From Candidatus Cloacimonadota bacterium (GTDB taxonomy: Bacteria > Cloacimonadota > Cloacimonadia > Cloacimonadales > TCS61): 57,213 nt of DNA. Below the pieces are notes generated by a model. The model made no database searches. It saw only the letters and a program-made list of their open reading frames with translations, and had not been told where the DNA came from. The position numbers and the translations under genes are program-made. Shown here piece after piece: positions 1 to 57,213 of this stretch (position 1 is the first letter of the stretch; each line of letters starts with the position of its first letter). The stretch spans positions 1-57,213 of the forward strand of contig JAIPGO010000013.1 in assembly GCA_021736135.1 (NCBI GenBank), written 5' to 3'.

Positions 1-173
1 AAATATATGTCAAGGGAAAAGTTATCCACACATATTTAGTCACTTTTTTATGATTTTCAGAAAAAATATTACTATTTTATAATGACTTATGAGAGCAAAA
101 AGGCTATTTTGGACATTTTCAGTCGAAAGATGGGTTAGCAAGAAAGCTGGGATTTGTTCTACTGACTTCTACA

Positions 174-1925
174 ATGGACATACATCATCAGATAGGTCTT
201 GATTCCTATGACAGACTTTTTCCCAATCAGGATTTAATGCCACAGGGTGGATTTGGCAATCTGATTGCTTTACCTTTACAAAAAAAAGCTCGTAAACATG
301 GAAATAGCCTTTTTCTGGATAATGATTTTCACCCGGTTGCTGATCAATGGGCTTTTCTTTCCCTGATTAAGCGAATATCGATTAAAAATGTTCAAGAGCT
401 GGTGAATGAGCTGACGAAAAACAGTAGCTTATTTGGTAATTTAAAAGATTCATCTGAAGAGGATATTCTTACCTGGGATCAGGAAAAACCACCTGTTGCT
501 GAAACTGAAATACTTCCTGAAAAAGTTATAGTAACTTTGAGTAATATGATCTTTATCGAAAAAGAGGGTCTTTCACATAAAATGCTCAGTAGAATAATAC
601 GAATTGCAGCTTTTCAAAATCCGGAATTCTACAAAACCCAGGCATTGCGACTATCTGTTCATAATATACCAAGAGTAATTAATCTTTCCTTCGAGAATAT
701 AGAGCATATTGCCATTCTAAGAGGATGTAAGGAAGAAATTTTAAAGCTCTTCGACCAGGTAAATATTAAACCTGAATTGATAGACTTAACTTATTCAGGT
801 ACAAAACAGAATTTTGTGTTTAAAGGCAGGCTCAGAAAGGAACAACTGGAAGCCGGATATGCACTACTGCAATCTGATAATGGTATATTGGCTGCAAGTA
901 CGGCTTTCGGAAAAACCATTGTAGCCTTGTGGCTGATTGCTCAAAGAAATGTTAATACTCTCATTATAGTCCACCGCAGACAGCTTCTGCAGCAATGGAA
1001 AGAGCGGATTTCCTGCTTTTTGGATATTCCAGTAAAAGAGATCGGTGAAATCGGGTCTGGAAAGGATAAAAGAACTGCTGAACTTGATGTTGCTCTTATT
1101 CAGAGCCTGAATAGAAAAGGGGTAGTTATGGATTACGTTCAGGAATATGGTCTCGTAATCGTGGATGAATGCCATCATATTTCCGCTTATTCCTTTGAAC
1201 AGGTTTTAAAAAAAATCAAAGCGAAATATGTTTATGGTTTAACGGCTACTTTGACTAGAAAAGATGGGCGTCACCCGATAGTTACTATGCAATGTGGTCC
1301 GGTAAGATATAAAACATCTAATAAAGTTCAGGCAGTAAACCGAAGTTTTACCCATCAGGTAATTATCCGATATACGAATTTCCGTTTACCTGAGTATCTG
1401 TTAAACACACAGCCAAAAATTACTGAGTTGTATCAGGCTTTGATTGAAGATATCGCACGTAATGATCTCATTCTTGATGATATTATTTCCTCTATTTCTG
1501 AAGGAAGAAGCCCCCTGATTCTCACAGAGAGAACAGCCCATGTTGATTTCTTTGCTGGTAAACTGGAAGGGTTTGCTAAAAACATCGTCGTTTTAAAGGG
1601 TGGATTAGGTAAAAAGCAGATAAAAGCCATATTTGAAAAGCTTAATGCGATACCTGAAAATGAAGAACGTGTGATAATAGCTACCGGCAAGTATATTGGC
1701 GAAGGTTTTGACGACAGCAGACTGGATACTCTCTTTCTCACTCTGCCCATCTCCTGGAAAGGTACTTTGCAGCAATATGCAGGAAGATTACATAGATCTC
1801 ACGAAGCAAAAACTGAGGTTATCATTTATGACTACGTAGATAAGAAAATACCTGCATTTTCAGCTATGTTTAAAAAACGGGAAAAAGGTTATGAATGGAT
1901 GGGTTATCAAATAAAAGACAAATAA
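174..1925 (+). CDS. SF2 helicase, 5'-truncated TOTE-type primase-helicase protein
   Basis: This is a superfamily 2 DNA helicase. A Walker A-like segment (FGKT, about residues 245-248), a DEAH-like box DECHH (331-335), a motif III-like GLTAT, and a C-terminal motif VI (QQYAGRLHR) are visible. The first 50 residues are not helicase: SYDRLFPNQD followed by GGFGNLIALPLQ is the end of the archaeo-eukaryotic primase domain found in TOTE conflict-system proteins (from memory of the family). The same frame stays open back to base 93 and still reads like that primase (ARKLG and onward), but a TGA at 90-92 and AT-rich sequence precede it. Most of the primase and any N-terminal nuclease are therefore missing. 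The ATG at 174 has no convincing ribosome site. It is either a decaying relic or a helicase-only product. No other system genes are visible nearby. Confidence 0.8.
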   Translation: MDIHHQIGLDSYDRLFPNQDLMPQGGFGNLIALPLQKKARKHGNSLFLDNDFHPVADQWAFLSLIKRISIKNVQELVNELTKNSSLFGNLKDSSEEDILTWDQEKPPVAETEILPEKVIVTLSNMIFIEKEGLSHKMLSRIIRIAAFQNPEFYKTQALRLSVHNIPRVINLSFENIEHIAILRGCKEEILKLFDQVNIKPELIDLTYSGTKQNFVFKGRLRKEQLEAGYALLQSDNGILAASTAFGKTIVALWLIAQRNVNTLIIVHRRQLLQQWKERISCFLDIPVKEIGEIGSGKDKRTAELDVALIQSLNRKGVVMDYVQEYGLVIVDECHHISAYSFEQVLKKIKAKYVYGLTATLTRKDGRHPIVTMQCGPVRYKTSNKVQAVNRSFTHQVIIRYTNFRLPEYLLNTQPKITELYQALIEDIARNDLILDDIISSISEGRSPLILTERTAHVDFFAGKLEGFAKNIVVLKGGLGKKQIKAIFEKLNAIPENEERVIIATGKYIGEGFDDSRLDTLFLTLPISWKGTLQQYAGRLHRSHEAKTEVIIYDYVDKKIPAFSAMFKKREKGYEWMGYQIKDK

Positions 1926-2288
1926 GTTATATGTTTTTAATAAAAATTAAATCTGATTTTTTTAAATTCAGATGATGAAACCGACTTTGCAGTTTGCTAA
2001 TTCTAATCCCGGCAAACTAAATCAGCAATCTCCTTCAAAGCGACTACCAGCCCGATCAACCATTGCGAAGGTTTTCAACCATACGCAAGGTCTTACTCTC
2101 AGGCTCCTTTAAATCCAGCTAAGCCACCTTGCGAATGGTCTTCAGGCCTCCGCACTGGTGAACGTCCACTTTTTTTTGTATATCGGTTTTGGGATTATGT
2201 TTTTGTCTCATTTTCAGGCGGTGATAACCGTAGAAAGTAAAGGAAGTTGCTTGGGCGAATGATGATTCGCCCCTACCGGTATTTCCGA
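1926..2288. other. Intergenic spacer with palindromic repeats
   Basis: No gene is seen in this spacer between the helicase relic and C25-like gene 1. It holds a diverged copy of a 100-bp palindromic repeat (2059-2159), directly followed by a CTGGTGAACGTCCACTTTT motif shared with other spacers, and a perfect hairpin at 2253-2272 (arms GGGCGAAT and ATTCGCCC). The hairpin lies 3' of the minus-strand C25 gene but lacks a T-tract on that strand, so it looks more like a REP-type palindrome than an intrinsic terminator. Confidence 0.6.
2059..2159. repeat. Diverged copy of 100-bp palindromic repeat
   Basis: The sequence begins ACCATTGCGAAGG and ends CCTCCGCACTGGT, with inner arms containing ACGCAAGGT and CACCTTGCGAATGGT. 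The same order and spacing occur in two nearly identical copies at 49668-49767 and 49941-50040. The copy here carries several substitutions and is the older-looking member. Confidence 0.65.
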
Positions 2289-5200
2289 TTATTTCAATAG
2301 CAGCATTTTGCTGGTAATTGATTTGCCATCGGCTGTGAGTTTACTGGTATATATACCGCTGGAGACGGGCATCTGTTTATCATCAGTTCCCGTCCAGGTG
2401 ATATTATATTCTCCTGCATCAAAGAAGCCTTCTGCCAGAGTTGCTACTTTCTGTCCTTTGATATTATAAATATTCAGAATAACGTTTCCTGATTCAGGCA
2501 GATAGAAAGAAACTGCTGTGACGGGATTAAACGGATTAGGATAATTATGCAGTTGCAGAGTGAGTCCCGGTACCTGGGTATCCTGGTTATTATTCACCTG
2601 TGGAGAAAGAATCACGGGAATGGTTTTGCCGTCCCAGCTATCTGAGGAAACAAGAATGTTGCAGTAATAATTCAATTCTTCCACATCACTGGTATCAAAG
2701 TTCACAGTTATACTTTGGGAACCATTGACCGGCAGGAAACCTGAGGACATATCCAGATTGATCCAGCGTAAGGGGTAAAGCATGAGAATATCACCGGTAA
2801 CATTATGTGGTTCAGCACCATAGCCGTCACCGCCAACTTCCCAGCCAATGGTCATATCTCCGGCGAAGTTATCGCTAAGCTGCACATTTACTCTCCATTC
2901 GGCAAATTCGTTTTCATGCAGAAATCCCCAGCCATTGGCAGTAACCCCGTGCCAGTTAACTCGCTGACCGGCACCAGTTGTACCATCCCAGACCATCTCA
3001 CCTCCTCCGCCTCCAATAACACCACCGGCAGAGATCACGGTAACACCCTGGGGAAAATCCAGCCAGACGTCACTGACCCATTCATTATCCTGGGAAGCAT
3101 TATATACGGTAAAAATCCAGGTGGCTTCTTCACCTGGAATGAATGACTGAGTATCGCAGGTTATATAAGAACCGGTAATATTACGGGCTGGGGGAACAAT
3201 TTCGGCAAGACGCAGATAAAAATTAACTGGTAGATTTCCGATATTGGTGAGATTAAAAGCCGTACTCGTCTGGTCTCCCCAGAGAAGTTCCACGGCGATA
3301 CTATCGACATCAATGGCAAAAGTATTTGATAGATATGCAGTAAGAGACAGATCCTGATCCCAACCGTCTTCTTGAGAAAGAGCCGTGAGATGTAATATAA
3401 AGTCATAGTAATCAGGGATATTTTCGCTGACGACGAAGGAAAAGGCATCTGCAAGCTCAACGGATCCACCGGCAGGCAGCAGCGAAATAGAAGTGCCGGA
3501 TTCTATAATTTCCAGATACGGATCATTTTCAGTAATAGTGATGCTGATATCAGTAGCGGTTTGAGAACCTATGTTTTCCAGCATAATACTGAGAATAGCA
3601 GTCTCACCGGCTTCGAGATATTCGTCACCACCGGCGGAGACAACGAAAGAGGTTACTTTCAGCCAGGGGGCATTCTGGGGAAGTGGCTGGGTGGTAAAAA
3701 GCAGAGCTGACTGATCGGAAATAGTACCGGCTGCAGCGGGATAGGTGTTATTATATGTATATTGCAGACCGGTTCCAGCAGTATGATCTTCCAGACCGAT
3801 GGTGCAGTATTGCCCATGATCGGCATTATGATAGGGATATTGCCCGGTATTTGTGTTATTGAATTCATTATACTGAATTTTGACCATGCTGTCACCGGTA
3901 ATAGTAGGATATATTTCCGAGTCATAGAGAATGATCTGGAAGGTTTCTAATTCATTAGCGTGCTCATTTCGCATCTGGTACCATTCGATAATATACTGAT
4001 GCAGATCGGCATCATAAAAAGTGTAAACATGTCCGGAGCTGTTATGCAGGTCATCCCAGAAAGCAGCTATCATGGGGCTTGGTCCATGCGGACCGGGAAG
4101 AGTCCAGTTCATAAAGGAAGCTACTTCTGTACCCCCGGGGCAAATCCAGCCGGAAGAGGCAACTGTAATCAGGTTATATTCTTCACCATAAAAATAAAAG
4201 TGGAAATCACAGGGCAGGTTTACATCTTCAATAGCGGCAGCCTGCCCGGGAGTATAGATAGAGAGCGCATCTCCAATAATATTGATTTCCACCCAGTCAT
4301 AGGTGGGACAAACATCATAAGCTGTATCTTCGTCACCATAGCAGTAATATCCGTAGACATCAGGACCGAGGGGATCATTCTGGGTTACAATGCCCACATC
4401 AAGCAGGAAGCAGGAAGTATTATCATAACCATCGGGACTAGTGAAATGAATGCTGAGAGGTATCTGAGTTCCGGGTATGATGGTCTCGTGAGCATAAATT
4501 TCAAATCTGTCTGCATTATTATTGACCTCGTCACCGGGCATAAAAGCACCAAAAACCGCCTGGCCGTCTATTACTTCAACCTGGCAGCTTTCGGATATGA
4601 GGGAACCGGACACAAGAAAAGCAGCAGTTTCGCCGCTATTTTGCACCGAAAAATAAATTTCTGCTGTCTCTCCGGGATTGATAACACCACCCGTATTGGC
4701 AATGACGCATTCTATAATATTCAGAAAAGCACCGGAAATAGCGATGGAAAAAGGTATGTTCCAGGTTTCGGCAGCGGAAGTTAAAACAAGTTCGAGCAAA
4801 GCCTGAGTACCTCCGGGAGTTGCAGCAGCAAGCGAAACGCTGAGCGCAGAATTAAGAACTGAGCCGGTAGAGGGAATATCACCCAGAGCAGCATTGGCTG
4901 CAGTTACAGTAACATAATCGCTGTGTGATATCAATTCGGCATTGACCCCCAAAGCAGTATTGAGACCGTAATTGGCGATAGTTAATTCCAGATTGATGTT
5001 TTCTCCAGGATTAGGAATACCGTTACCATTACTATCATCATAAGCAAGTTGTTCGATATCCAGGTTTACCTGAGAATTTACAACGTAGAAGACTTCTTCA
5101 AAGGGGATCTTATTATGACTGGTAATAGTAAGTTCATAGTAGTTAGTGGTTCCTGCCCCTTCAAGATTGAGGTAATAACAGCCGTTATTATCCGTAAATC

Positions 5201-7049
5201 CCGTCTGGTAATAATCATCTCCACGGGCGGTAATCCAGGCATCTCTTAAAGGTGTGCCATTTTCCTCCAGAACAGAGATCTGCATACTGTTCGTTCCGAA
5301 AGCTACTTCATCATTATAAAACACAGTCATTGGCTGAGGTATATCAGTCCAGAGTTCCAGGGAGGGATCTCCCATCAGATTATTCCAGTAGGAATTAGCA
5401 TTCACCTGGTTGTAGGGATTCTGGGGATATTGCAGGTACAAATTAAGTTTTCCGCTAACGAGTGCGCCACCGGGTGTGTAGATTTCATCGACAAATATCC
5501 CGTAAAAAATCCCGGCTGCCATGCTGTTATTAAAGCAGGTAGATGTTTCTCCGGTTGCAGTACCCACTGCAGCCACAGCTCCTTTGAAATTTGTTGTATT
5601 TCCGGCTTTAGTAATCAACTCACTCACACAGTTTCCATTAAAATCACCCATAAAGCAGGTGATAGCGACGAAAAAGGAGAGCATTCTACCGTTAGTTAAG
5701 TTATTTATATCCTGTTCACCCCAGGTTTCAAAACCACCTTGACCACGACCGCAGAAGTAACTGGCACCGCCATTCAGCCCCTGATTTATGCCTAAAGCAA
5801 GGTTACCGGAATAAACCTCATCAAAAGTAAAAGCACTATTATAATTATGCATATACTGCTTGGCGGCTTTGCAGGTTGAAATTTTAGACGTTCCTTCTCC
5901 ATAGGCTACCAGCACGGCATTATGATACCAGTCAGTATCATCCAGGTAGGGTTCACGTTCATAGGCAATAGTTTTGGCAATGACAGTCTGTAGATTGGCA
6001 ATACTGTTTACGGAAAGCCTGCCTATAATAATATCTGCCAGAATATCTGTTCCATCCAGCAGGGAATAGGGGTGGTCACCTATCCCATTGGCACCACTCC
6101 AGTTGTCATACCAGGAAGGAAGAGCAATAGAGCCGTTTACATCTCCTACCAGAATTACATATTCCGGTGGGTTCTCCCAGTTATCATAAGCATCCTGAAT
6201 ATAGTTTTTTATGGAATTATTAGACGCTCCGGTTGTTGATGTGCTTACCGCAGTGACTTCAAAACCCTTTTTCTCTTTCCAGTCGATGAGGAACTGCAGA
6301 TTATTAAGCACTTGAGCCACTTGAGGATAGATGAATAATACAGCTGGTCTCTGGAATTCGTCACGCAGGGGTGCAACCTCGGAGTAATTAAGTATTTTAG
6401 AGCCATAGAGATCCGCAAAAGCACGGGAAGGACTGCTGGAAGTATTCCGGCAGTTTATGCCACCCTGCCCTGAAGTAATGATCTCCACGCTGATATTTTG
6501 ATATACATAAAGCTTCTCATGCGCTGCGTCATAACAGAAAGGAGAAAAAGTAACCGGTATCAGGCGCAGATCCCGCATTATAACCGGTTCACCAATTCCG
6601 GCTATCTGCTCTGGGAAAACGCCGCCCCGCTGGTAATAGTCCTCGTTCCGTGAAAAAGTATCTGCCCGGTTTTCGTTTTCCTTAGCCAGTTCTTCCTGAG
6701 GATAGATCATAATATTATTAATTTCCTGATATTCCGAAGAAATAATATTGAGAGTTACTTCCCCTTCATCGGGAATTGCCACCAGACGTGTGAAAACCGG
6801 CAGATCAGGCATACCGGATATCAGCAGACGACCTGCTTTCGGATGACTAAGGCGTATGTATTGGCAACCAGAATTGACAATTTCCTCAGAATTGTATCCG
6901 TCAAGATTGAACTGGAGAGAGATATTACCTTTATATGCCTGCTCATATTCCACTAACTTTTTCCCCGGAAATTCCGGTAAATCTATCCATCTGCTCCATA
7001 ATGTCGTGCTGAAAAGAAAAATCAACAATATAAATAAATACTTTTTCAT
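2289..7049 (-). CDS. C25 (gingipain)-like secreted protein 1 with C-terminal sorting domain
   Basis: A 1586-residue exported protein. A signal peptide (about 1-19) is followed by a C25-type propeptide region (to about 220), a peptidase C25-like domain (about 230-570, with LVGDVNG and GDPSLELW landmarks), a carboxypeptidase-regulatory-like sandwich, CARDB/Ig-like domains, a shared beta domain containing FYGEEYN (about 950-1120), and a C-terminal sorting domain (PNPFNP, YNIKGQ, SSGIY, ending KMLLLK). Cys465 fits the catalytic nucleophile, but the residue expected to be the catalytic His in the RGHG motif is Gln437 (RGQG), so proteolysis is doubtful. The ATG is preceded by AAGGAA. It is closest to C25-like protein 2 at 20217-24998. 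The sorting domain suggests surface display or release by a type IX-like route (inference). Confidence 0.85.
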   Translation of the reverse strand: MKKYLFILLIFLFSTTLWSRWIDLPEFPGKKLVEYEQAYKGNISLQFNLDGYNSEEIVNSGCQYIRLSHPKAGRLLISGMPDLPVFTRLVAIPDEGEVTLNIISSEYQEINNIMIYPQEELAKENENRADTFSRNEDYYQRGGVFPEQIAGIGEPVIMRDLRLIPVTFSPFCYDAAHEKLYVYQNISVEIITSGQGGINCRNTSSSPSRAFADLYGSKILNYSEVAPLRDEFQRPAVLFIYPQVAQVLNNLQFLIDWKEKKGFEVTAVSTSTTGASNNSIKNYIQDAYDNWENPPEYVILVGDVNGSIALPSWYDNWSGANGIGDHPYSLLDGTDILADIIIGRLSVNSIANLQTVIAKTIAYEREPYLDDTDWYHNAVLVAYGEGTSKISTCKAAKQYMHNYNSAFTFDEVYSGNLALGINQGLNGGASYFCGRGQGGFETWGEQDINNLTNGRMLSFFVAITCFMGDFNGNCVSELITKAGNTTNFKGAVAAVGTATGETSTCFNNSMAAGIFYGIFVDEIYTPGGALVSGKLNLYLQYPQNPYNQVNANSYWNNLMGDPSLELWTDIPQPMTVFYNDEVAFGTNSMQISVLEENGTPLRDAWITARGDDYYQTGFTDNNGCYYLNLEGAGTTNYYELTITSHNKIPFEEVFYVVNSQVNLDIEQLAYDDSNGNGIPNPGENINLELTIANYGLNTALGVNAELISHSDYVTVTAANAALGDIPSTGSVLNSALSVSLAAATPGGTQALLELVLTSAAETWNIPFSIAISGAFLNIIECVIANTGGVINPGETAEIYFSVQNSGETAAFLVSGSLISESCQVEVIDGQAVFGAFMPGDEVNNNADRFEIYAHETIIPGTQIPLSIHFTSPDGYDNTSCFLLDVGIVTQNDPLGPDVYGYYCYGDEDTAYDVCPTYDWVEINIIGDALSIYTPGQAAAIEDVNLPCDFHFYFYGEEYNLITVASSGWICPGGTEVASFMNWTLPGPHGPSPMIAAFWDDLHNSSGHVYTFYDADLHQYIIEWYQMRNEHANELETFQIILYDSEIYPTITGDSMVKIQYNEFNNTNTGQYPYHNADHGQYCTIGLEDHTAGTGLQYTYNNTYPAAAGTISDQSALLFTTQPLPQNAPWLKVTSFVVSAGGDEYLEAGETAILSIMLENIGSQTATDISITITENDPYLEIIESGTSISLLPAGGSVELADAFSFVVSENIPDYYDFILHLTALSQEDGWDQDLSLTAYLSNTFAIDVDSIAVELLWGDQTSTAFNLTNIGNLPVNFYLRLAEIVPPARNITGSYITCDTQSFIPGEEATWIFTVYNASQDNEWVSDVWLDFPQGVTVISAGGVIGGGGGEMVWDGTTGAGQRVNWHGVTANGWGFLHENEFAEWRVNVQLSDNFAGDMTIGWEVGGDGYGAEPHNVTGDILMLYPLRWINLDMSSGFLPVNGSQSITVNFDTSDVEELNYYCNILVSSDSWDGKTIPVILSPQVNNNQDTQVPGLTLQLHNYPNPFNPVTAVSFYLPESGNVILNIYNIKGQKVATLAEGFFDAGEYNITWTGTDDKQMPVSSGIYTSKLTADGKSITSKMLLLK

Positions 7050-7299
7050 CTTGATTCCTTATAATTAGAGAATATCTGCAATATTCAAATAAACAATTTT
7101 CATTCCACAATCACAAAAAAATGATAATATAGAAAAAAATCCTGAGTAAACGATGTGGAATGGAAATCAATTAAATTATACCGTTGGTGTAATCCGGGTA
7201 ACTAAAGTTTTATGTTGATAAAATTTCCTGAAAAACAAATCTGGTTATCGAATTTAAGTGAAAATTAAAATGGAATTAGATAAAATACAGGGAGGTAAT

Positions 7300-8745
7300 G
7301 TGAAACATTTACTTGAAGTTGCAATGGATCAGGCGAATCTGCTTGGCGCTGATTATGCTGATATACGCATTCAGAAAACCCGGCGCGAGTTTATTTTCCT
7401 GCGTAACCTGAGTCTTAAGAATACTTCCAACAGCCAGACGCATGGATATGGGATCAGAGTATTCAAGAATGGTGCCTGGGGATTTGCTCATTCCAGCGAA
7501 TTCAGTGCGGAAGCGGTGAAGAAAACGGTAGCGAAAGCTTATGAAATCGCCCGTCAAAGCCGGCGGGTGCCTTATGGAAAGGGGCTGGAACTGGCAACGG
7601 AACGCGCTTATATTGACACGTACCGTTCTCCGGTCACAATCGATCCCTTCAGTGTTGACCTGAACGACAAGATCGACCTGATGCTGGAAGTGAACAAGAC
7701 ACTCTTAAATTATGAACCGATCAAGCTGGCGACTTTCATGTTTGAAGCCCAGAAAGATGAAAAACTTTTTGCCTCAACTCTGGGCAGCAGACTCGATATT
7801 GGAACCACTTATGTGTGTCCGGTCTTTACGGCAAATGCCGTAGGTAATAATGATTCGCAGTCGCGCAGTTTTAATCTGGGAGGATTTGCAGCAGGCTGGG
7901 AATACGTGCTGGGACTAAATCTGCTCCAGGAAGCGCCGCGAGTTGCTGAAGAAGCAATTATGAAACTATCGGCAGACGTGATCTCGGAAGAAAAGAGACG
8001 CGATCTGCTTTTGGACCCTATACATCTGGGTTTGACCATGCATGAATCTGTGGGACATCCCACCGAGCTTGACCGCGTTTTAGGCTGGGAAGCCGATTTT
8101 GCCGGGATCTCTTTTGCTACACCGGAAAAACTGAAGACTTACCAGTATGGTTCAAAAATCGTTAATTTCCTGGGTGATAACACTCTTGCCGGTGGACTGG
8201 CAACTGCCGGATATGATGATGACGGGGTACCGAACCAGAAATGGTATATAGTAAAAGACGGCATACTCAACGAATATGGCACTACGCGTGATACAGCACC
8301 GATCCTGGGTCTCCAAATGTCACGCGGCTGCAATCGGGCGACTAATTATTATGATTTTCCCATAAACCGCATCCCGAATCTATATCTGGAACCGGGAAAA
8401 GAACCGCTAACCCCGCAGGAACTGATCTCAGACACGGAAGATGCCATATATATTGAAGGACAGGGCTCCTTTTCCATTGATCAGCACCGCGTGAATTTCC
8501 AGTTCGGCGGCGATATGTTCTGGGAAATAAAGAACGGTAAAAAGACAAAGATGCTGAAAAAAGTGATCTATCGCAGCAATAATCCCGAATTCTGGAACAG
8601 CGTTGACGCCATCTGTGATGCACGGTTCTTCCGCACTTTTGGTGTCAATAATTGCGGCAAAGGACAGCCGGGACAAAGGGGGCGGATGACGCATGGCGGC
8701 AGTCTCACGCGTTTCCGTAATATCACCGTGGGAGGTTCAAAATGA
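7300..8745 (+). CDS. tldD: TldD family metalloprotease
   Basis: TldD pairs with TldE (PmbA) to form a cytosolic zinc protease that trims unfolded peptides and matures some peptide products such as microcin B17 in enterobacteria (family knowledge). The signature HExxxH motif is present as HESVGH at residues 248-253. The start is set at GTG 7300 because GGAGG lies at 7291-7295, four bases upstream; an in-frame GTG at 7258 would add 14 residues but has no ribosome site. The resulting 481 residues match the usual family length. Its stop overlaps the tldE start by four bases, so the two are translationally coupled. Its divergent neighbour is C25-like gene 1. Confidence 0.93.
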   Translation: MKHLLEVAMDQANLLGADYADIRIQKTRREFIFLRNLSLKNTSNSQTHGYGIRVFKNGAWGFAHSSEFSAEAVKKTVAKAYEIARQSRRVPYGKGLELATERAYIDTYRSPVTIDPFSVDLNDKIDLMLEVNKTLLNYEPIKLATFMFEAQKDEKLFASTLGSRLDIGTTYVCPVFTANAVGNNDSQSRSFNLGGFAAGWEYVLGLNLLQEAPRVAEEAIMKLSADVISEEKRRDLLLDPIHLGLTMHESVGHPTELDRVLGWEADFAGISFATPEKLKTYQYGSKIVNFLGDNTLAGGLATAGYDDDGVPNQKWYIVKDGILNEYGTTRDTAPILGLQMSRGCNRATNYYDFPINRIPNLYLEPGKEPLTPQELISDTEDAIYIEGQGSFSIDQHRVNFQFGGDMFWEIKNGKKTKMLKKVIYRSNNPEFWNSVDAICDARFFRTFGVNNCGKGQPGQRGRMTHGGSLTRFRNITVGGSK

Positions 8746-10028
8746 TGACCAGAAAGATGATGCAGAAAGCTGCCAGTTATATTAGAAAGCATTCTCAGGC
8801 AGACGACTGGAGCTTTAATATTAATTCCACAAACGCCGCCAGAACACGTTTTGCCCAGAATGGCATTACGCAGCATATATCCGGTGACAATAACGGCATT
8901 TCATTGACAGTAGCCTTTGATGCCAAAACAGGTTCCGCTTTTATTAATAATACTTCCGAAGAAGGACTTGACTTTTTGATCAAAACTGCTGAAACCATTG
9001 CCAGACGCAATCAGCCCGATCCCGAATATGTGGCAACGGAAGCAGCCGTGGAACTCACCCCAACTATGAATTTTTCTTCTGATACGGATAAACTGAAACC
9101 TGTGAACCTGGTAAACATCGTCAAGCAATGCGTAGCCAATGCCAAAGCGAAAGAGGCCGTTGTTTCAGGGATGACCGAGAAAGATACGGAACATTCGGCA
9201 ATGTTCACCAGAAATGGCTTTGAAGGTTTTTATGATTACACCAGTTTTTCACATTCGATGACCATGAAAAAAAATGGAGTGGAAACCAAGATCAACCGTT
9301 CCATGATGGATTATAAGGATTTTAATATTGAGGAAATCATCGGGGCTTTAAATACCCAGTTTGATAGTCTTTCAAACCCTGAACCTATCGAAGCTGCGCC
9401 CATGCCCGTGATCTTAAGACCGGCAGCAGTCGCTGACTGGTTTGTTTACCTTTTCTGGATGCTGGACAGACGCAATGCTGATGAAGGGATCTCACCCTTC
9501 ACAGACCAACTGGGTAAGAGATTCTTTGGCGTGAATTTTACCCTGAGATCTGTGATGAATATGCCGGGTTTGATGTCTCCGCCCTATTCTGGTGAAGGTG
9601 TTGCTTCCAGAAATATCGAATGGATCAAGAACGGAGTGATCGAGAATATGTTCATCTCCCGCTATTATGCCCGTAAGCTCGGCGTGCAGCCTACTCATCC
9701 TTACAACGTTCTCATCGAAGGCGGAAACGCTACGGAAGATGAGATGATGAAAATGGTGCCGCGGGGCGTGATACTCAATAAATTATGGTATATCCGCGAT
9801 ATAGACCGCAAAGCCGGAACGCAGACGGGGCTTACCCGCGATGGCGTCCTCTATTTTGAAGACGGCAAAATCGTGAAAGCAGTTAATAATTTCCGCTGGA
9901 ATGAGATACTGCATGACGTTACGCGCCGCATCATTGCCAAAGGACCCGAAATACTGATGGATACCTGGTGCAAAGTGCCCACGCTACTCATAGACGGCTT
10001 CAATTTTGTAGATACCACAACGTTTTAA
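8742..10028 (+). CDS. tldE: TldE/PmbA family metalloprotease partner
   Basis: A 428-residue member of the same fold as TldD but without the HExxxH motif, as expected for the TldE/PmbA subunit. In the known complex TldE forms a heterodimer with TldD and helps thread substrate to the TldD active site. The C-terminal half has the conserved barrel segments typical of the family (for example a Gly-rich NVLIEGG stretch). It starts inside the last codons of tldD (ATGA overlap) and ends just before an intrinsic terminator, so the two genes form a complete two-gene operon. Confidence 0.9.
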   Translation: MMTRKMMQKAASYIRKHSQADDWSFNINSTNAARTRFAQNGITQHISGDNNGISLTVAFDAKTGSAFINNTSEEGLDFLIKTAETIARRNQPDPEYVATEAAVELTPTMNFSSDTDKLKPVNLVNIVKQCVANAKAKEAVVSGMTEKDTEHSAMFTRNGFEGFYDYTSFSHSMTMKKNGVETKINRSMMDYKDFNIEEIIGALNTQFDSLSNPEPIEAAPMPVILRPAAVADWFVYLFWMLDRRNADEGISPFTDQLGKRFFGVNFTLRSVMNMPGLMSPPYSGEGVASRNIEWIKNGVIENMFISRYYARKLGVQPTHPYNVLIEGGNATEDEMMKMVPRGVILNKLWYIRDIDRKAGTQTGLTRDGVLYFEDGKIVKAVNNFRWNEILHDVTRRIIAKGPEILMDTWCKVPTLLIDGFNFVDTTTF

Positions 10029-10045
10029 GAAGTAATACAGATATT

Positions 10046-10080
10046 AAGGAGCAAATGCCTGGCAGTTGCTCCTTTTTTTA
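10046..10080 (+). terminator. Intrinsic terminator after tldE
   Basis: Arms AAGGAGCAA and TTGCTCCTT form a stem and are followed directly by a run of seven T, 18 bases after the tldE stop codon. Confidence 0.85.
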
Positions 10081-10139
10081 TTCCTTATTCCATCGCTCTG
10101 TATCTGATAAATAAATTCAAGGTATGAGATCAGAAAGGC

Positions 10140-10363
10140 AAGTGGACGTTCACCAGTGCGCAGCATGGGGAATGAACACGGAAAACAAAAGATGAAAGAT
10201 TAAAGATGAAAAATGAAAGATTAATCCGTCTCCATTACATTACGCCGCGCCAAGAGATGAAAGATTCTTGTATTCTTCTTCTTGAATCGTCAATTGTCCA
10301 TCGTCCATTGTGAATTGTTTTCCGTGTTCATTCCCGAGGCTGCGCACTAATGAACGTCCACTT
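10140..10363. repeat. 224-bp MITE-like element with 45-bp terminal inverted repeats
   Basis: The left arm at 10140-10184 begins AAGTGGACGTTCACC and ends ATGAACACGGAAA. The right arm at 10319-10363 is its reverse complement with about four mismatches. The interior is noncoding and contains two period-7 arrays, at 10189-10223 (AAGATGA / AAGATTA units) and 10291-10318 (TCCATTG-like units). No target-site duplication could be identified with certainty. The size and long inverted ends resemble a non-autonomous element, but no matching transposase is in the window. Confidence 0.6.
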
Positions 10364-10936
10364 TTCCTGTCTCACTTCTTCTTTTCAATCACCATACTTC
10401 GCATAAAGCTATGACACGGCAGGCTGAAAACACTGAATAACTTAGAGAAATGAATTCCACAACAGTCGAAATATGGTAAAATTTCTGGCGGTTATCAAAA
10501 AAACACTGGTATCCCCCCGTATTTTATTAGTATAATATATTATATAATTATACTATATATATATATTTAAGGTGTGATTTCGAATGGTAGGGGATTTACT
10601 CAAAAGAATTCCTCGACGCTCTGCGTCGGGGTATATAGGAAAGTTTGAAAACCTGGATTTTCATTCACACTCTTTCCTTATGATATTTCGGGGTTCTACC
10701 CCGGGGTAGTTCATTTAAAACCTATATTTTACAGAAGGGCTTTACAAAATGGATTAAATTGTGAATTAGAGGGAGAAAACGGATCGCATAATGATGAGAG
10801 TTCCGCTTGCATCTGGGGTCATCAGGCAACTTTCGTTGAGTTATATTCAGTGCTCTGTTATTATGGAATTGAAGTTTGATTATTGGACGAATAACCAGGT
10901 TCATCCGGTTCTATAACCAACGGATATTAGTAAGTT
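10364..10936. other. Noncoding spacer with hairpins
   Basis: No convincing gene is present. Visible structures are an AT-dinucleotide tract near 10536-10567, a 9-bp stem at 10611-10631 (arms CCTCGACGC and GCGTCGGGG), and a perfect 14-bp palindrome CTACCCCGGGGTAG at 10695-10708. A short frame near 10690-10880 is open on both strands but has no start signals and no recognisable family. Confidence 0.5.
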
Positions 10937-10978
10937 AAGTGGACGTTCACCAAACTGCGCTCTGGTGAACGCCCACTT
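10937..10978. repeat. Short inverted repeat of the GTGGACGTTCACC family
   Basis: Left arm AAGTGGACGTTCACCA (10937-10952) and right arm TGGTGAACGCCCACTT (10963-10978) form a near-perfect palindrome around a ten-base loop. The same motif forms the ends of the 224-bp element at 10140-10363 and occurs singly at 2152-2173 and 16547-16568. Confidence 0.7.
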
Positions 10979-11433
10979 TCCTTTTCTCACTTAATCCTTT
11001 ACACTTTTTTTCATTGACAGGATTATGAGCTTTGGTCTATTTTTGCCTTTGCTTGTTGAGTCCCGATTATAATTGATGTTTTAGTTGTTTATTTAAATTG
11101 ATGGAACCAGCGGGAGGAATTAATTGATGAAAGACTTTTATAATGGACAATGGATGATGGATAATTACATAAGTCAAGAGGAACACGTAAGTGCTTATAT
11201 ATATATATAGCTCATTAACAGTAGATCACTCTGATAGGATAAGATTATTTCATTATGGGTACAGATTCAAATTCGGCTGAAATGACTGCTTCAATTAGTT
11301 GAAGCAGGCTGAAGAATGTCTATTCCCCTACCCGTCTAACATAATTGAATCGAAAAGGGACTGTGTGTACCTCTTCCATAAGAACAGACAGCCGATTCGA
11401 ATGAAGTGCTCACAAACTCCTTAGGAGAATATT
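10979..11433. other. Noncoding spacer upstream of the beta-helix genes
   Basis: No gene is seen. A period-7 array lies at 11141-11168 (TAATGGA, CAATGGA, TGATGGA, TAATTAC). A hairpin with perfect 9-bp arms CTGCTTCAA and TTGAAGCAG lies at 11286-11307. The region presumably holds the promoter of the downstream gene, but no clear -35/-10 pair was picked. Confidence 0.45.
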
Positions 11434-11460
11434 ATTTATAAAGCAAAATTATATTTCATA

Positions 11461-13878
11461 TTGGAAATATGCCTTTTACCATTTCTGATTTCAGCAACCA
11501 CCTGGTATGTAGATGGCACAGTTGGAACAACAGGAAACGGAAGCCCGGGTAGTCCTTTTAAAACAATTGCGGAAGCAGTAACTGCTCTCAGTGACGGGGA
11601 TGAAGTAGAGGTTGCCGAGGCAACATATGAAGAAACCGTAGATTTCGACGATCATTATTTTGATCTGGTTGGGGTTGGAGAGGTTGTCATTGCCGGAGGG
11701 GAAGCTAATCAAGGGATAAAAATCCCATCAGGTAATCCCGCCATAACGGGACTCAGCACGATTGTCGGATTTATTATCAAAGATTGTTATGCAAACTATG
11801 GAGGAGGAATTAGTATAATAAATCGGAATGTCAATATCGCTGATTGTATAATTGAGGATAACAGCTCCGATAGTGATGGTGGGGGAATATATTTCTCCGG
11901 CGATGATGGTTACATCCTTTTCATCGAAAACAGCGACATACACGATAATGTTAGTGAAGGGAGCGGAGGAGGAATATATTTCTCAGGAACCGGTTCTGAT
12001 GAATTGCTACTGAAAGATAGTCAAATTTATAATAACATTTGTGAAGGATTCGGTGGTGGAATTTTTGTTTCCGGTGCTGATGGATATCTAAGTCCTGTTA
12101 ATTTTGATGAGCTATCGATATATGGTAACACTGCTGTCAATGGAGAAGAAGATGGTGCAGGTGGTGGTATCTACGGTACTTTTTTAACTCAACCTCAGAA
12201 CTATAAATTTGATAATCTTCTCATTTATGAGAACTCAGCAGATGTTCATGGAGGGGGAATTAACCTCTTCAATCTAAACACAGGTTTTTTACTAAATTGC
12301 CTTACTGTTGTTAATAATCAGAGTGATTCTCAAGAGTGTGCTGGTATCTATATCAATGAAGTTAACATAACAGTGTCTAATTCCATTGTCTATGGTAATG
12401 AATGTTTGCAATATAATCCTGTACAGATACCTGGTGGTAATACGGTTAGATACTGTGATGTCGAGGGAGGTTATACTACAGGTCCCGGAACAATCGGGAA
12501 TATTGATGCCGATCCCGACTTCATTGATTCAGCAAGTGATGATTACCGTCTGGAAGATTACAGTATCTGCATTGACATGGGTGATACGGATTCCGATTTT
12601 AATGATCCTGATAATTCCAGGGCAGATATGGGTTATGAATATGTTGATCAGGACGAGTTCATTTTTACAGGTGAGGGGGGACCATCTACACCGGTATGGA
12701 AATGGTTAAGTTATCCGAGATTACCGTTCGGCGTTGATAATGACAATGAAGGCGGCTACGTAAGCTCGGGATATGTAAGGCATCATTGGAATACTATGCC
12801 TACAGAATGTGGATGGTATAATATATCTGGTGCTTTCCTTTTAGGAACATATGTAGATGATGAATGGGATTGGGATTATATTGGAAACCCTCCAGAATTT
12901 TCAAGTATAACGGGTTATAAAGTATATCGTAAAGGAACATCAAGTAATCATTATAGTCCAGGAAATAAATGTGAAGATGATACTCAAATAGCAATTGGTG
13001 CAGGTGAAAACTGGATCGGGTATTTTCTGGAGGATAGCCAGCTACCTTCCGATGCATTGCCTTCAGCAGTACTCGATGATCTTAATTCTGTTCAGACGCA
13101 ATCCTGGTCCTGGGTCAAGGATGGACATGGCAACTGGCCAGAAGATATCTATACCATCAATTATGGTGACTTAGTCATCGTAGACGCAGAAGGCGGAGGA
13201 TACAGTTTTGCCTGGGAAACGCCAAGGAGAATTGATCCTGTAATCAGACCGGTGCCGGAGCATTATAGCTTTATAGAAGAGATGGATTATATTCCAATCT
13301 ATATAGATTTTGGTGAAAACGATCTCCCGTTTGAAGTGGCGGTATTTATTGAAGATGTCTGTAAAGGAGCGGTCGTTACAGACGGTCAGGTAACGCAATT
13401 ATGCGCTTACCTTTTAGAATGTGATCCCGGATTGCTGGTAGAGTTTGAATTTTATTACGATAATCGTCAGTATGATGAAAAGGTCAGGAATTATGATATT
13501 GAAACTGCCTTTTGTTCTGAGAAAAACAGCAGCCTGAAAACCGGAATGGCGGGTGATGTATATTATGTTTCTTTCAGAAATATGGAATTTGAGGTTCCTG
13601 AGCCTCCGTTTGCTTTGCATTGCTTTCCAAATCCTTTTAATCCGGAATTGACTATCTCATTCTCACTTAATTATGAATCAGAAGTAGAACTGGTGATCTA
13701 TAACATTAAAGGTCAAAAAATTAAGACAATGGTTAATGAACTATTCCGACCTGCTGATTATACTCTGATCTGGAATGGAACTGATGACAGCAATCGTTCG
13801 GTTAGCAGTGGCGTTTATTTCATCAGGCTGCAGGTTGGAGATGAATTGGTTAGCGACAAAGTAATTTTAATGAAATAA
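11461..13878 (+). CDS. Secreted right-handed beta-helix protein with C-terminal sorting domain
   Basis: About 805 residues. The N-terminal half (about 15-400) is a parallel beta-helix: repeated short turns rich in Gly and Asn (GGGI, NSDI, NSIV patterns) like those of pectate-lyase-fold and polymorphic outer-membrane proteins. A non-repetitive region follows, then a sorting domain (PNPFNP, YNIKGQKI, SSGVYF, ending VILMK). The start is unusual. TTG 11461 is the first standard start but has no ribosome site and leaves a signal peptide without positive charge. The frame is open back to 11425, and an AGGAG at 11423-11427 sits six bases before an ATT at 11434, which would restore a Lys-containing signal peptide. 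Probably an adhesin or polysaccharide-binding surface protein; no catalytic residues were identified. Confidence 0.82.
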   Translation: MEICLLPFLISATTWYVDGTVGTTGNGSPGSPFKTIAEAVTALSDGDEVEVAEATYEETVDFDDHYFDLVGVGEVVIAGGEANQGIKIPSGNPAITGLSTIVGFIIKDCYANYGGGISIINRNVNIADCIIEDNSSDSDGGGIYFSGDDGYILFIENSDIHDNVSEGSGGGIYFSGTGSDELLLKDSQIYNNICEGFGGGIFVSGADGYLSPVNFDELSIYGNTAVNGEEDGAGGGIYGTFLTQPQNYKFDNLLIYENSADVHGGGINLFNLNTGFLLNCLTVVNNQSDSQECAGIYINEVNITVSNSIVYGNECLQYNPVQIPGGNTVRYCDVEGGYTTGPGTIGNIDADPDFIDSASDDYRLEDYSICIDMGDTDSDFNDPDNSRADMGYEYVDQDEFIFTGEGGPSTPVWKWLSYPRLPFGVDNDNEGGYVSSGYVRHHWNTMPTECGWYNISGAFLLGTYVDDEWDWDYIGNPPEFSSITGYKVYRKGTSSNHYSPGNKCEDDTQIAIGAGENWIGYFLEDSQLPSDALPSAVLDDLNSVQTQSWSWVKDGHGNWPEDIYTINYGDLVIVDAEGGGYSFAWETPRRIDPVIRPVPEHYSFIEEMDYIPIYIDFGENDLPFEVAVFIEDVCKGAVVTDGQVTQLCAYLLECDPGLLVEFEFYYDNRQYDEKVRNYDIETAFCSEKNSSLKTGMAGDVYYVSFRNMEFEVPEPPFALHCFPNPFNPELTISFSLNYESEVELVIYNIKGQKIKTMVNELFRPADYTLIWNGTDDSNRSVSSGVYFIRLQVGDELVSDKVILMK

Positions 13879-13886
13879 CGTGATTC

Positions 13887-13908
13887 GAAACTCGTAACTC
13901 GAGACTCG
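13887..13908 (+). repeat. Period-7 array just after a stop codon
   Basis: Units GAAACTC, GTAACTC and GAGACTC run in tandem, starting eight bases after the stop codon of the upstream beta-helix gene. The same unit type reappears inside the next gene at 16194-16221. Confidence 0.75.
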
Positions 13909-13911
13909 ACT

Positions 13912-13981
13912 ATCCTGGCGTCCCGCAAGGGGCGTCAGGATTCTATAAATACTGTCCTCCTTCGCGTGAAGCTTCGGAGGA
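13912..13981. other. Two consecutive hairpins between beta-helix genes
   Basis: The first hairpin (13912-13941) pairs ATCCTGGCGTCCC with GGGGCGTCAGGAT around GCAA, 11 of 13 positions matching. The second (13955-13981) pairs TCCTCC with GGAGGA and includes a GAAGC/GCTTC inner stem. Neither has a T-tract, so they may be RNA processing or stability elements or REP-type palindromes rather than intrinsic terminators. Confidence 0.5.
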
Positions 13982-13997
13982 TCTTCGAGAGGTTAAT

Positions 13998-16343
13998 ATG
14001 AAACAGGTTGTCGTTTTACTTTTTGTGCTGATATATATGAATTTTCTGGAGGGGATTACGATAGAAGTGAATATAGATGGAACCGGGGATTATTTGACAA
14101 TACAGGAGGGTATTGATGCCAGTTCTGATGGGGATACGGTGCTGGTATATCCCGGGAGATATTTTGAGCACGTTAATTATAATGGCAAGACTATAACAGT
14201 CGGCAGTTTGAACTTAACCACCGGAGAAAGGCATTATATCCGAGAAACCATAATTGACGGCAGCGATAACGGAAGCTGCGTACGAGTTGATTCAGGAGAA
14301 GGACCAACGACTGTGATTCATGGTTTAACATTAACTCATGGTGCAGGTGATCTGACCCATCCTCAATATAGATCAGGTGGAGGTATTTTATTACTTTACC
14401 CATCTTATTTACGAGTAATAAACTGTATTATAACCCGAAATCGTGCTTCACGAGGTGGAGGAATTTTAACTTCAAGCAGTCATATTTATCTGGAAGGTAC
14501 AACAATCAGCTTTAACAGGAGTTCACGCTATTACAGCGGAGGATTAAGTTCCTACCAATCAGAAGTTGTTTTCAGTGAGAAGAACCGCTGTAACATTTAT
14601 AATAATTACGGACATTATGCAAACGATGTCTGCACCGGCGGTGGAGGTTATTTTACCGTTATTGTGGATACTTTTACAGTATTGGAGCCTGATCTATATT
14701 ACCTGATGAATTTTAATAATCTTCAAGGCTTTGAGTATTTTGCCATGAGTTACGATATCCAGCATGGATATATAGAGCAGGTGGATAGCGACCTATATAT
14801 AGCACCTGATGGTGATGATTATAACAACGGATTAAATGCCGGTGAACCAATGAAAACCATAGCTGATGCCCTGATCAGGATCAGAGCTGATGAAAATGAT
14901 CCGCATACCATATTTCTGGCACCTGGCAGGTATAGTTCCACAGAAAACGGGCAAATATTCTCTTTACATTTGAAATGTTTTATCTCTCTTCAGGGAGCTG
15001 GCATGTATGAAACAATACTGGATGGAGAAGATTACTATAATATACTTTACGATATAACAAGTCAAAACGGCTATACTTTAAAAGATTTCAGCATCGAAAA
15101 CGCCTTCAGTCCGGTAGGAGTAGAACCTTTTTCAAGTAATTACTGTTGTTATCTTCCCAAACCAGATAATTGTGAGGGCAATCTTTTAATAGAAAATGTG
15201 AGATTTGCCTATTGCGGAGACGGTTCAGATCCTGGATTGGGAGATTACACTTTGATACAAAGAGAGCAAGGATTTGACGCAACAAACATATTAATGGAAA
15301 ATAATGAATCTCGGATCAGTGGATTTAAATTATATGGCAGTCAGTACTTAAGTTCACGCACAACAAACATAATCAATACAGTAATAAGAAATAATGACAA
15401 TTTTAAAGGGTTGACTTATTTTGGACAAAGAACCTATGATAATTTAAATATTATTGGTCTGGAATTCACCGGAAATCATTTTGACGATCCGGGTTATGTA
15501 CCAGAAGACGAATATAACCAATGTTTAGGTATTAGCGGTCCAGGTAATGTAAATATTATCAACTGCACTATATCAGATAATACTTCCGCAAATGATCATG
15601 GTCATATGACTGCTTTTTATTACTCGATGAATGTCAATATAATAAATACGATAATATCAGGTTATCCTTATTATGCGATAAGGAGATATCTGGAAAATGG
15701 AGAGGATCCTCAATATATGCTGATCGATCATTGTCTGATAGAAGGCGGATATAATGATATCAACGGTGCGTTTTATCCTGAACTGACATATGGATTTGTG
15801 ATGGAGGGAGACCCGTTTTTTGCGGAAAATGCGGAATATCCCTATTATCTGGCTTATAACTCACCATGTATAGGGGCTGGAACTCTTGATCTTCCGGAAG
15901 GAGTTGAATTACCTGAATACGATGCCATGGGTAATTCCCGCATTATGGGGAGCCTTATCGATATTGGGGCTTATGAATGGAATGGTTTTAGTATAGATCC
16001 CTGGGGAACATCAACAGGTGAGGGAGTTATTTCAGTTGCTAATGAACTTTTTGTTTATCCTAATCCGATCATTCCGGGTAAAATGCGTGATGGGCGAGTC
16101 CGTATTGAGTGGAGAGGAGAAGATATTTCCGGGGATATGAGTTTTGAGATATTTAACGTTCGAGGTCAGAAGATTCGCACGATGTGCATAGACGAGACTC
16201 GAAACTCGGAACTTGAGACTCGGTTTGCGGAGTGGGATTTGACTGATAATGCCGGTTCAAGAGTCAGTTCAGGAGTGTATTTTATTAGAATGAAGTCAGA
16301 TGGTGAATATAAGGCGCAGCGCAAAGTTGTACTTTGCAATTGA
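13998..16343 (+). CDS. Secreted beta-helix protein with C-terminal sorting domain
   Basis: A 781-residue protein with a clear signal peptide (about 1-19, MKQ followed by a hydrophobic core). Two beta-helix blocks are visible: one starts with the DGTGDYLTIQEGID pectin-methylesterase-like entry motif (about 28-220), the other runs from about residue 270 to 640 (DPDGxDxNNG-type entry at IAPDGDDYNNG). The C-terminus is a sorting domain (YPNPI, FNVRGQKI, SSGVYFI). Inside that domain a ten-residue segment ETRNSELETR is encoded by a period-7 DNA array (16194-16221), and a second array overlaps the stop codon. GAGAGG precedes the ATG. It is likely co-transcribed with the beta-helix gene upstream. The function is unknown; surface adhesion or carbohydrate binding is an inference. 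Confidence 0.85.
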   Translation: MKQVVVLLFVLIYMNFLEGITIEVNIDGTGDYLTIQEGIDASSDGDTVLVYPGRYFEHVNYNGKTITVGSLNLTTGERHYIRETIIDGSDNGSCVRVDSGEGPTTVIHGLTLTHGAGDLTHPQYRSGGGILLLYPSYLRVINCIITRNRASRGGGILTSSSHIYLEGTTISFNRSSRYYSGGLSSYQSEVVFSEKNRCNIYNNYGHYANDVCTGGGGYFTVIVDTFTVLEPDLYYLMNFNNLQGFEYFAMSYDIQHGYIEQVDSDLYIAPDGDDYNNGLNAGEPMKTIADALIRIRADENDPHTIFLAPGRYSSTENGQIFSLHLKCFISLQGAGMYETILDGEDYYNILYDITSQNGYTLKDFSIENAFSPVGVEPFSSNYCCYLPKPDNCEGNLLIENVRFAYCGDGSDPGLGDYTLIQREQGFDATNILMENNESRISGFKLYGSQYLSSRTTNIINTVIRNNDNFKGLTYFGQRTYDNLNIIGLEFTGNHFDDPGYVPEDEYNQCLGISGPGNVNIINCTISDNTSANDHGHMTAFYYSMNVNIINTIISGYPYYAIRRYLENGEDPQYMLIDHCLIEGGYNDINGAFYPELTYGFVMEGDPFFAENAEYPYYLAYNSPCIGAGTLDLPEGVELPEYDAMGNSRIMGSLIDIGAYEWNGFSIDPWGTSTGEGVISVANELFVYPNPIIPGKMRDGRVRIEWRGEDISGDMSFEIFNVRGQKIRTMCIDETRNSELETRFAEWDLTDNAGSRVSSGVYFIRMKSDGEYKAQRKVVLCN
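16194..16221 (+). repeat. Period-7 array inside a coding region
   Basis: Four units (GAGACTC, GAAACTC, GGAACTT, GAGACTC) lie within the C-terminal sorting domain of the beta-helix gene and add an in-frame charged segment. They match the intergenic array at 13887-13908. Confidence 0.75.
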
Positions 16344-16372
16344 CGATGGATAATGGACGATGGAGGATGAAA
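16338..16372 (+). repeat. Period-7 array overlapping a stop codon
   Basis: Units AATTGAC, GATGGAT, AATGGAC, GATGGAG and GATGAAA run in tandem. The first unit contains the TGA stop of the beta-helix gene at 16341-16343. Confidence 0.75.
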
Positions 16373-16656
16373 AGGGAAAAGATTTTTTATCCGACTGTGA
16401 TGATATCTTTCCAGGTGGTTGTGTAATTTTGAATCCACCAAAGGCGAATGAATCCTCCAGAGGTGGATGAATTTTGAATTAATTTTGAATGTAGGTAGCT
16501 TCGCTGTGCTCAGAAATAATTGTGAACAGTAACGGGAGAAGCTTCGCTCTGGTGAACGTCCACTTTTCCGGTCTTACATCTTCACAATTTCTCAGTTTCT
16601 CAATCTCGCTTGCAGGTTTGCCGGCATAGCACTTCGTGCGAGGGGAAAACTTAATC
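16373..16656. other. Convergent spacer with repeat motif
   Basis: A noncoding spacer between convergent genes. It contains the dispersed motif CTGGTGAACGTCCACTTTT at about 16549-16566, a CTTCGCT repeat at 16499-16505 and 16541-16547, and a small hairpin GCACTTCGTGC at about 16629-16639. No T-rich intrinsic terminator was recognised for the mscS operon. Confidence 0.45.
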
Positions 16657-17451
16657 TTATTGTTTTTCTGCGTGAACCACAATCTGCGGATAGGCGATCT
16701 GGATATCACTTTTTTCAAGCTCGATCTTTATCTGCCAGAGCAGGCGCATATAGAGACCATACCATTCAGTAATAGGCGCCCAGATCTTCACCGAGATATT
16801 TACGGAACTATCATCGAGTTTTTCCACAAAGATGAGAGGTGCGGGGTTTTTAAGAACAAAAGGTTCTTCCAGGAGCAGTTCGCGGATAACATCAATCGCC
16901 CGGCCGGCATCATCACTATAGCGGATACCGATACTATATTCAAAGCGCCGGGCAATATTGCTCACATAGTTGATGATACTGGAAGTGAACACCTTTTCGT
17001 TTGGTATGCGGATATCAAGTCCGTCCCAGGTACGCAGCTTGGTGGAAATGATATTGATATCTTCAACAATGCCTATTGAACCGTCTATGTTTACAGCATT
17101 ACCTATCTTCATCGGTCTTTCAATGGACAGAAAGAAACCGGAGACGAGGTTACCAACTATACTCTGGCTGGCAAAACCGATAATAATTCCGAGAAATCCA
17201 CCTGCAACAATCAGCCCGGAAAGCTTGATGCCCAGAGTAGATAGAAACCAGGTAATTATTATGGTGATCAGAAGATAATAAACTATTTTTACTGTAATAT
17301 CGAGTTTATCTTTATTAAGCTTCGTCTTAAGATTGCGGCGAAGGTAGGCAGTTATAAGGCGAGTAACGATCAAACCGAAGATAAGGACGGCAACGGCATA
17401 GATCAGGTTTATCACAGTCAGCTTTCCATAGATCACGGTGTGCAGGTTCAT
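16657..17451 (-). CDS. Small-conductance mechanosensitive channel, MscS family
   Basis: A 264-residue inner-membrane channel that opens under membrane tension to release solutes during osmotic downshock. Two or three N-terminal membrane helices are followed by the Gly/Ala-rich pore helix and the family hallmark GFASQSIVGNLVSGFF (about 93-108), then the beta domain and the cytosolic alpha/beta vestibule domain. The length is typical of a minimal MscS. It overlaps the upstream DUF432-like gene by four bases and is the last gene of an operon with corA and a metallophosphoesterase, which suggests an ion and osmotic homeostasis unit. Confidence 0.92.
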   Translation of the reverse strand: MNLHTVIYGKLTVINLIYAVAVLIFGLIVTRLITAYLRRNLKTKLNKDKLDITVKIVYYLLITIIITWFLSTLGIKLSGLIVAGGFLGIIIGFASQSIVGNLVSGFFLSIERPMKIGNAVNIDGSIGIVEDINIISTKLRTWDGLDIRIPNEKVFTSSIINYVSNIARRFEYSIGIRYSDDAGRAIDVIRELLLEEPFVLKNPAPLIFVEKLDDSSVNISVKIWAPITEWYGLYMRLLWQIKIELEKSDIQIAYPQIVVHAEKQ

Positions 17452-18155
17452 ATACCCTCCAGCATTACGGCTTTTCGGGAAGAAGAAGATAGTCTCCTGG
17501 TGCTGAATAGTTCCGACGCTTTTTTCATATCACGGTGCAGAGGTGAATTATGGAATTCCACTTCGGCAGCTTCTTCTTCCAGGATTTTCATTGTGGCTTT
17601 CAAAGATACATATTGTTTATTATAATAGAGCTTCATACCATTACCATTGAACAGCGCTTTATTGACCTGCACCCAGTTATGGCTGTTATTGACAATATTC
17701 AACTGGATAACGCCTTCTCTGAGGGGATCGGTATCAGGTTCCTGCTGATGAACAGTACTCTGCCAGTATTTACAGATAACGCCATCGCGGGGTTCGCCAT
17801 AAAGAGTATATTTAAGCCGGGAAAGAGTGAAAATATCAAGAATTTCGTGTTTGTCCTTCCTTCCGACGAATACCCCAATTTCTATGGGGAAAGTTAAATA
17901 TATCAAGGCATTAAAATTCGGCTGCAGCATCATTTCGCGGAAAAATTCCACCAGGAGAAAATTTGATATCTGATTCGGCAGATTCAAAGGTTCCACGGGT
18001 GAGATCAATATTTCATCGATATCAGACTGGATAAGCTTATTGGCTGTTTTTCCCTGACAATCTCTTAAATATTCATAGCCGGTGCCGTTTTTCAGTAAAG
18101 AGATTTTGATATCTTCCGTCTCATAATTCCAGGGCAATTTATTTACGCCATACAT
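17448..18155 (-). CDS. DUF432-like conserved protein next to MscS
   Basis: A 235-residue soluble protein with no signal peptide and no membrane segment. The beginning (MYGVNKLPW) and the segment LYGEPRDGVICKYW look like the DUF432 family, known mainly from archaea; this family call is from memory and only moderately secure. The start has GAGGAG nine bases upstream. The gene lies 14 bases after corA and overlaps mscS by four bases, so all three should be made from one message. A regulatory or accessory role for the channel is an inference from the tight coupling; no catalytic motif is seen. Confidence 0.68.
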   Translation of the reverse strand: MYGVNKLPWNYETEDIKISLLKNGTGYEYLRDCQGKTANKLIQSDIDEILISPVEPLNLPNQISNFLLVEFFREMMLQPNFNALIYLTFPIEIGVFVGRKDKHEILDIFTLSRLKYTLYGEPRDGVICKYWQSTVHQQEPDTDPLREGVIQLNIVNNSHNWVQVNKALFNGNGMKLYYNKQYVSLKATMKILEEEAAEVEFHNSPLHRDMKKASELFSTRRLSSSSRKAVMLEGI

Positions 18156-18169
18156 TAATTACTCCTCAT

Positions 18170-19234
18170 TTACAGCCATTTCTTTTTCTTGAAAAACAGA
18201 ATCATGATAACCGTGATCACAATGATCAGCAGCCACCAGACGGGATAGGCCCATTTCCAGTCAAGTTCGGGCATAAAGTTAAAATTCATGCCGTATACCC
18301 CGGCAAAGAAAGTAAGTGGAATGAAGATGGCAGCGAAGATAGTAAGAACTTTCATCACCTGGTTCATCCTGTTACTGATACTGGAAAGATAGATATCCAT
18401 CATGCCGGAGATCATATCACGGTAAGTTTCAATAGTATCTATGACCTGGATCGTGTTATCATGCAGATCTCGCAGGAAGGTTTGCACTTCTGTGGTAATA
18501 GTACCATAATCTTCGCGGTAAAGATTGGCGATAACGGGTCTCAAGTGCCAGACAGATTTACGGAGCACGAGAATATCCCTTTTGAGATGATGAATAGTGG
18601 CGAGAATTTCGGGACCAGGCTCCAGGACAAGTTCATCTTCGATATTTTCGATCTGATCGCCCAGATTATTCAGCAGCAGGAAATAGCAGTCCACGGCAGC
18701 ATCCAGAAGCGCATAAAGCAGATAATCAATACCCATCTTGCGGATGCGGCTGCGGTCGTTGCGTATCCGCTGCCGCACATTTTCAAAAATATCGCCGATA
18801 TGTTCCTGTACGGAAATAATATAATTATCTCCCAGAATAAAACTTACCTGTTCAAATTCCAGGGTTTTCTCTTTTTCATCCCAGGTAACCATTTTCATGA
18901 TAATGAAAAGGTGTTTACCGTAATTATCAATTTTAGGTCTCTGACTGGTATCCAGAACGTCTTCCAGCAGCAGGGGATGCAAATCGAGTTTTTCACCAAG
19001 TTCCGCAAAAACGTCCGTATCATGCAAACCGTCAATATTGATCCAGGAGACACTTTCCGTATCAAGGTATGGATATATCTGATCAATCGAGGGCAATATT
19101 TTTTCTTCCAGGTTTTCAGAATCATAGTCAATCACGGAAATGCGTACATGCTCAGCTTTACGAGTGCCGATGTGAATCAGTGAACCGGGAACAGAACCGG
19201 CTCTTGAGTGTAACTTTTTAACTTGTTTGCTCAT
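18170..19234 (-). CDS. corA: CorA family magnesium/cobalt transporter
   Basis: A CorA-type divalent cation channel of about 354 residues. A large N-terminal cytosolic funnel domain (about 1-290) includes the long stalk helix. Two C-terminal membrane helices follow, with the selectivity motif YGMNF at the end of the first and the usual short basic tail (KKKKW). The start is placed at the second of two adjacent ATGs because AGGAGG lies five bases before it; the first ATG (19237) would add one Met. It sits in an operon between a metallophosphoesterase and the DUF432-like/mscS pair. Confidence 0.93.
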   Translation of the reverse strand: MSKQVKKLHSRAGSVPGSLIHIGTRKAEHVRISVIDYDSENLEEKILPSIDQIYPYLDTESVSWINIDGLHDTDVFAELGEKLDLHPLLLEDVLDTSQRPKIDNYGKHLFIIMKMVTWDEKEKTLEFEQVSFILGDNYIISVQEHIGDIFENVRQRIRNDRSRIRKMGIDYLLYALLDAAVDCYFLLLNNLGDQIENIEDELVLEPGPEILATIHHLKRDILVLRKSVWHLRPVIANLYREDYGTITTEVQTFLRDLHDNTIQVIDTIETYRDMISGMMDIYLSSISNRMNQVMKVLTIFAAIFIPLTFFAGVYGMNFNFMPELDWKWAYPVWWLLIIVITVIMILFFKKKKWL

Positions 19235-19252
19235 CATTACCTCCTGAAATGA

Positions 19253-20026
19253 TTATACATCAATTACAAAATCCGGAGTAAACCCATTCTGCTGTTTCAT
19301 ATGGACATAGCCGAGGGGATTACGCACCAGCAGGGTGTCACCGAGCATACGTCTGTCAGGATAATGGCAGTGTCCGCAAATCCAGGCTTTTATCTGGGTA
19401 TTGGCAGCTATAAGGCTAGAAAGATCATTAGCATAAGCATATTTGAGGGCGTTATCAAGATAATTTCCGGGCAGGCTTTCATAGACAGGGACGTGATGAG
19501 TAACCACAATAACCTTTTTATCCACAGCATCATTTAATTCCTGTTCCAGGAATTTGAGAGAAAGCAGATTATAATTGAGCATATCCTCAATCTGCAGGGT
19601 CTGCAATTCTTTGAATATAGTCCGTTTATTGATCAAACGGAAATCATTCATCATTGCCTGAACATTTTCTCTTTCAGCAAGGGGGATATCCGTCCAGAGT
19701 ATAGTAAAAAGGAACCGAATCCCTTCAAAATCGAAACTGCGGTTATTTAGCAGGCGCAAATTAGGACGCAGTAACTGATCATATACCGGATAGGCAGTAT
19801 TAATTTCTCCCTGGTAGAACTCGTGATTGCCAAAGATGGCAAAAACCTGCTGGAAATCCCTGCTGAAAGTATCCAGGAATTCCTCAGTCTGGTGTTGATA
19901 TACGTAAGGTATCATATCGCCAGCAATAATCAGCAGTTGCGCTGCAGACGGCAGGGGATTTTCCCTCAGCCAGACGCGATTTTCCGGAAATTCCAGATGT
20001 AGATCAGAAACAATCTGTATTTTCAT
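19253..20026 (-). CDS. Calcineurin-like metallophosphoesterase
   Basis: A 257-residue soluble phosphoesterase. All the metal-binding motifs are in order: DLH (D8, H10), GD (36-37), GNHE (66-69), a THH near residue 176 and GHCH near 216. These bind two metal ions in the calcineurin-like superfamily. The substrate cannot be told from sequence. It is the first gene of the operon leading to corA and mscS and is preceded by GAGG. The spacer upstream (20027-20178) separates it from C25-like gene 2 and should hold the operon promoter. Confidence 0.88.
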   Translation of the reverse strand: MKIQIVSDLHLEFPENRVWLRENPLPSAAQLLIIAGDMIPYVYQHQTEEFLDTFSRDFQQVFAIFGNHEFYQGEINTAYPVYDQLLRPNLRLLNNRSFDFEGIRFLFTILWTDIPLAERENVQAMMNDFRLINKRTIFKELQTLQIEDMLNYNLLSLKFLEQELNDAVDKKVIVVTHHVPVYESLPGNYLDNALKYAYANDLSSLIAANTQIKAWICGHCHYPDRRMLGDTLLVRNPLGYVHMKQQNGFTPDFVIDV

Positions 20027-20178
20027 AATACCTCAACCTGAAAAGCTGTAGAAACATTGAGCCGTGTCAAGGTAAAACTGAAAGAACCACCGTAAAAAAT
20101 AGGGAATACAGTTCTATCCGGGACTTTCTGACCCTAGCAGGCTGGTCTTGCAGGTTTTTTACTAAGTTAATATTGATG

Positions 20179-20205
20179 AAAAAAGCCCGGCAAGGCCGGG
20201 CTTTT
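20179..20205 (-). terminator. Intrinsic terminator of C25-like gene 2
   Basis: GC-rich arms AAAAGCCCGGC and GCCGGGCTTTT form a strong hairpin with a T-run on either strand, 12 bases after the minus-strand C25 stop codon. Confidence 0.85.
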
Positions 20206-20216
20206 GATATTAAAAT

Positions 20217-23200
20217 TTATTTAGAAACTTTTGGAATTCTCTCTTTACGAGCATCGATTCTGTTGTTTTCCAGCCTCTGCGGTACTTCAACGGGGAATAT
20301 GGTAATCAATCCCACGGCATACTGCATGATCAGAGAAGAATCAAAGGCTTCAATATTCTGGTTTCCATCCACATCAGCTCGTATCTGACGCCATAAATCC
20401 CAGGGTAGAGGAGCACCAGGAGGATTAAATCCGACAAAATACTGCAAGACAAGGGCAGCGTCAAATGCCTCTACTGAGCCATTATCATCGACGTCTCCAT
20501 AACTGCCCGTATCATCGTTCACATATAGAGTGACCGGAATTGTTTTTTGATCCCAGCTGTCACCGGAAATAACAATAAAGGCCTGGTGAGTTCCCGCTTC
20601 AATCTCGCTGGTATCAAAATTGATGGTAAAAACTTGAGAGCCACCAGCGATCAAGCTGCCTATAGAAATATCCAGACTGATCCAGCGCAGCGGATAGAGC
20701 AGGCTGATCTCACCACTCACTATATGCGGACCAGCACCATACCCGTCACCGCCAATATCCCAACCCAGGATCAAATCACCAGCAAATTGTGTGCTAAGCT
20801 GGACATTAACATCCCAGTGAGCCTCTTCACCATCATGGATAACACCCCAGCCATTAGCTGTTGTGCCATGCCAGTTAACTGACTGTCCTGCTCCCGTGGT
20901 GCCATCCCAGATCAAATTACCACCAGAACCCCCAATAACATCTCCGGCATCCAGGACTGTTACGCCCGGGGGAAAATTGATCCAGACGTCAGTCAGCCAT
21001 TCATTGTCCGGGGAATTATTTGCGACAGTGAATGACCAGGTAGTTTCTTCTCCGGGAGTAAAGGTATCGGTATTTAGAGTTATATTTGAACCGGTAACAG
21101 CTCTTTCGGGAGTTACGTTTTCTTCAATTCTAACATAGAAATTAACCGGCAGGTTGCCAACATTGGTCAGAGTGAACTGCTGAGTTCCCGATTGTTGTGT
21201 TTCAAGATAATAATAAATACTGTCCGGATCAACACTGAAAGTATTTGGCCAGTAGGCAGTGAATGGCAGCAAGCAGTTCCAGCTATCTTCATCACAACTG
21301 ATGCTTGCTTCAATATAGAAAGTATAAAAATCAGGGACATTTTCCGAGACTTCAATTGATAAGCCGTTTTCCAGAGTAACAGTTTCGCCAGCCGGAATAT
21401 CAGGGCAGGTTGCGTAATTATCGGTAACAGTAATATAAGGATCATTAATGGAAATTTCCACGCTGACATTATGAGCTGATTCTTCACCCATATTTTCCAG
21501 ATCCAGAGTTAAATCAGCCGCTTCCCCAGCTTCGATGTAATTATCATCTCCCGCATAAGGATAATAGCTGCTGACTATCAGGAAAGGAGCATCTACCGGC
21601 ATTGGCGGAGGAGTGAACAGAATTGCCATCTGGTCTTCCAGCACCTTGCAGGAGGAAGGATAGGTATTATTAAAAGTATATTGCAGACCTATCAGGGAAT
21701 CTTCGTTTTCCAGTCCGATCGTACAATACTGTCCGTGATTACTGGGATAGGAGCCGGCATTATTATTGGTAATATCCATGTACTGCATCTTGATTTCACT
21801 GTCGCCTGTTGTAGTAGGATAATACACCGGATCATAGAAAATAACCTGATAAGTTTCGGGTGAGTATGTGTCGCCATTCAAAATACGAGACCATTCCACC
21901 ACCAGATAATGATGCTCTTCATCATAATACCAGAGCACATCACCGGAGCTGATATTCATATCATCCCAGAATACGGCGATCATGGGGCTGGGACCCTGTG
22001 GTCCCGGGATCTGGTAATTCATAAAATTAGCAGTTTCGTGATATCCGGGGGCAATCCAGCCATTTGTGCATACGCACATCTGGTCATATTCTTCACCATA
22101 AAGCTTAAAAGTGAAATCATCCGGGAACGCGATATTAGCATAATTTCCGGTACCTCCACCGTTTCCGGTGGCAGTACCTCCCGCCCAGATTATGGATGTA
22201 CCATCTCCGCCATAATCATGATCGATCTCGATCCAGTCATATACCGGACATTTATCATAATCCGTGTCACCATCATCATAGCACCAGTAACCGTACTCGT
22301 CCGGTCCATATGGATCGCTCACACTCGGAACGCCAATGGGTACGTTCATAGTAACGTAACCGTTATAACCGTCAGCATTGGTAAGATGGATGATGAAGGG
22401 GATGTATGTCCCGGGTATTATGGCCGCACTGGCAGTTATCGTAAACCGGTCGTTGGCATTATTGCCGTCCATTCCGGGATAGATTGTATTAAAACTCCCC
22501 AGGCTGTCTTCAATGGTAATACGGTGATTATTACAAAGTAATACGCCCTCGATATCTGCAGCCAGCAGGTTGCCGTTATTATGCAGAGTGAAGTTCATTT
22601 CCACCGTTTCTCCCGGATCTATGATCCCGTCTCCATAGACAGTATACAAGCTGGCATAAAGGCTGGGACCTTCTATGGGGATCTGCAGGTAAGAAATCCA
22701 TTCATTATCATCATTATCTGTTATGTTCAATATGGCATTAACGTCCACTCCTCCCTGCAGGGCAGCTGCAAACTGAACTTCGTAACCAGCGATGGCAGTA
22801 GCGCCGGAACCTATATTACCGAATCCTGCCTCCGGAGTAATCACGGTAACATAATCACTGCTGACCTGGAGCGATGCATTAATCCCACTGACATCAGAAC
22901 TACCGGTATTTTCCAGAGTAACCAACAATTGCACACTCTCTCCGGGATTGACGATGCCATTCCCATTGCCGGCAGCATCATCATAGGAAACGGATTGAAT
23001 TGTTACAAATTGCGGTACTCTCTCAACAGAAACAATTTCTATACTGGGAATAAAGTTATGTCCCGTTACCGTAAGAGTATAGCCACCTTCAGGAGCGTCA
23101 TTCAGATCAAGCTGAGCCGTGCCGCTGTTATCGGTGAAGGTGGTTGCCGTGAAGGTACCGTCATCTTTATACAGTGTTACCCAGGCATCCGTAATGGTAT

Positions 23201-24998
23201 TGCCGTTCGCATCATGCACGATCACTTCCGAATGATCTGCACCAACGGGAATAATCGGATTGAATTCCAGATCCATATGCTGCGGAATCCCAGTCCACAA
23301 TTCCACGCTGGCATCTCCCATAAGAGTATTCCAATGCGAGAAAGTATTAACGTAATTACTCGGATTCTGGGGAAAAGTCAGCCAGAGATAGTATTTACCC
23401 TGTAAAACAGCACCTCCCATAGAATAAATATCGTCCCGGAATATTCCGCCCCATACGCCCAGTGCAATAGCATTATTAAAAGGAGTATGCGTGCCTGAGG
23501 TTGCGGTACCCATAGCACCGATTCCGCCATTTGGCAGTGAGGATGTGCCCATTAAATAAAAACCTTCGGCAATTCCAGTTCCATTATTCCAGTTATTGGA
23601 ACCACAGGTTGGTATATTAGCAAAGGGCATCATATAGCCATTGCTCGTGCTGCCGTAAGACCAGCCGGACATTCCCAGATAGCCTCGATAACCATAGTAA
23701 CTTACGCCCAGGTTTATGGCAGAATTCATCTGGGTGGAAAAAGGACTCGTGTAAACTTCCACGAAATTGTCATCGTCCCAGAAATTATCAGGATAATCGA
23801 GCATTAGTTCTTTGGCAGCTTTTGATACGGTTATCGTGGAATACCCCGAATGAGTAGGATCGCCAGTTAATAAGGCGCGGCTGTACCAGTCCGTGTTACC
23901 CATATACGGTGTTTTTTCATAAGCAAACACTTTGGAGATAACGGTCTGCAAGGCAGTGATATTTGAGAAGGTCATTCTACCCATGATCACATCTCCCAGA
24001 ACATCATTACCTTCTAACTGGCTGTAAGGATGATCGCCTTCCCCGTAAGTGCCGGACGAATACCAGGTGGGAATTAAGTAAGCTCCGCTGCCATCTCCCA
24101 TTATATTTACGTATTCGGGAGGATTTTCCCAGTTATCATAAGCATTCTGGATATAATTTTTAATAGCAATATTGCTGGTTCCCGTCTCTGATGTTGTTGC
24201 CACCACCACGTTGAATCCTTTCTGTTTTTTCCATTCTGTTAAATACTCCAGATTGGACAGGACGGAAGTGTTATTATTGCAGATAAATAGGATCGTGGGA
24301 ACCTGATATTCGTCCCTCATAGTAAGAAGATCATAATTAAGAGTATTGGCTTTATATAAGGGAGCAAAAGCGCGGGAACGTTTGTGGCTGGTAACCTTGG
24401 TATTAATACCGCCACTCCCGCTGACGGTTACCCGTATTCTGATATTGGAATATACCAGAAGAGTACGGCTGGCAGGATCATATTGAAAAGGACAGAAAGT
24501 AACCGGGACCACGCGGAAATCACGCATTATTGCCGGTTCTCCTGCCCAGGCAATTTCGGCTGGATATCCGCTGCTGCCACGGTAAAAAGCATTATTGATA
24601 GTGAAATTATTACGCAGAGGTTCACTTTCCAGCTGTAACTCCTCTTGAGGATAAATAATCACATTTTCAAATTCCTGAACATCATAACTGAGGATTTCCA
24701 CATCAGCAGTTCCCTGATCGGGAATAATTAGAGCTTTTGTAAATACCGGAACATCCGGCATGCCAATATCAAGCAGTTCCCCTGCTTCGTCATGACTTAT
24801 GACAGTATATTTCTCACCCTCATAAACTTTTTCTTCCAGTTCGAATCCATCAAGAGCAAACTCAATTGTGGCAACACTGCTGTGCTGCTGTTCACATTCG
24901 AATAATTCGGGATTTTGAGACTGATTTGTAACGACCCAGCGTCCCATTAATGAAATACTAATTAATAATAAAAGGCTAATTATCAGACTTTTTTTCAT
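20217..24998 (-). CDS. C25 (gingipain)-like secreted protein 2 ending in a dockerin
   Basis: A 1593-residue exported protein with the same order as C25-like protein 1: signal peptide (1-19), C25 propeptide, C25-like domain (about 235-570), regulatory-like sandwich, CARDB/Ig-like modules, the shared FKLYGEEYD domain and a late Ig block. It lacks the usual sorting domain. The last 100 residues carry two dockerin repeats with calcium loops DVDDNGSVEAFD and DVDGNQNIEAFD. The catalytic His position reads RGYLG (Tyr440), while Cys465 (IPTCG) is kept, so activity is uncertain. AAGGAAG precedes the ATG. Dockerins bind cohesins on a scaffold; no cohesin gene is in the window. The gene ends at a strong terminator. 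Confidence 0.86.
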   Translation of the reverse strand: MKKSLIISLLLLISISLMGRWVVTNQSQNPELFECEQQHSSVATIEFALDGFELEEKVYEGEKYTVISHDEAGELLDIGMPDVPVFTKALIIPDQGTADVEILSYDVQEFENVIIYPQEELQLESEPLRNNFTINNAFYRGSSGYPAEIAWAGEPAIMRDFRVVPVTFCPFQYDPASRTLLVYSNIRIRVTVSGSGGINTKVTSHKRSRAFAPLYKANTLNYDLLTMRDEYQVPTILFICNNNTSVLSNLEYLTEWKKQKGFNVVVATTSETGTSNIAIKNYIQNAYDNWENPPEYVNIMGDGSGAYLIPTWYSSGTYGEGDHPYSQLEGNDVLGDVIMGRMTFSNITALQTVISKVFAYEKTPYMGNTDWYSRALLTGDPTHSGYSTITVSKAAKELMLDYPDNFWDDDNFVEVYTSPFSTQMNSAINLGVSYYGYRGYLGMSGWSYGSTSNGYMMPFANIPTCGSNNWNNGTGIAEGFYLMGTSSLPNGGIGAMGTATSGTHTPFNNAIALGVWGGIFRDDIYSMGGAVLQGKYYLWLTFPQNPSNYVNTFSHWNTLMGDASVELWTGIPQHMDLEFNPIIPVGADHSEVIVHDANGNTITDAWVTLYKDDGTFTATTFTDNSGTAQLDLNDAPEGGYTLTVTGHNFIPSIEIVSVERVPQFVTIQSVSYDDAAGNGNGIVNPGESVQLLVTLENTGSSDVSGINASLQVSSDYVTVITPEAGFGNIGSGATAIAGYEVQFAAALQGGVDVNAILNITDNDDNEWISYLQIPIEGPSLYASLYTVYGDGIIDPGETVEMNFTLHNNGNLLAADIEGVLLCNNHRITIEDSLGSFNTIYPGMDGNNANDRFTITASAAIIPGTYIPFIIHLTNADGYNGYVTMNVPIGVPSVSDPYGPDEYGYWCYDDGDTDYDKCPVYDWIEIDHDYGGDGTSIIWAGGTATGNGGGTGNYANIAFPDDFTFKLYGEEYDQMCVCTNGWIAPGYHETANFMNYQIPGPQGPSPMIAVFWDDMNISSGDVLWYYDEEHHYLVVEWSRILNGDTYSPETYQVIFYDPVYYPTTTGDSEIKMQYMDITNNNAGSYPSNHGQYCTIGLENEDSLIGLQYTFNNTYPSSCKVLEDQMAILFTPPPMPVDAPFLIVSSYYPYAGDDNYIEAGEAADLTLDLENMGEESAHNVSVEISINDPYITVTDNYATCPDIPAGETVTLENGLSIEVSENVPDFYTFYIEASISCDEDSWNCLLPFTAYWPNTFSVDPDSIYYYLETQQSGTQQFTLTNVGNLPVNFYVRIEENVTPERAVTGSNITLNTDTFTPGEETTWSFTVANNSPDNEWLTDVWINFPPGVTVLDAGDVIGGSGGNLIWDGTTGAGQSVNWHGTTANGWGVIHDGEEAHWDVNVQLSTQFAGDLILGWDIGGDGYGAGPHIVSGEISLLYPLRWISLDISIGSLIAGGSQVFTINFDTSEIEAGTHQAFIVISGDSWDQKTIPVTLYVNDDTGSYGDVDDNGSVEAFDAALVLQYFVGFNPPGAPLPWDLWRQIRADVDGNQNIEAFDSSLIMQYAVGLITIFPVEVPQRLENNRIDARKERIPKVSK

Positions 24999-25426
24999 AA
25001 TTCTTCCTTAAATTTATTTTTTCTCGAAATATAAATGTAGATTGTAAATATTTTAGTCAAGCCTTATTTTTCCCGGCATATTCCAGAAATTAAAAGATTG
25101 CTAACCATAATGCTGCACAATTAAATAACTTATCATTTATAGAATTCAGAGTCAGAATCGGCTTGATTTCCCTGGAGATATTTTCTAATCAGAAATCATG
25201 CTTAAAAAATTGACACCGGTTAATATTTATTTTCCAGAAAATAATAAGCGTATGATATTCAATCAGTTAATTCGCATAAATTGTAATAATTTCAGATAAT
25301 AATCCCGGAAAAACTGTGAATATCAAAATAATACTTGACGGAGAATTTACAGCTTAGGAAATTGTTAAAGCCTAATAAGCAAAAGATATAATTAGATAAA
25401 TTGTTTAACAATTTTAAGGAGACAAT
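24999..25426. other. Divergent promoter region between C25-like gene 2 and rho
   Basis: AT-rich and noncoding. For the C25 gene, a TTGACT box (complement of 25055-25060) lies upstream with TACATT as a possible -10. For rho, a TATAAT at 25387-25392 has TTGTTA 19 bases upstream, a weak pair. A perfect palindrome AAATTGTTTAACAATTT (25398-25414) sits immediately before the rho ribosome site AAGGAGA and could be an operator or a leader hairpin. Confidence 0.45.
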
Positions 25427-26683
25427 ATGGATCAGGCAAACAAACTGTTTGAAATGAAACTGAGTGAGTTACAGGCGGAAGCACGTGAAATGGAAATAGC
25501 CAGCACGGGGATGAAGAAAAATGAGCTCATTCATAAGATCTTTGAAATGCGGGCAATGCAGGAAGGGCTTGCCTTTGTTACGGGAGTACTGGAGATAGTG
25601 GATGACGGCTATGGATTTCTAAGATTTGAGGAAAACAGCTATACTCCGGGTCGTAATGATATTTATGTATCGAATTCCCAGATCAAGAAATTCGGTCTTA
25701 AGAAAGGGCACATCATTTCCGGACCCGTAAGAGCACCTAAGGAAGAGGAAAAATATTTTGCTCTTATCAGAGTGGATTCGGTGAATTATGATTATCCGAT
25801 GATTGCCAGAGAATCGAAGCGCTTTGACCGGCTAACACCTTATTATCCGGAAGAGCAACTGAATCTGGAGACGGATGATAATGATATTTCCACGCGGCTG
25901 GTAAATTTATTTACCCCGATTGGTAAAGGGCAGAGAGGTTTGATCACTTCTGCACCAAGAACCGGAAAAACTGTATTAATGCAAAAAATGGCGAATGCCA
26001 TTTTAACGAATCACAAGGAAGTGTATCTGATCGTTCTGCTGATTGATGAGCGCCCGGAAGAAGTAACGGAAATGAAGCGGATCATCATCCCGGAAAATTC
26101 GGAAGTAGTATCCAGTACATTTGATGAAATGCCCCGCAATCATATCCAGGTGGCTGAAATGACAATTGCCAAGGCAAAGCGTATGGTGGAACTTGGGAAA
26201 GACGTTGTAATAATGCTTGATAGTATTACGCGTTTAGCCAGAGCCTATAATATGGCTACGCCTTCCAGCGGAAAAGTACTTTCCGGTGGTCTTGATTCCA
26301 ACAGTATCCACCGGCCCAAGAAATTCTTTGGAGCAGCCCGTAATACAGAGGAAAAAGGAAGCCTGACCATTATTGCCACAGCGCTGGTAGATACAGGCAG
26401 CAGAATGGATCAGGTGATCTTTGAAGAATTCAAGGGTACCGGTAACATGGAGCTGGTGCTTGACCGCACGATCAGTGATATGCGTTTGTATCCTGCTATT
26501 GATCTGATCAAGAGTGGAACCAGACGTGAAGAACTTCTATTAAGTGAAGAAGTAAGGAACCGGATGTTCGTTTTAAGAAAGTTCCTCAAGACGATGAGCC
26601 CGGTACAGGGTATAGAAACATTACTCACAAGAATGAAAGCAACCAGCAACAACAAAGAATTTCTTGATTCCATGAGCAGGTAA
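25427..26683 (+). CDS. rho: Transcription termination factor Rho
   Basis: A 418-residue hexameric RNA-dependent ATPase that ends transcription at untranslated RNA. An N-terminal Rho_N helical segment (1-45) is followed by the cold-shock-like RNA-binding domain (about 50-125, with GFLRF) and the RecA-like motor. The Walker A reads APRTGKT (about 176-182), and DERPEE and the Q/R loops follow. The length matches the E. coli type without large insertions. AAGGAGA precedes the ATG. It is the first gene of a six-gene run ending with the DUF523 gene. Confidence 0.97.
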
Positions 26684-26693
26684 TTGCCCATTG

Positions 26694-28920
<2,227 letters not shown>

Positions 28921-28943
28921 GGGGTATTTAAACAGGGACCCCA

Positions 28944-31571
28944 ATGATGGATAAATCTAAACTGACGCCCATGTTGCGGCAGTTCATGGAGATCAAGGAA
29001 AAACATCCCGATAAACTCCTGCTTTTCCGGATGGGTGATTTTTATGAAACCTTCTTTGAAGATGCCGCTCTCGCAGCCAAATACCTTGGTATAACTCTCA
29101 CCTCCCGGAACAAAAATACCGAAAATGCGGTGCCCTTAGCGGGATTTCCCTATCATGCGCTGGATACTTATCTGGATAAACTGATCAAACAGGGCATCAA
29201 GGTAGTGATCTGCGAGCAGACGGAAGATCCCAAAAAAGCACAGGGACTGGTCAAGCGCGAGATCATTGACATTATCACTCCCGGCACGATCATCGATGCC
29301 GAATTAATCGAAAAGAGCGATAATAATTTTTTAGCTGCCGTTTTTACGGAAGAAGATAAGGCAGGCCTTGCCTTTCTGGACGTTTCTACTGCTGATTTTA
29401 TCTTTACAGAATTAAATCCGGCTGAGATAAAAAATGAATTGATCAGGATGCAGCCGGCAGAGATCATCGTTCGTGATGAAGCTGCTCAGAAGCTTCTCAT
29501 CTCGCTGCTCTCTGAAATGCAGACAACAGTTACCGTTTTCGATAGCTGGTATTTTGACCCCGTGGAAGCAGAAAAATTGTTAAAAGACCACTTTGCCACT
29601 ATAACCTTAGAAGGCTTTGGGGCACATGATAAACTTTACGGCAGGACTGCGGCCGGTATTGCACTGGCATATCTCAAATCTCTGAAAGTTGATTCCATTG
29701 AGCATATCACTTCCCTGCGTTATTATTCCCTGGCAAATTATATGCAACTTGACGAAGTGACCCGGCGTAACCTGGAGCTTTACCGCTCTTTGCGTTACGG
29801 TACTGCCCTGGGAAGTCTTATCTCTGTGCTTGATCAGACGCAGACCCCCATGGGTAAAAGACTGTTGAAGAGCTGGATATTGAATCCGCTGATCAATAGA
29901 GCTGAGATTGAAGCCCGGCTTGATGCCGTAGCTGCATTTAATGCTAATATCACTTCTACGAATGATCTGCGCCGCATTCTCGACCAGATCGGTGACCTGA
30001 GCCGCATCATTTCCAAGGTCGGCACTCAGCGCATCAATCCCCGCGAAATGCTGGCCCTGCATAATTATCTGCTCTCCGCTGCTCAGCTGGCGGAACAACT
30101 GACTGCTTTTAGTGAAAATATCCTGCTGAGTGATTTAACCAGCCATATCAGGGATTACAGCGAGGTGATCTCGCTTATAGCTGATGCCATCAAATCTGAT
30201 CCCCCACTTACCATAACTGAAGGTAATATCATCAAGGATAGCTTCAATGCTGATCTTGATGAACTACGGGAAATCAGCATCAATGGCAAGAACTGGATTG
30301 CCCGACTGGAAGCTGAAGAACGCAGGCAAACCGGTATCACTTCACTTAAAGTAGGCTACAATAAGGTCTTTGGCTACTACCTGGAAGTCACGAATGCGCA
30401 CAAGGATAAAATACCCGAACATTACATCTGCAAACAGACTCTGGTGAATTGCGAGCGTTACATCAGTCCGCAGCTAAAGCAATATGAAGCAAAAGTCCTC
30501 GGTGCGGAAGAGCGTATTAAAAACATTGAATATGAGCTTTTTCAGGAAGTTCGCCTCAAACTGAAAAAATACCTCGAACTCATGCAGGAATTCGTGGAAG
30601 TCGTGGCACATATTGATGTGCTTGCCAGTTTCAGTTGGCTGGCATATTATAATAATTATTGTAAACCCGTCTTTAATGAAGAAGGCAGACTCGATATCAG
30701 GGAATGCCGGCATCCGGTCATTGAAAAGCTCCTGCAGCAGGAGCAGTTCATACCTAACGACGTGGAAATGAATAACACGGATAACCGCATCATTCTACTC
30801 ACAGGCCCCAATATGGCTGGTAAATCCACCTATTTACGCCAGATCGGCTTGCTGGCGATCATGGCACAGAGCGGCTGTTTTGTGCCTGCTGCCAGCGCGG
30901 ATCTGCCCATTTTTGATAAAGTTTTCACTCGCGTGGGCGCTTCCGATAACCTGGCTCAGGGACAAAGCACCTTCTTAGTGGAAATGCTGGAAACTGCCAA
31001 CATCATTAATTCCGCTACACCGGATTCGCTTATTCTGCTGGATGAGATCGGTCGCGGAACCAGTACTTTTGACGGGCTAAGTCTTGCCTGGGCAATTGTG
31101 GAACATCTGCATAACCAGCCGCGGCTTAAGGCAAAAACGCTTTTTGCTACTCATTATCACGAACTTACGGAACTGGAAAACCTGCTGCCAGCTGTGAAAA
31201 ATTATAATATCGCCGTTAAGGAATGGAATGACCAGATCATCTTTCTGCGCAAGATCGTTCGCGGCAGCGCTGATCAAAGCTATGGTATTCACGTTGCCAG
31301 ACTGGCAGGAATGCCCCGCTCCGTGCTTAACCGCGCCAATGAAATACTCCGTAATCTGGAAGAACACGAGCTCAGTCCCCAGGGTTTAACCGGACAGTCA
31401 CGCAAAAAGAAGAAAAAAGAACAAAGTTCTCAGCTCGATATTTTCGATGCTATGCTCCAGGTGGATACTGAAAAAAACGTTATCCTCGCAGAAATCAAAA
31501 AACTCGATGTCAATAATCTAACCCCTATGGAAGCAATCAACAAACTCGCCGAACTGAAAAGTAAATTGTGA
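28944..31571 (+). CDS. mutS: DNA mismatch repair protein MutS
   Basis: An 875-residue mismatch-recognition ATPase. The mismatch-reading motif FRMGDFYE is near residue 30, with connector, lever and clamp regions up to about 570. The ATPase has Walker A TGPNMAGKST (about 619-628), Walker B LLDEIGRGTS and the ATHYHEL switch. The length is typical of MutS1. A small stem (GGGGT near 28920 with ACCCC near 28938) lies just ahead of the start and could partly occlude it. No mutL is in the window. A period-7 array begins one base after the stop. Confidence 0.97.
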   Translation: MMDKSKLTPMLRQFMEIKEKHPDKLLLFRMGDFYETFFEDAALAAKYLGITLTSRNKNTENAVPLAGFPYHALDTYLDKLIKQGIKVVICEQTEDPKKAQGLVKREIIDIITPGTIIDAELIEKSDNNFLAAVFTEEDKAGLAFLDVSTADFIFTELNPAEIKNELIRMQPAEIIVRDEAAQKLLISLLSEMQTTVTVFDSWYFDPVEAEKLLKDHFATITLEGFGAHDKLYGRTAAGIALAYLKSLKVDSIEHITSLRYYSLANYMQLDEVTRRNLELYRSLRYGTALGSLISVLDQTQTPMGKRLLKSWILNPLINRAEIEARLDAVAAFNANITSTNDLRRILDQIGDLSRIISKVGTQRINPREMLALHNYLLSAAQLAEQLTAFSENILLSDLTSHIRDYSEVISLIADAIKSDPPLTITEGNIIKDSFNADLDELREISINGKNWIARLEAEERRQTGITSLKVGYNKVFGYYLEVTNAHKDKIPEHYICKQTLVNCERYISPQLKQYEAKVLGAEERIKNIEYELFQEVRLKLKKYLELMQEFVEVVAHIDVLASFSWLAYYNNYCKPVFNEEGRLDIRECRHPVIEKLLQQEQFIPNDVEMNNTDNRIILLTGPNMAGKSTYLRQIGLLAIMAQSGCFVPAASADLPIFDKVFTRVGASDNLAQGQSTFLVEMLETANIINSATPDSLILLDEIGRGTSTFDGLSLAWAIVEHLHNQPRLKAKTLFATHYHELTELENLLPAVKNYNIAVKEWNDQIIFLRKIVRGSADQSYGIHVARLAGMPRSVLNRANEILRNLEEHELSPQGLTGQSRKKKKKEQSSQLDIFDAMLQVDTEKNVILAEIKKLDVNNLTPMEAINKLAELKSKL

Positions 31572-31572
31572 A

Positions 31573-31593
31573 AAAGTGAGAAGTGAGACGTGA
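31573..31593 (+). repeat. Period-7 array after the mutS stop
   Basis: Units AAAGTGA, GAAGTGA and GACGTGA run in tandem, starting one base after the mutS stop codon. A short period-9 repeat (CGCTATGTC units) follows at about 31607-31632. Confidence 0.7.
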
Positions 31594-31660
31594 GAAGATC
31601 AACTGACGCTATGTCCGCTATGTCCTCTAAGTCTGCTGCTTCCAATCCCCGGAGTAAAAA

Positions 31661-32809
31661 ATGACAAAAATACTATTCCTGCTCATTGCCCTGATAACCT
31701 TAGCCCTTCTACCCGCTCAGGAGACTTCCACTGCCATAAGCGATTTCTCTTTCCGCCTGCTGCAGCAGCTGGAAACTGAAGAAAACCTGGTTTTCTCACC
31801 TTATAGTATTTATACTGCCCTGGCAATGACATCCGAAGGTGCTGCCGGTGATACGCAAAAGCAGATGGCTGCCATTCTGCAGAATCCGCAAAGCACTGAT
31901 CTGGCAAAACTGCAGCTTTCACTTTCCCAAAATACAGGCAAATATCTGCAATGGCAGGTCGCTAACTCACTCTGGCTGGAACAGGATTTTAAGGTCGAAA
32001 AGAAGTTTCTGAAAATCCTGCAACGTGAATATCTGGCAGAGATCCAAAGAGCCGATTTTATCCGTCAACCCCAGCAATCGCTGCAGATGATCAATAACTG
32101 GGTCAGTGATAATACCCAGGGCAAGATTCCGGCTATTCTGAATGAACTGGATCCGCTTACTAGGCTCGTACTCATTAATGCCGTCTATTTTCTGGGGGAC
32201 TGGGAATATCCTTTCCGGGCTGAAGTCTCTCATGATGATGATTTCCATACTTCTCAAACCACAGTTTCCGTTCCCTTTATGCAGCAGACCCATACTTTCT
32301 ATTATTATGATGATGCATTCCTGCAAGCGGTTATGCTGCCCTATAAGGATAGTGACTTTGCCATGCTACTCATTCTTCCCCGCGAAAAGGGGATTTCTGA
32401 ATTACTTAACGGTTTTGATGTAAATTTCTTTGACCGAATCAGAAATTCACAGGAAAATCAACGAGTAGATCTCAGCCTGCCACGTTTTCAGCTTGATTAC
32501 AAGCGCGAATTGAGCGCTGATCTCAGCATACTGGGAATGCCGCTCGCTTTTGCTCCTCAGGCGGATTTCAGCAGGATCAGTAAAAAACACAGCCTGATGA
32601 TAGATAAAGTGATGCATCGCGCCTTCATTGTAGTTAACGAAAAAGGCACTGAAGCTGCCGCGGCCACTGCTGTTTCTATTAATCTCACTTCTGCTGGTCC
32701 ACCCAAAACCCCCATAATTTTCAAAGCCGATCACCCCTTCTTGTTCCTGCTTCTGGAAAAACAGACCGGCACAATTCTCTTCACCGGCTGCGTCAACGAT
32801 CCCCGCTGA
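31661..32809 (+). CDS. Secreted serpin (serine protease inhibitor)
   Basis: A 382-residue serpin with a signal peptide (1-20, ending PAQE). Family landmarks are NLVFSPYSI near the start, the hinge EKGTEAAAAT (about 323-332), and ADHPFLFLL near the C-terminus. Counting from the hinge, the scissile bond should fall near Thr-Ser in NLTSAG, which suggests a target other than trypsin-like enzymes (inference). The intact Ala-rich hinge indicates an inhibitory serpin that traps proteases covalently. It may protect the cell from its own or competitors' secreted proteases. GGAGT precedes the ATG. The stop overlaps the next start by one base. Confidence 0.93.
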   Translation: MTKILFLLIALITLALLPAQETSTAISDFSFRLLQQLETEENLVFSPYSIYTALAMTSEGAAGDTQKQMAAILQNPQSTDLAKLQLSLSQNTGKYLQWQVANSLWLEQDFKVEKKFLKILQREYLAEIQRADFIRQPQQSLQMINNWVSDNTQGKIPAILNELDPLTRLVLINAVYFLGDWEYPFRAEVSHDDDFHTSQTTVSVPFMQQTHTFYYYDDAFLQAVMLPYKDSDFAMLLILPREKGISELLNGFDVNFFDRIRNSQENQRVDLSLPRFQLDYKRELSADLSILGMPLAFAPQADFSRISKKHSLMIDKVMHRAFIVVNEKGTEAAAATAVSINLTSAGPPKTPIIFKADHPFLFLLLEKQTGTILFTGCVNDPR

Positions 32810-33228
32810 TGCCAAAATACCTGATCAGCGCCTGCCTGGCTGGCCTTAACTGCAAATATGACGGCGGAAATAACCTGCATTTAAAAATAATGAAACTAGT
32901 CAATTCCGGCGAAGCCATTCTCATCTGTCCCGAACAACTGGGTGGTCTGCCCACACCGCGTCCTCCCGCTGAAATTATTGAAAACAAAGTCATCAATATC
33001 AATGGTGAAGATGTTACCGTGCAGTTTCAAAAAGGTGCTCAGGAAGCTTTGCTTGCGGCTCAGAATTTGGGTATCACTTACGCTATCCTAAAAGAAAGAT
33101 CCCCATCCTGCGGTGTACACTATATCTACGACGGTACTCATTCCGGCAAAATTATCCCCGGACAAGGAATCACCACCAGCCTCCTGCAAAAACACAACAT
33201 CAAAATCCTCAGCGAAAAAGATTTATAA
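32809..33228 (+). CDS. DUF523 protein, TudS-like desulfidase
   Basis: A 139-residue single-domain DUF523 protein. The conserved cysteines are present (C9 and C15 in SACLAGLNC, C40 in ICPEQLGG, C101 in SPSCG). Family members such as TudS use a [4Fe-4S] cluster held by three of these to remove sulfur from thiouracil; that role here is an inference. It is translationally coupled to the serpin (TGATG) but functionally unrelated as far as can be seen. It is the last gene of the rho run; the following 242 bases contain no gene and no clear terminator. Confidence 0.87.
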   Translation: MPKYLISACLAGLNCKYDGGNNLHLKIMKLVNSGEAILICPEQLGGLPTPRPPAEIIENKVININGEDVTVQFQKGAQEALLAAQNLGITYAILKERSPSCGVHYIYDGTHSGKIIPGQGITTSLLQKHNIKILSEKDL

Positions 33229-33470
33229 TCTTTCATCGTTATTAAGCCCGTTTTGTGCAGTAGACTTTTACAGAGAGTGGGTTATATAATATTTGGCAAC
33301 AAATTAATCCACTGCTGCACTCTGACTGTTTATCACCCCGGCACAGGTTTGAGACGGATCGTAACAGGTGATCAGTGAATATTTATTTTCATTTTCCATC
33401 TACGGCGCCAGCAACTTGCTGCTATTCGTGAAAAATTGCTACCCAAGAGGATTCGAGAGAGGTGAACAGG

Positions 33471-34712
33471 CTAAGTCTTTTCGATCAGGATGAGAAGGAG
33501 GTCATTAAGGTTGGTGGCTGTGGGAGCAAGGCTGTAGGTGGCATCGATGCGCTCAAGTGCAGTCCAGGCATCATTATTATGGAGTGAGATTTCAGGTGTA
33601 ACTCCGGCAGAGAGCATTTTGTTATAGCTGTTAGTATCAATTATGGCGCCGGTGAGTTCCGTGTTACCGTCAGCACCGTCGGAGGCGCATGTGGCAACTG
33701 TTACCCCTTTCAGATTTCGGATATTAATGGCCGCAGTAAGAGCCATTTCCAGATTTCTGCCGCCTTTACCTTTTCCTTTTACGGTCACGGTGGTTTCACC
33801 GCCGCAGATAGCTATGCAGGGAAGCTGGATCTCTCCTTTGGAATGACGTGCCTTGTGCACAATGTCCGGGATCATCCGCGCATAATGGCTTGCTTCTCCT
33901 TCCATGGAAGTAGTCAGCAGCCAGGGAATATACCCTTCCGCCATGATCTTTTCAGCAACGATCTGGCAGAGCAGTTCGTTATTACCTATCAGTCTGGTCA
34001 CTACGTTGCGCAGTTCTTTGGGAGTTTCATTGCGAATGGCATTTTCGATATTTTCTGTAACCGGAATATGATAGTTTCTGAGGATGGACAGGGCAGAAGC
34101 GGATGTGGTTCCATCAGGAGCTGCCGGTCCGGAAGCGATAGTATCTATCCGGTCACCGGGAACGTCCGATAGCAGAAAGCTATATATCTGTGCCGGTTCG
34201 GCGAGTTTTGCCAGTCTGCCGCCTTTGAGCTGAGAAAGATGTTTACGCACGGCATTCAATTCAATGATATCTGCCCCGGCTTTCTGTAAACCGATAGTAA
34301 TTTTACTGATTTCAGCAAGTGAAACCCCGGGAAGAGGCATTTCTACCAGAGCAGAGGCACCGCCGGAGATGAGCAGCAGCAGGCGATCACCACGTTTTAG
34401 TCCGGTTACGAAATCCATTACTTGCTGACCTGCGTAAAGCGAAGTTTCATCAGGATATGGGTGTGCTGCTTCAAGTATACGCATCCCGGGGATAGCTTCA
34501 CCATAGCCTTTTCTGGTTATAACCAGTGCCGTGAGTATTTTGCCTGCTATGCTTTTCTGGGCGGCAAGCGCCATAGGGCAGGCAGCTTTACCGATAGCCA
34601 GCAGATGAAAATCTCCAGTGAGTTTTTCAGTTTCCAGAGCATGCTGCAGAAGCAGATCTGCGCGTACTCTGCCAAGGGTATTACTAATTATATTCAATAA
34701 CAGATCATTCAT
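33471..34712 (-). CDS. Glycerate 2-kinase, GK-II (DUF4147/MOFRL) family
   Basis: A 413-residue cytosolic kinase that phosphorylates D-glycerate, usually to 2-phosphoglycerate. The N-terminal DUF4147 domain has AIGKAA near residue 40, LLLISGGASAL (about 112-122) and NAVRKHLSQLKGGRLA; the MOFRL domain has the GGETTVTV motif and ends with a DGxDG-type segment (SDGADGNTELTGA). The length matches characterised GK-II enzymes. It starts two bases after the TauE/SafE stop, so it is the last gene of the C25-3 / DUF1292 / permease / kinase run. Confidence 0.92.
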   Translation of the reverse strand: MNDLLLNIISNTLGRVRADLLLQHALETEKLTGDFHLLAIGKAACPMALAAQKSIAGKILTALVITRKGYGEAIPGMRILEAAHPYPDETSLYAGQQVMDFVTGLKRGDRLLLLISGGASALVEMPLPGVSLAEISKITIGLQKAGADIIELNAVRKHLSQLKGGRLAKLAEPAQIYSFLLSDVPGDRIDTIASGPAAPDGTTSASALSILRNYHIPVTENIENAIRNETPKELRNVVTRLIGNNELLCQIVAEKIMAEGYIPWLLTTSMEGEASHYARMIPDIVHKARHSKGEIQLPCIAICGGETTVTVKGKGKGGRNLEMALTAAINIRNLKGVTVATCASDGADGNTELTGAIIDTNSYNKMLSAGVTPEISLHNNDAWTALERIDATYSLAPTATNLNDLLLILIEKT

Positions 34713-34714
34713 AA

Positions 34715-35434
34715 TTATTTAACCATGGCTAAAATACCGGTAATAAGTAACAGGTATAAAACCAGACGGCTGAAAACTTCCGGTTTGATCTTTTTGGCAA
34801 TGATGGCACCACTGATCACACCCAGCAGTAGAAAAGGCAGAAACTGGAATGTAAGATGCACAACTTCTTTAGTAAAAAGGTGATTATAGAAATAAACCGG
34901 AATAGTGAAAAGATTGATCAAAAAGAAATAACCGGCCAGATTTGCCCGAAATTCATCTTTCTGCACGCCCTTATTACTCAGGAACAGAATGATCGGAGGT
35001 CCACTGATGCCCACGCTGCCCGAAAATATCCCGCTCAAAAAGCCGATAAAAGGCTGGGCAAGTTTTTCCCGTTTCAGCTGCCAACGTTTACCAGTCAGCA
35101 GGAGCAGGGCAAAAACAACAACGAAGAATCCGATACCTCGGCGTAGCAGGTCATCATCAAGAATCATCAGCAGTTTTGCACCCAGGGGAAGGCCGATTAT
35201 GCCTCCGACCAGCAGCCGCCAGATGTGATGAATGGAGAAAGAACGCCAGCAGGAAATTATTACAGTTACATTGATGATCATGGAAAAAATGAGCAGGACA
35301 GGCACAACTGTTTTAGGTGACAGGAACATGGAAAGCAGAGGAAGAGAAAGAATAGAAAAACCAAAACCAGACAGCCCCTGCAAAAGAGCAGAGGCTGCAA
35401 TTATTATTGATCCCCAGAGGATGAGACTATTCAT
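34715..35434 (-). CDS. TauE/SafE family permease
   Basis: A 239-residue membrane protein with about seven to eight hydrophobic segments and the two internal repeats typical of the TauE/SafE (DUF81) family, which exports sulfite, sulfoacetate or related anions. The segments GLSGFGFS (about 20-27) and GIFSGSVGISGPP (about 134-146) are the paired family motifs. The substrate is unknown. Its ATG lies inside the last codons of the DUF1292 gene (eight-base overlap), and glycerate kinase follows two bases after its stop. Confidence 0.9.
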   Translation of the reverse strand: MNSLILWGSIIIAASALLQGLSGFGFSILSLPLLSMFLSPKTVVPVLLIFSMIINVTVIISCWRSFSIHHIWRLLVGGIIGLPLGAKLLMILDDDLLRRGIGFFVVVFALLLLTGKRWQLKREKLAQPFIGFLSGIFSGSVGISGPPIILFLSNKGVQKDEFRANLAGYFFLINLFTIPVYFYNHLFTKEVVHLTFQFLPFLLLGVISGAIIAKKIKPEVFSRLVLYLLLITGILAMVK

Positions 35435-35738
35435 CTATCTCGGAACGTTTAGTAAATTCATCAACCGCTTTCTGGAATTCATCTTCTTCCAGATTGATGA
35501 GTTCGATCCCGCCTTCTTCATCTTCAGTATAACTGTAAATATAGGCGTCTTCTTCTTCATCGGGCAGGAGAACAATGTATTTCTTGTTGTCGAGTTCAAA
35601 TTCGTCAATAATAGCACACTGTACTTCTTCTCCATCAAATTCCAGAGTCAAATAATCATACTCTTCTTCACAGTTACAATCATCGTGATCATGTTCGTGA
35701 TCTTCGTGACAGCCACATTTCTTCTTTTCTTCGCTCAT
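35427..35738 (-). CDS. Small acidic DUF1292 protein with His/Cys-rich N-terminus
   Basis: A 103-residue cytosolic protein. Residues 1-30 hold a possible metal-binding tail (CGC, HEDHEHDHDD, CNC). The rest (about 28-95) is an acidic DUF1292 domain, a small beta fold known in Firmicutes as YrzB-like and without an assigned function. The start is the second Met of the frame because GGAGG lies six bases before it; the upstream Met at 35750 has no site. It lies 16 bases after the C25-like gene 3 stop and overlaps the permease gene by eight bases. Confidence 0.8.
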   Translation of the reverse strand: MSEEKKKCGCHEDHEHDHDDCNCEEEYDYLTLEFDGEEVQCAIIDEFELDNKKYIVLLPDEEEDAYIYSYTEDEEGGIELINLEEDEFQKAVDEFTKRSEIDE

Positions 35739-35754
35739 TATGTCCTCCATGCTG

Positions 35755-38700
35755 CTACTTCAGCAGCAAACATTTTTTTGTTGCCAGGGGCTTGCCGTCT
35801 ATCTGTAATTGATAGAAATACACGCCAGAGGCAAGGGGATTGCCTGAATTATCAGTGCCATCCCAATCAATGCCGTAATTGCCTGAACCCGTTTCCGCGT
35901 CAATAAATACTCTCACAATTTGACCTTTTATATTGTAAGCTGCCAGTTTCACGTGTCCGGGCTGGCAGATAGAATAATTGATCTTTGTACTGATTCCGCG
36001 TGAGGAATTATAGTAAAACGGATTAGGAAAATTATGGCTAAGGCTGGATGTCTCCGGGATCTGATTATTAGAATTTTTTACTTCCAAAGAAACAGGCAGA
36101 CTGATATCCTGATTATGATCCGTTGTCAGAGTAATGTATGCCAGATATTGCCCCTGCTCCATTCCGTGGGTATCTAACAGCAGAGATAGATTTCTGTTTT
36201 CCAGAGGCTGCAGAGTACCCTGCATTTCTTCACATGATATCCAGTTGACCGGAGGATCGATGATGGAAAAAACACCCGACATTGTCTGTTCTATATTACC
36301 GTCACTGGTAGCAATCCTTATCTTGCAGCAGGTTGACGGCGCATAGTTAACCTCGAAACTATATGCTCCGGTGTTCGGAACATCATCTGCCACGCAGAGC
36401 CAGGTGTTACCATTATTAGTGGATATGGCAATATTGACTGTGGGAGCTGCTCCGGCTAGCTCCCAGGTAATATCTGCCAAACTGCCATATTGCAAAACAG
36501 CTCCTTCATAAGGATTCGTTATCACGAGACCCGTTATTATAAAGGAATCGTCCGAATCATCAAATTCGGCACCATTGGTATTACTTACTCTGATCCTGGC
36601 ATTAGTGACAGGCTCATAAGGAACCACCCATTCCAGTTCTCCAACGTTCGGTACCCCTGAATCAATTAACTCGTAAGTCTGAAAGAAATCCGTGGAATAA
36701 TATACATCTACTTCAGGTATATCACCATTTGTTAGCCAGCGAATAGTATCACAAATTCCATAAGCTATCTCTTCCCCCCCGTTTGGATACTGCATCCAGA
36801 GATATGGACCCTCGGAAGGTAACAGGTAAAATCTTCCACCGATCACATGCGGTCCATCTCCAATACCATTACCACTGATTGCCCATCCAAAGGGAATTGA
36901 ATTGATCACTCCCTCGTCAACCGTTATATAAATATGGAACGTCTGAGGCGTGTTGCCATTATAATAACTGTCGTCATCACCCCAATACATCTGGACACCA
37001 TATCCCGTCGCATTATTATAAGGTAATTCTGCCATATCTGTGGCTCCGTTAACCATAACATACTCTGGAGCAAATATATAGAATACATGGATTGCCTCAT
37101 TATCTAGATTATAATGCACCAGGGTTATTTCGACATCCATTTCCTGCCCGGGTTTATAGGTTTGTGTAACCGGAATAAGAGTATCATCGGAGATATTTCT
37201 TGTATCCTGCGGGAAATAATGAGAAAATGAAACTTCATAATCAAGTGAGGAATTTTCATTCAGGTTCTGCATTCCCAGTTGATATACAAACGTGGTATCT
37301 GTTGGCAGGCTTATTGAGATGGCATTTTGATCTACTTCCATTAAAGGTATCTCCATACCTTCTCTGATACTGAATAATATGGCAGTTCCTGCTTCCACGG
37401 GGTGCACAGTTTCAGGATAAATATCAGCATAACTCATTAGCAGTCCATCTGTCTGCAGGTGATTTTCAATGCCGATAGTGGCATAAAATCCGTTCTGGTC
37501 GGAATTATGTATTTCCAGATACTGGAATTTTATTTTCCCATCCCCGGTAACTGTGGGATAATATTCTTCATCATAAAGAATTACCTGAAAAGTCTGATGG
37601 TTATTAAGAGTGATATCCAGAAGATCATACCATTCAACAATGAAATAATGCCCTTCCTCATTATACTGAGTATAAAGCGTGCCTCCCGACATCTCATCCC
37701 AGAAAGGAGCAATCATGCCAGCAGGTCCGCCACCGGAAGGAATTGTTCGATTCTCGTTAGTCACATATCTCACTTCTCCCATTGCCAGCCAGCCTTCGGA
37801 ACAAACAGTTATCTCATCATAGACCATTCCATAATAACTGAACTGAAAAGGCAGTGATATACGGGTTGAATAACCATCGCAGGTTTCATGACCTATTGGC
37901 ACGGCATCTCCTGCCCCACCTGCCGGTTCGGCAATTTCTATCCAGTCATATTCCGGAATTTCTCCATTTCCCGAATCACTGTTCTCAAAGGCAACATATC
38001 CGTAATTACTAAAAGTCGGACTGCTCTCTGTTATTAAACCGGCTGCAATAGTAGACCGGATTTCCCATACGGAAACACTATTATTGATTATACTGATGCT
38101 GAAGTCCAGCGGTTCTCCCTGTAACAGAGAAGAATGCGGTGTAATCCGGAAAGCACTGCTGCCTATCTCCATTGCCTGAGGATTGATATTGATATAGCTG
38201 CATTCATCCGTGCTTATATCGCACTTACCGTCAGTGCTGGTAATTATGGCAGTAAAATTACCGCTTCCCTTATTTCCGGTATTTAACAGCTCCAGTATCA
38301 GCTCGTTGCTTTCTCCGATCAAAAGACAGTTTTCAGCATTCTGCACTTGATGCCCGGCATATTCTATCTGGGGAGTCTTTATCTGATATGAGATATGATA
38401 GCTGCCCAGTTCTCCTTCATTAAATCTTATTTCCAGTCTGCTTTCCGTTTCCTGCCGCCATTCTTTCGTAAATTCCGGATAGAAGTTCACTACGGCAGTT
38501 TCTCCGGCAGCTAAATCATGAATAGTCTGCTCTGTTACAGGCAATGATACCTGTTCATCATCCGTAACCACGCTTATGGTCAGCGTGCTTAATGCCGTTG
38601 CCGTAGTATTTCTGATATTCAGTACCAGTTCGCTTTCTGCACCTGTTTCCGGTTCTTGAGAAAACGTATAAGATTCCAGGTTTACTTCCTGAATCGTGTC

Positions 38701-40647
38701 AGTACGCTGTATCTCAATTGTTAGAGGCAGATAGCCGTAAGCTGAGATGGTCACATAAAACGATTCTTCATCAGGTGGAATACTGACCGTTGCACTACCG
38801 TCCGACTGCGTTATAGAGGAAGCATATAGCTCGTTAACGGTAGTAACGGCTACTGTAAAACCTTCTGCCGGAATATTCAATACCTGCATTTGCAGTTGAG
38901 AAGCGGATTGCGCTACCTGTCGAGGTATTTCCGCTTCAATATTCTGTGGCGTATCTGTCCATATTTCCAGTCCCGGATCCCCCAGCAGATTATAGGCATA
39001 AAAATAGAGCATATCGCTGTCAAAGGCATCATCTATGCCATCCATCTGATGGCAACCGGGATAGTTGATATAAAGCTCCATCTTGCCCCGCAGCATCATG
39101 GCTGCAGCTCCGAATATCCCTTCCTGAGTTATGCCCTGATAAATGCCCATATCGTTACAATTATTAAATGATGTTTTGGTGTCATGCTCGCTGGGTCCGA
39201 TAAAAGCAATCCCTCCTATCGGATTCTGAGGTGAACCCGCTGTCAGCCAGGTTTCTCCGAAACAGGTTGAATAACTGGCGTCAGCAAAATCACAGCCACC
39301 ACAAACAATGCTGGTTACCATGGGCAGCATAAAACCATTATGTAACTCGGAAAAATTGTTTATATTGAACATACTGCCACTCTCGGCTGCCCAGTTAAAA
39401 GGACTTCCGGCACCACGGTAATTTATAAAGGAATAACCGCCGTTGATCATATTTGCCAGATTTGTAATCCCGCTCTGATAGGGAGAGACAAAAGTATCCA
39501 CTTCAGTATAAGTGAAATCAAGAAGCTTTTCTCTAACTGCCATTACAGTTTCCCTCTGTGAATACTCCGGATCATAATGATCATCAGAAACATAACAGCA
39601 CATCAGGGCTTGACGGAACCAGTTGCTTTCCAGAGGTGGATTCCCCTCGTAACCCATTATTTTGCTGAAAACTGTTTGAAGCTGAACCAGACTCTGCACC
39701 GAGATTCTACCTATCAGCACATCAGAAAAATAATCTTCACCTTCCAGAAGGGAATAGGGATGATCCGTCACATCATAAGGAGTAGCATAACCGACGATAT
39801 ACCATGATGGAAGAACGATATTACCGGAAACATCACCCACCAGCATGACGTATTCGGGGCGGTCATCCCAGTTATCATAAGCATTCTGCAGAAAATCCAG
39901 TATCTCACTATTGGTCGAACCGGTTTCCGTCAGAGTTGCAATCACTACCTGATGACCGAGTTTCCGTTTCCACTGAGCCAGATATTCCACCAGATATACA
40001 ACTTCCGGAAGATCAGGACAGATCATTAAATATGAACCGTTACTCTGATTCCTGCTTCCCGGGTAACCGCTTACTGAGCTTGCAGCAATTTTATCGAAGG
40101 CACTACCACTGTAAGCACCGGAAGTCAGTTTTATATTGATACTCTGCTGCAAACGAAGTTCCAGATCAAGGTTTTTGATGATACGCACTTTATTCTGGGC
40201 TGGATTATACTGCATTCCGGCTACCGAAAGCTGGGAAAAGCGTGACTGACGCATTATCACCGGATCACTAATGTTCACGATATCTTCCGGATACCAGGCA
40301 TTAATCCTTTCATAACCGGCAGTTTCCTGCCTGCTGTTAGTGATTATTGGATGAGAAAGCTCCAGTTCATCCCATTTATAGTGCAGATCTGCTACCTGCC
40401 AGTTTCCTGCTTCCGGCAATGCCAGAAGTTTTGAAAAATGCTCTATTGCCGGCTGTTGCGGAAGTCCTCCCTGACTACATCCGGAAAGCCTGATCTGACT
40501 GAATTGGGAATCTGAGATTGTAATTTCCTTTATATTTTCCAACTGAAAATCACCAGTCAAGTGAACTGATTCTATGTTCATTTCCAGTTCCAGCCCCCAC
40601 AACACACACACACCTGCGACCATCATAAGTAATACTAATTTTTTCAT
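35755..40647 (-). CDS. C25 (gingipain)-like secreted protein 3 with sorting domain
   Basis: A 1630-residue exported protein. Signal peptide (about 1-19), C25 propeptide-like region (to about 200), C25-like domain (about 205-565, VGDVSGN and GDPGLEIW), regulatory-like sandwich, Ig-like modules, the shared FQFSYYGMVYD domain (about 930-1110), two Kre9/Ser-Thr-rich-like Ig units (about 1310-1490, with YPNGGEE), and a sorting domain (NFPNPF, YNIKGQIV, SGVYFYQL, CLLLK). The expected catalytic His is Ala413 in RGAGSP, and Cys449 is kept. The start is the second Met because GGAG lies six bases upstream of it. Its closest relative is the adjacent C25-like protein 4, a tandem duplication. Downstream genes (DUF1292, permease, kinase) are close enough to be co-transcribed. 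Confidence 0.85.
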   Translation of the reverse strand: MKKLVLLMMVAGVCVLWGLELEMNIESVHLTGDFQLENIKEITISDSQFSQIRLSGCSQGGLPQQPAIEHFSKLLALPEAGNWQVADLHYKWDELELSHPIITNSRQETAGYERINAWYPEDIVNISDPVIMRQSRFSQLSVAGMQYNPAQNKVRIIKNLDLELRLQQSINIKLTSGAYSGSAFDKIAASSVSGYPGSRNQSNGSYLMICPDLPEVVYLVEYLAQWKRKLGHQVVIATLTETGSTNSEILDFLQNAYDNWDDRPEYVMLVGDVSGNIVLPSWYIVGYATPYDVTDHPYSLLEGEDYFSDVLIGRISVQSLVQLQTVFSKIMGYEGNPPLESNWFRQALMCCYVSDDHYDPEYSQRETVMAVREKLLDFTYTEVDTFVSPYQSGITNLANMINGGYSFINYRGAGSPFNWAAESGSMFNINNFSELHNGFMLPMVTSIVCGGCDFADASYSTCFGETWLTAGSPQNPIGGIAFIGPSEHDTKTSFNNCNDMGIYQGITQEGIFGAAAMMLRGKMELYINYPGCHQMDGIDDAFDSDMLYFYAYNLLGDPGLEIWTDTPQNIEAEIPRQVAQSASQLQMQVLNIPAEGFTVAVTTVNELYASSITQSDGSATVSIPPDEESFYVTISAYGYLPLTIEIQRTDTIQEVNLESYTFSQEPETGAESELVLNIRNTTATALSTLTISVVTDDEQVSLPVTEQTIHDLAAGETAVVNFYPEFTKEWRQETESRLEIRFNEGELGSYHISYQIKTPQIEYAGHQVQNAENCLLIGESNELILELLNTGNKGSGNFTAIITSTDGKCDISTDECSYININPQAMEIGSSAFRITPHSSLLQGEPLDFSISIINNSVSVWEIRSTIAAGLITESSPTFSNYGYVAFENSDSGNGEIPEYDWIEIAEPAGGAGDAVPIGHETCDGYSTRISLPFQFSYYGMVYDEITVCSEGWLAMGEVRYVTNENRTIPSGGGPAGMIAPFWDEMSGGTLYTQYNEEGHYFIVEWYDLLDITLNNHQTFQVILYDEEYYPTVTGDGKIKFQYLEIHNSDQNGFYATIGIENHLQTDGLLMSYADIYPETVHPVEAGTAILFSIREGMEIPLMEVDQNAISISLPTDTTFVYQLGMQNLNENSSLDYEVSFSHYFPQDTRNISDDTLIPVTQTYKPGQEMDVEITLVHYNLDNEAIHVFYIFAPEYVMVNGATDMAELPYNNATGYGVQMYWGDDDSYYNGNTPQTFHIYITVDEGVINSIPFGWAISGNGIGDGPHVIGGRFYLLPSEGPYLWMQYPNGGEEIAYGICDTIRWLTNGDIPEVDVYYSTDFFQTYELIDSGVPNVGELEWVVPYEPVTNARIRVSNTNGAEFDDSDDSFIITGLVITNPYEGAVLQYGSLADITWELAGAAPTVNIAISTNNGNTWLCVADDVPNTGAYSFEVNYAPSTCCKIRIATSDGNIEQTMSGVFSIIDPPVNWISCEEMQGTLQPLENRNLSLLLDTHGMEQGQYLAYITLTTDHNQDISLPVSLEVKNSNNQIPETSSLSHNFPNPFYYNSSRGISTKINYSICQPGHVKLAAYNIKGQIVRVFIDAETGSGNYGIDWDGTDNSGNPLASGVYFYQLQIDGKPLATKKCLLLK

Positions 40648-40780
40648 TATCTTCTCCATCCTGCAAAGTTTTGTAAAATCATCAAATACTTTATATGTGT
40701 CAATTAATTAATCTAAGGTCTCGCATCCCCCCGAAAATTATTAAAAATATCAATTCCGATTGAGTTTCTTTTCCCTGAAA

Positions 40781-40888
40781 GGGATAAATTTGCATAGCGT
40801 ATGGTTGGATCGGTACTCAGAGACTACCATATGAATAATGCATAAGGTATCACCTGCGGTGCAACCTTACGCTATACAAATATATCCC
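40781..40888. repeat. 108-bp inverted-repeat element
   Basis: The left arm (40781-40807) starts GGGATAAATTTG and ends AGCGTATGGTTG. The right arm (40862-40888) is its reverse complement at 24 of 27 positions. The 54-base interior is noncoding. It could be a mobile palindromic element or a structured RNA; no second copy was seen in the window. Confidence 0.6.
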
Positions 40889-40993
40889 GTACCGGGAATT
40901 ATAAGAGATAAATCTTAAATATTACTCTATTAAATAAGAAGTTACCCCATATCCTGAATAATAAAACGGGGGGATGGGAGTTAATCAGAGGTT

Positions 40994-41026
40994 AAAAAAA
41001 GTTACCCGCAAAAGCTTGCGGGTAAC
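40994..41026 (-). terminator. Intrinsic terminator of C25-like gene 4
   Basis: Perfect 11-bp arms GTTACCCGCAA and TTGCGGGTAAC around a four-base loop. Read on the minus strand the hairpin is followed by seven T. It lies 34 bases after the C25-like gene 4 stop codon. Confidence 0.88.
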
Positions 41027-41060
41027 ACTAAAATCTTTACAATAATATTTACAAAAAGCT

Positions 41061-44000
41061 TTATTTCAGCAGCAGGCATTTTTTTGCTGCCAGGATTTTG
41101 CCGTCTATTTGTAACTGATAGAAATACACGCCGGCAGCAAGAGGATTGCCTGAATTATCAGTGCCATTCCAGTTAAAATTATAACTGCCTGCATCCGTTT
41201 CTGCGTCAATAAATACTCTTACAATTTGACCTTTTATATTGTAAGCTGCCAGTTTCACGTGACCCGGCTGATTGACGGAGAAATCGATCATTGTTCCGGC
41301 ATCTCGTGCAGAACCACTGGTAAACGGATTTGGATAATTACTGCTCAGTACCGCCGGTTCTGTTATCTGATTATCCCCGGCATCCAGATTCAATATTTCC
41401 AGGAATACAGGGATGGCAATGATCTGGTTATATTCCGTTGTTATGCTAAGGTATGCCTGATAATGGCCATGCCCCATTCCCGAAGTATCAATTTCCAGAG
41501 TACAGGTACGGCTTTCCAGGGGCTGTAGAATGCCCTGAGTTTCTGTTATATCCATCCAGTTCACCGGGGCATCTATAATGGAGAATTCGCCTTGCATCAC
41601 TTGTTCGATAATTCCGTCACTGGTACTTATTCTGATCTTGCAGGCATTTGAAGGTGGAAAATAAACCTGGAAACTGTAAGAACCGGTATTGGGAACATTA
41701 TCTGCCAGGCTCAGCCAGGTATATCCACTATTAACAGAAATATCGATATCAACTGCAGGAGCGGCACCGGCAAAATCCCAGAGAATATCAGCATAATTGC
41801 CATATTGCAGGGTTACCCCGCTGTGAGGATAGGTGATCACAAGACCTTTAATAACGAATGTGGCATCAGAATCATCATATTCGTTACCGTTAGCATCACG
41901 CACGCGGATCTTTCCTGTGGAAGTAAGTTCGGTAGGAATTGTCCATTCCAGTTCTCCGCTGTTCGGCACACCCGCACCTATCTGCTGGTAATTCACGAAG
42001 AAATTAGTGGTATAATATACATCAACTTCCGTAATATCACCGTAAGATGTCCAGCGGATAGTATCTGTGATACCATAAGCAAATTCCTCTCCCCCATTGG
42101 GATATTCCAGCCAGATGTAAGTATCATTGGAAGGCATCAGGGTTATCGTTCCGCTGACGCTGTGAGGTTCCGCACCAGTGCCGTCACCGGTGACCGTCCA
42201 GTTTAAGGGGACGGGACTGCTGATCCCTTCATCTATAATAAAATAGACGTGGAAGGTCTGAGGCGTGTTATTATTATAATTATTACCATTTCCATAACCC
42301 CAGCTTACCTGGGCACCATATCCGGTTTCCCCGTTATAATGCAGCTCCGCAATATCGGTTGCGCTGGTTACCTGCACATAATCCGGAAAATCCAGCAACA
42401 CACCATGAACCGCTTCATTATCAATATTTTCATGCACCATGAAGGCATAGAGATTCATTTCATGTCCAGTGTAATATGTCTGGTTGACGGGATTGATAGA
42501 ATTGCCCGAAATATCCCTGCCTGTATTGCTTTCCCGCTGCGGAAAATGTGATATGGCAATTTCATAACCCAGAGAAGATACTTCACTGAGATTCTCAATT
42601 TCAAACTGGCAGGTTACGGTAGTATCCGGGGGCAGACTTATCACAATAGCATTTTCATTCACTCCGAGTAGCGGTACTTCTGCTCCTTCTCTGATCGTGA
42701 ATAATATTGCCGTTCCGGCTTCAACCGTATGCATTGTTGCCGGATAACGGTCTGCATAGCTCAAGAGAAGACCTTCCGTCTGTAAGTGATTTTCTATCCC
42801 TACGGTTGCAAAATTTTCATTCTGATTGGAATTATGTATTTCCTGATACTGGAATTTAATCTCACCTTCTCCGGTATTTGTAGGATAATACTGCTCGTCA
42901 TAGAGAATAACTTGAAAGGTCTGGTTCTCAGTGTGATTTACATCCAGAAATTCATACCATTCAATAATAAAACAATGTTCATCCTCATCAAATAAAGTGT
43001 AAATTTCTCCATCAGACATTTCATCCCAGAAGGGGGCAATCATAGCAGCAGGACCAACGCCGGAGGGAATGATGCGATTACGGAAAAATACATATTCCTC
43101 GTCACCCATTGCCAGCCAGCCATTGGTGGAAACCGTTATCTCATTATAGAACTGCCCGTAATAACAGAACTGGAAAGGCAAGGGAATGCAGGTAGAGAAA
43201 CCATCTGAGGTTTCATGGGCTGCCGGGACTTCGCTGCCGTTGCCTCCTGCTGCAGGAGCAATTTCTATCCATTCATATTCCGGAACGTCATTATCTCCGG
43301 AATCTGTATTTTCAAGGGCAAAATAACCATAACTGCTGAAAGTGGGACTGCTCTCATTAATAATCCCGGCGGTAAGCGTAAACCAGGTTTCCCAGACTGG
43401 TTGGCCGCTTTTTATTACTGTAATACTGAAATCCATAGGTTCACCGGCAAGGAGCGAAGCCTGGGGAGTCAGTTGCATAGCACTGCTGCCCATCTCTATT
43501 TCCTGGGGACTGATATTTCCGAAATTGCAGTTTCCTGTGCTGATCTGGCATTTATTATCGATACTTGCCAGAATTGCCATAAATTCCCCACTATCCTGTT
43601 CCCCGGCATTATACATTTCCAGGATCATATCATTGCTTTCTCCGATCAGCAGACAGTTTTCGGGATTCTGTACGAACTGACCGGCATATTCTATCCGGGG
43701 AGTATTGATCTGATATGCGATCAGATATCTGCCCAGATCGCTGTCATTGAATCTAATTTCCAGTTCGCTATCCGGCACTTGACGCCATTCTTCTGAAAAC
43801 TCGAGCTCGAATTCCAGCACTGCGTTTTCCCCGACAGCCAGATCCGTGATATCCTGCTGGGTAACGGGGAGCATCACCTGCTCGTCATTAGAGATAATAC
43901 TTACAGTGAGGGAATTGAGCTGTGCGGAAGTAGTATTACAGATATCCAGAACCAGGGAAGAATTTTCTCCGGTTTCCGGTTCGGAAGTGAAATGGTATGA

Positions 44001-45986
44001 TTGCAGACTCACTTCCTGAATAGAATCGCTGCGTTGAATTTCCTGTGTCAGGGGTAGGTAGCCATAAGCCGAAAGAGTTACAAAAAAACTGTCCTCCCCT
44101 ATCGGGATATTAACGGCTGCACTGCCATCCGCTTGAGTAAATGCTGTGGAGATCAGTTCGTCAGTAGTTGTAACCGCAACCGTAAAACCTTCTGCCGGAG
44201 TGTTCAAAACCTGCAATTGCAGCTGAGAGGCAGATTGCGAAACCTGCAGGGGTATATCAACTTCAATGTTCTGGGGCGTATCAGTCCATATTTCCAGTCC
44301 CGGATCTCCCAGCAGATTATAAACGTAAAAATAAAACATATCGCTATCCCAGGCATCATTATAGCCATCCATTTCGTGGCAGTCGGGATAGTTGTTATAA
44401 AGCTCCATCTTGCCGCGCAGCATCATGGCTGCCGAACCAAAAATCCCTTCCTGAGTTATTCCCTGATAGATTCCCATATCGTTGCAGTTATTAAAAGGCG
44501 TTTTAGTATCGTGCTCGCTGGGACCTATGAAGGCAATTGCACCCGCAGGAGATTGAGGGGTTCCAGCCGTAAGCCAGGTTTCTCCAAAACTTGAAGCATA
44601 ATTATTATCCGCAAAATCACCACCGCCACAGACAATACTGGTGACCATCGGCAGCATAAAGCCGTTATTTAACAATGGAAAATCCCAGATGGAGAACATG
44701 TAGTTGCTGGCACCTGCCCAGTAACCGGGACTACCCGCTCCACGGTAATTGATAAAAGTATAACCATTATTGATCATATTTGCCAGATTGGCAGGTCCAC
44801 TCTGGAATGGTGAAATGAAAGTATCTACTACGGTATAAGTGAAATCAAGAAGCTTTTCCCTTACCGCCATAACGGTTTCCCGCTGGGAATACATCTGGTA
44901 AAAACCACCATAATTGACCACATAACTGCACATTATGGCATGACGGAACCAATCACTTTCCTGGGGTGGATTCCCTTCATAACCTGTTATTTTGCTGATC
45001 ACAGTCTGTAATTGTGTCAGACTTTGTATGGATAATCTGCCGACCAGCACGTCAGGAAAATAATCCTCTCCCTCCAGAAGTGAGTATGGATGATCTGTCA
45101 CATCAAAGGCTGTTAAATAACCGGCAATATACCAGGCAGGAACCACGATATTACCTGATACATCACCCACTAAAATTACATACTCGGGGCGGTTCGTCCA
45201 GGTATCATAAGCATTCTGCAGGTAATTAAAGATCTGATCATTTGTCGAACCTGTCTCCGTCAGGGTTGCAATTACCGTTTCATGACCAAGTTTGCGTTTC
45301 CAGTTTGCCAGATACTCCATAAGTCCCACAACTTCCGGAATATCAGGGCAGATGATCAGATAGGAACCGTTACTCTGCTCGCGACTGGCAGTATAACCGG
45401 AAATATTATCCTCTGCCAGCTTACTAAAAGCGCTGCCGGCAGCAGCTCCGGAAAGCTGTTTGTTATTAACACTCCGGTTCTGTTCCAGTTGCAGTTGCAT
45501 ATCTAAATCTTTAATGATTCGTATTTTATTAAGACCAGGATTATATTGCATTCCTGCCACAGAAAGCTGCGAAAAACGTAACTGGCGCATTATAACAGGC
45601 TTACTGATAGTGACGATATTTTCCGGAAGCCAGGTATTTGCGTTGCTCTCACTATTATTATCCTGCAGACTGTTATTCACCAGAGGATATTCCAGTTGCA
45701 GCTCATCCCAGGCGTAATTAATATCTGTTACCTGCCAGTTCCCGGTTTCCGGTAATGCCAGCAGTTCAGTATAATGACCAATATCCGACTTCTGCGGCAG
45801 ACCACCCTGACGACTGTCTGTGAGCATTACCTGACAATATTTTGAGCTGGTTATAGTTAGTTCAGTTATATCTTTTAACTGGAAATCTCCCGTCAGATGA
45901 ATTGACTCTCCGGCTATTTCCAGATTCAGTCCCCATGCCAAGTTACCAAGCAGGAACAGAACCAGAGAAAGCAATATTTTTTTCAT
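41061..45986 (-). CDS. C25 (gingipain)-like secreted protein 4 with sorting domain
   Basis: A 1641-residue exported protein and close paralogue of C25-like protein 3 over its full length. Signal peptide (1-19), propeptide-like region, C25-like domain (about 205-565), regulatory-like sandwich, Ig-like modules, the shared FQFCYYGQFYN domain, two Kre9-like units (YPNGGEEF), and a sorting domain (NYPNPF, YNIKGQIV, SGVYFYQL, CLLLK). The catalytic His position is again Ala (Ala417 in RGAGSP). Cys453 is kept while the second Cys seen in protein 3 is Gly here, which points to Cys453 as the family cysteine. A TTGACA box (complement of 46037-46042) lies upstream with a poor -10. The gene ends at its own terminator, so it is probably transcribed alone. 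Confidence 0.85.
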   Translation of the reverse strand: MKKILLSLVLFLLGNLAWGLNLEIAGESIHLTGDFQLKDITELTITSSKYCQVMLTDSRQGGLPQKSDIGHYTELLALPETGNWQVTDINYAWDELQLEYPLVNNSLQDNNSESNANTWLPENIVTISKPVIMRQLRFSQLSVAGMQYNPGLNKIRIIKDLDMQLQLEQNRSVNNKQLSGAAAGSAFSKLAEDNISGYTASREQSNGSYLIICPDIPEVVGLMEYLANWKRKLGHETVIATLTETGSTNDQIFNYLQNAYDTWTNRPEYVILVGDVSGNIVVPAWYIAGYLTAFDVTDHPYSLLEGEDYFPDVLVGRLSIQSLTQLQTVISKITGYEGNPPQESDWFRHAIMCSYVVNYGGFYQMYSQRETVMAVREKLLDFTYTVVDTFISPFQSGPANLANMINNGYTFINYRGAGSPGYWAGASNYMFSIWDFPLLNNGFMLPMVTSIVCGGGDFADNNYASSFGETWLTAGTPQSPAGAIAFIGPSEHDTKTPFNNCNDMGIYQGITQEGIFGSAAMMLRGKMELYNNYPDCHEMDGYNDAWDSDMFYFYVYNLLGDPGLEIWTDTPQNIEVDIPLQVSQSASQLQLQVLNTPAEGFTVAVTTTDELISTAFTQADGSAAVNIPIGEDSFFVTLSAYGYLPLTQEIQRSDSIQEVSLQSYHFTSEPETGENSSLVLDICNTTSAQLNSLTVSIISNDEQVMLPVTQQDITDLAVGENAVLEFELEFSEEWRQVPDSELEIRFNDSDLGRYLIAYQINTPRIEYAGQFVQNPENCLLIGESNDMILEMYNAGEQDSGEFMAILASIDNKCQISTGNCNFGNISPQEIEMGSSAMQLTPQASLLAGEPMDFSITVIKSGQPVWETWFTLTAGIINESSPTFSSYGYFALENTDSGDNDVPEYEWIEIAPAAGGNGSEVPAAHETSDGFSTCIPLPFQFCYYGQFYNEITVSTNGWLAMGDEEYVFFRNRIIPSGVGPAAMIAPFWDEMSDGEIYTLFDEDEHCFIIEWYEFLDVNHTENQTFQVILYDEQYYPTNTGEGEIKFQYQEIHNSNQNENFATVGIENHLQTEGLLLSYADRYPATMHTVEAGTAILFTIREGAEVPLLGVNENAIVISLPPDTTVTCQFEIENLSEVSSLGYEIAISHFPQRESNTGRDISGNSINPVNQTYYTGHEMNLYAFMVHENIDNEAVHGVLLDFPDYVQVTSATDIAELHYNGETGYGAQVSWGYGNGNNYNNNTPQTFHVYFIIDEGISSPVPLNWTVTGDGTGAEPHSVSGTITLMPSNDTYIWLEYPNGGEEFAYGITDTIRWTSYGDITEVDVYYTTNFFVNYQQIGAGVPNSGELEWTIPTELTSTGKIRVRDANGNEYDDSDATFVIKGLVITYPHSGVTLQYGNYADILWDFAGAAPAVDIDISVNSGYTWLSLADNVPNTGSYSFQVYFPPSNACKIRISTSDGIIEQVMQGEFSIIDAPVNWMDITETQGILQPLESRTCTLEIDTSGMGHGHYQAYLSITTEYNQIIAIPVFLEILNLDAGDNQITEPAVLSSNYPNPFTSGSARDAGTMIDFSVNQPGHVKLAAYNIKGQIVRVFIDAETDAGSYNFNWNGTDNSGNPLAAGVYFYQLQIDGKILAAKKCLLLK

Positions 45987-46219
45987 ATTTATATCCCGTA
46001 TTTTTTATTAATGTAAAAATATCACCGGGCTCGAAATGTCAATGAATTCATCGTCATACCGGAATCACCCAACTATAATTACTAATGCTAAATTTAAAGA
46101 AAAAGCGAAGAAATATCAGATTCAATATTGATTGAGTATGGAACAATGATTGCTTCAATTACATGAAGAGTAATTGACAGACAGGACAGGAAATAAAAAA
46201 TAGCGGCATGGAGGTATGA

Positions 46220-49200
46220 ATGATGAAAATAAAAAAAGAATCCTTATCTGGAATAATAATCCTTGCTATAATGGTGCTGACTGTAACAGGTTGTGACAGC
46301 CGGAGCACTGGTAATGGTGATCTGGATGATATGACGGGCACTCTCCTGCTGGAAGCTTTATCAGACAGCCAGGTGCGGATAAACTGGAATTCCAATCCGG
46401 ATGTGGATGAGAAATATGTGCTCGAGCGGGGCAGTAATGACGGGGCATACAGTTTATTAGTGGAATTGACCCCTGATGAGACTGTTTATATTGATACAGC
46501 GTTGACAGTGGGTGTATTATATCGTTACCGGCTATCCGGCGTGAACGGGGATAAACAGACCAATTATCTGGAAAGCAGTATTGAGATGACTTTTGCCGGG
46601 ATCACGAGTTTTAGTTCCCAGGGAGAAGGAATTCATCTCGTTCATTTGAGCTGGGTGCATGATTGCGCATATGAAAGCGGCTACCTTCTAGAGCGAATGA
46701 CGGGAGAGGGCAGCGAATTTGTGGAATATGCAGTGTTAGATGCGGATGTATTCAGTTTTGATGACAGTCTGGCAGTACCGGGTCAGGCCTTAAGTTACCG
46801 CATCCGGGCATTTACGGAATATAACGAATCCGCCGGTAAAACCGTTATTGAGTTATTGACCTTTCCGAGTGTGGCAGATCTGGCGGTGCAGCAACTGGAC
46901 GTGAACTGCTTCCAGTTAAGCTGGAGTGATATGAGCATCGGGGAAGAGAGTTATATAATCGAAAGACGCATAGATGCAGGGCCAAATGAGAAAATCGCCA
47001 TCTTACCGGAAAACTCCGAAGACTATATTGATGACATATCCGTAAGGGAACAAATAGAATCAATAAGCTGGTGGGTAAAGGCAGTCTATCTGGAATATGA
47101 GTCTAATGAGGAAGTGATTACGGCTGATGTAGTATTTCCGGCACCGCATATAGAATTGATCGAGGAATTGAGTTTAACCAGCGCTAGAATAATCTGGGAA
47201 GACCGCAGCAACGGTGAAACAGGATTCACGGTTGACCGGAAAGTAGATAATGGCAACTGGGAAAATGGTGTGGGTGAAGCCGGAGCAAATGCTACGGAAT
47301 GGATTGATGAAGATATGACACTTCTCAGCACATATTATTACCGGGTAACGGCTTATTCAAGTAATAACGAATCGAATCCATCGAGTCTGTATTATTATGA
47401 GCAGCGGTTTCCGCAACCGGACGGGCTGGTATATGACATCGAGTCATTCGGAGCAATTCATTTGACCTGGAATGACAACAGCGTGGGAGAAGAAGGATTC
47501 CGTCTGGACCGTCGGATTCTGGGTCAGGACTGGGTTATTGGTTTCCTGGATTTTCCCGCCAATACGGAAGAATACACTGATACAGACCTTACTTCAGGGA
47601 TCCTGGTTTCATACCGGATATATGCGTTCCTGGGAGAAACCGTGACCTATCCCGATATACTATACAATATAGAAGTTGTAGTTGCACCTCCAAGCGGATT
47701 TTATTACACTGTGGAAAATATTCACACCATCAACCTCCTATGGACAGATGATATTGGTGGAGAAGACGGTTACCGGATAGACCGGCTTAATGATGGCAAC
47801 TGGACGACGGGGATAGGCGAAACAGGAGCAGGTGTTGAAGGCTGGACGGACAGTAACGTTCCGGTAAATGATGAAGTGCGCTACCGGGTATATGCTTTTG
47901 CCGGTGAATTTCTGGGAGAGGCTGCTGAAACTCAGGTAATCTTCACAGACATCCCGGCACCGATGAGTTTGACTTGGGCACTGGAAGGACTATCGGCAGT
48001 AAGGTTAGACTGGGTTGACGGGATAAACGGAGAAAACGGTTTTACAATTGACAGATATACTGAGACCGGAGGCTGGCAGGTTGCATACGACGCAATTCCT
48101 GCTAACACCGAGACCTGGACGGATAATGCGGTTACTTACGGCAACATATTACGCTACCGGGTATATGCCTATTACGGGGAAGATGCAGGAGCTTACGCCG
48201 AAACAATTGAGATCGTAGTTGAACTGCCGGCACCCGAAAATCTGCTATGGCAGCGCCAGGGATTGACCGAAATAGCATTAAGCTGGACAGACGTGATCAA
48301 TGGCGAGGATGCTTATATCATAGACCGCCAGTTAGAAGGCGAAGACTGGGTGACGGAATATGCCGTTTTAAGCGCCAACAGCGTTAGTTATAATGATGTG
48401 GGACTGGAGCTGGAGACCCGGGTGAAATACCGTGTATATGGCAGAACAGGAGTTAATCCGGGAGCAACAGCAGAGACAGACTGGATAGAGATGGATTTCC
48501 CGGCACCGGAGGATTTTATGGTGACGTTCACCGCGCCTTCGCAACTTGATTTCACCTGGAATTACGGCATCGAAGGGATAGACGGATTTTATATTGAGAA
48601 TTACAGTTTCTCCGGAGGCTGGGAGGAATTTATCAGCGGCATCCCTGCAAATGCCGAAAGCTGGACGGGAACAGGCAGCAACTGGAATATATTCCGTATC
48701 GTAGCCTATCTGGGTACTGAACATACCGCAACATCACAGTCGGCAGGAATTGCGCCGGAAGGATTTGCGGCAGTAACAGGCGGAATTTTTGAGATGGGTG
48801 ATCATTTTCTGGAAGGAGATAATGATGAACTGCCGGTACATGAAGTGGAAATAAGCGGATTTTACGTAAGCGCTTATGAGGTTACACAGGCATCTTATAC
48901 GCAATTAATGGGAGCAAATCCGTCCTTGAACCAGGGAAATGAATTTCCCGTGGAGAATCTGGAATGGCTGGATGCAATAAATTACTGTAACAGCCGCAGC
49001 ACTGATGAAGGCTTTACTGCCTGCTACACAATAGATGGTGAAGATGTTACCTGCGACTGGAATGCGGATGGTTACCGTCTCTTAACAGAGGCAGAATGGG
49101 AATATGCAGCCAGAGGCGGAGTGAACTGGGAAGATGATTATCGCTACAGCGGAACAACAGACAATCTGGGAAATTATGCAGTATATACCGCAAATGATCC

Positions 49201-49480
49201 TAATCATCCGGCAGAAGCAGGAAGTAAGCTTGCCAACCAGCTGGGAATTTATGATATGAGCGGAAACGTCTGGGAAATGTGCTGGGATTTTTATGATAAC
49301 AATTATTATGCCGCCAGCGAATATACTGATCCGACAGGACCTGAGGAAGGTTTTTCCAGAGTTACCCGGGGTGGCGGGTATAACAGCAATGATGAAAGCT
49401 GCCGGGTAGCAAACAGGTATAACCGCGATGAGAGCTATAATGACGGAAACCTGGGATTCAGGATATGCCGGAGGAAGTGA
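46220..49480 (+). CDS. Lipoprotein with nine FN3-like repeats and FGE-sulfatase-like domain
   Basis: A 1086-residue lipoprotein. The lipobox LTVTGC places the lipidated Cys at residue 25. About nine FN3-like repeats of 85-90 residues follow (about 35-840), each with a Trp strand, a (D/E)R strand, a WTD-like turn and a YRVYA strand. The C-terminus (about 849-1086) is a FGE-sulfatase/SUMF1-like domain (FEMGD, RLLTEAEWEYAARGG, YDMSGNVWEM, RGGGYNSND, LGFRICR). In true FGE the active site has two Cys after the RGGS segment; here the first is Ser and only the second remains, so it is probably a binding domain. GGAGG precedes the ATG. A surface scaffold or adhesin is likely (inference). Confidence 0.9.
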   Translation: MMKIKKESLSGIIILAIMVLTVTGCDSRSTGNGDLDDMTGTLLLEALSDSQVRINWNSNPDVDEKYVLERGSNDGAYSLLVELTPDETVYIDTALTVGVLYRYRLSGVNGDKQTNYLESSIEMTFAGITSFSSQGEGIHLVHLSWVHDCAYESGYLLERMTGEGSEFVEYAVLDADVFSFDDSLAVPGQALSYRIRAFTEYNESAGKTVIELLTFPSVADLAVQQLDVNCFQLSWSDMSIGEESYIIERRIDAGPNEKIAILPENSEDYIDDISVREQIESISWWVKAVYLEYESNEEVITADVVFPAPHIELIEELSLTSARIIWEDRSNGETGFTVDRKVDNGNWENGVGEAGANATEWIDEDMTLLSTYYYRVTAYSSNNESNPSSLYYYEQRFPQPDGLVYDIESFGAIHLTWNDNSVGEEGFRLDRRILGQDWVIGFLDFPANTEEYTDTDLTSGILVSYRIYAFLGETVTYPDILYNIEVVVAPPSGFYYTVENIHTINLLWTDDIGGEDGYRIDRLNDGNWTTGIGETGAGVEGWTDSNVPVNDEVRYRVYAFAGEFLGEAAETQVIFTDIPAPMSLTWALEGLSAVRLDWVDGINGENGFTIDRYTETGGWQVAYDAIPANTETWTDNAVTYGNILRYRVYAYYGEDAGAYAETIEIVVELPAPENLLWQRQGLTEIALSWTDVINGEDAYIIDRQLEGEDWVTEYAVLSANSVSYNDVGLELETRVKYRVYGRTGVNPGATAETDWIEMDFPAPEDFMVTFTAPSQLDFTWNYGIEGIDGFYIENYSFSGGWEEFISGIPANAESWTGTGSNWNIFRIVAYLGTEHTATSQSAGIAPEGFAAVTGGIFEMGDHFLEGDNDELPVHEVEISGFYVSAYEVTQASYTQLMGANPSLNQGNEFPVENLEWLDAINYCNSRSTDEGFTACYTIDGEDVTCDWNADGYRLLTEAEWEYAARGGVNWEDDYRYSGTTDNLGNYAVYTANDPNHPAEAGSKLANQLGIYDMSGNVWEMCWDFYDNNYYAASEYTDPTGPEEGFSRVTRGGGYNSNDESCRVANRYNRDESYNDGNLGFRICRRK

Positions 49481-49483
49481 GTT

Positions 49484-49517
49484 ATAATTGATAATTGATG
49501 ATGATAATTGATAATTA
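49484..49517 (+). repeat. Period-7 array after a stop codon
   Basis: ATAATTG units (two, then a six-base ATGATG interruption, then two more) begin three bases after the FN3/FGE lipoprotein stop codon. Confidence 0.65.
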
Positions 49518-49520
49518 GAG

Positions 49521-49541
49521 AGGTCACTTAGTGGCTTTTTT
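49521..49541 (+). terminator. Probable intrinsic terminator after the FN3/FGE gene
   Basis: AGGTCAC pairs with GTGGCTT around TTA and is followed by a T-run, 40 bases after the stop codon. The stem is short and includes a G-U pair. Confidence 0.6.
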
Positions 49542-49566
49542 GATTGATTTCGGGGGGGATACTCGG

Positions 49567-50121
49567 TTAAAATACTGGCTTCCCCCCTCCGTTTTTTCCT
49601 GATACAAAGACGTAACCAACTGACTTTAATACTTATAAGACATACCAAAAACTTGATCCTAAGGGCCACCATTGCGGAGGTCTGAAGACCATTCGCAAGG
49701 TGTTAGATGAGAGAATGTATAAACTCGCTAAGTTACCTTGCGAATGGTCTTCAAACCTCCGCAATGGTAACGACATAATGCAAAAATAATAACCTTATGA
49801 GAGTTTGGAATCAGTTAATTCCGGGGGGATGCGAAAATATTAAAATACTGGCTTCCCCCCCCCGTTTTTTCCTGATACAAAGACGTAACCAACTGACCTT
49901 AATACTTATAAGACATACCAAAAACTTGATCCTAAGGTCCACCATTGCGGAGGTTTTCAACCATTCGCAAGGTGTTAGATGAGAGAATGTATAAACTCGC
50001 TAAGTTACCTTGCGAATGGTCTTCAGACCTCCGCAATGGTGACGACACAATGCAAAAATAATAACCTTATGAGAGTTTGGAATCAGTTAATTCCGGGGGG
50101 ATGCGAAAATATTAAAATACT
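49567..50121. repeat. Tandem duplication of a 272-bp noncoding block
   Basis: Two near-identical copies lie head to tail at 49567-49839 and 49840-50111, and a third copy begins (TTAAAATACT, 50112-50121). Each contains a C-tract (GGCTTCCCCCC), a 100-bp palindrome (49668-49767 and 49941-50040; ends ACCATTGCGG and CCGCAATGGT, inner arms with CATTCGCAAGGT and ACCTTGCGAATGG), and a GGGGGGATGCG motif. Short frames inside are artefacts. The block lies directly upstream of the VWA operon promoter. Confidence 0.9.
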
Positions 50122-50122
50122 A

Positions 50123-50152
50123 TTGACAATAAACAGGGAAAAAGATTATTAT
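50123..50152 (+). promoter_or_regulatory. Sigma70-type promoter of the VWA operon
   Basis: TTGACA (50123-50128) and TATTAT (50147-50152) are separated by 18 bases, just after the tandem repeats. It would give a leader of about 25 bases before the TTG start of the dockerin microprotein. Confidence 0.6.
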
Positions 50153-50184
50153 AGGCAAAGAATATTAAAGACGGAGGTAACTCT

Positions 50185-50394
50185 TTGAGAAAGTGGCTGG
50201 TGCTGTTAATCTATTTGATACTGTTAAATTCAATTCTTCTTTCTCAGACAGTCAGCCGTCAAGCGCTGGAGCTTAGTGAAGGCTGGCATCTGTTTCCTTT
50301 GAATGTGGAACCGGATGAGAATATAGAAGCTTATGATGCAGCATTAATATTGCTGTATAATCTGGGAATGATTACACAGTTCCCGGTAAATTAA
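50185..50394 (+). CDS. Secreted microprotein with a single dockerin-like repeat
   Basis: A 69-residue protein. A signal peptide (about 1-21, MRKW then a Leu-rich core ending LLSQ) is followed by 48 residues, of which the last 28 match one dockerin repeat: NVEPDENIEAYD is a calcium-loop-like segment, followed by the helix AALILLYNLG and FPVN. It aligns with the second dockerin repeat of C25-like protein 2 (NIEAFD, FPVE). The start is TTG, chosen because GGAGG lies seven bases before it and the frame gives a signal peptide. It begins a three-gene operon with the VWA pair. It looks like a large secreted protein reduced by internal deletion to its two ends, but expression signals are intact. Confidence 0.68.
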   Translation: MRKWLVLLIYLILLNSILLSQTVSRQALELSEGWHLFPLNVEPDENIEAYDAALILLYNLGMITQFPVN

Positions 50395-50405
50395 AGGGAG
50401 GAATA

Positions 50406-52373
50406 ATGAAAAGAGTATTATTGGGGACGCTATTAGTTATTTTGATAATGGGCTGGATAACAGTTTCAGCAGGTGAAGAACGAGAAAAAGCAGAAGAGTC
50501 ATCAGTAGCTGATAGTCTGCAGACAACAGAAAAGATTGATGACTGGCAATTCAATTTGAATACGACAGAGGTGTCTGATAAAAAAACATTTCCCCTTCCA
50601 AATGCTGCCAAACAGTCGTCTGAAGTTAAAGCAAGTGCCGGTTCACAAGCCCAGCCAATTCAGGATATTGTGGGAATACAGGCAGGAGCAGCAAATGTAG
50701 ATGGAGAGATCCATATTCGTGGTAGTCGTGCAAATGAGGTAAATTACACTGTTGATGGTGTGACTGTATCTGCTCCCTCATTTGGCAGCACCCCAAGGAC
50801 TGGTGGATTTACTGCTGAGTATGGAAATGCCCAGTCAGGTGTAGTAAGTTTTGATAATGAATTAGGCTTTTCCGTGGGAGGAGCCAAAGATGTGGATAAT
50901 TTCCGGTTGAATATTGAGAATGGTTATCTGCCTTTACTGAGTTCAATAACTTATGAGGGATTGTTTTACGACTATTATTTTAATACGCAGGGAGTCAGCT
51001 CAGAGACTGAGGATATGTTTTCACCCTCTTATAATATAGCGCAGGAGCGCAATCCGCTTACGGATGAAGAAGAAACCTGGCTTTCGGTGGGTTTGAATTC
51101 AAATATAAAAGAAAGTGACTTTGGCAGGAAAAAACTGAATTTAGTGGTCGTATTGGATATTTCAGGATCAATGCGCTCGCCGTTTAACCAGTATTATTAT
51201 GACGGCGGCAGAAGAATAGACGACGGTGACCAGCGTTCGAAACTGGAAATAGCCACAGAGACGATCTGCAGTATGCTGGATCACCTGGAAGCTGAAGACC
51301 GTTTCGGGATGGTGCTTTTTGAGAATAGAGCTTTTCTGGCAAAACCGCTGAATAGAGTCGGTGATACTGATATGGATAAGATCAAGCAGCACATTATGGA
51401 TCTGCGACCCCAGGGCGGGACGAATATGTATGCCGGGATGCAGTCAGGAACGCAGCTTTATGATAAATATCTGAATGCCGATAAGAGCGAATATGAGAAC
51501 CGGATCATCTTTTTAACTGATGCCATGCCCAATAGGGAACTGACGGATAAAAATTCGCTCTGGGGCGTATTGGATGAAAATGCGGACAAGGGCTTATATG
51601 CCACAATCATCGGTGTGGGTGTGGATTTTCAAACGCGGCTGGTGGAGCATATCAGTAAAGTGGAAGGTGCTAATTATTACAGTATCCATTCGGCAAAGGA
51701 ATTTAAAAAACGTCTGGATGAGGAATTTGAATATATGGTCACACCCCTGGTATTTAATCTGAACCTGGTAGTAGATGTGGAAGGTTATGAAATCATGAGA
51801 GTCTGCGGAACGCCATACAGTGAAGAAAGTAAGGGTGAGTTATTGAAAGTGGGCACACTATTTCCTTCACCTTCAGTAGAAGGCGAAGTGAAGGGCGGAA
51901 TCATTCTGGTAGAATTGAAAAGAACTGCCAAAGACGGGCAGATATATTTACTGGCAGGTTATGATGACCGCAATGGCAAACATTTCCAGAACCGGCTGCA
52001 GGTGGATTTTAAAAAAGTGATGGCAAGTTCCCGGTTAAGTCCTGGCTTGCAGAAAGGTGTACTTTTAGTCCATTATGCTGATCTATTAAAAGAATGGGTA
52101 GAATACATGCGTAATCCGGAAAGCGGAGAGAAAAAACTGCAGGGAACCGATGACTGGCAATATCGGATACCACCACAGAGAAGAGGATACCAGGGATTAA
52201 ATGAATGGGAACAAAGATCAATGCCTCTGGCGGTAAATGCGCATTACCAGACCGAATTCATCAAATTTCGGGATATTCTGCTGAGTGAGCGCGAAAGGCT
52301 GGAGGATAAAAATCTGCAGCAGGAAATTGATCTGCTGAACCTGTTGATCAATTATAGAGTTATGGATGAATAA
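50406..52373 (+). CDS. Exported VWA protein with TonB-plug-like segment
   Basis: A 655-residue exported protein. Signal peptide (about 1-22); a plug-like segment (about 84-150) with EIHIRGSRANEVNYTVDGV and AEYGNAQSGVV, both hallmarks of TonB-dependent receptor plugs; then the N-terminal domain of YfbK-type VWA proteins (about 153-192); a VWA domain (about 245-430) with an intact MIDAS motif DISGS (251-255); and a C-terminal DUF3520-like region. No receptor beta-barrel follows the plug. The plug appears shortened between VDGV and AEYG. GGGAGG precedes the ATG. The next gene is a close paralogue that lacks the plug but has a TonB C-terminal domain. The role is unknown; an envelope complex that couples VWA ligand binding to a TonB-type partner is a hypothesis. 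Confidence 0.85.
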   Translation: MKRVLLGTLLVILIMGWITVSAGEEREKAEESSVADSLQTTEKIDDWQFNLNTTEVSDKKTFPLPNAAKQSSEVKASAGSQAQPIQDIVGIQAGAANVDGEIHIRGSRANEVNYTVDGVTVSAPSFGSTPRTGGFTAEYGNAQSGVVSFDNELGFSVGGAKDVDNFRLNIENGYLPLLSSITYEGLFYDYYFNTQGVSSETEDMFSPSYNIAQERNPLTDEEETWLSVGLNSNIKESDFGRKKLNLVVVLDISGSMRSPFNQYYYDGGRRIDDGDQRSKLEIATETICSMLDHLEAEDRFGMVLFENRAFLAKPLNRVGDTDMDKIKQHIMDLRPQGGTNMYAGMQSGTQLYDKYLNADKSEYENRIIFLTDAMPNRELTDKNSLWGVLDENADKGLYATIIGVGVDFQTRLVEHISKVEGANYYSIHSAKEFKKRLDEEFEYMVTPLVFNLNLVVDVEGYEIMRVCGTPYSEESKGELLKVGTLFPSPSVEGEVKGGIILVELKRTAKDGQIYLLAGYDDRNGKHFQNRLQVDFKKVMASSRLSPGLQKGVLLVHYADLLKEWVEYMRNPESGEKKLQGTDDWQYRIPPQRRGYQGLNEWEQRSMPLAVNAHYQTEFIKFRDILLSERERLEDKNLQQEIDLLNLLINYRVMDE

Positions 52374-52383
52374 AGGAGGAAAA

Positions 52384-54525
52384 ATGAAAAAGATATTCCT
52401 GGGGATTTTATTTATTCTGCTGGCAATTAGCAGTTTAGCAGTGTTTGCATCGAAAGAAGAAAATGTGGAAGCTCCGGCAGCAGCGGATTCTCTGCAGACA
52501 GCAGAAAAAGTTGACGACTGGCAGCTTGACTTCAATGTTTATGAGGATACTGATAGCGGTGGGAAGAAAAATGTTGTACAATCAGCGCCAGCCACTTCGG
52601 GAGGGACTACTTACTCAGAAATACAGATATTAGAATCCAAGTCATTATCTGCTACACGCCTTGATTCTTACAGTGATATGGGATTTTCGGTGGGAGGAGC
52701 GAAGGATATAGATAATTTCAGGTTAAATATTGAGGAAGGTTATTTGCCCTTGCCGAGTGCAATAACTTATGAAGGTTTGTTTTACGATTACTATTTCGAT
52801 ACGCGGGGAGAGACAGCCGAGACGAAAGACCTTTTTTCACCGAGTTACAATTTTGCGAAGCAACGCAATCCGCTTACGGATGAAGAAGAAATCTGGCTTT
52901 CGGTAGGCTTGAACTCCAATCTGAAAGAAAGCGATTTCAGCAGGAAAAAACTGAATTTAGTGGTTGTTCTGGATATATCAGGGTCAATGAATTCACCTTT
53001 TAACGAATATTATTATGACGGCAACCGGAAAGTGCAAGATGAAGACAGACGTTCAAAACTGACCATAGCCACGGAGACGATCTGCAGTATGCTGGATCAC
53101 CTGAAAGCTGAAGACCGCTTTGGCATGGTGCTTTTTGAGAACAGAGCTTTTCTGGCGAAACCATTGAATCCGGTTGGCGAAACGGATATGGATAGAATTA
53201 AAAAGCATATTCTGGATCTGCGCACGCAGGGTGGAACTAATATGTATGCCGGCATGCAGACAGGGACGCAGCTTTTTGATAAATATCTGAATGTTGATAA
53301 GAGCGAATATGAGAACCGCATCATTTTTTTGACGGATGCCATGCCCAACCGGGAACTGACGGATAAAAATTCGCTCTGGGGCGTTCTGGATGAAAATGCG
53401 GACAAGGGCTTATATGCCACGCTGATCGGTGTGGGCGTGGATTTCCAGTCACAACTGGTGGAACATATCAGCAAGGTGGAAGGTGCCAATTATTACAGTA
53501 TCCATTCGGCAAAGGAATTTAAAAAACGTCTCGATGAGGAATTTGATTATATGGTCACGCCGCTGGTATTTAACCTGAACCTGGTGATCGATGCGCAGGG
53601 ATATGAAATCAAACGGGTCTGCGGCACGCCGTATAGTGCAGAAAGCAAGGGTGAGATCATGAAGATCGGCACGCTTTTCCCGTCACCGAGCGAAGAAGGT
53701 GAAGTGAAAGGCGGGATCATTCTGGTGCAGTTGCAGCAGACGTCCCGGGATGGTAAAATCTCACTGCTGGCAGGTTATGATGACCGTAATGGAAAACATT
53801 TCCAGAACCGGCTGCAGGTGGATTTCAAAAAAATGATGTTGAGCTCCTGGTTAAGCCCGGGCCTGCAGAAAGGCGTACTTTTAGTGCATTATGTTGATCT
53901 ATTAAAAGAGTGGGTGGAATATGTGCGCAACCCGGAAAGCCGGGGAAATAAGCCGGCAGTGGAGGATGACTGGCAATATAATAAACCGCCCCAGCGCAGA
54001 GAACGCCCGGGACTGAATGAATGGGAACAGACCTCAATGCGGCTGACTGTGAATGATCATTACCGCGAGGAATTCCGCAAATTCCGTAAAATAATGCAGG
54101 ACGAGATGCAGCGCTTTGGCGATGAAAAGCTGCAGCAGGAAGTTGACCTACTTGATCTATTGATAAATTTTGATAAATCCAGATTTAATTATAATGAACC
54201 CTATGATGAGATTCGCCACGGTACAACACCCAAAGGTTTTATCTATTATGACGATCCACCACGTAAGCTCAATGAACCCGTCTTGAATTATCCAAAATTT
54301 GCCAAAGATGCAGGTATTCAGGGTACAGTGGCATTAGAACTGGAAGTGCTGACAAACGGAAGGGTCGGTGCCATCGATGTAACAAAGTCTGTTTTGCCTG
54401 GACCAGGTGGACTGGATGAAGCAGCTATCGAATATGCCCGTCAACTGGAATTTGAGCCTGCTAAAACTAATGGGAAACCTGTTGCCGTGTGGGTAACTTA
54501 TCCGGTGAATTTTTCAATGAATTAA
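52384..54525 (+). CDS. Exported VWA protein with C-terminal TonB domain
   Basis: A 713-residue exported protein. Signal peptide (about 1-23), YfbK-type N-terminal domain (about 100-140), VWA domain (about 192-375) with DISGS at 197-201, a DUF3520-like region, and a TonB_C domain (about 626-713: NYPKFAKDAGIQGTV, then ARQLEFEPAKTNGKPV). TonB_C normally sits on an inner-membrane TonB and contacts the TonB box and plug of outer-membrane receptors. Here it has no Pro-rich linker or ExbB/ExbD-binding helix beyond the signal region. The start is ATG 52384, after AAAGGAGG; the earlier ATG at 52366 overlaps the upstream gene. It shares long near-identical DNA with the upstream VWA gene, so the duplication is fairly recent. 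Confidence 0.87.
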   Translation: MKKIFLGILFILLAISSLAVFASKEENVEAPAAADSLQTAEKVDDWQLDFNVYEDTDSGGKKNVVQSAPATSGGTTYSEIQILESKSLSATRLDSYSDMGFSVGGAKDIDNFRLNIEEGYLPLPSAITYEGLFYDYYFDTRGETAETKDLFSPSYNFAKQRNPLTDEEEIWLSVGLNSNLKESDFSRKKLNLVVVLDISGSMNSPFNEYYYDGNRKVQDEDRRSKLTIATETICSMLDHLKAEDRFGMVLFENRAFLAKPLNPVGETDMDRIKKHILDLRTQGGTNMYAGMQTGTQLFDKYLNVDKSEYENRIIFLTDAMPNRELTDKNSLWGVLDENADKGLYATLIGVGVDFQSQLVEHISKVEGANYYSIHSAKEFKKRLDEEFDYMVTPLVFNLNLVIDAQGYEIKRVCGTPYSAESKGEIMKIGTLFPSPSEEGEVKGGIILVQLQQTSRDGKISLLAGYDDRNGKHFQNRLQVDFKKMMLSSWLSPGLQKGVLLVHYVDLLKEWVEYVRNPESRGNKPAVEDDWQYNKPPQRRERPGLNEWEQTSMRLTVNDHYREEFRKFRKIMQDEMQRFGDEKLQQEVDLLDLLINFDKSRFNYNEPYDEIRHGTTPKGFIYYDDPPRKLNEPVLNYPKFAKDAGIQGTVALELEVLTNGRVGAIDVTKSVLPGPGGLDEAAIEYARQLEFEPAKTNGKPVAVWVTYPVNFSMN

Positions 54526-54669
54526 AGGCCGGGGGAAGATAATAGAAAAACCCTAAAAAATAATCCCTTCTGGATATATAGATATGGTGTTTCTTGATTT
54601 TCAGAAGATTGATATTGCATGGGTGTTCAATCACCAGTCTACGCAAAATGAGTTCTTTTGATAGCAGTA

Positions 54670-54795
54670 AAAAATATCATGTAGATAAAGATGAATATGA
54701 CAACCGGAACATCTTTTTTACAGATACCATGCCCAATCGTAAACTGACAGATAGAAACTCGTTTTAGTGATGAAAACTGCAGCAGTAAATTGTCA
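54670..54795 (+). pseudogene. Relic of a third VWA gene
   Basis: A short frame reads VDKDEYDNRNIFFTDTMPNR then KLTDRNSF and a stop at 54764-54766. This matches the VWA interior of the two upstream genes (VDKSEYENRIIFLTDAMPNR, ELTDKNSLWGV). After the stop, the shifted frame continues as DENC, matching DENA of the paralogues, so there is also a frameshift. No start or other domain remains in this 483-base spacer. Confidence 0.75.
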
Positions 54796-54949
54796 GATGA
54801 ATCTGCTGATAAATAATGAAAAATTTATTTTCTTAAAGGGAAAGTAGAAAATGATTACGTTTATTTGTTGAAGATCGATGAGTAATCACAATTGAAAGAA
54901 AGTTTTGTGATTTAAACCAGTAGATCTTATTCTAGTAAAATATTTTCTC

Positions 54950-54977
54950 TTGACATTAAAAGTAAATAAAATATTTT
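54950..54977 (+). promoter_or_regulatory. Candidate promoter of the small-protein/cysteine-peptidase pair
   Basis: TTGACA (54950-54955) and TATTTT (54972-54977) with a 16-base spacer, in AT-rich sequence about 30 bases before the ATG at 55009. Confidence 0.4.
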
Positions 54978-55008
54978 TATATATATAGATAGAAAATCGG
55001 AGGGATTT

Positions 55009-55158
55009 ATGAAGAAAGAGAGTGGAAAAGAAATAAAGTTAGATATATCCGCAAAGGATCTAAAAGCAGCATTGGCAAAAACAACCAAGGAGGTTGAAGT
55101 ATTAAAAAAGTCTCTTGATATATCGGTTAATATTCAAAAGAGAATTTTTAATTGTTGA
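55009..55158 (+). CDS. Small charged helical protein ahead of a cysteine peptidase
   Basis: A 49-residue protein, rich in Lys and Glu, with a probable amphipathic helix or short coiled coil (LKAALAKTTKEVEVLKKSL). A strong ribosome site (GGAGGG) lies five bases before the ATG. Its stop codon is one base ahead of the ATG of the downstream peptidase, so translation is probably coupled. No family is recognised. It may be a pro-segment, an inhibitor or a partner of the peptidase (inference). Confidence 0.65.
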   Translation: MKKESGKEIKLDISAKDLKAALAKTTKEVEVLKKSLDISVNIQKRIFNC

Positions 55159-55159
55159 A

Positions 55160-56629
55160 ATGTCCGATATTAGACTTCAATTTTTGGATTACTCACTAGA
55201 GAATCTGGTTTCTATTATATCCGAGTTTTCTGGTATATCTGATTTACAATTATCATCTAAGCGTCATATAGCTTACTTTAAATCGTATTTAAGCCATCTT
55301 AATACAAAAACAATAATTGTCGAAACTCCATATATTGATCACGATTTTCTTTCTGATTACTCTTATTACTATGTGAAATGCTTCAAGGAGTATAGTAAGA
55401 AATGCATGAGACTGCATTTATTTAAGAAAATGATCTTGGAAGATTATTTTTTTTCGGTTTATAATGACGAGGCTATCAAATCAGATATAAATGAAGCATA
55501 TTTAGGCTTTATCGTGATTAAACCGTTACCAAATACGATTTTCGGCAGAACTTGTTTAGTTACATACGAATCTTCTGAAAAACGACATTATACTTGCAAT
55601 GTAAGATATAGTGTTAACCTGGCTGGAGTAAAACTGACAGTAGAATCTGTTGCTTTTCAAGAGCAAGACTCAATTGTTGCAGCTTGTGCAACCAGTGCAT
55701 TATGGTCAGTTTTCCATGTTACCTGTAGATCTAATAATCACTATTTACCATCCCCAGTAGAGTTAACAAAATCTGCATTGGAAAATTATCCATTAAAAAA
55801 CAGATATTTTCCCAATTATGGATTAAATTTAGAGCAAATGGCTCAAGCAATACGAAAAGTGAACTTAGATCCATTGTGTATTGAGCCACAAAATACTGCT
55901 ATTTTAAAGAAAGCGATATATTCTTATCTGCAATGTGGCATACCGATCCTTATGGGAATTGAAATCAGAAATATAATTGATGGGGGATATATCGGATTGC
56001 ATGCTGTAAGTATTTTGGGATATTCAATAGGTCAAACAGAATCAGAATTCAAATCTGACGCTATTGAAGAGCTTTATTGTCATGATGATCAAGTGGGTTG
56101 CTTTGTCAGGATGAGTTTTAAAGGGAATGATTTAGCAATTACCTGTGGATGGACAATAGGCGGGATTGAACAAGAAGCAAAAGTAACTTGCTTATTAATA
56201 GCTCAGTATAATAAATTGAGAATTGAATATTCAACTATTTACGAATATATATATTGGTTAAATAATCTTTTTTCAAAATTTAAATGGGGAAAATTAAGTT
56301 GGGATACATTTATTATTTTATCAAATGATTTAAAAAGCAAGTTATTGGCAGAAAACATATTACCTTTTCAGAAAAAGAAAGAAATTATGACTACTGAACT
56401 TCCAAAATACGTATGGCAGTCTACTCTTTCAATAAATAACAAAAAAAGAATCAGGATAATTTTTGATGCGACAGGAATTTCACAGGATTCACTGATTTTA
56501 ACAGATATAGTATATGATGAAGAATTTTATAATATACTCAGAATTTTATTCAAAATTTTAAAAGATCAATTTCCAAATTTTAGTGTGATATTGCAATATT
56601 TATCTGAACATTTTACAGATGAACGTTAA
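55160..56629 (+). CDS. Papain-like (C39-like) cysteine peptidase, putative
   Basis: A 489-residue protein with no signal peptide. The middle region looks like a papain-fold C39-like peptidase: QEQDSIVAACATSALW places the nucleophile at Cys176, GLHAVSILGY gives His281, and YCHDDQVGCF gives an Asp at 309 or 310. The first 170 residues carry no known domain (one segment reads GFIVIKPLPNTIFGRT), and the last 130 are also unassigned. The ATG at 55160 is preferred because it directly follows the stop of the 49-residue gene; an in-frame TTG at 55115 would overlap it. The gene is more AT-rich than the operons upstream, which suggests acquisition. Function and substrate are unknown; a defence or toxin role is possible but not shown. 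Confidence 0.75.
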   Translation: MSDIRLQFLDYSLENLVSIISEFSGISDLQLSSKRHIAYFKSYLSHLNTKTIIVETPYIDHDFLSDYSYYYVKCFKEYSKKCMRLHLFKKMILEDYFFSVYNDEAIKSDINEAYLGFIVIKPLPNTIFGRTCLVTYESSEKRHYTCNVRYSVNLAGVKLTVESVAFQEQDSIVAACATSALWSVFHVTCRSNNHYLPSPVELTKSALENYPLKNRYFPNYGLNLEQMAQAIRKVNLDPLCIEPQNTAILKKAIYSYLQCGIPILMGIEIRNIIDGGYIGLHAVSILGYSIGQTESEFKSDAIEELYCHDDQVGCFVRMSFKGNDLAITCGWTIGGIEQEAKVTCLLIAQYNKLRIEYSTIYEYIYWLNNLFSKFKWGKLSWDTFIILSNDLKSKLLAENILPFQKKKEIMTTELPKYVWQSTLSINNKKRIRIIFDATGISQDSLILTDIVYDEEFYNILRILFKILKDQFPNFSVILQYLSEHFTDER

Positions 56630-56925
56630 CAGATAAGTTTCTAATTTATTATTTTCTAAATTTAATGATGCATTTTCAATATAATAATGTCTATATTAAT
56701 GTATGAAAAGCGCAAACTATTGTCATGTCATGTTTGTATGAAGACTAATCTTGTGTTTACAAACAGGTTCGCATCTAAAAAATATCTAAATAAAGACCCT
56801 AAGGGGAAGACCTGTATTTCTGAGCACATTTATTAAATACCGCCAAAGCAACCATGACATGATACTATCCTGACTTTCGAGATAACAGGTTAGCCACATT
56901 TTTTTCCATCAATGCGGTTATAAAT
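56630..56925. other. AT-rich spacer after the cysteine peptidase
   Basis: No gene is seen. A ten-base motif TCATGTCATG near 56724 is inverted as CATGACATGA near 56853; the arms are about 130 bases apart and may mark the edges of an old insertion. Confidence 0.35.
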
Positions 56926-57090
56926 GTTAGAGTCATAACTACCGGACTGCTGAATAGAACGCAGGTGCATCCGCGGGAAGCATTTACAGATGCGATTTCA
57001 GACCAAATGGCAGAGGTGATCCTTGCACATAATCATACGAATAGTAATCTGAATATGAGTAATGAGGATATTGCTTGTATATTCTTGTGA
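56926..57090 (+). pseudogene. Relic of a RadC-type JAB-domain gene
   Basis: A frame reads GLLNRTQVHPREAFTDAI then AEVILAHNHTNSNLNMSNED and stops at 57088-57090. RadC proteins have the corresponding GTLN, VHPREVF and ILAHNHPSG...S.ED segments that form the JAMM metal site. The 5' part is missing, the HNHPSG motif is degraded to HNHTNSN, and the C-terminus is cut short, so it is nonfunctional. RadC genes are often carried on mobile and defence islands. Confidence 0.75.
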
Positions 57091-57092
57091 AT

Positions 57093-57145
57093 CGGTACCG
57101 CTTGTCCGGGGTGGAGGGTACCGACAGTCCGGACAAGCGGTACCG
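57093..57145. repeat. Perfect 17-bp inverted repeat
   Basis: Left arm CGGTACCGCTTGTCCGG (57093-57109) and its exact reverse complement (57129-57145) enclose 19 bases that include another GGTACCG core. AAAAAG follows. It starts three bases after the radC relic stop and could be a REP-type palindrome or a terminator for the opposite strand. Confidence 0.8.
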
Positions 57146-57213
57146 AAAAAGATTACTATTCGCTTAAATGTTTCTCCAATCCATATATTTCTCTCATTGA
57201 AATATCTCTTGAT

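Follow-up and report, generated by a model that had tools for sequence, protein, structure and literature searches.

Two adjacent genes in the window, the 57,213-nucleotide stretch of Candidatus Cloacimonadota DNA analysed here, encode exported VWA proteins (P0001 and P0002) that carry pieces of a single TonB operon from the same genome. P0002 ends in an intact TonB C-terminal domain (TonB_C) on which purifying selection acts much as it does on TonB (omega about 0.02), while P0001 contains a truncated segment of a receptor plug. With moderate confidence, we interpret the pair as tandem duplicates within a VWA family, in which P0002 would act as a soluble, Ton-box-binding adaptor and the P0001 plug would be a decaying capture. 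Neighbouring genes have thus each acquired one half of a receptor-transducer couple encoded by a single operon, and selection appears to preserve a soluble TonB domain outside transport.

A coupled pair of exported VWA genes

Both open reading frames are present at the positions reported by the first-pass annotation, overlapping and co-directional. The features of the locus, in window coordinates, are as follows.

50406..52373, + strand: P0001, exported VWA protein with a truncated plug segment, 655 aa; SD GGGAGG upstream
50406..50474, + strand: P0001 Sec signal peptide (MKRVLLG...VSA), from sequence; helix 2-22 in the model
50526..50555, + strand: P0001 KIDDWQF motif, residues 41-50, kept in most relatives; model pLDDT 95
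50652..50849, + strand: P0001 plug-derived segment, residues 83-148, middle deleted, without Ton box (profile comparison)
51138..51704, + strand: P0001 VWA domain, MIDAS intact (Pfam match; family alignment)
52384..54525, + strand: P0002, exported VWA protein with C-terminal TonB_C; ATG probably at 52384, behind an SD
52954..53520, + strand: P0002 VWA domain (Pfam match)
54220..54522, + strand: P0002 TonB-derived segment, residues 619-719 (GTTPKGF...NFSMN), with TonB_C at 640-717 (profile, own-genome match)
54669..54792, + strand: remnant of a third tandem VWA gene copy, in two short pieces

The SD AAAGGAGG directly follows the P0001 stop (taa, 52371-52373) and stands just before ATG 52384. 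This ATG is therefore probably the true start of P0002, and the listed start at 52366 six codons too early. Judged from the sequence, the two genes are translationally coupled. Their cores are ~80% identical with a dN/dS of 0.14 (500 codons), and both are therefore real, constrained genes, in keeping with the earlier description of two adjacent, duplicated, exported VWA proteins. The P0001 signal peptide is rated cleavable by rule of thumb, and the P0002 N-terminus is a Sec signal peptide with an AxA-like site, as judged by eye. Inspection of the P0002 N-terminal sequence revealed no motor-binding transmembrane anchor beyond this signal peptide. No ExbB/ExbD or other motor genes were found among the flanking ORFs, which encode an FGE-sulfatase/fn3 protein and one product without assignment; ExbB and ExbD are instead located on contig C147. 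The first-pass annotation had likewise seen no obvious ExbB/ExbD-binding anchor in P0002.

The VWA domains of P0001 and P0002 match Pfam with E-values of 1e-10 and 8e-10 respectively. We have labelled their family, as aligned here with 58 members, DDW-VWA. The pair displays all of its features, namely the DDW motif, the GFSVGGAKD core start and a MIDAS VWA domain whose residues D251/S253/S255, T339 and D372 are invariant across the 58 sequences. In this alignment P0001 is 39-62% identical to relatives outside its own genome, most of which conserve the KIDDWQF motif, and the linker preceding their VWA domain is low-complexity and unconserved. Neither a plug nor a TonB_C module occurs in any of the 56 other aligned members. 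Within the phylum, only 3 of 125 genomes carry the VWA core: besides the present genome, the nearest orthologue has plug scraps without TonB_C, and the third has neither. A Foldseek structure search returned only generic VWA architectures (Sec23/24-like, ITI heavy chain, ArnB). Membership of the YfbK family was rejected, as its two Pfam domains, PF12450 and PF12034, have no match in the whole genome; DUF3520 (YfbK_C), a domain that the earlier reading had proposed looking for, is absent from both proteins.

Origin and state of the captured pieces

Both captured pieces trace back to a single operon on contig C147 of this genome. Its order is TBDR-ExbB-ExbD-ExbD-TonB, which is identical in two relatives and conserved in the phylum. 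At the N-terminus, the TonB of this operon has a hydrophobic helix of its own, and the Ton-box segment of the operon's receptor reads VDIEGVTITEAKNQ. In searches of the host genome, P0001 residues 63-156 are 58% identical to the operon's TBDR, and the P0002 C-terminus is 67-69% identical to its TonB.

The Pfam match to TonB_C in P0002 (E 5.3e-17, residues 640-717) confirms the assignment of this domain in the first-pass annotation. It retains 30 of 32 invariant TonB residues, and the last 100 residues of the protein share 76-78% identity with operon TonBs from the same clade. Relative to the donor, synonymous sites are saturated and protein changes are few (pS 0.78, pN 0.11). The P0002 branch in the tree is shorter than that of the genome's own TonB (0.124 against 0.179), and its omega is 0.019, with neutrality rejected (2dlnL 5.8).

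The plug-like segment previously noted in P0001 is indeed plug-derived, although truncated and below the Pfam threshold (E 0.012 over profile positions 26-75 of 107; 16.6 bits, where the gathering cut-off is 23.9). A phylum plug model built from 31 of the phylum's receptors matches residues 85-148 with an E-value of 4e-22 (model positions 3-79 of 83), and the P0001 linker scores 75 bits, compared with at most 8 bits in 2000 shuffles. The segment is therefore genuinely derived from a plug, with an internal deletion. Of 39 invariant plug residues, 23 are kept, 5 deleted and 11 substituted; there is a 13-residue gap, and the conserved DPVDGG loop is missing, as is the strand-helix that precedes MTGG. 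No Ton box was found in P0001, where a profile that includes the Ton-box columns matches from column 28 only. A Pfam search likewise gave no match to the beta-barrel present in the C147 receptor, as expected from the earlier observation that P0001 lacks a barrel. The segment sits in a hypervariable linker, and the same linker of the nearest orthologue (G089, 68% core identity) contains the scraps YTIDGMSV and GNPQSGIV in swapped order. The plug blocks remaining in P0001, which were preselected as alignable, are well conserved, with an omega of 0.03 and neutrality marginally rejected (2dlnL 3.9). In the structure model the segment is unfolded, a weak indication given that it is not covered by aligned relatives; as the alignment contains relatives of neither part, the AlphaFold models are uninformative for both plug and TonB_C.

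Synonymous divergence from the donors (0.76 and 0.78 for the two captured pieces) exceeds that between the two cores (0.52), an observation that leaves room for an ancestral split. A single ancestral protein with both plug and TonB_C, later divided, nonetheless finds no support: P0001 ends at the core, and any plug signal in the P0002 linker is no stronger than in shuffled sequence (1227 of 2000 shuffles score as high).

A putative Ton-box-binding adaptor and its alternatives

In the interpretation we favour, the pair is a tandem duplication within a horizontally widespread family of exported VWA proteins and has acquired parts of the TonB operon of its host. TonB_C binds the Ton box, which is located before the plug. 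P0002 would be a soluble periplasmic VWA protein with an intact captured domain, whose most likely ligands are the Ton boxes of TonB-dependent receptors in the same cell, bound by strand addition; the ExbB/ExbD motor would not be involved. Such docking would bring the metal-binding VWA domain to the outer membrane, at its inner face, and might compete with TonB. P0001 would be its translationally coupled partner, with a truncated and decaying plug that now probably serves as a linker, acting neither as plug nor as TonB_C partner. Some considerations count against this interpretation: the remaining plug blocks are conserved, the recurrence of plug halves before YfbK VWA domains could mean function, and the P0002 TonB_C may bind peptidoglycan, or nothing, rather than Ton boxes. 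The direct question raised is whether TonB_C, when carried by a VWA protein and lacking a motor, engages Ton boxes and modulates receptors.

The first-pass annotation had assigned one extra part to a receptor and the other to a transducer, which proved correct (the two even share an operon of origin), and had proposed that they may form a complex. A receptor-transducer complex of this kind is unlikely. It is very improbable that plug segment and TonB_C contact each other and so hold the two VWA proteins together, despite their cognate origin, the adjacency and coupling of the genes and the conserved plug blocks, given that P0001 lacks the actual TonB_C ligand as well as the core strand-helix and DPVDGG loop, that the plug is decaying in the closest orthologue, and that no relative, among the phylum genomes and the aligned family, has both fusions, an outcome that the first-pass annotation had itself named as refuting its proposal. 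A modest chance attaches to a looser arrangement, in which the VWA cores would heterodimerise, TonB_C would tether the dimer to receptors and the plug segment, as a short motif, would assist docking at receptor barrels. Gene coupling, the similarity of the cores and the plug halves found before VWA domains elsewhere in the phylum are consistent with this; both modules are, however, missing from aligned relatives.

Both captures might instead be passive recombination debris left in a tandem array as it degenerates, neither piece having a selected role. The decayed third copy downstream of the pair, a frameshifted VWA-TonB_C fragment at the end of contig C135, the damaged plug and the confinement of the fusions to one genome all point this way, yet the constraint on TonB_C, with its retained invariant residues, and the core dN/dS make it a rather unlikely account. 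Still less probable is a TonB_C that recognises a ligand other than Ton boxes, such as an exported protein or peptidoglycan, and does no more than position the VWA protein within the periplasm. Unrelated exported proteins of the phylum carry TonB_C where receptor docking is not obvious (C10 peptidase, PEGA and TPR proteins), but these domains are ~50% or less identical to that of P0002, compared with 76-78% for operon TonBs of its own clade.

TonB pieces in the phylum and in known systems

Adding TonB_C or receptor front-end fragments to unrelated exported proteins appears to be a phylum-wide habit, and our literature search found no description of it. Many exported proteins bear an added TonB_C, among them those just named. 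Plug or Ton-region fragments precede the VWA part in about half of 28 surveyed YfbK linkers (plug fragments in 10) and occur in one alpha-2-macroglobulin. The idea that a Ton box is what these fusions share was rejected for the phylum, as only 5 of the 28 linkers have a match to the Ton-box region and the insert in the macroglobulin begins after it. The two Bacteroidota YfbK examples combine CarboxypepD_reg with a Ton-box-like LEEVVVTG. There is a slim chance that, in Cloacimonadota and partly in Bacteroidota, TonB pieces form a general docking code on VWA, protease, kinase and macroglobulin proteins. Anchorless TonB_C or receptor front-end pieces (Ton-box region, plug half) would then attach proteins to the Ton machinery, or let them be pulled by it, and the present pair would be a two-part version, one VWA protein bearing a receptor-side tag and its twin a transducer-side tag.

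P0002 resembles the TonB energy transducer (PF03544) in its C-terminal domain and the selection acting on it, but has no motor-binding transmembrane helix or adjacent ExbB/ExbD, and its domain is preceded by a VWA protein with a cleavable-type signal peptide. P0001 residues 83-148 stem from the plug of the receptor encoded in the same genome, whereas TonB-dependent receptors (CarboxypepD_reg plus plug) have the CarboxypepD_reg, Ton box, barrel and plug middle that P0001 lacks. YfbK proteins (PF12450-VWA-PF12034) are likewise exported VWA proteins, with plug fragments in phylum members; the pair, lacking both YfbK Pfam domains, belongs to the separate DDW-VWA family and is only about 25-29% identical to them. 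YfbK-like vWA domains have been proposed to replace the TolA/TonB C-terminal domain in motor-driven force transducers (Mol Biol Evol 2025, PMC12204202). Those proteins contain a helix that binds the motor and are encoded next to tolQR-like genes, neither of which applies to P0001 or P0002, and P0002 carries VWA and TonB_C together. Finally, the MxcH-type receptor profile (NCBIfam NF038079) holds a TonB_C-like domain (positions 1-85), and unusual receptor and transducer combinations therefore have precedent; there the parts reside in one full receptor polypeptide, whereas here they are split over two VWA paralogues.

Two VWA genes with pieces of a TonB system

The two genes and the remains of a third copy lie in tandem:

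50406-52373, plus strand: P0001, the first VWA protein, 655 aa, with the plug-derived segment
52366-54525, plus strand: P0002 as listed, the second VWA protein, 719 aa, with a C-terminal TonB_C domain
54669-54792: third tandem VWA copy, surviving as two scraps behind P0002

The true start of P0002 is probably the ATG at 52384. Because AAAGGAGGAAAA immediately follows the P0001 stop and precedes this ATG, the two genes are likely to be co-transcribed and translationally coupled. As the first-pass annotation proposed, they encode duplicated exported VWA proteins: Pfam searches place a VWA domain in both, each N-terminus carries a Sec-type signal peptide (judged by eye), and the cores share ~80% identity with a dN/dS of 0.14, which marks both as living genes. 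The TonB_C domain it had placed in the second protein was recovered at residues 640-717 (Pfam, E 5.3e-17).

The VWA fusion gene was duplicated more than once, since besides the third-copy scraps another contig of the same genome (C135) ends in a frameshifted VWA-TonB_C fragment (L121, C135:50198-50746). Near the contig end that gene is cut by sequence with repeated TTTTACCGG words, which gives the impression of an insertion-sequence end. In the gap upstream of P0001, a 273-nt tandem duplication at 97-98% identity (49567-50121) contains 34-35-nt near-perfect inverted repeats.

One donor operon, two fates

Both captured pieces derive from a single operon on contig C147 of this genome. It encodes a TBDR (992 aa), ExbB, two ExbDs, TonB (214 aa) and a 1041-aa protein, the TBDR and TonB being assigned by Pfam, and the Exb proteins recognised by eye in the sequence. 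The P0002 C-terminus is 67-69% identical to its TonB, P0001 residues 63-156 are 58% identical to the plug of its receptor, and both alignments contain near-identical blocks. Most of the 125 genomes sampled from the phylum (Cloacimonadota) have matches to the receptor and to TonB, and G089 and G087 have the same operon in the same gene neighbourhood.

The TonB_C domain of P0002 is intact and under selection. Compared with the TonB of its own genome, it is saturated at synonymous sites (pS 0.78) but differs at few residues (pN 0.11). In a phylum TonB tree the domain groups with the TonBs of this genome, G087 and G089, on a shorter branch than the genome's own TonB (0.124 versus 0.179). A branch codon model gives an omega of 0.019 on P0002, no different from the rest, with neutrality rejected (2dlnL 5.8), and 30 of the 32 residues invariant in 14 TonBs are retained.

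The plug-like segment reported earlier in P0001 is of certain plug origin by profile comparison, but is broken as a domain. A model built from 31 phylum receptors matches it at E 4e-22 (model positions 3-79 of 83), whereas the Pfam Plug match (residues 82-129, 16.6 bits, E 0.012) falls below the curated cut-off of 23.9 bits. A gap of 13 residues in mid-plug falls within GSALTIDQDAIADMSVM of the receptor, other sequence stands in place of the DPVDGG loop, and of 39 invariant plug residues 5 are deleted and 11 substituted. For the conserved end blocks, which were preselected as alignable, omega is 0.03 and neutrality is rejected by a narrow margin only (2dlnL 3.9). In an AlphaFold model of P0001 the DDWQF motif (41-50) reaches pLDDT 95; the plug segment falls within a low-confidence stretch (56-150), which is weak evidence because no aligned relatives cover it.

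G089 has the nearest orthologue, 68% identical in the core, and the same linker of that protein holds the scraps GNPQSGIV and YTIDGMSV in swapped order. That linker's plug score exceeds all 2000 shuffles, and one scrap has 17 of 18 bases in common with P0001. Plug material has therefore been present in the linker of two lineages and is not kept as a domain. Shuffle comparison found no plug trace in the P0002 linker.

Probable receptor docking and the proposed plug contact

A TonB_C domain engages the Ton box through strand addition, so the anchorless TonB_C of exported P0002 would let the protein dock to receptors, at the inner face of the outer membrane, a reading backed by the selection on the domain. 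The first-pass annotation had instead suggested that it may contact the P0001 plug segment in a complex. The Ton-box part of the receptor profile has no match in P0001, and because the Ton box is missing the fragment is not a plausible ligand. Nor did the two fusions prove to co-occur: the core is found at high identity in only three of the 125 phylum genomes (this one, G089 and G052), and since G089 has plug scraps without TonB_C and G052 has neither, in this sample of three they stand together nowhere outside this genome. The first-pass annotation had itself named such an outcome as refuting its proposal.

Strand addition by TonB_C is stated in PMC12204202, where YfbK-like vWA domains are proposed to stand in for the C-terminal domain of TonB in motor-driven transducers. 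Unlike those proteins, P0001 and P0002 have no anchor and no motor genes, and we rejected their membership of that class.

The core family and recurrent fusions

A scan of species genomes returned 79 relatives of the VWA core, most of them 40-60% identical, and they come from archaea (Methanothrix, haloarchaea, DPANN), Chloroflexi, Clostridia, candidate phyla and Cloacimonadota; this distribution across archaea and bacteria suggests horizontal spread. In this family (working name DDW-VWA) a signal, lipobox or membrane anchor precedes DDW(x)(F/Y), a variable low-complexity linker and a conserved core starting GFSVGGAKD. The MIDAS residues are invariant across 58 aligned sequences, among which the plug occurs only in P0001 and TonB_C only in P0002, the other 56 having neither. 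The family gene adjoins one for an ECF-type sigma factor at 17 loci (e.g. L076:8565-9245) from Chloroflexi, Clostridia and some candidate phyla, and a second conserved membrane-protein gene is often close by.

YfbK, a separate family (PF12450-VWA-PF12034), has no domain match anywhere in this genome; canonical members occur in 30 of the 125 phylum genomes. Their linkers contain plug pieces in 10 of 28 cases (profile matches down to 1e-12) and Ton-box-region pieces in 5 of 28, and no more than 2 of 500 shuffles reached such scores; in the examples scanned these pieces sit behind a CarboxypepD_reg domain. In two Bacteroidota YfbK proteins (L202, L203) that domain is followed by LEEVVVTGYS or LEECVVVGYGT, which we read as Ton-box-like, with no plug or receptor parts behind. 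An alpha-2-macroglobulin-like protein of 2058 aa carries a plug-half insert at 1201-1282, between its bait-region and A2M domains. TonB_C is appended in the phylum to C10 peptidases, PEGA proteins, TPR proteins, a VIT protein, an M56 peptidase, a Ser/Thr kinase and a caspase-like protein, and one protein has four copies.

L172, L175, L176, L180, L183, L185-L188, L196: YfbK-type VWA proteins whose linker, ahead of the VWA part, carries plug fragments
L204:1485-7658, minus strand: alpha-2-macroglobulin-like protein with plug-half insert
L160-L170, L171: TonB_C on unrelated proteins, including C10 peptidase, caspase-like, Ser/Thr kinase and four-TonB_C proteins

Either half of the arrangement is thus an instance of a recurrent fusion type; what sets P0001 and P0002 apart is the origin of both halves in one operon and their place in one gene pair.

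Elsewhere in the window are four gingipain-like C25 peptidases:

2289-7049, 20217-24998, 35755-40659 and 41061-45986, minus strand: C25 peptidases, ~1600 aa each

Three of the four have type IX secretion-type or FlgD_ig tails and one a dockerin instead. A helicase at 174-1925 carries the end of a TOTE-type archaeo-eukaryotic primase domain, and a 504-aa ORF at 55115-56629, with zero Pfam matches, has by eye a papain/C39-like stretch.
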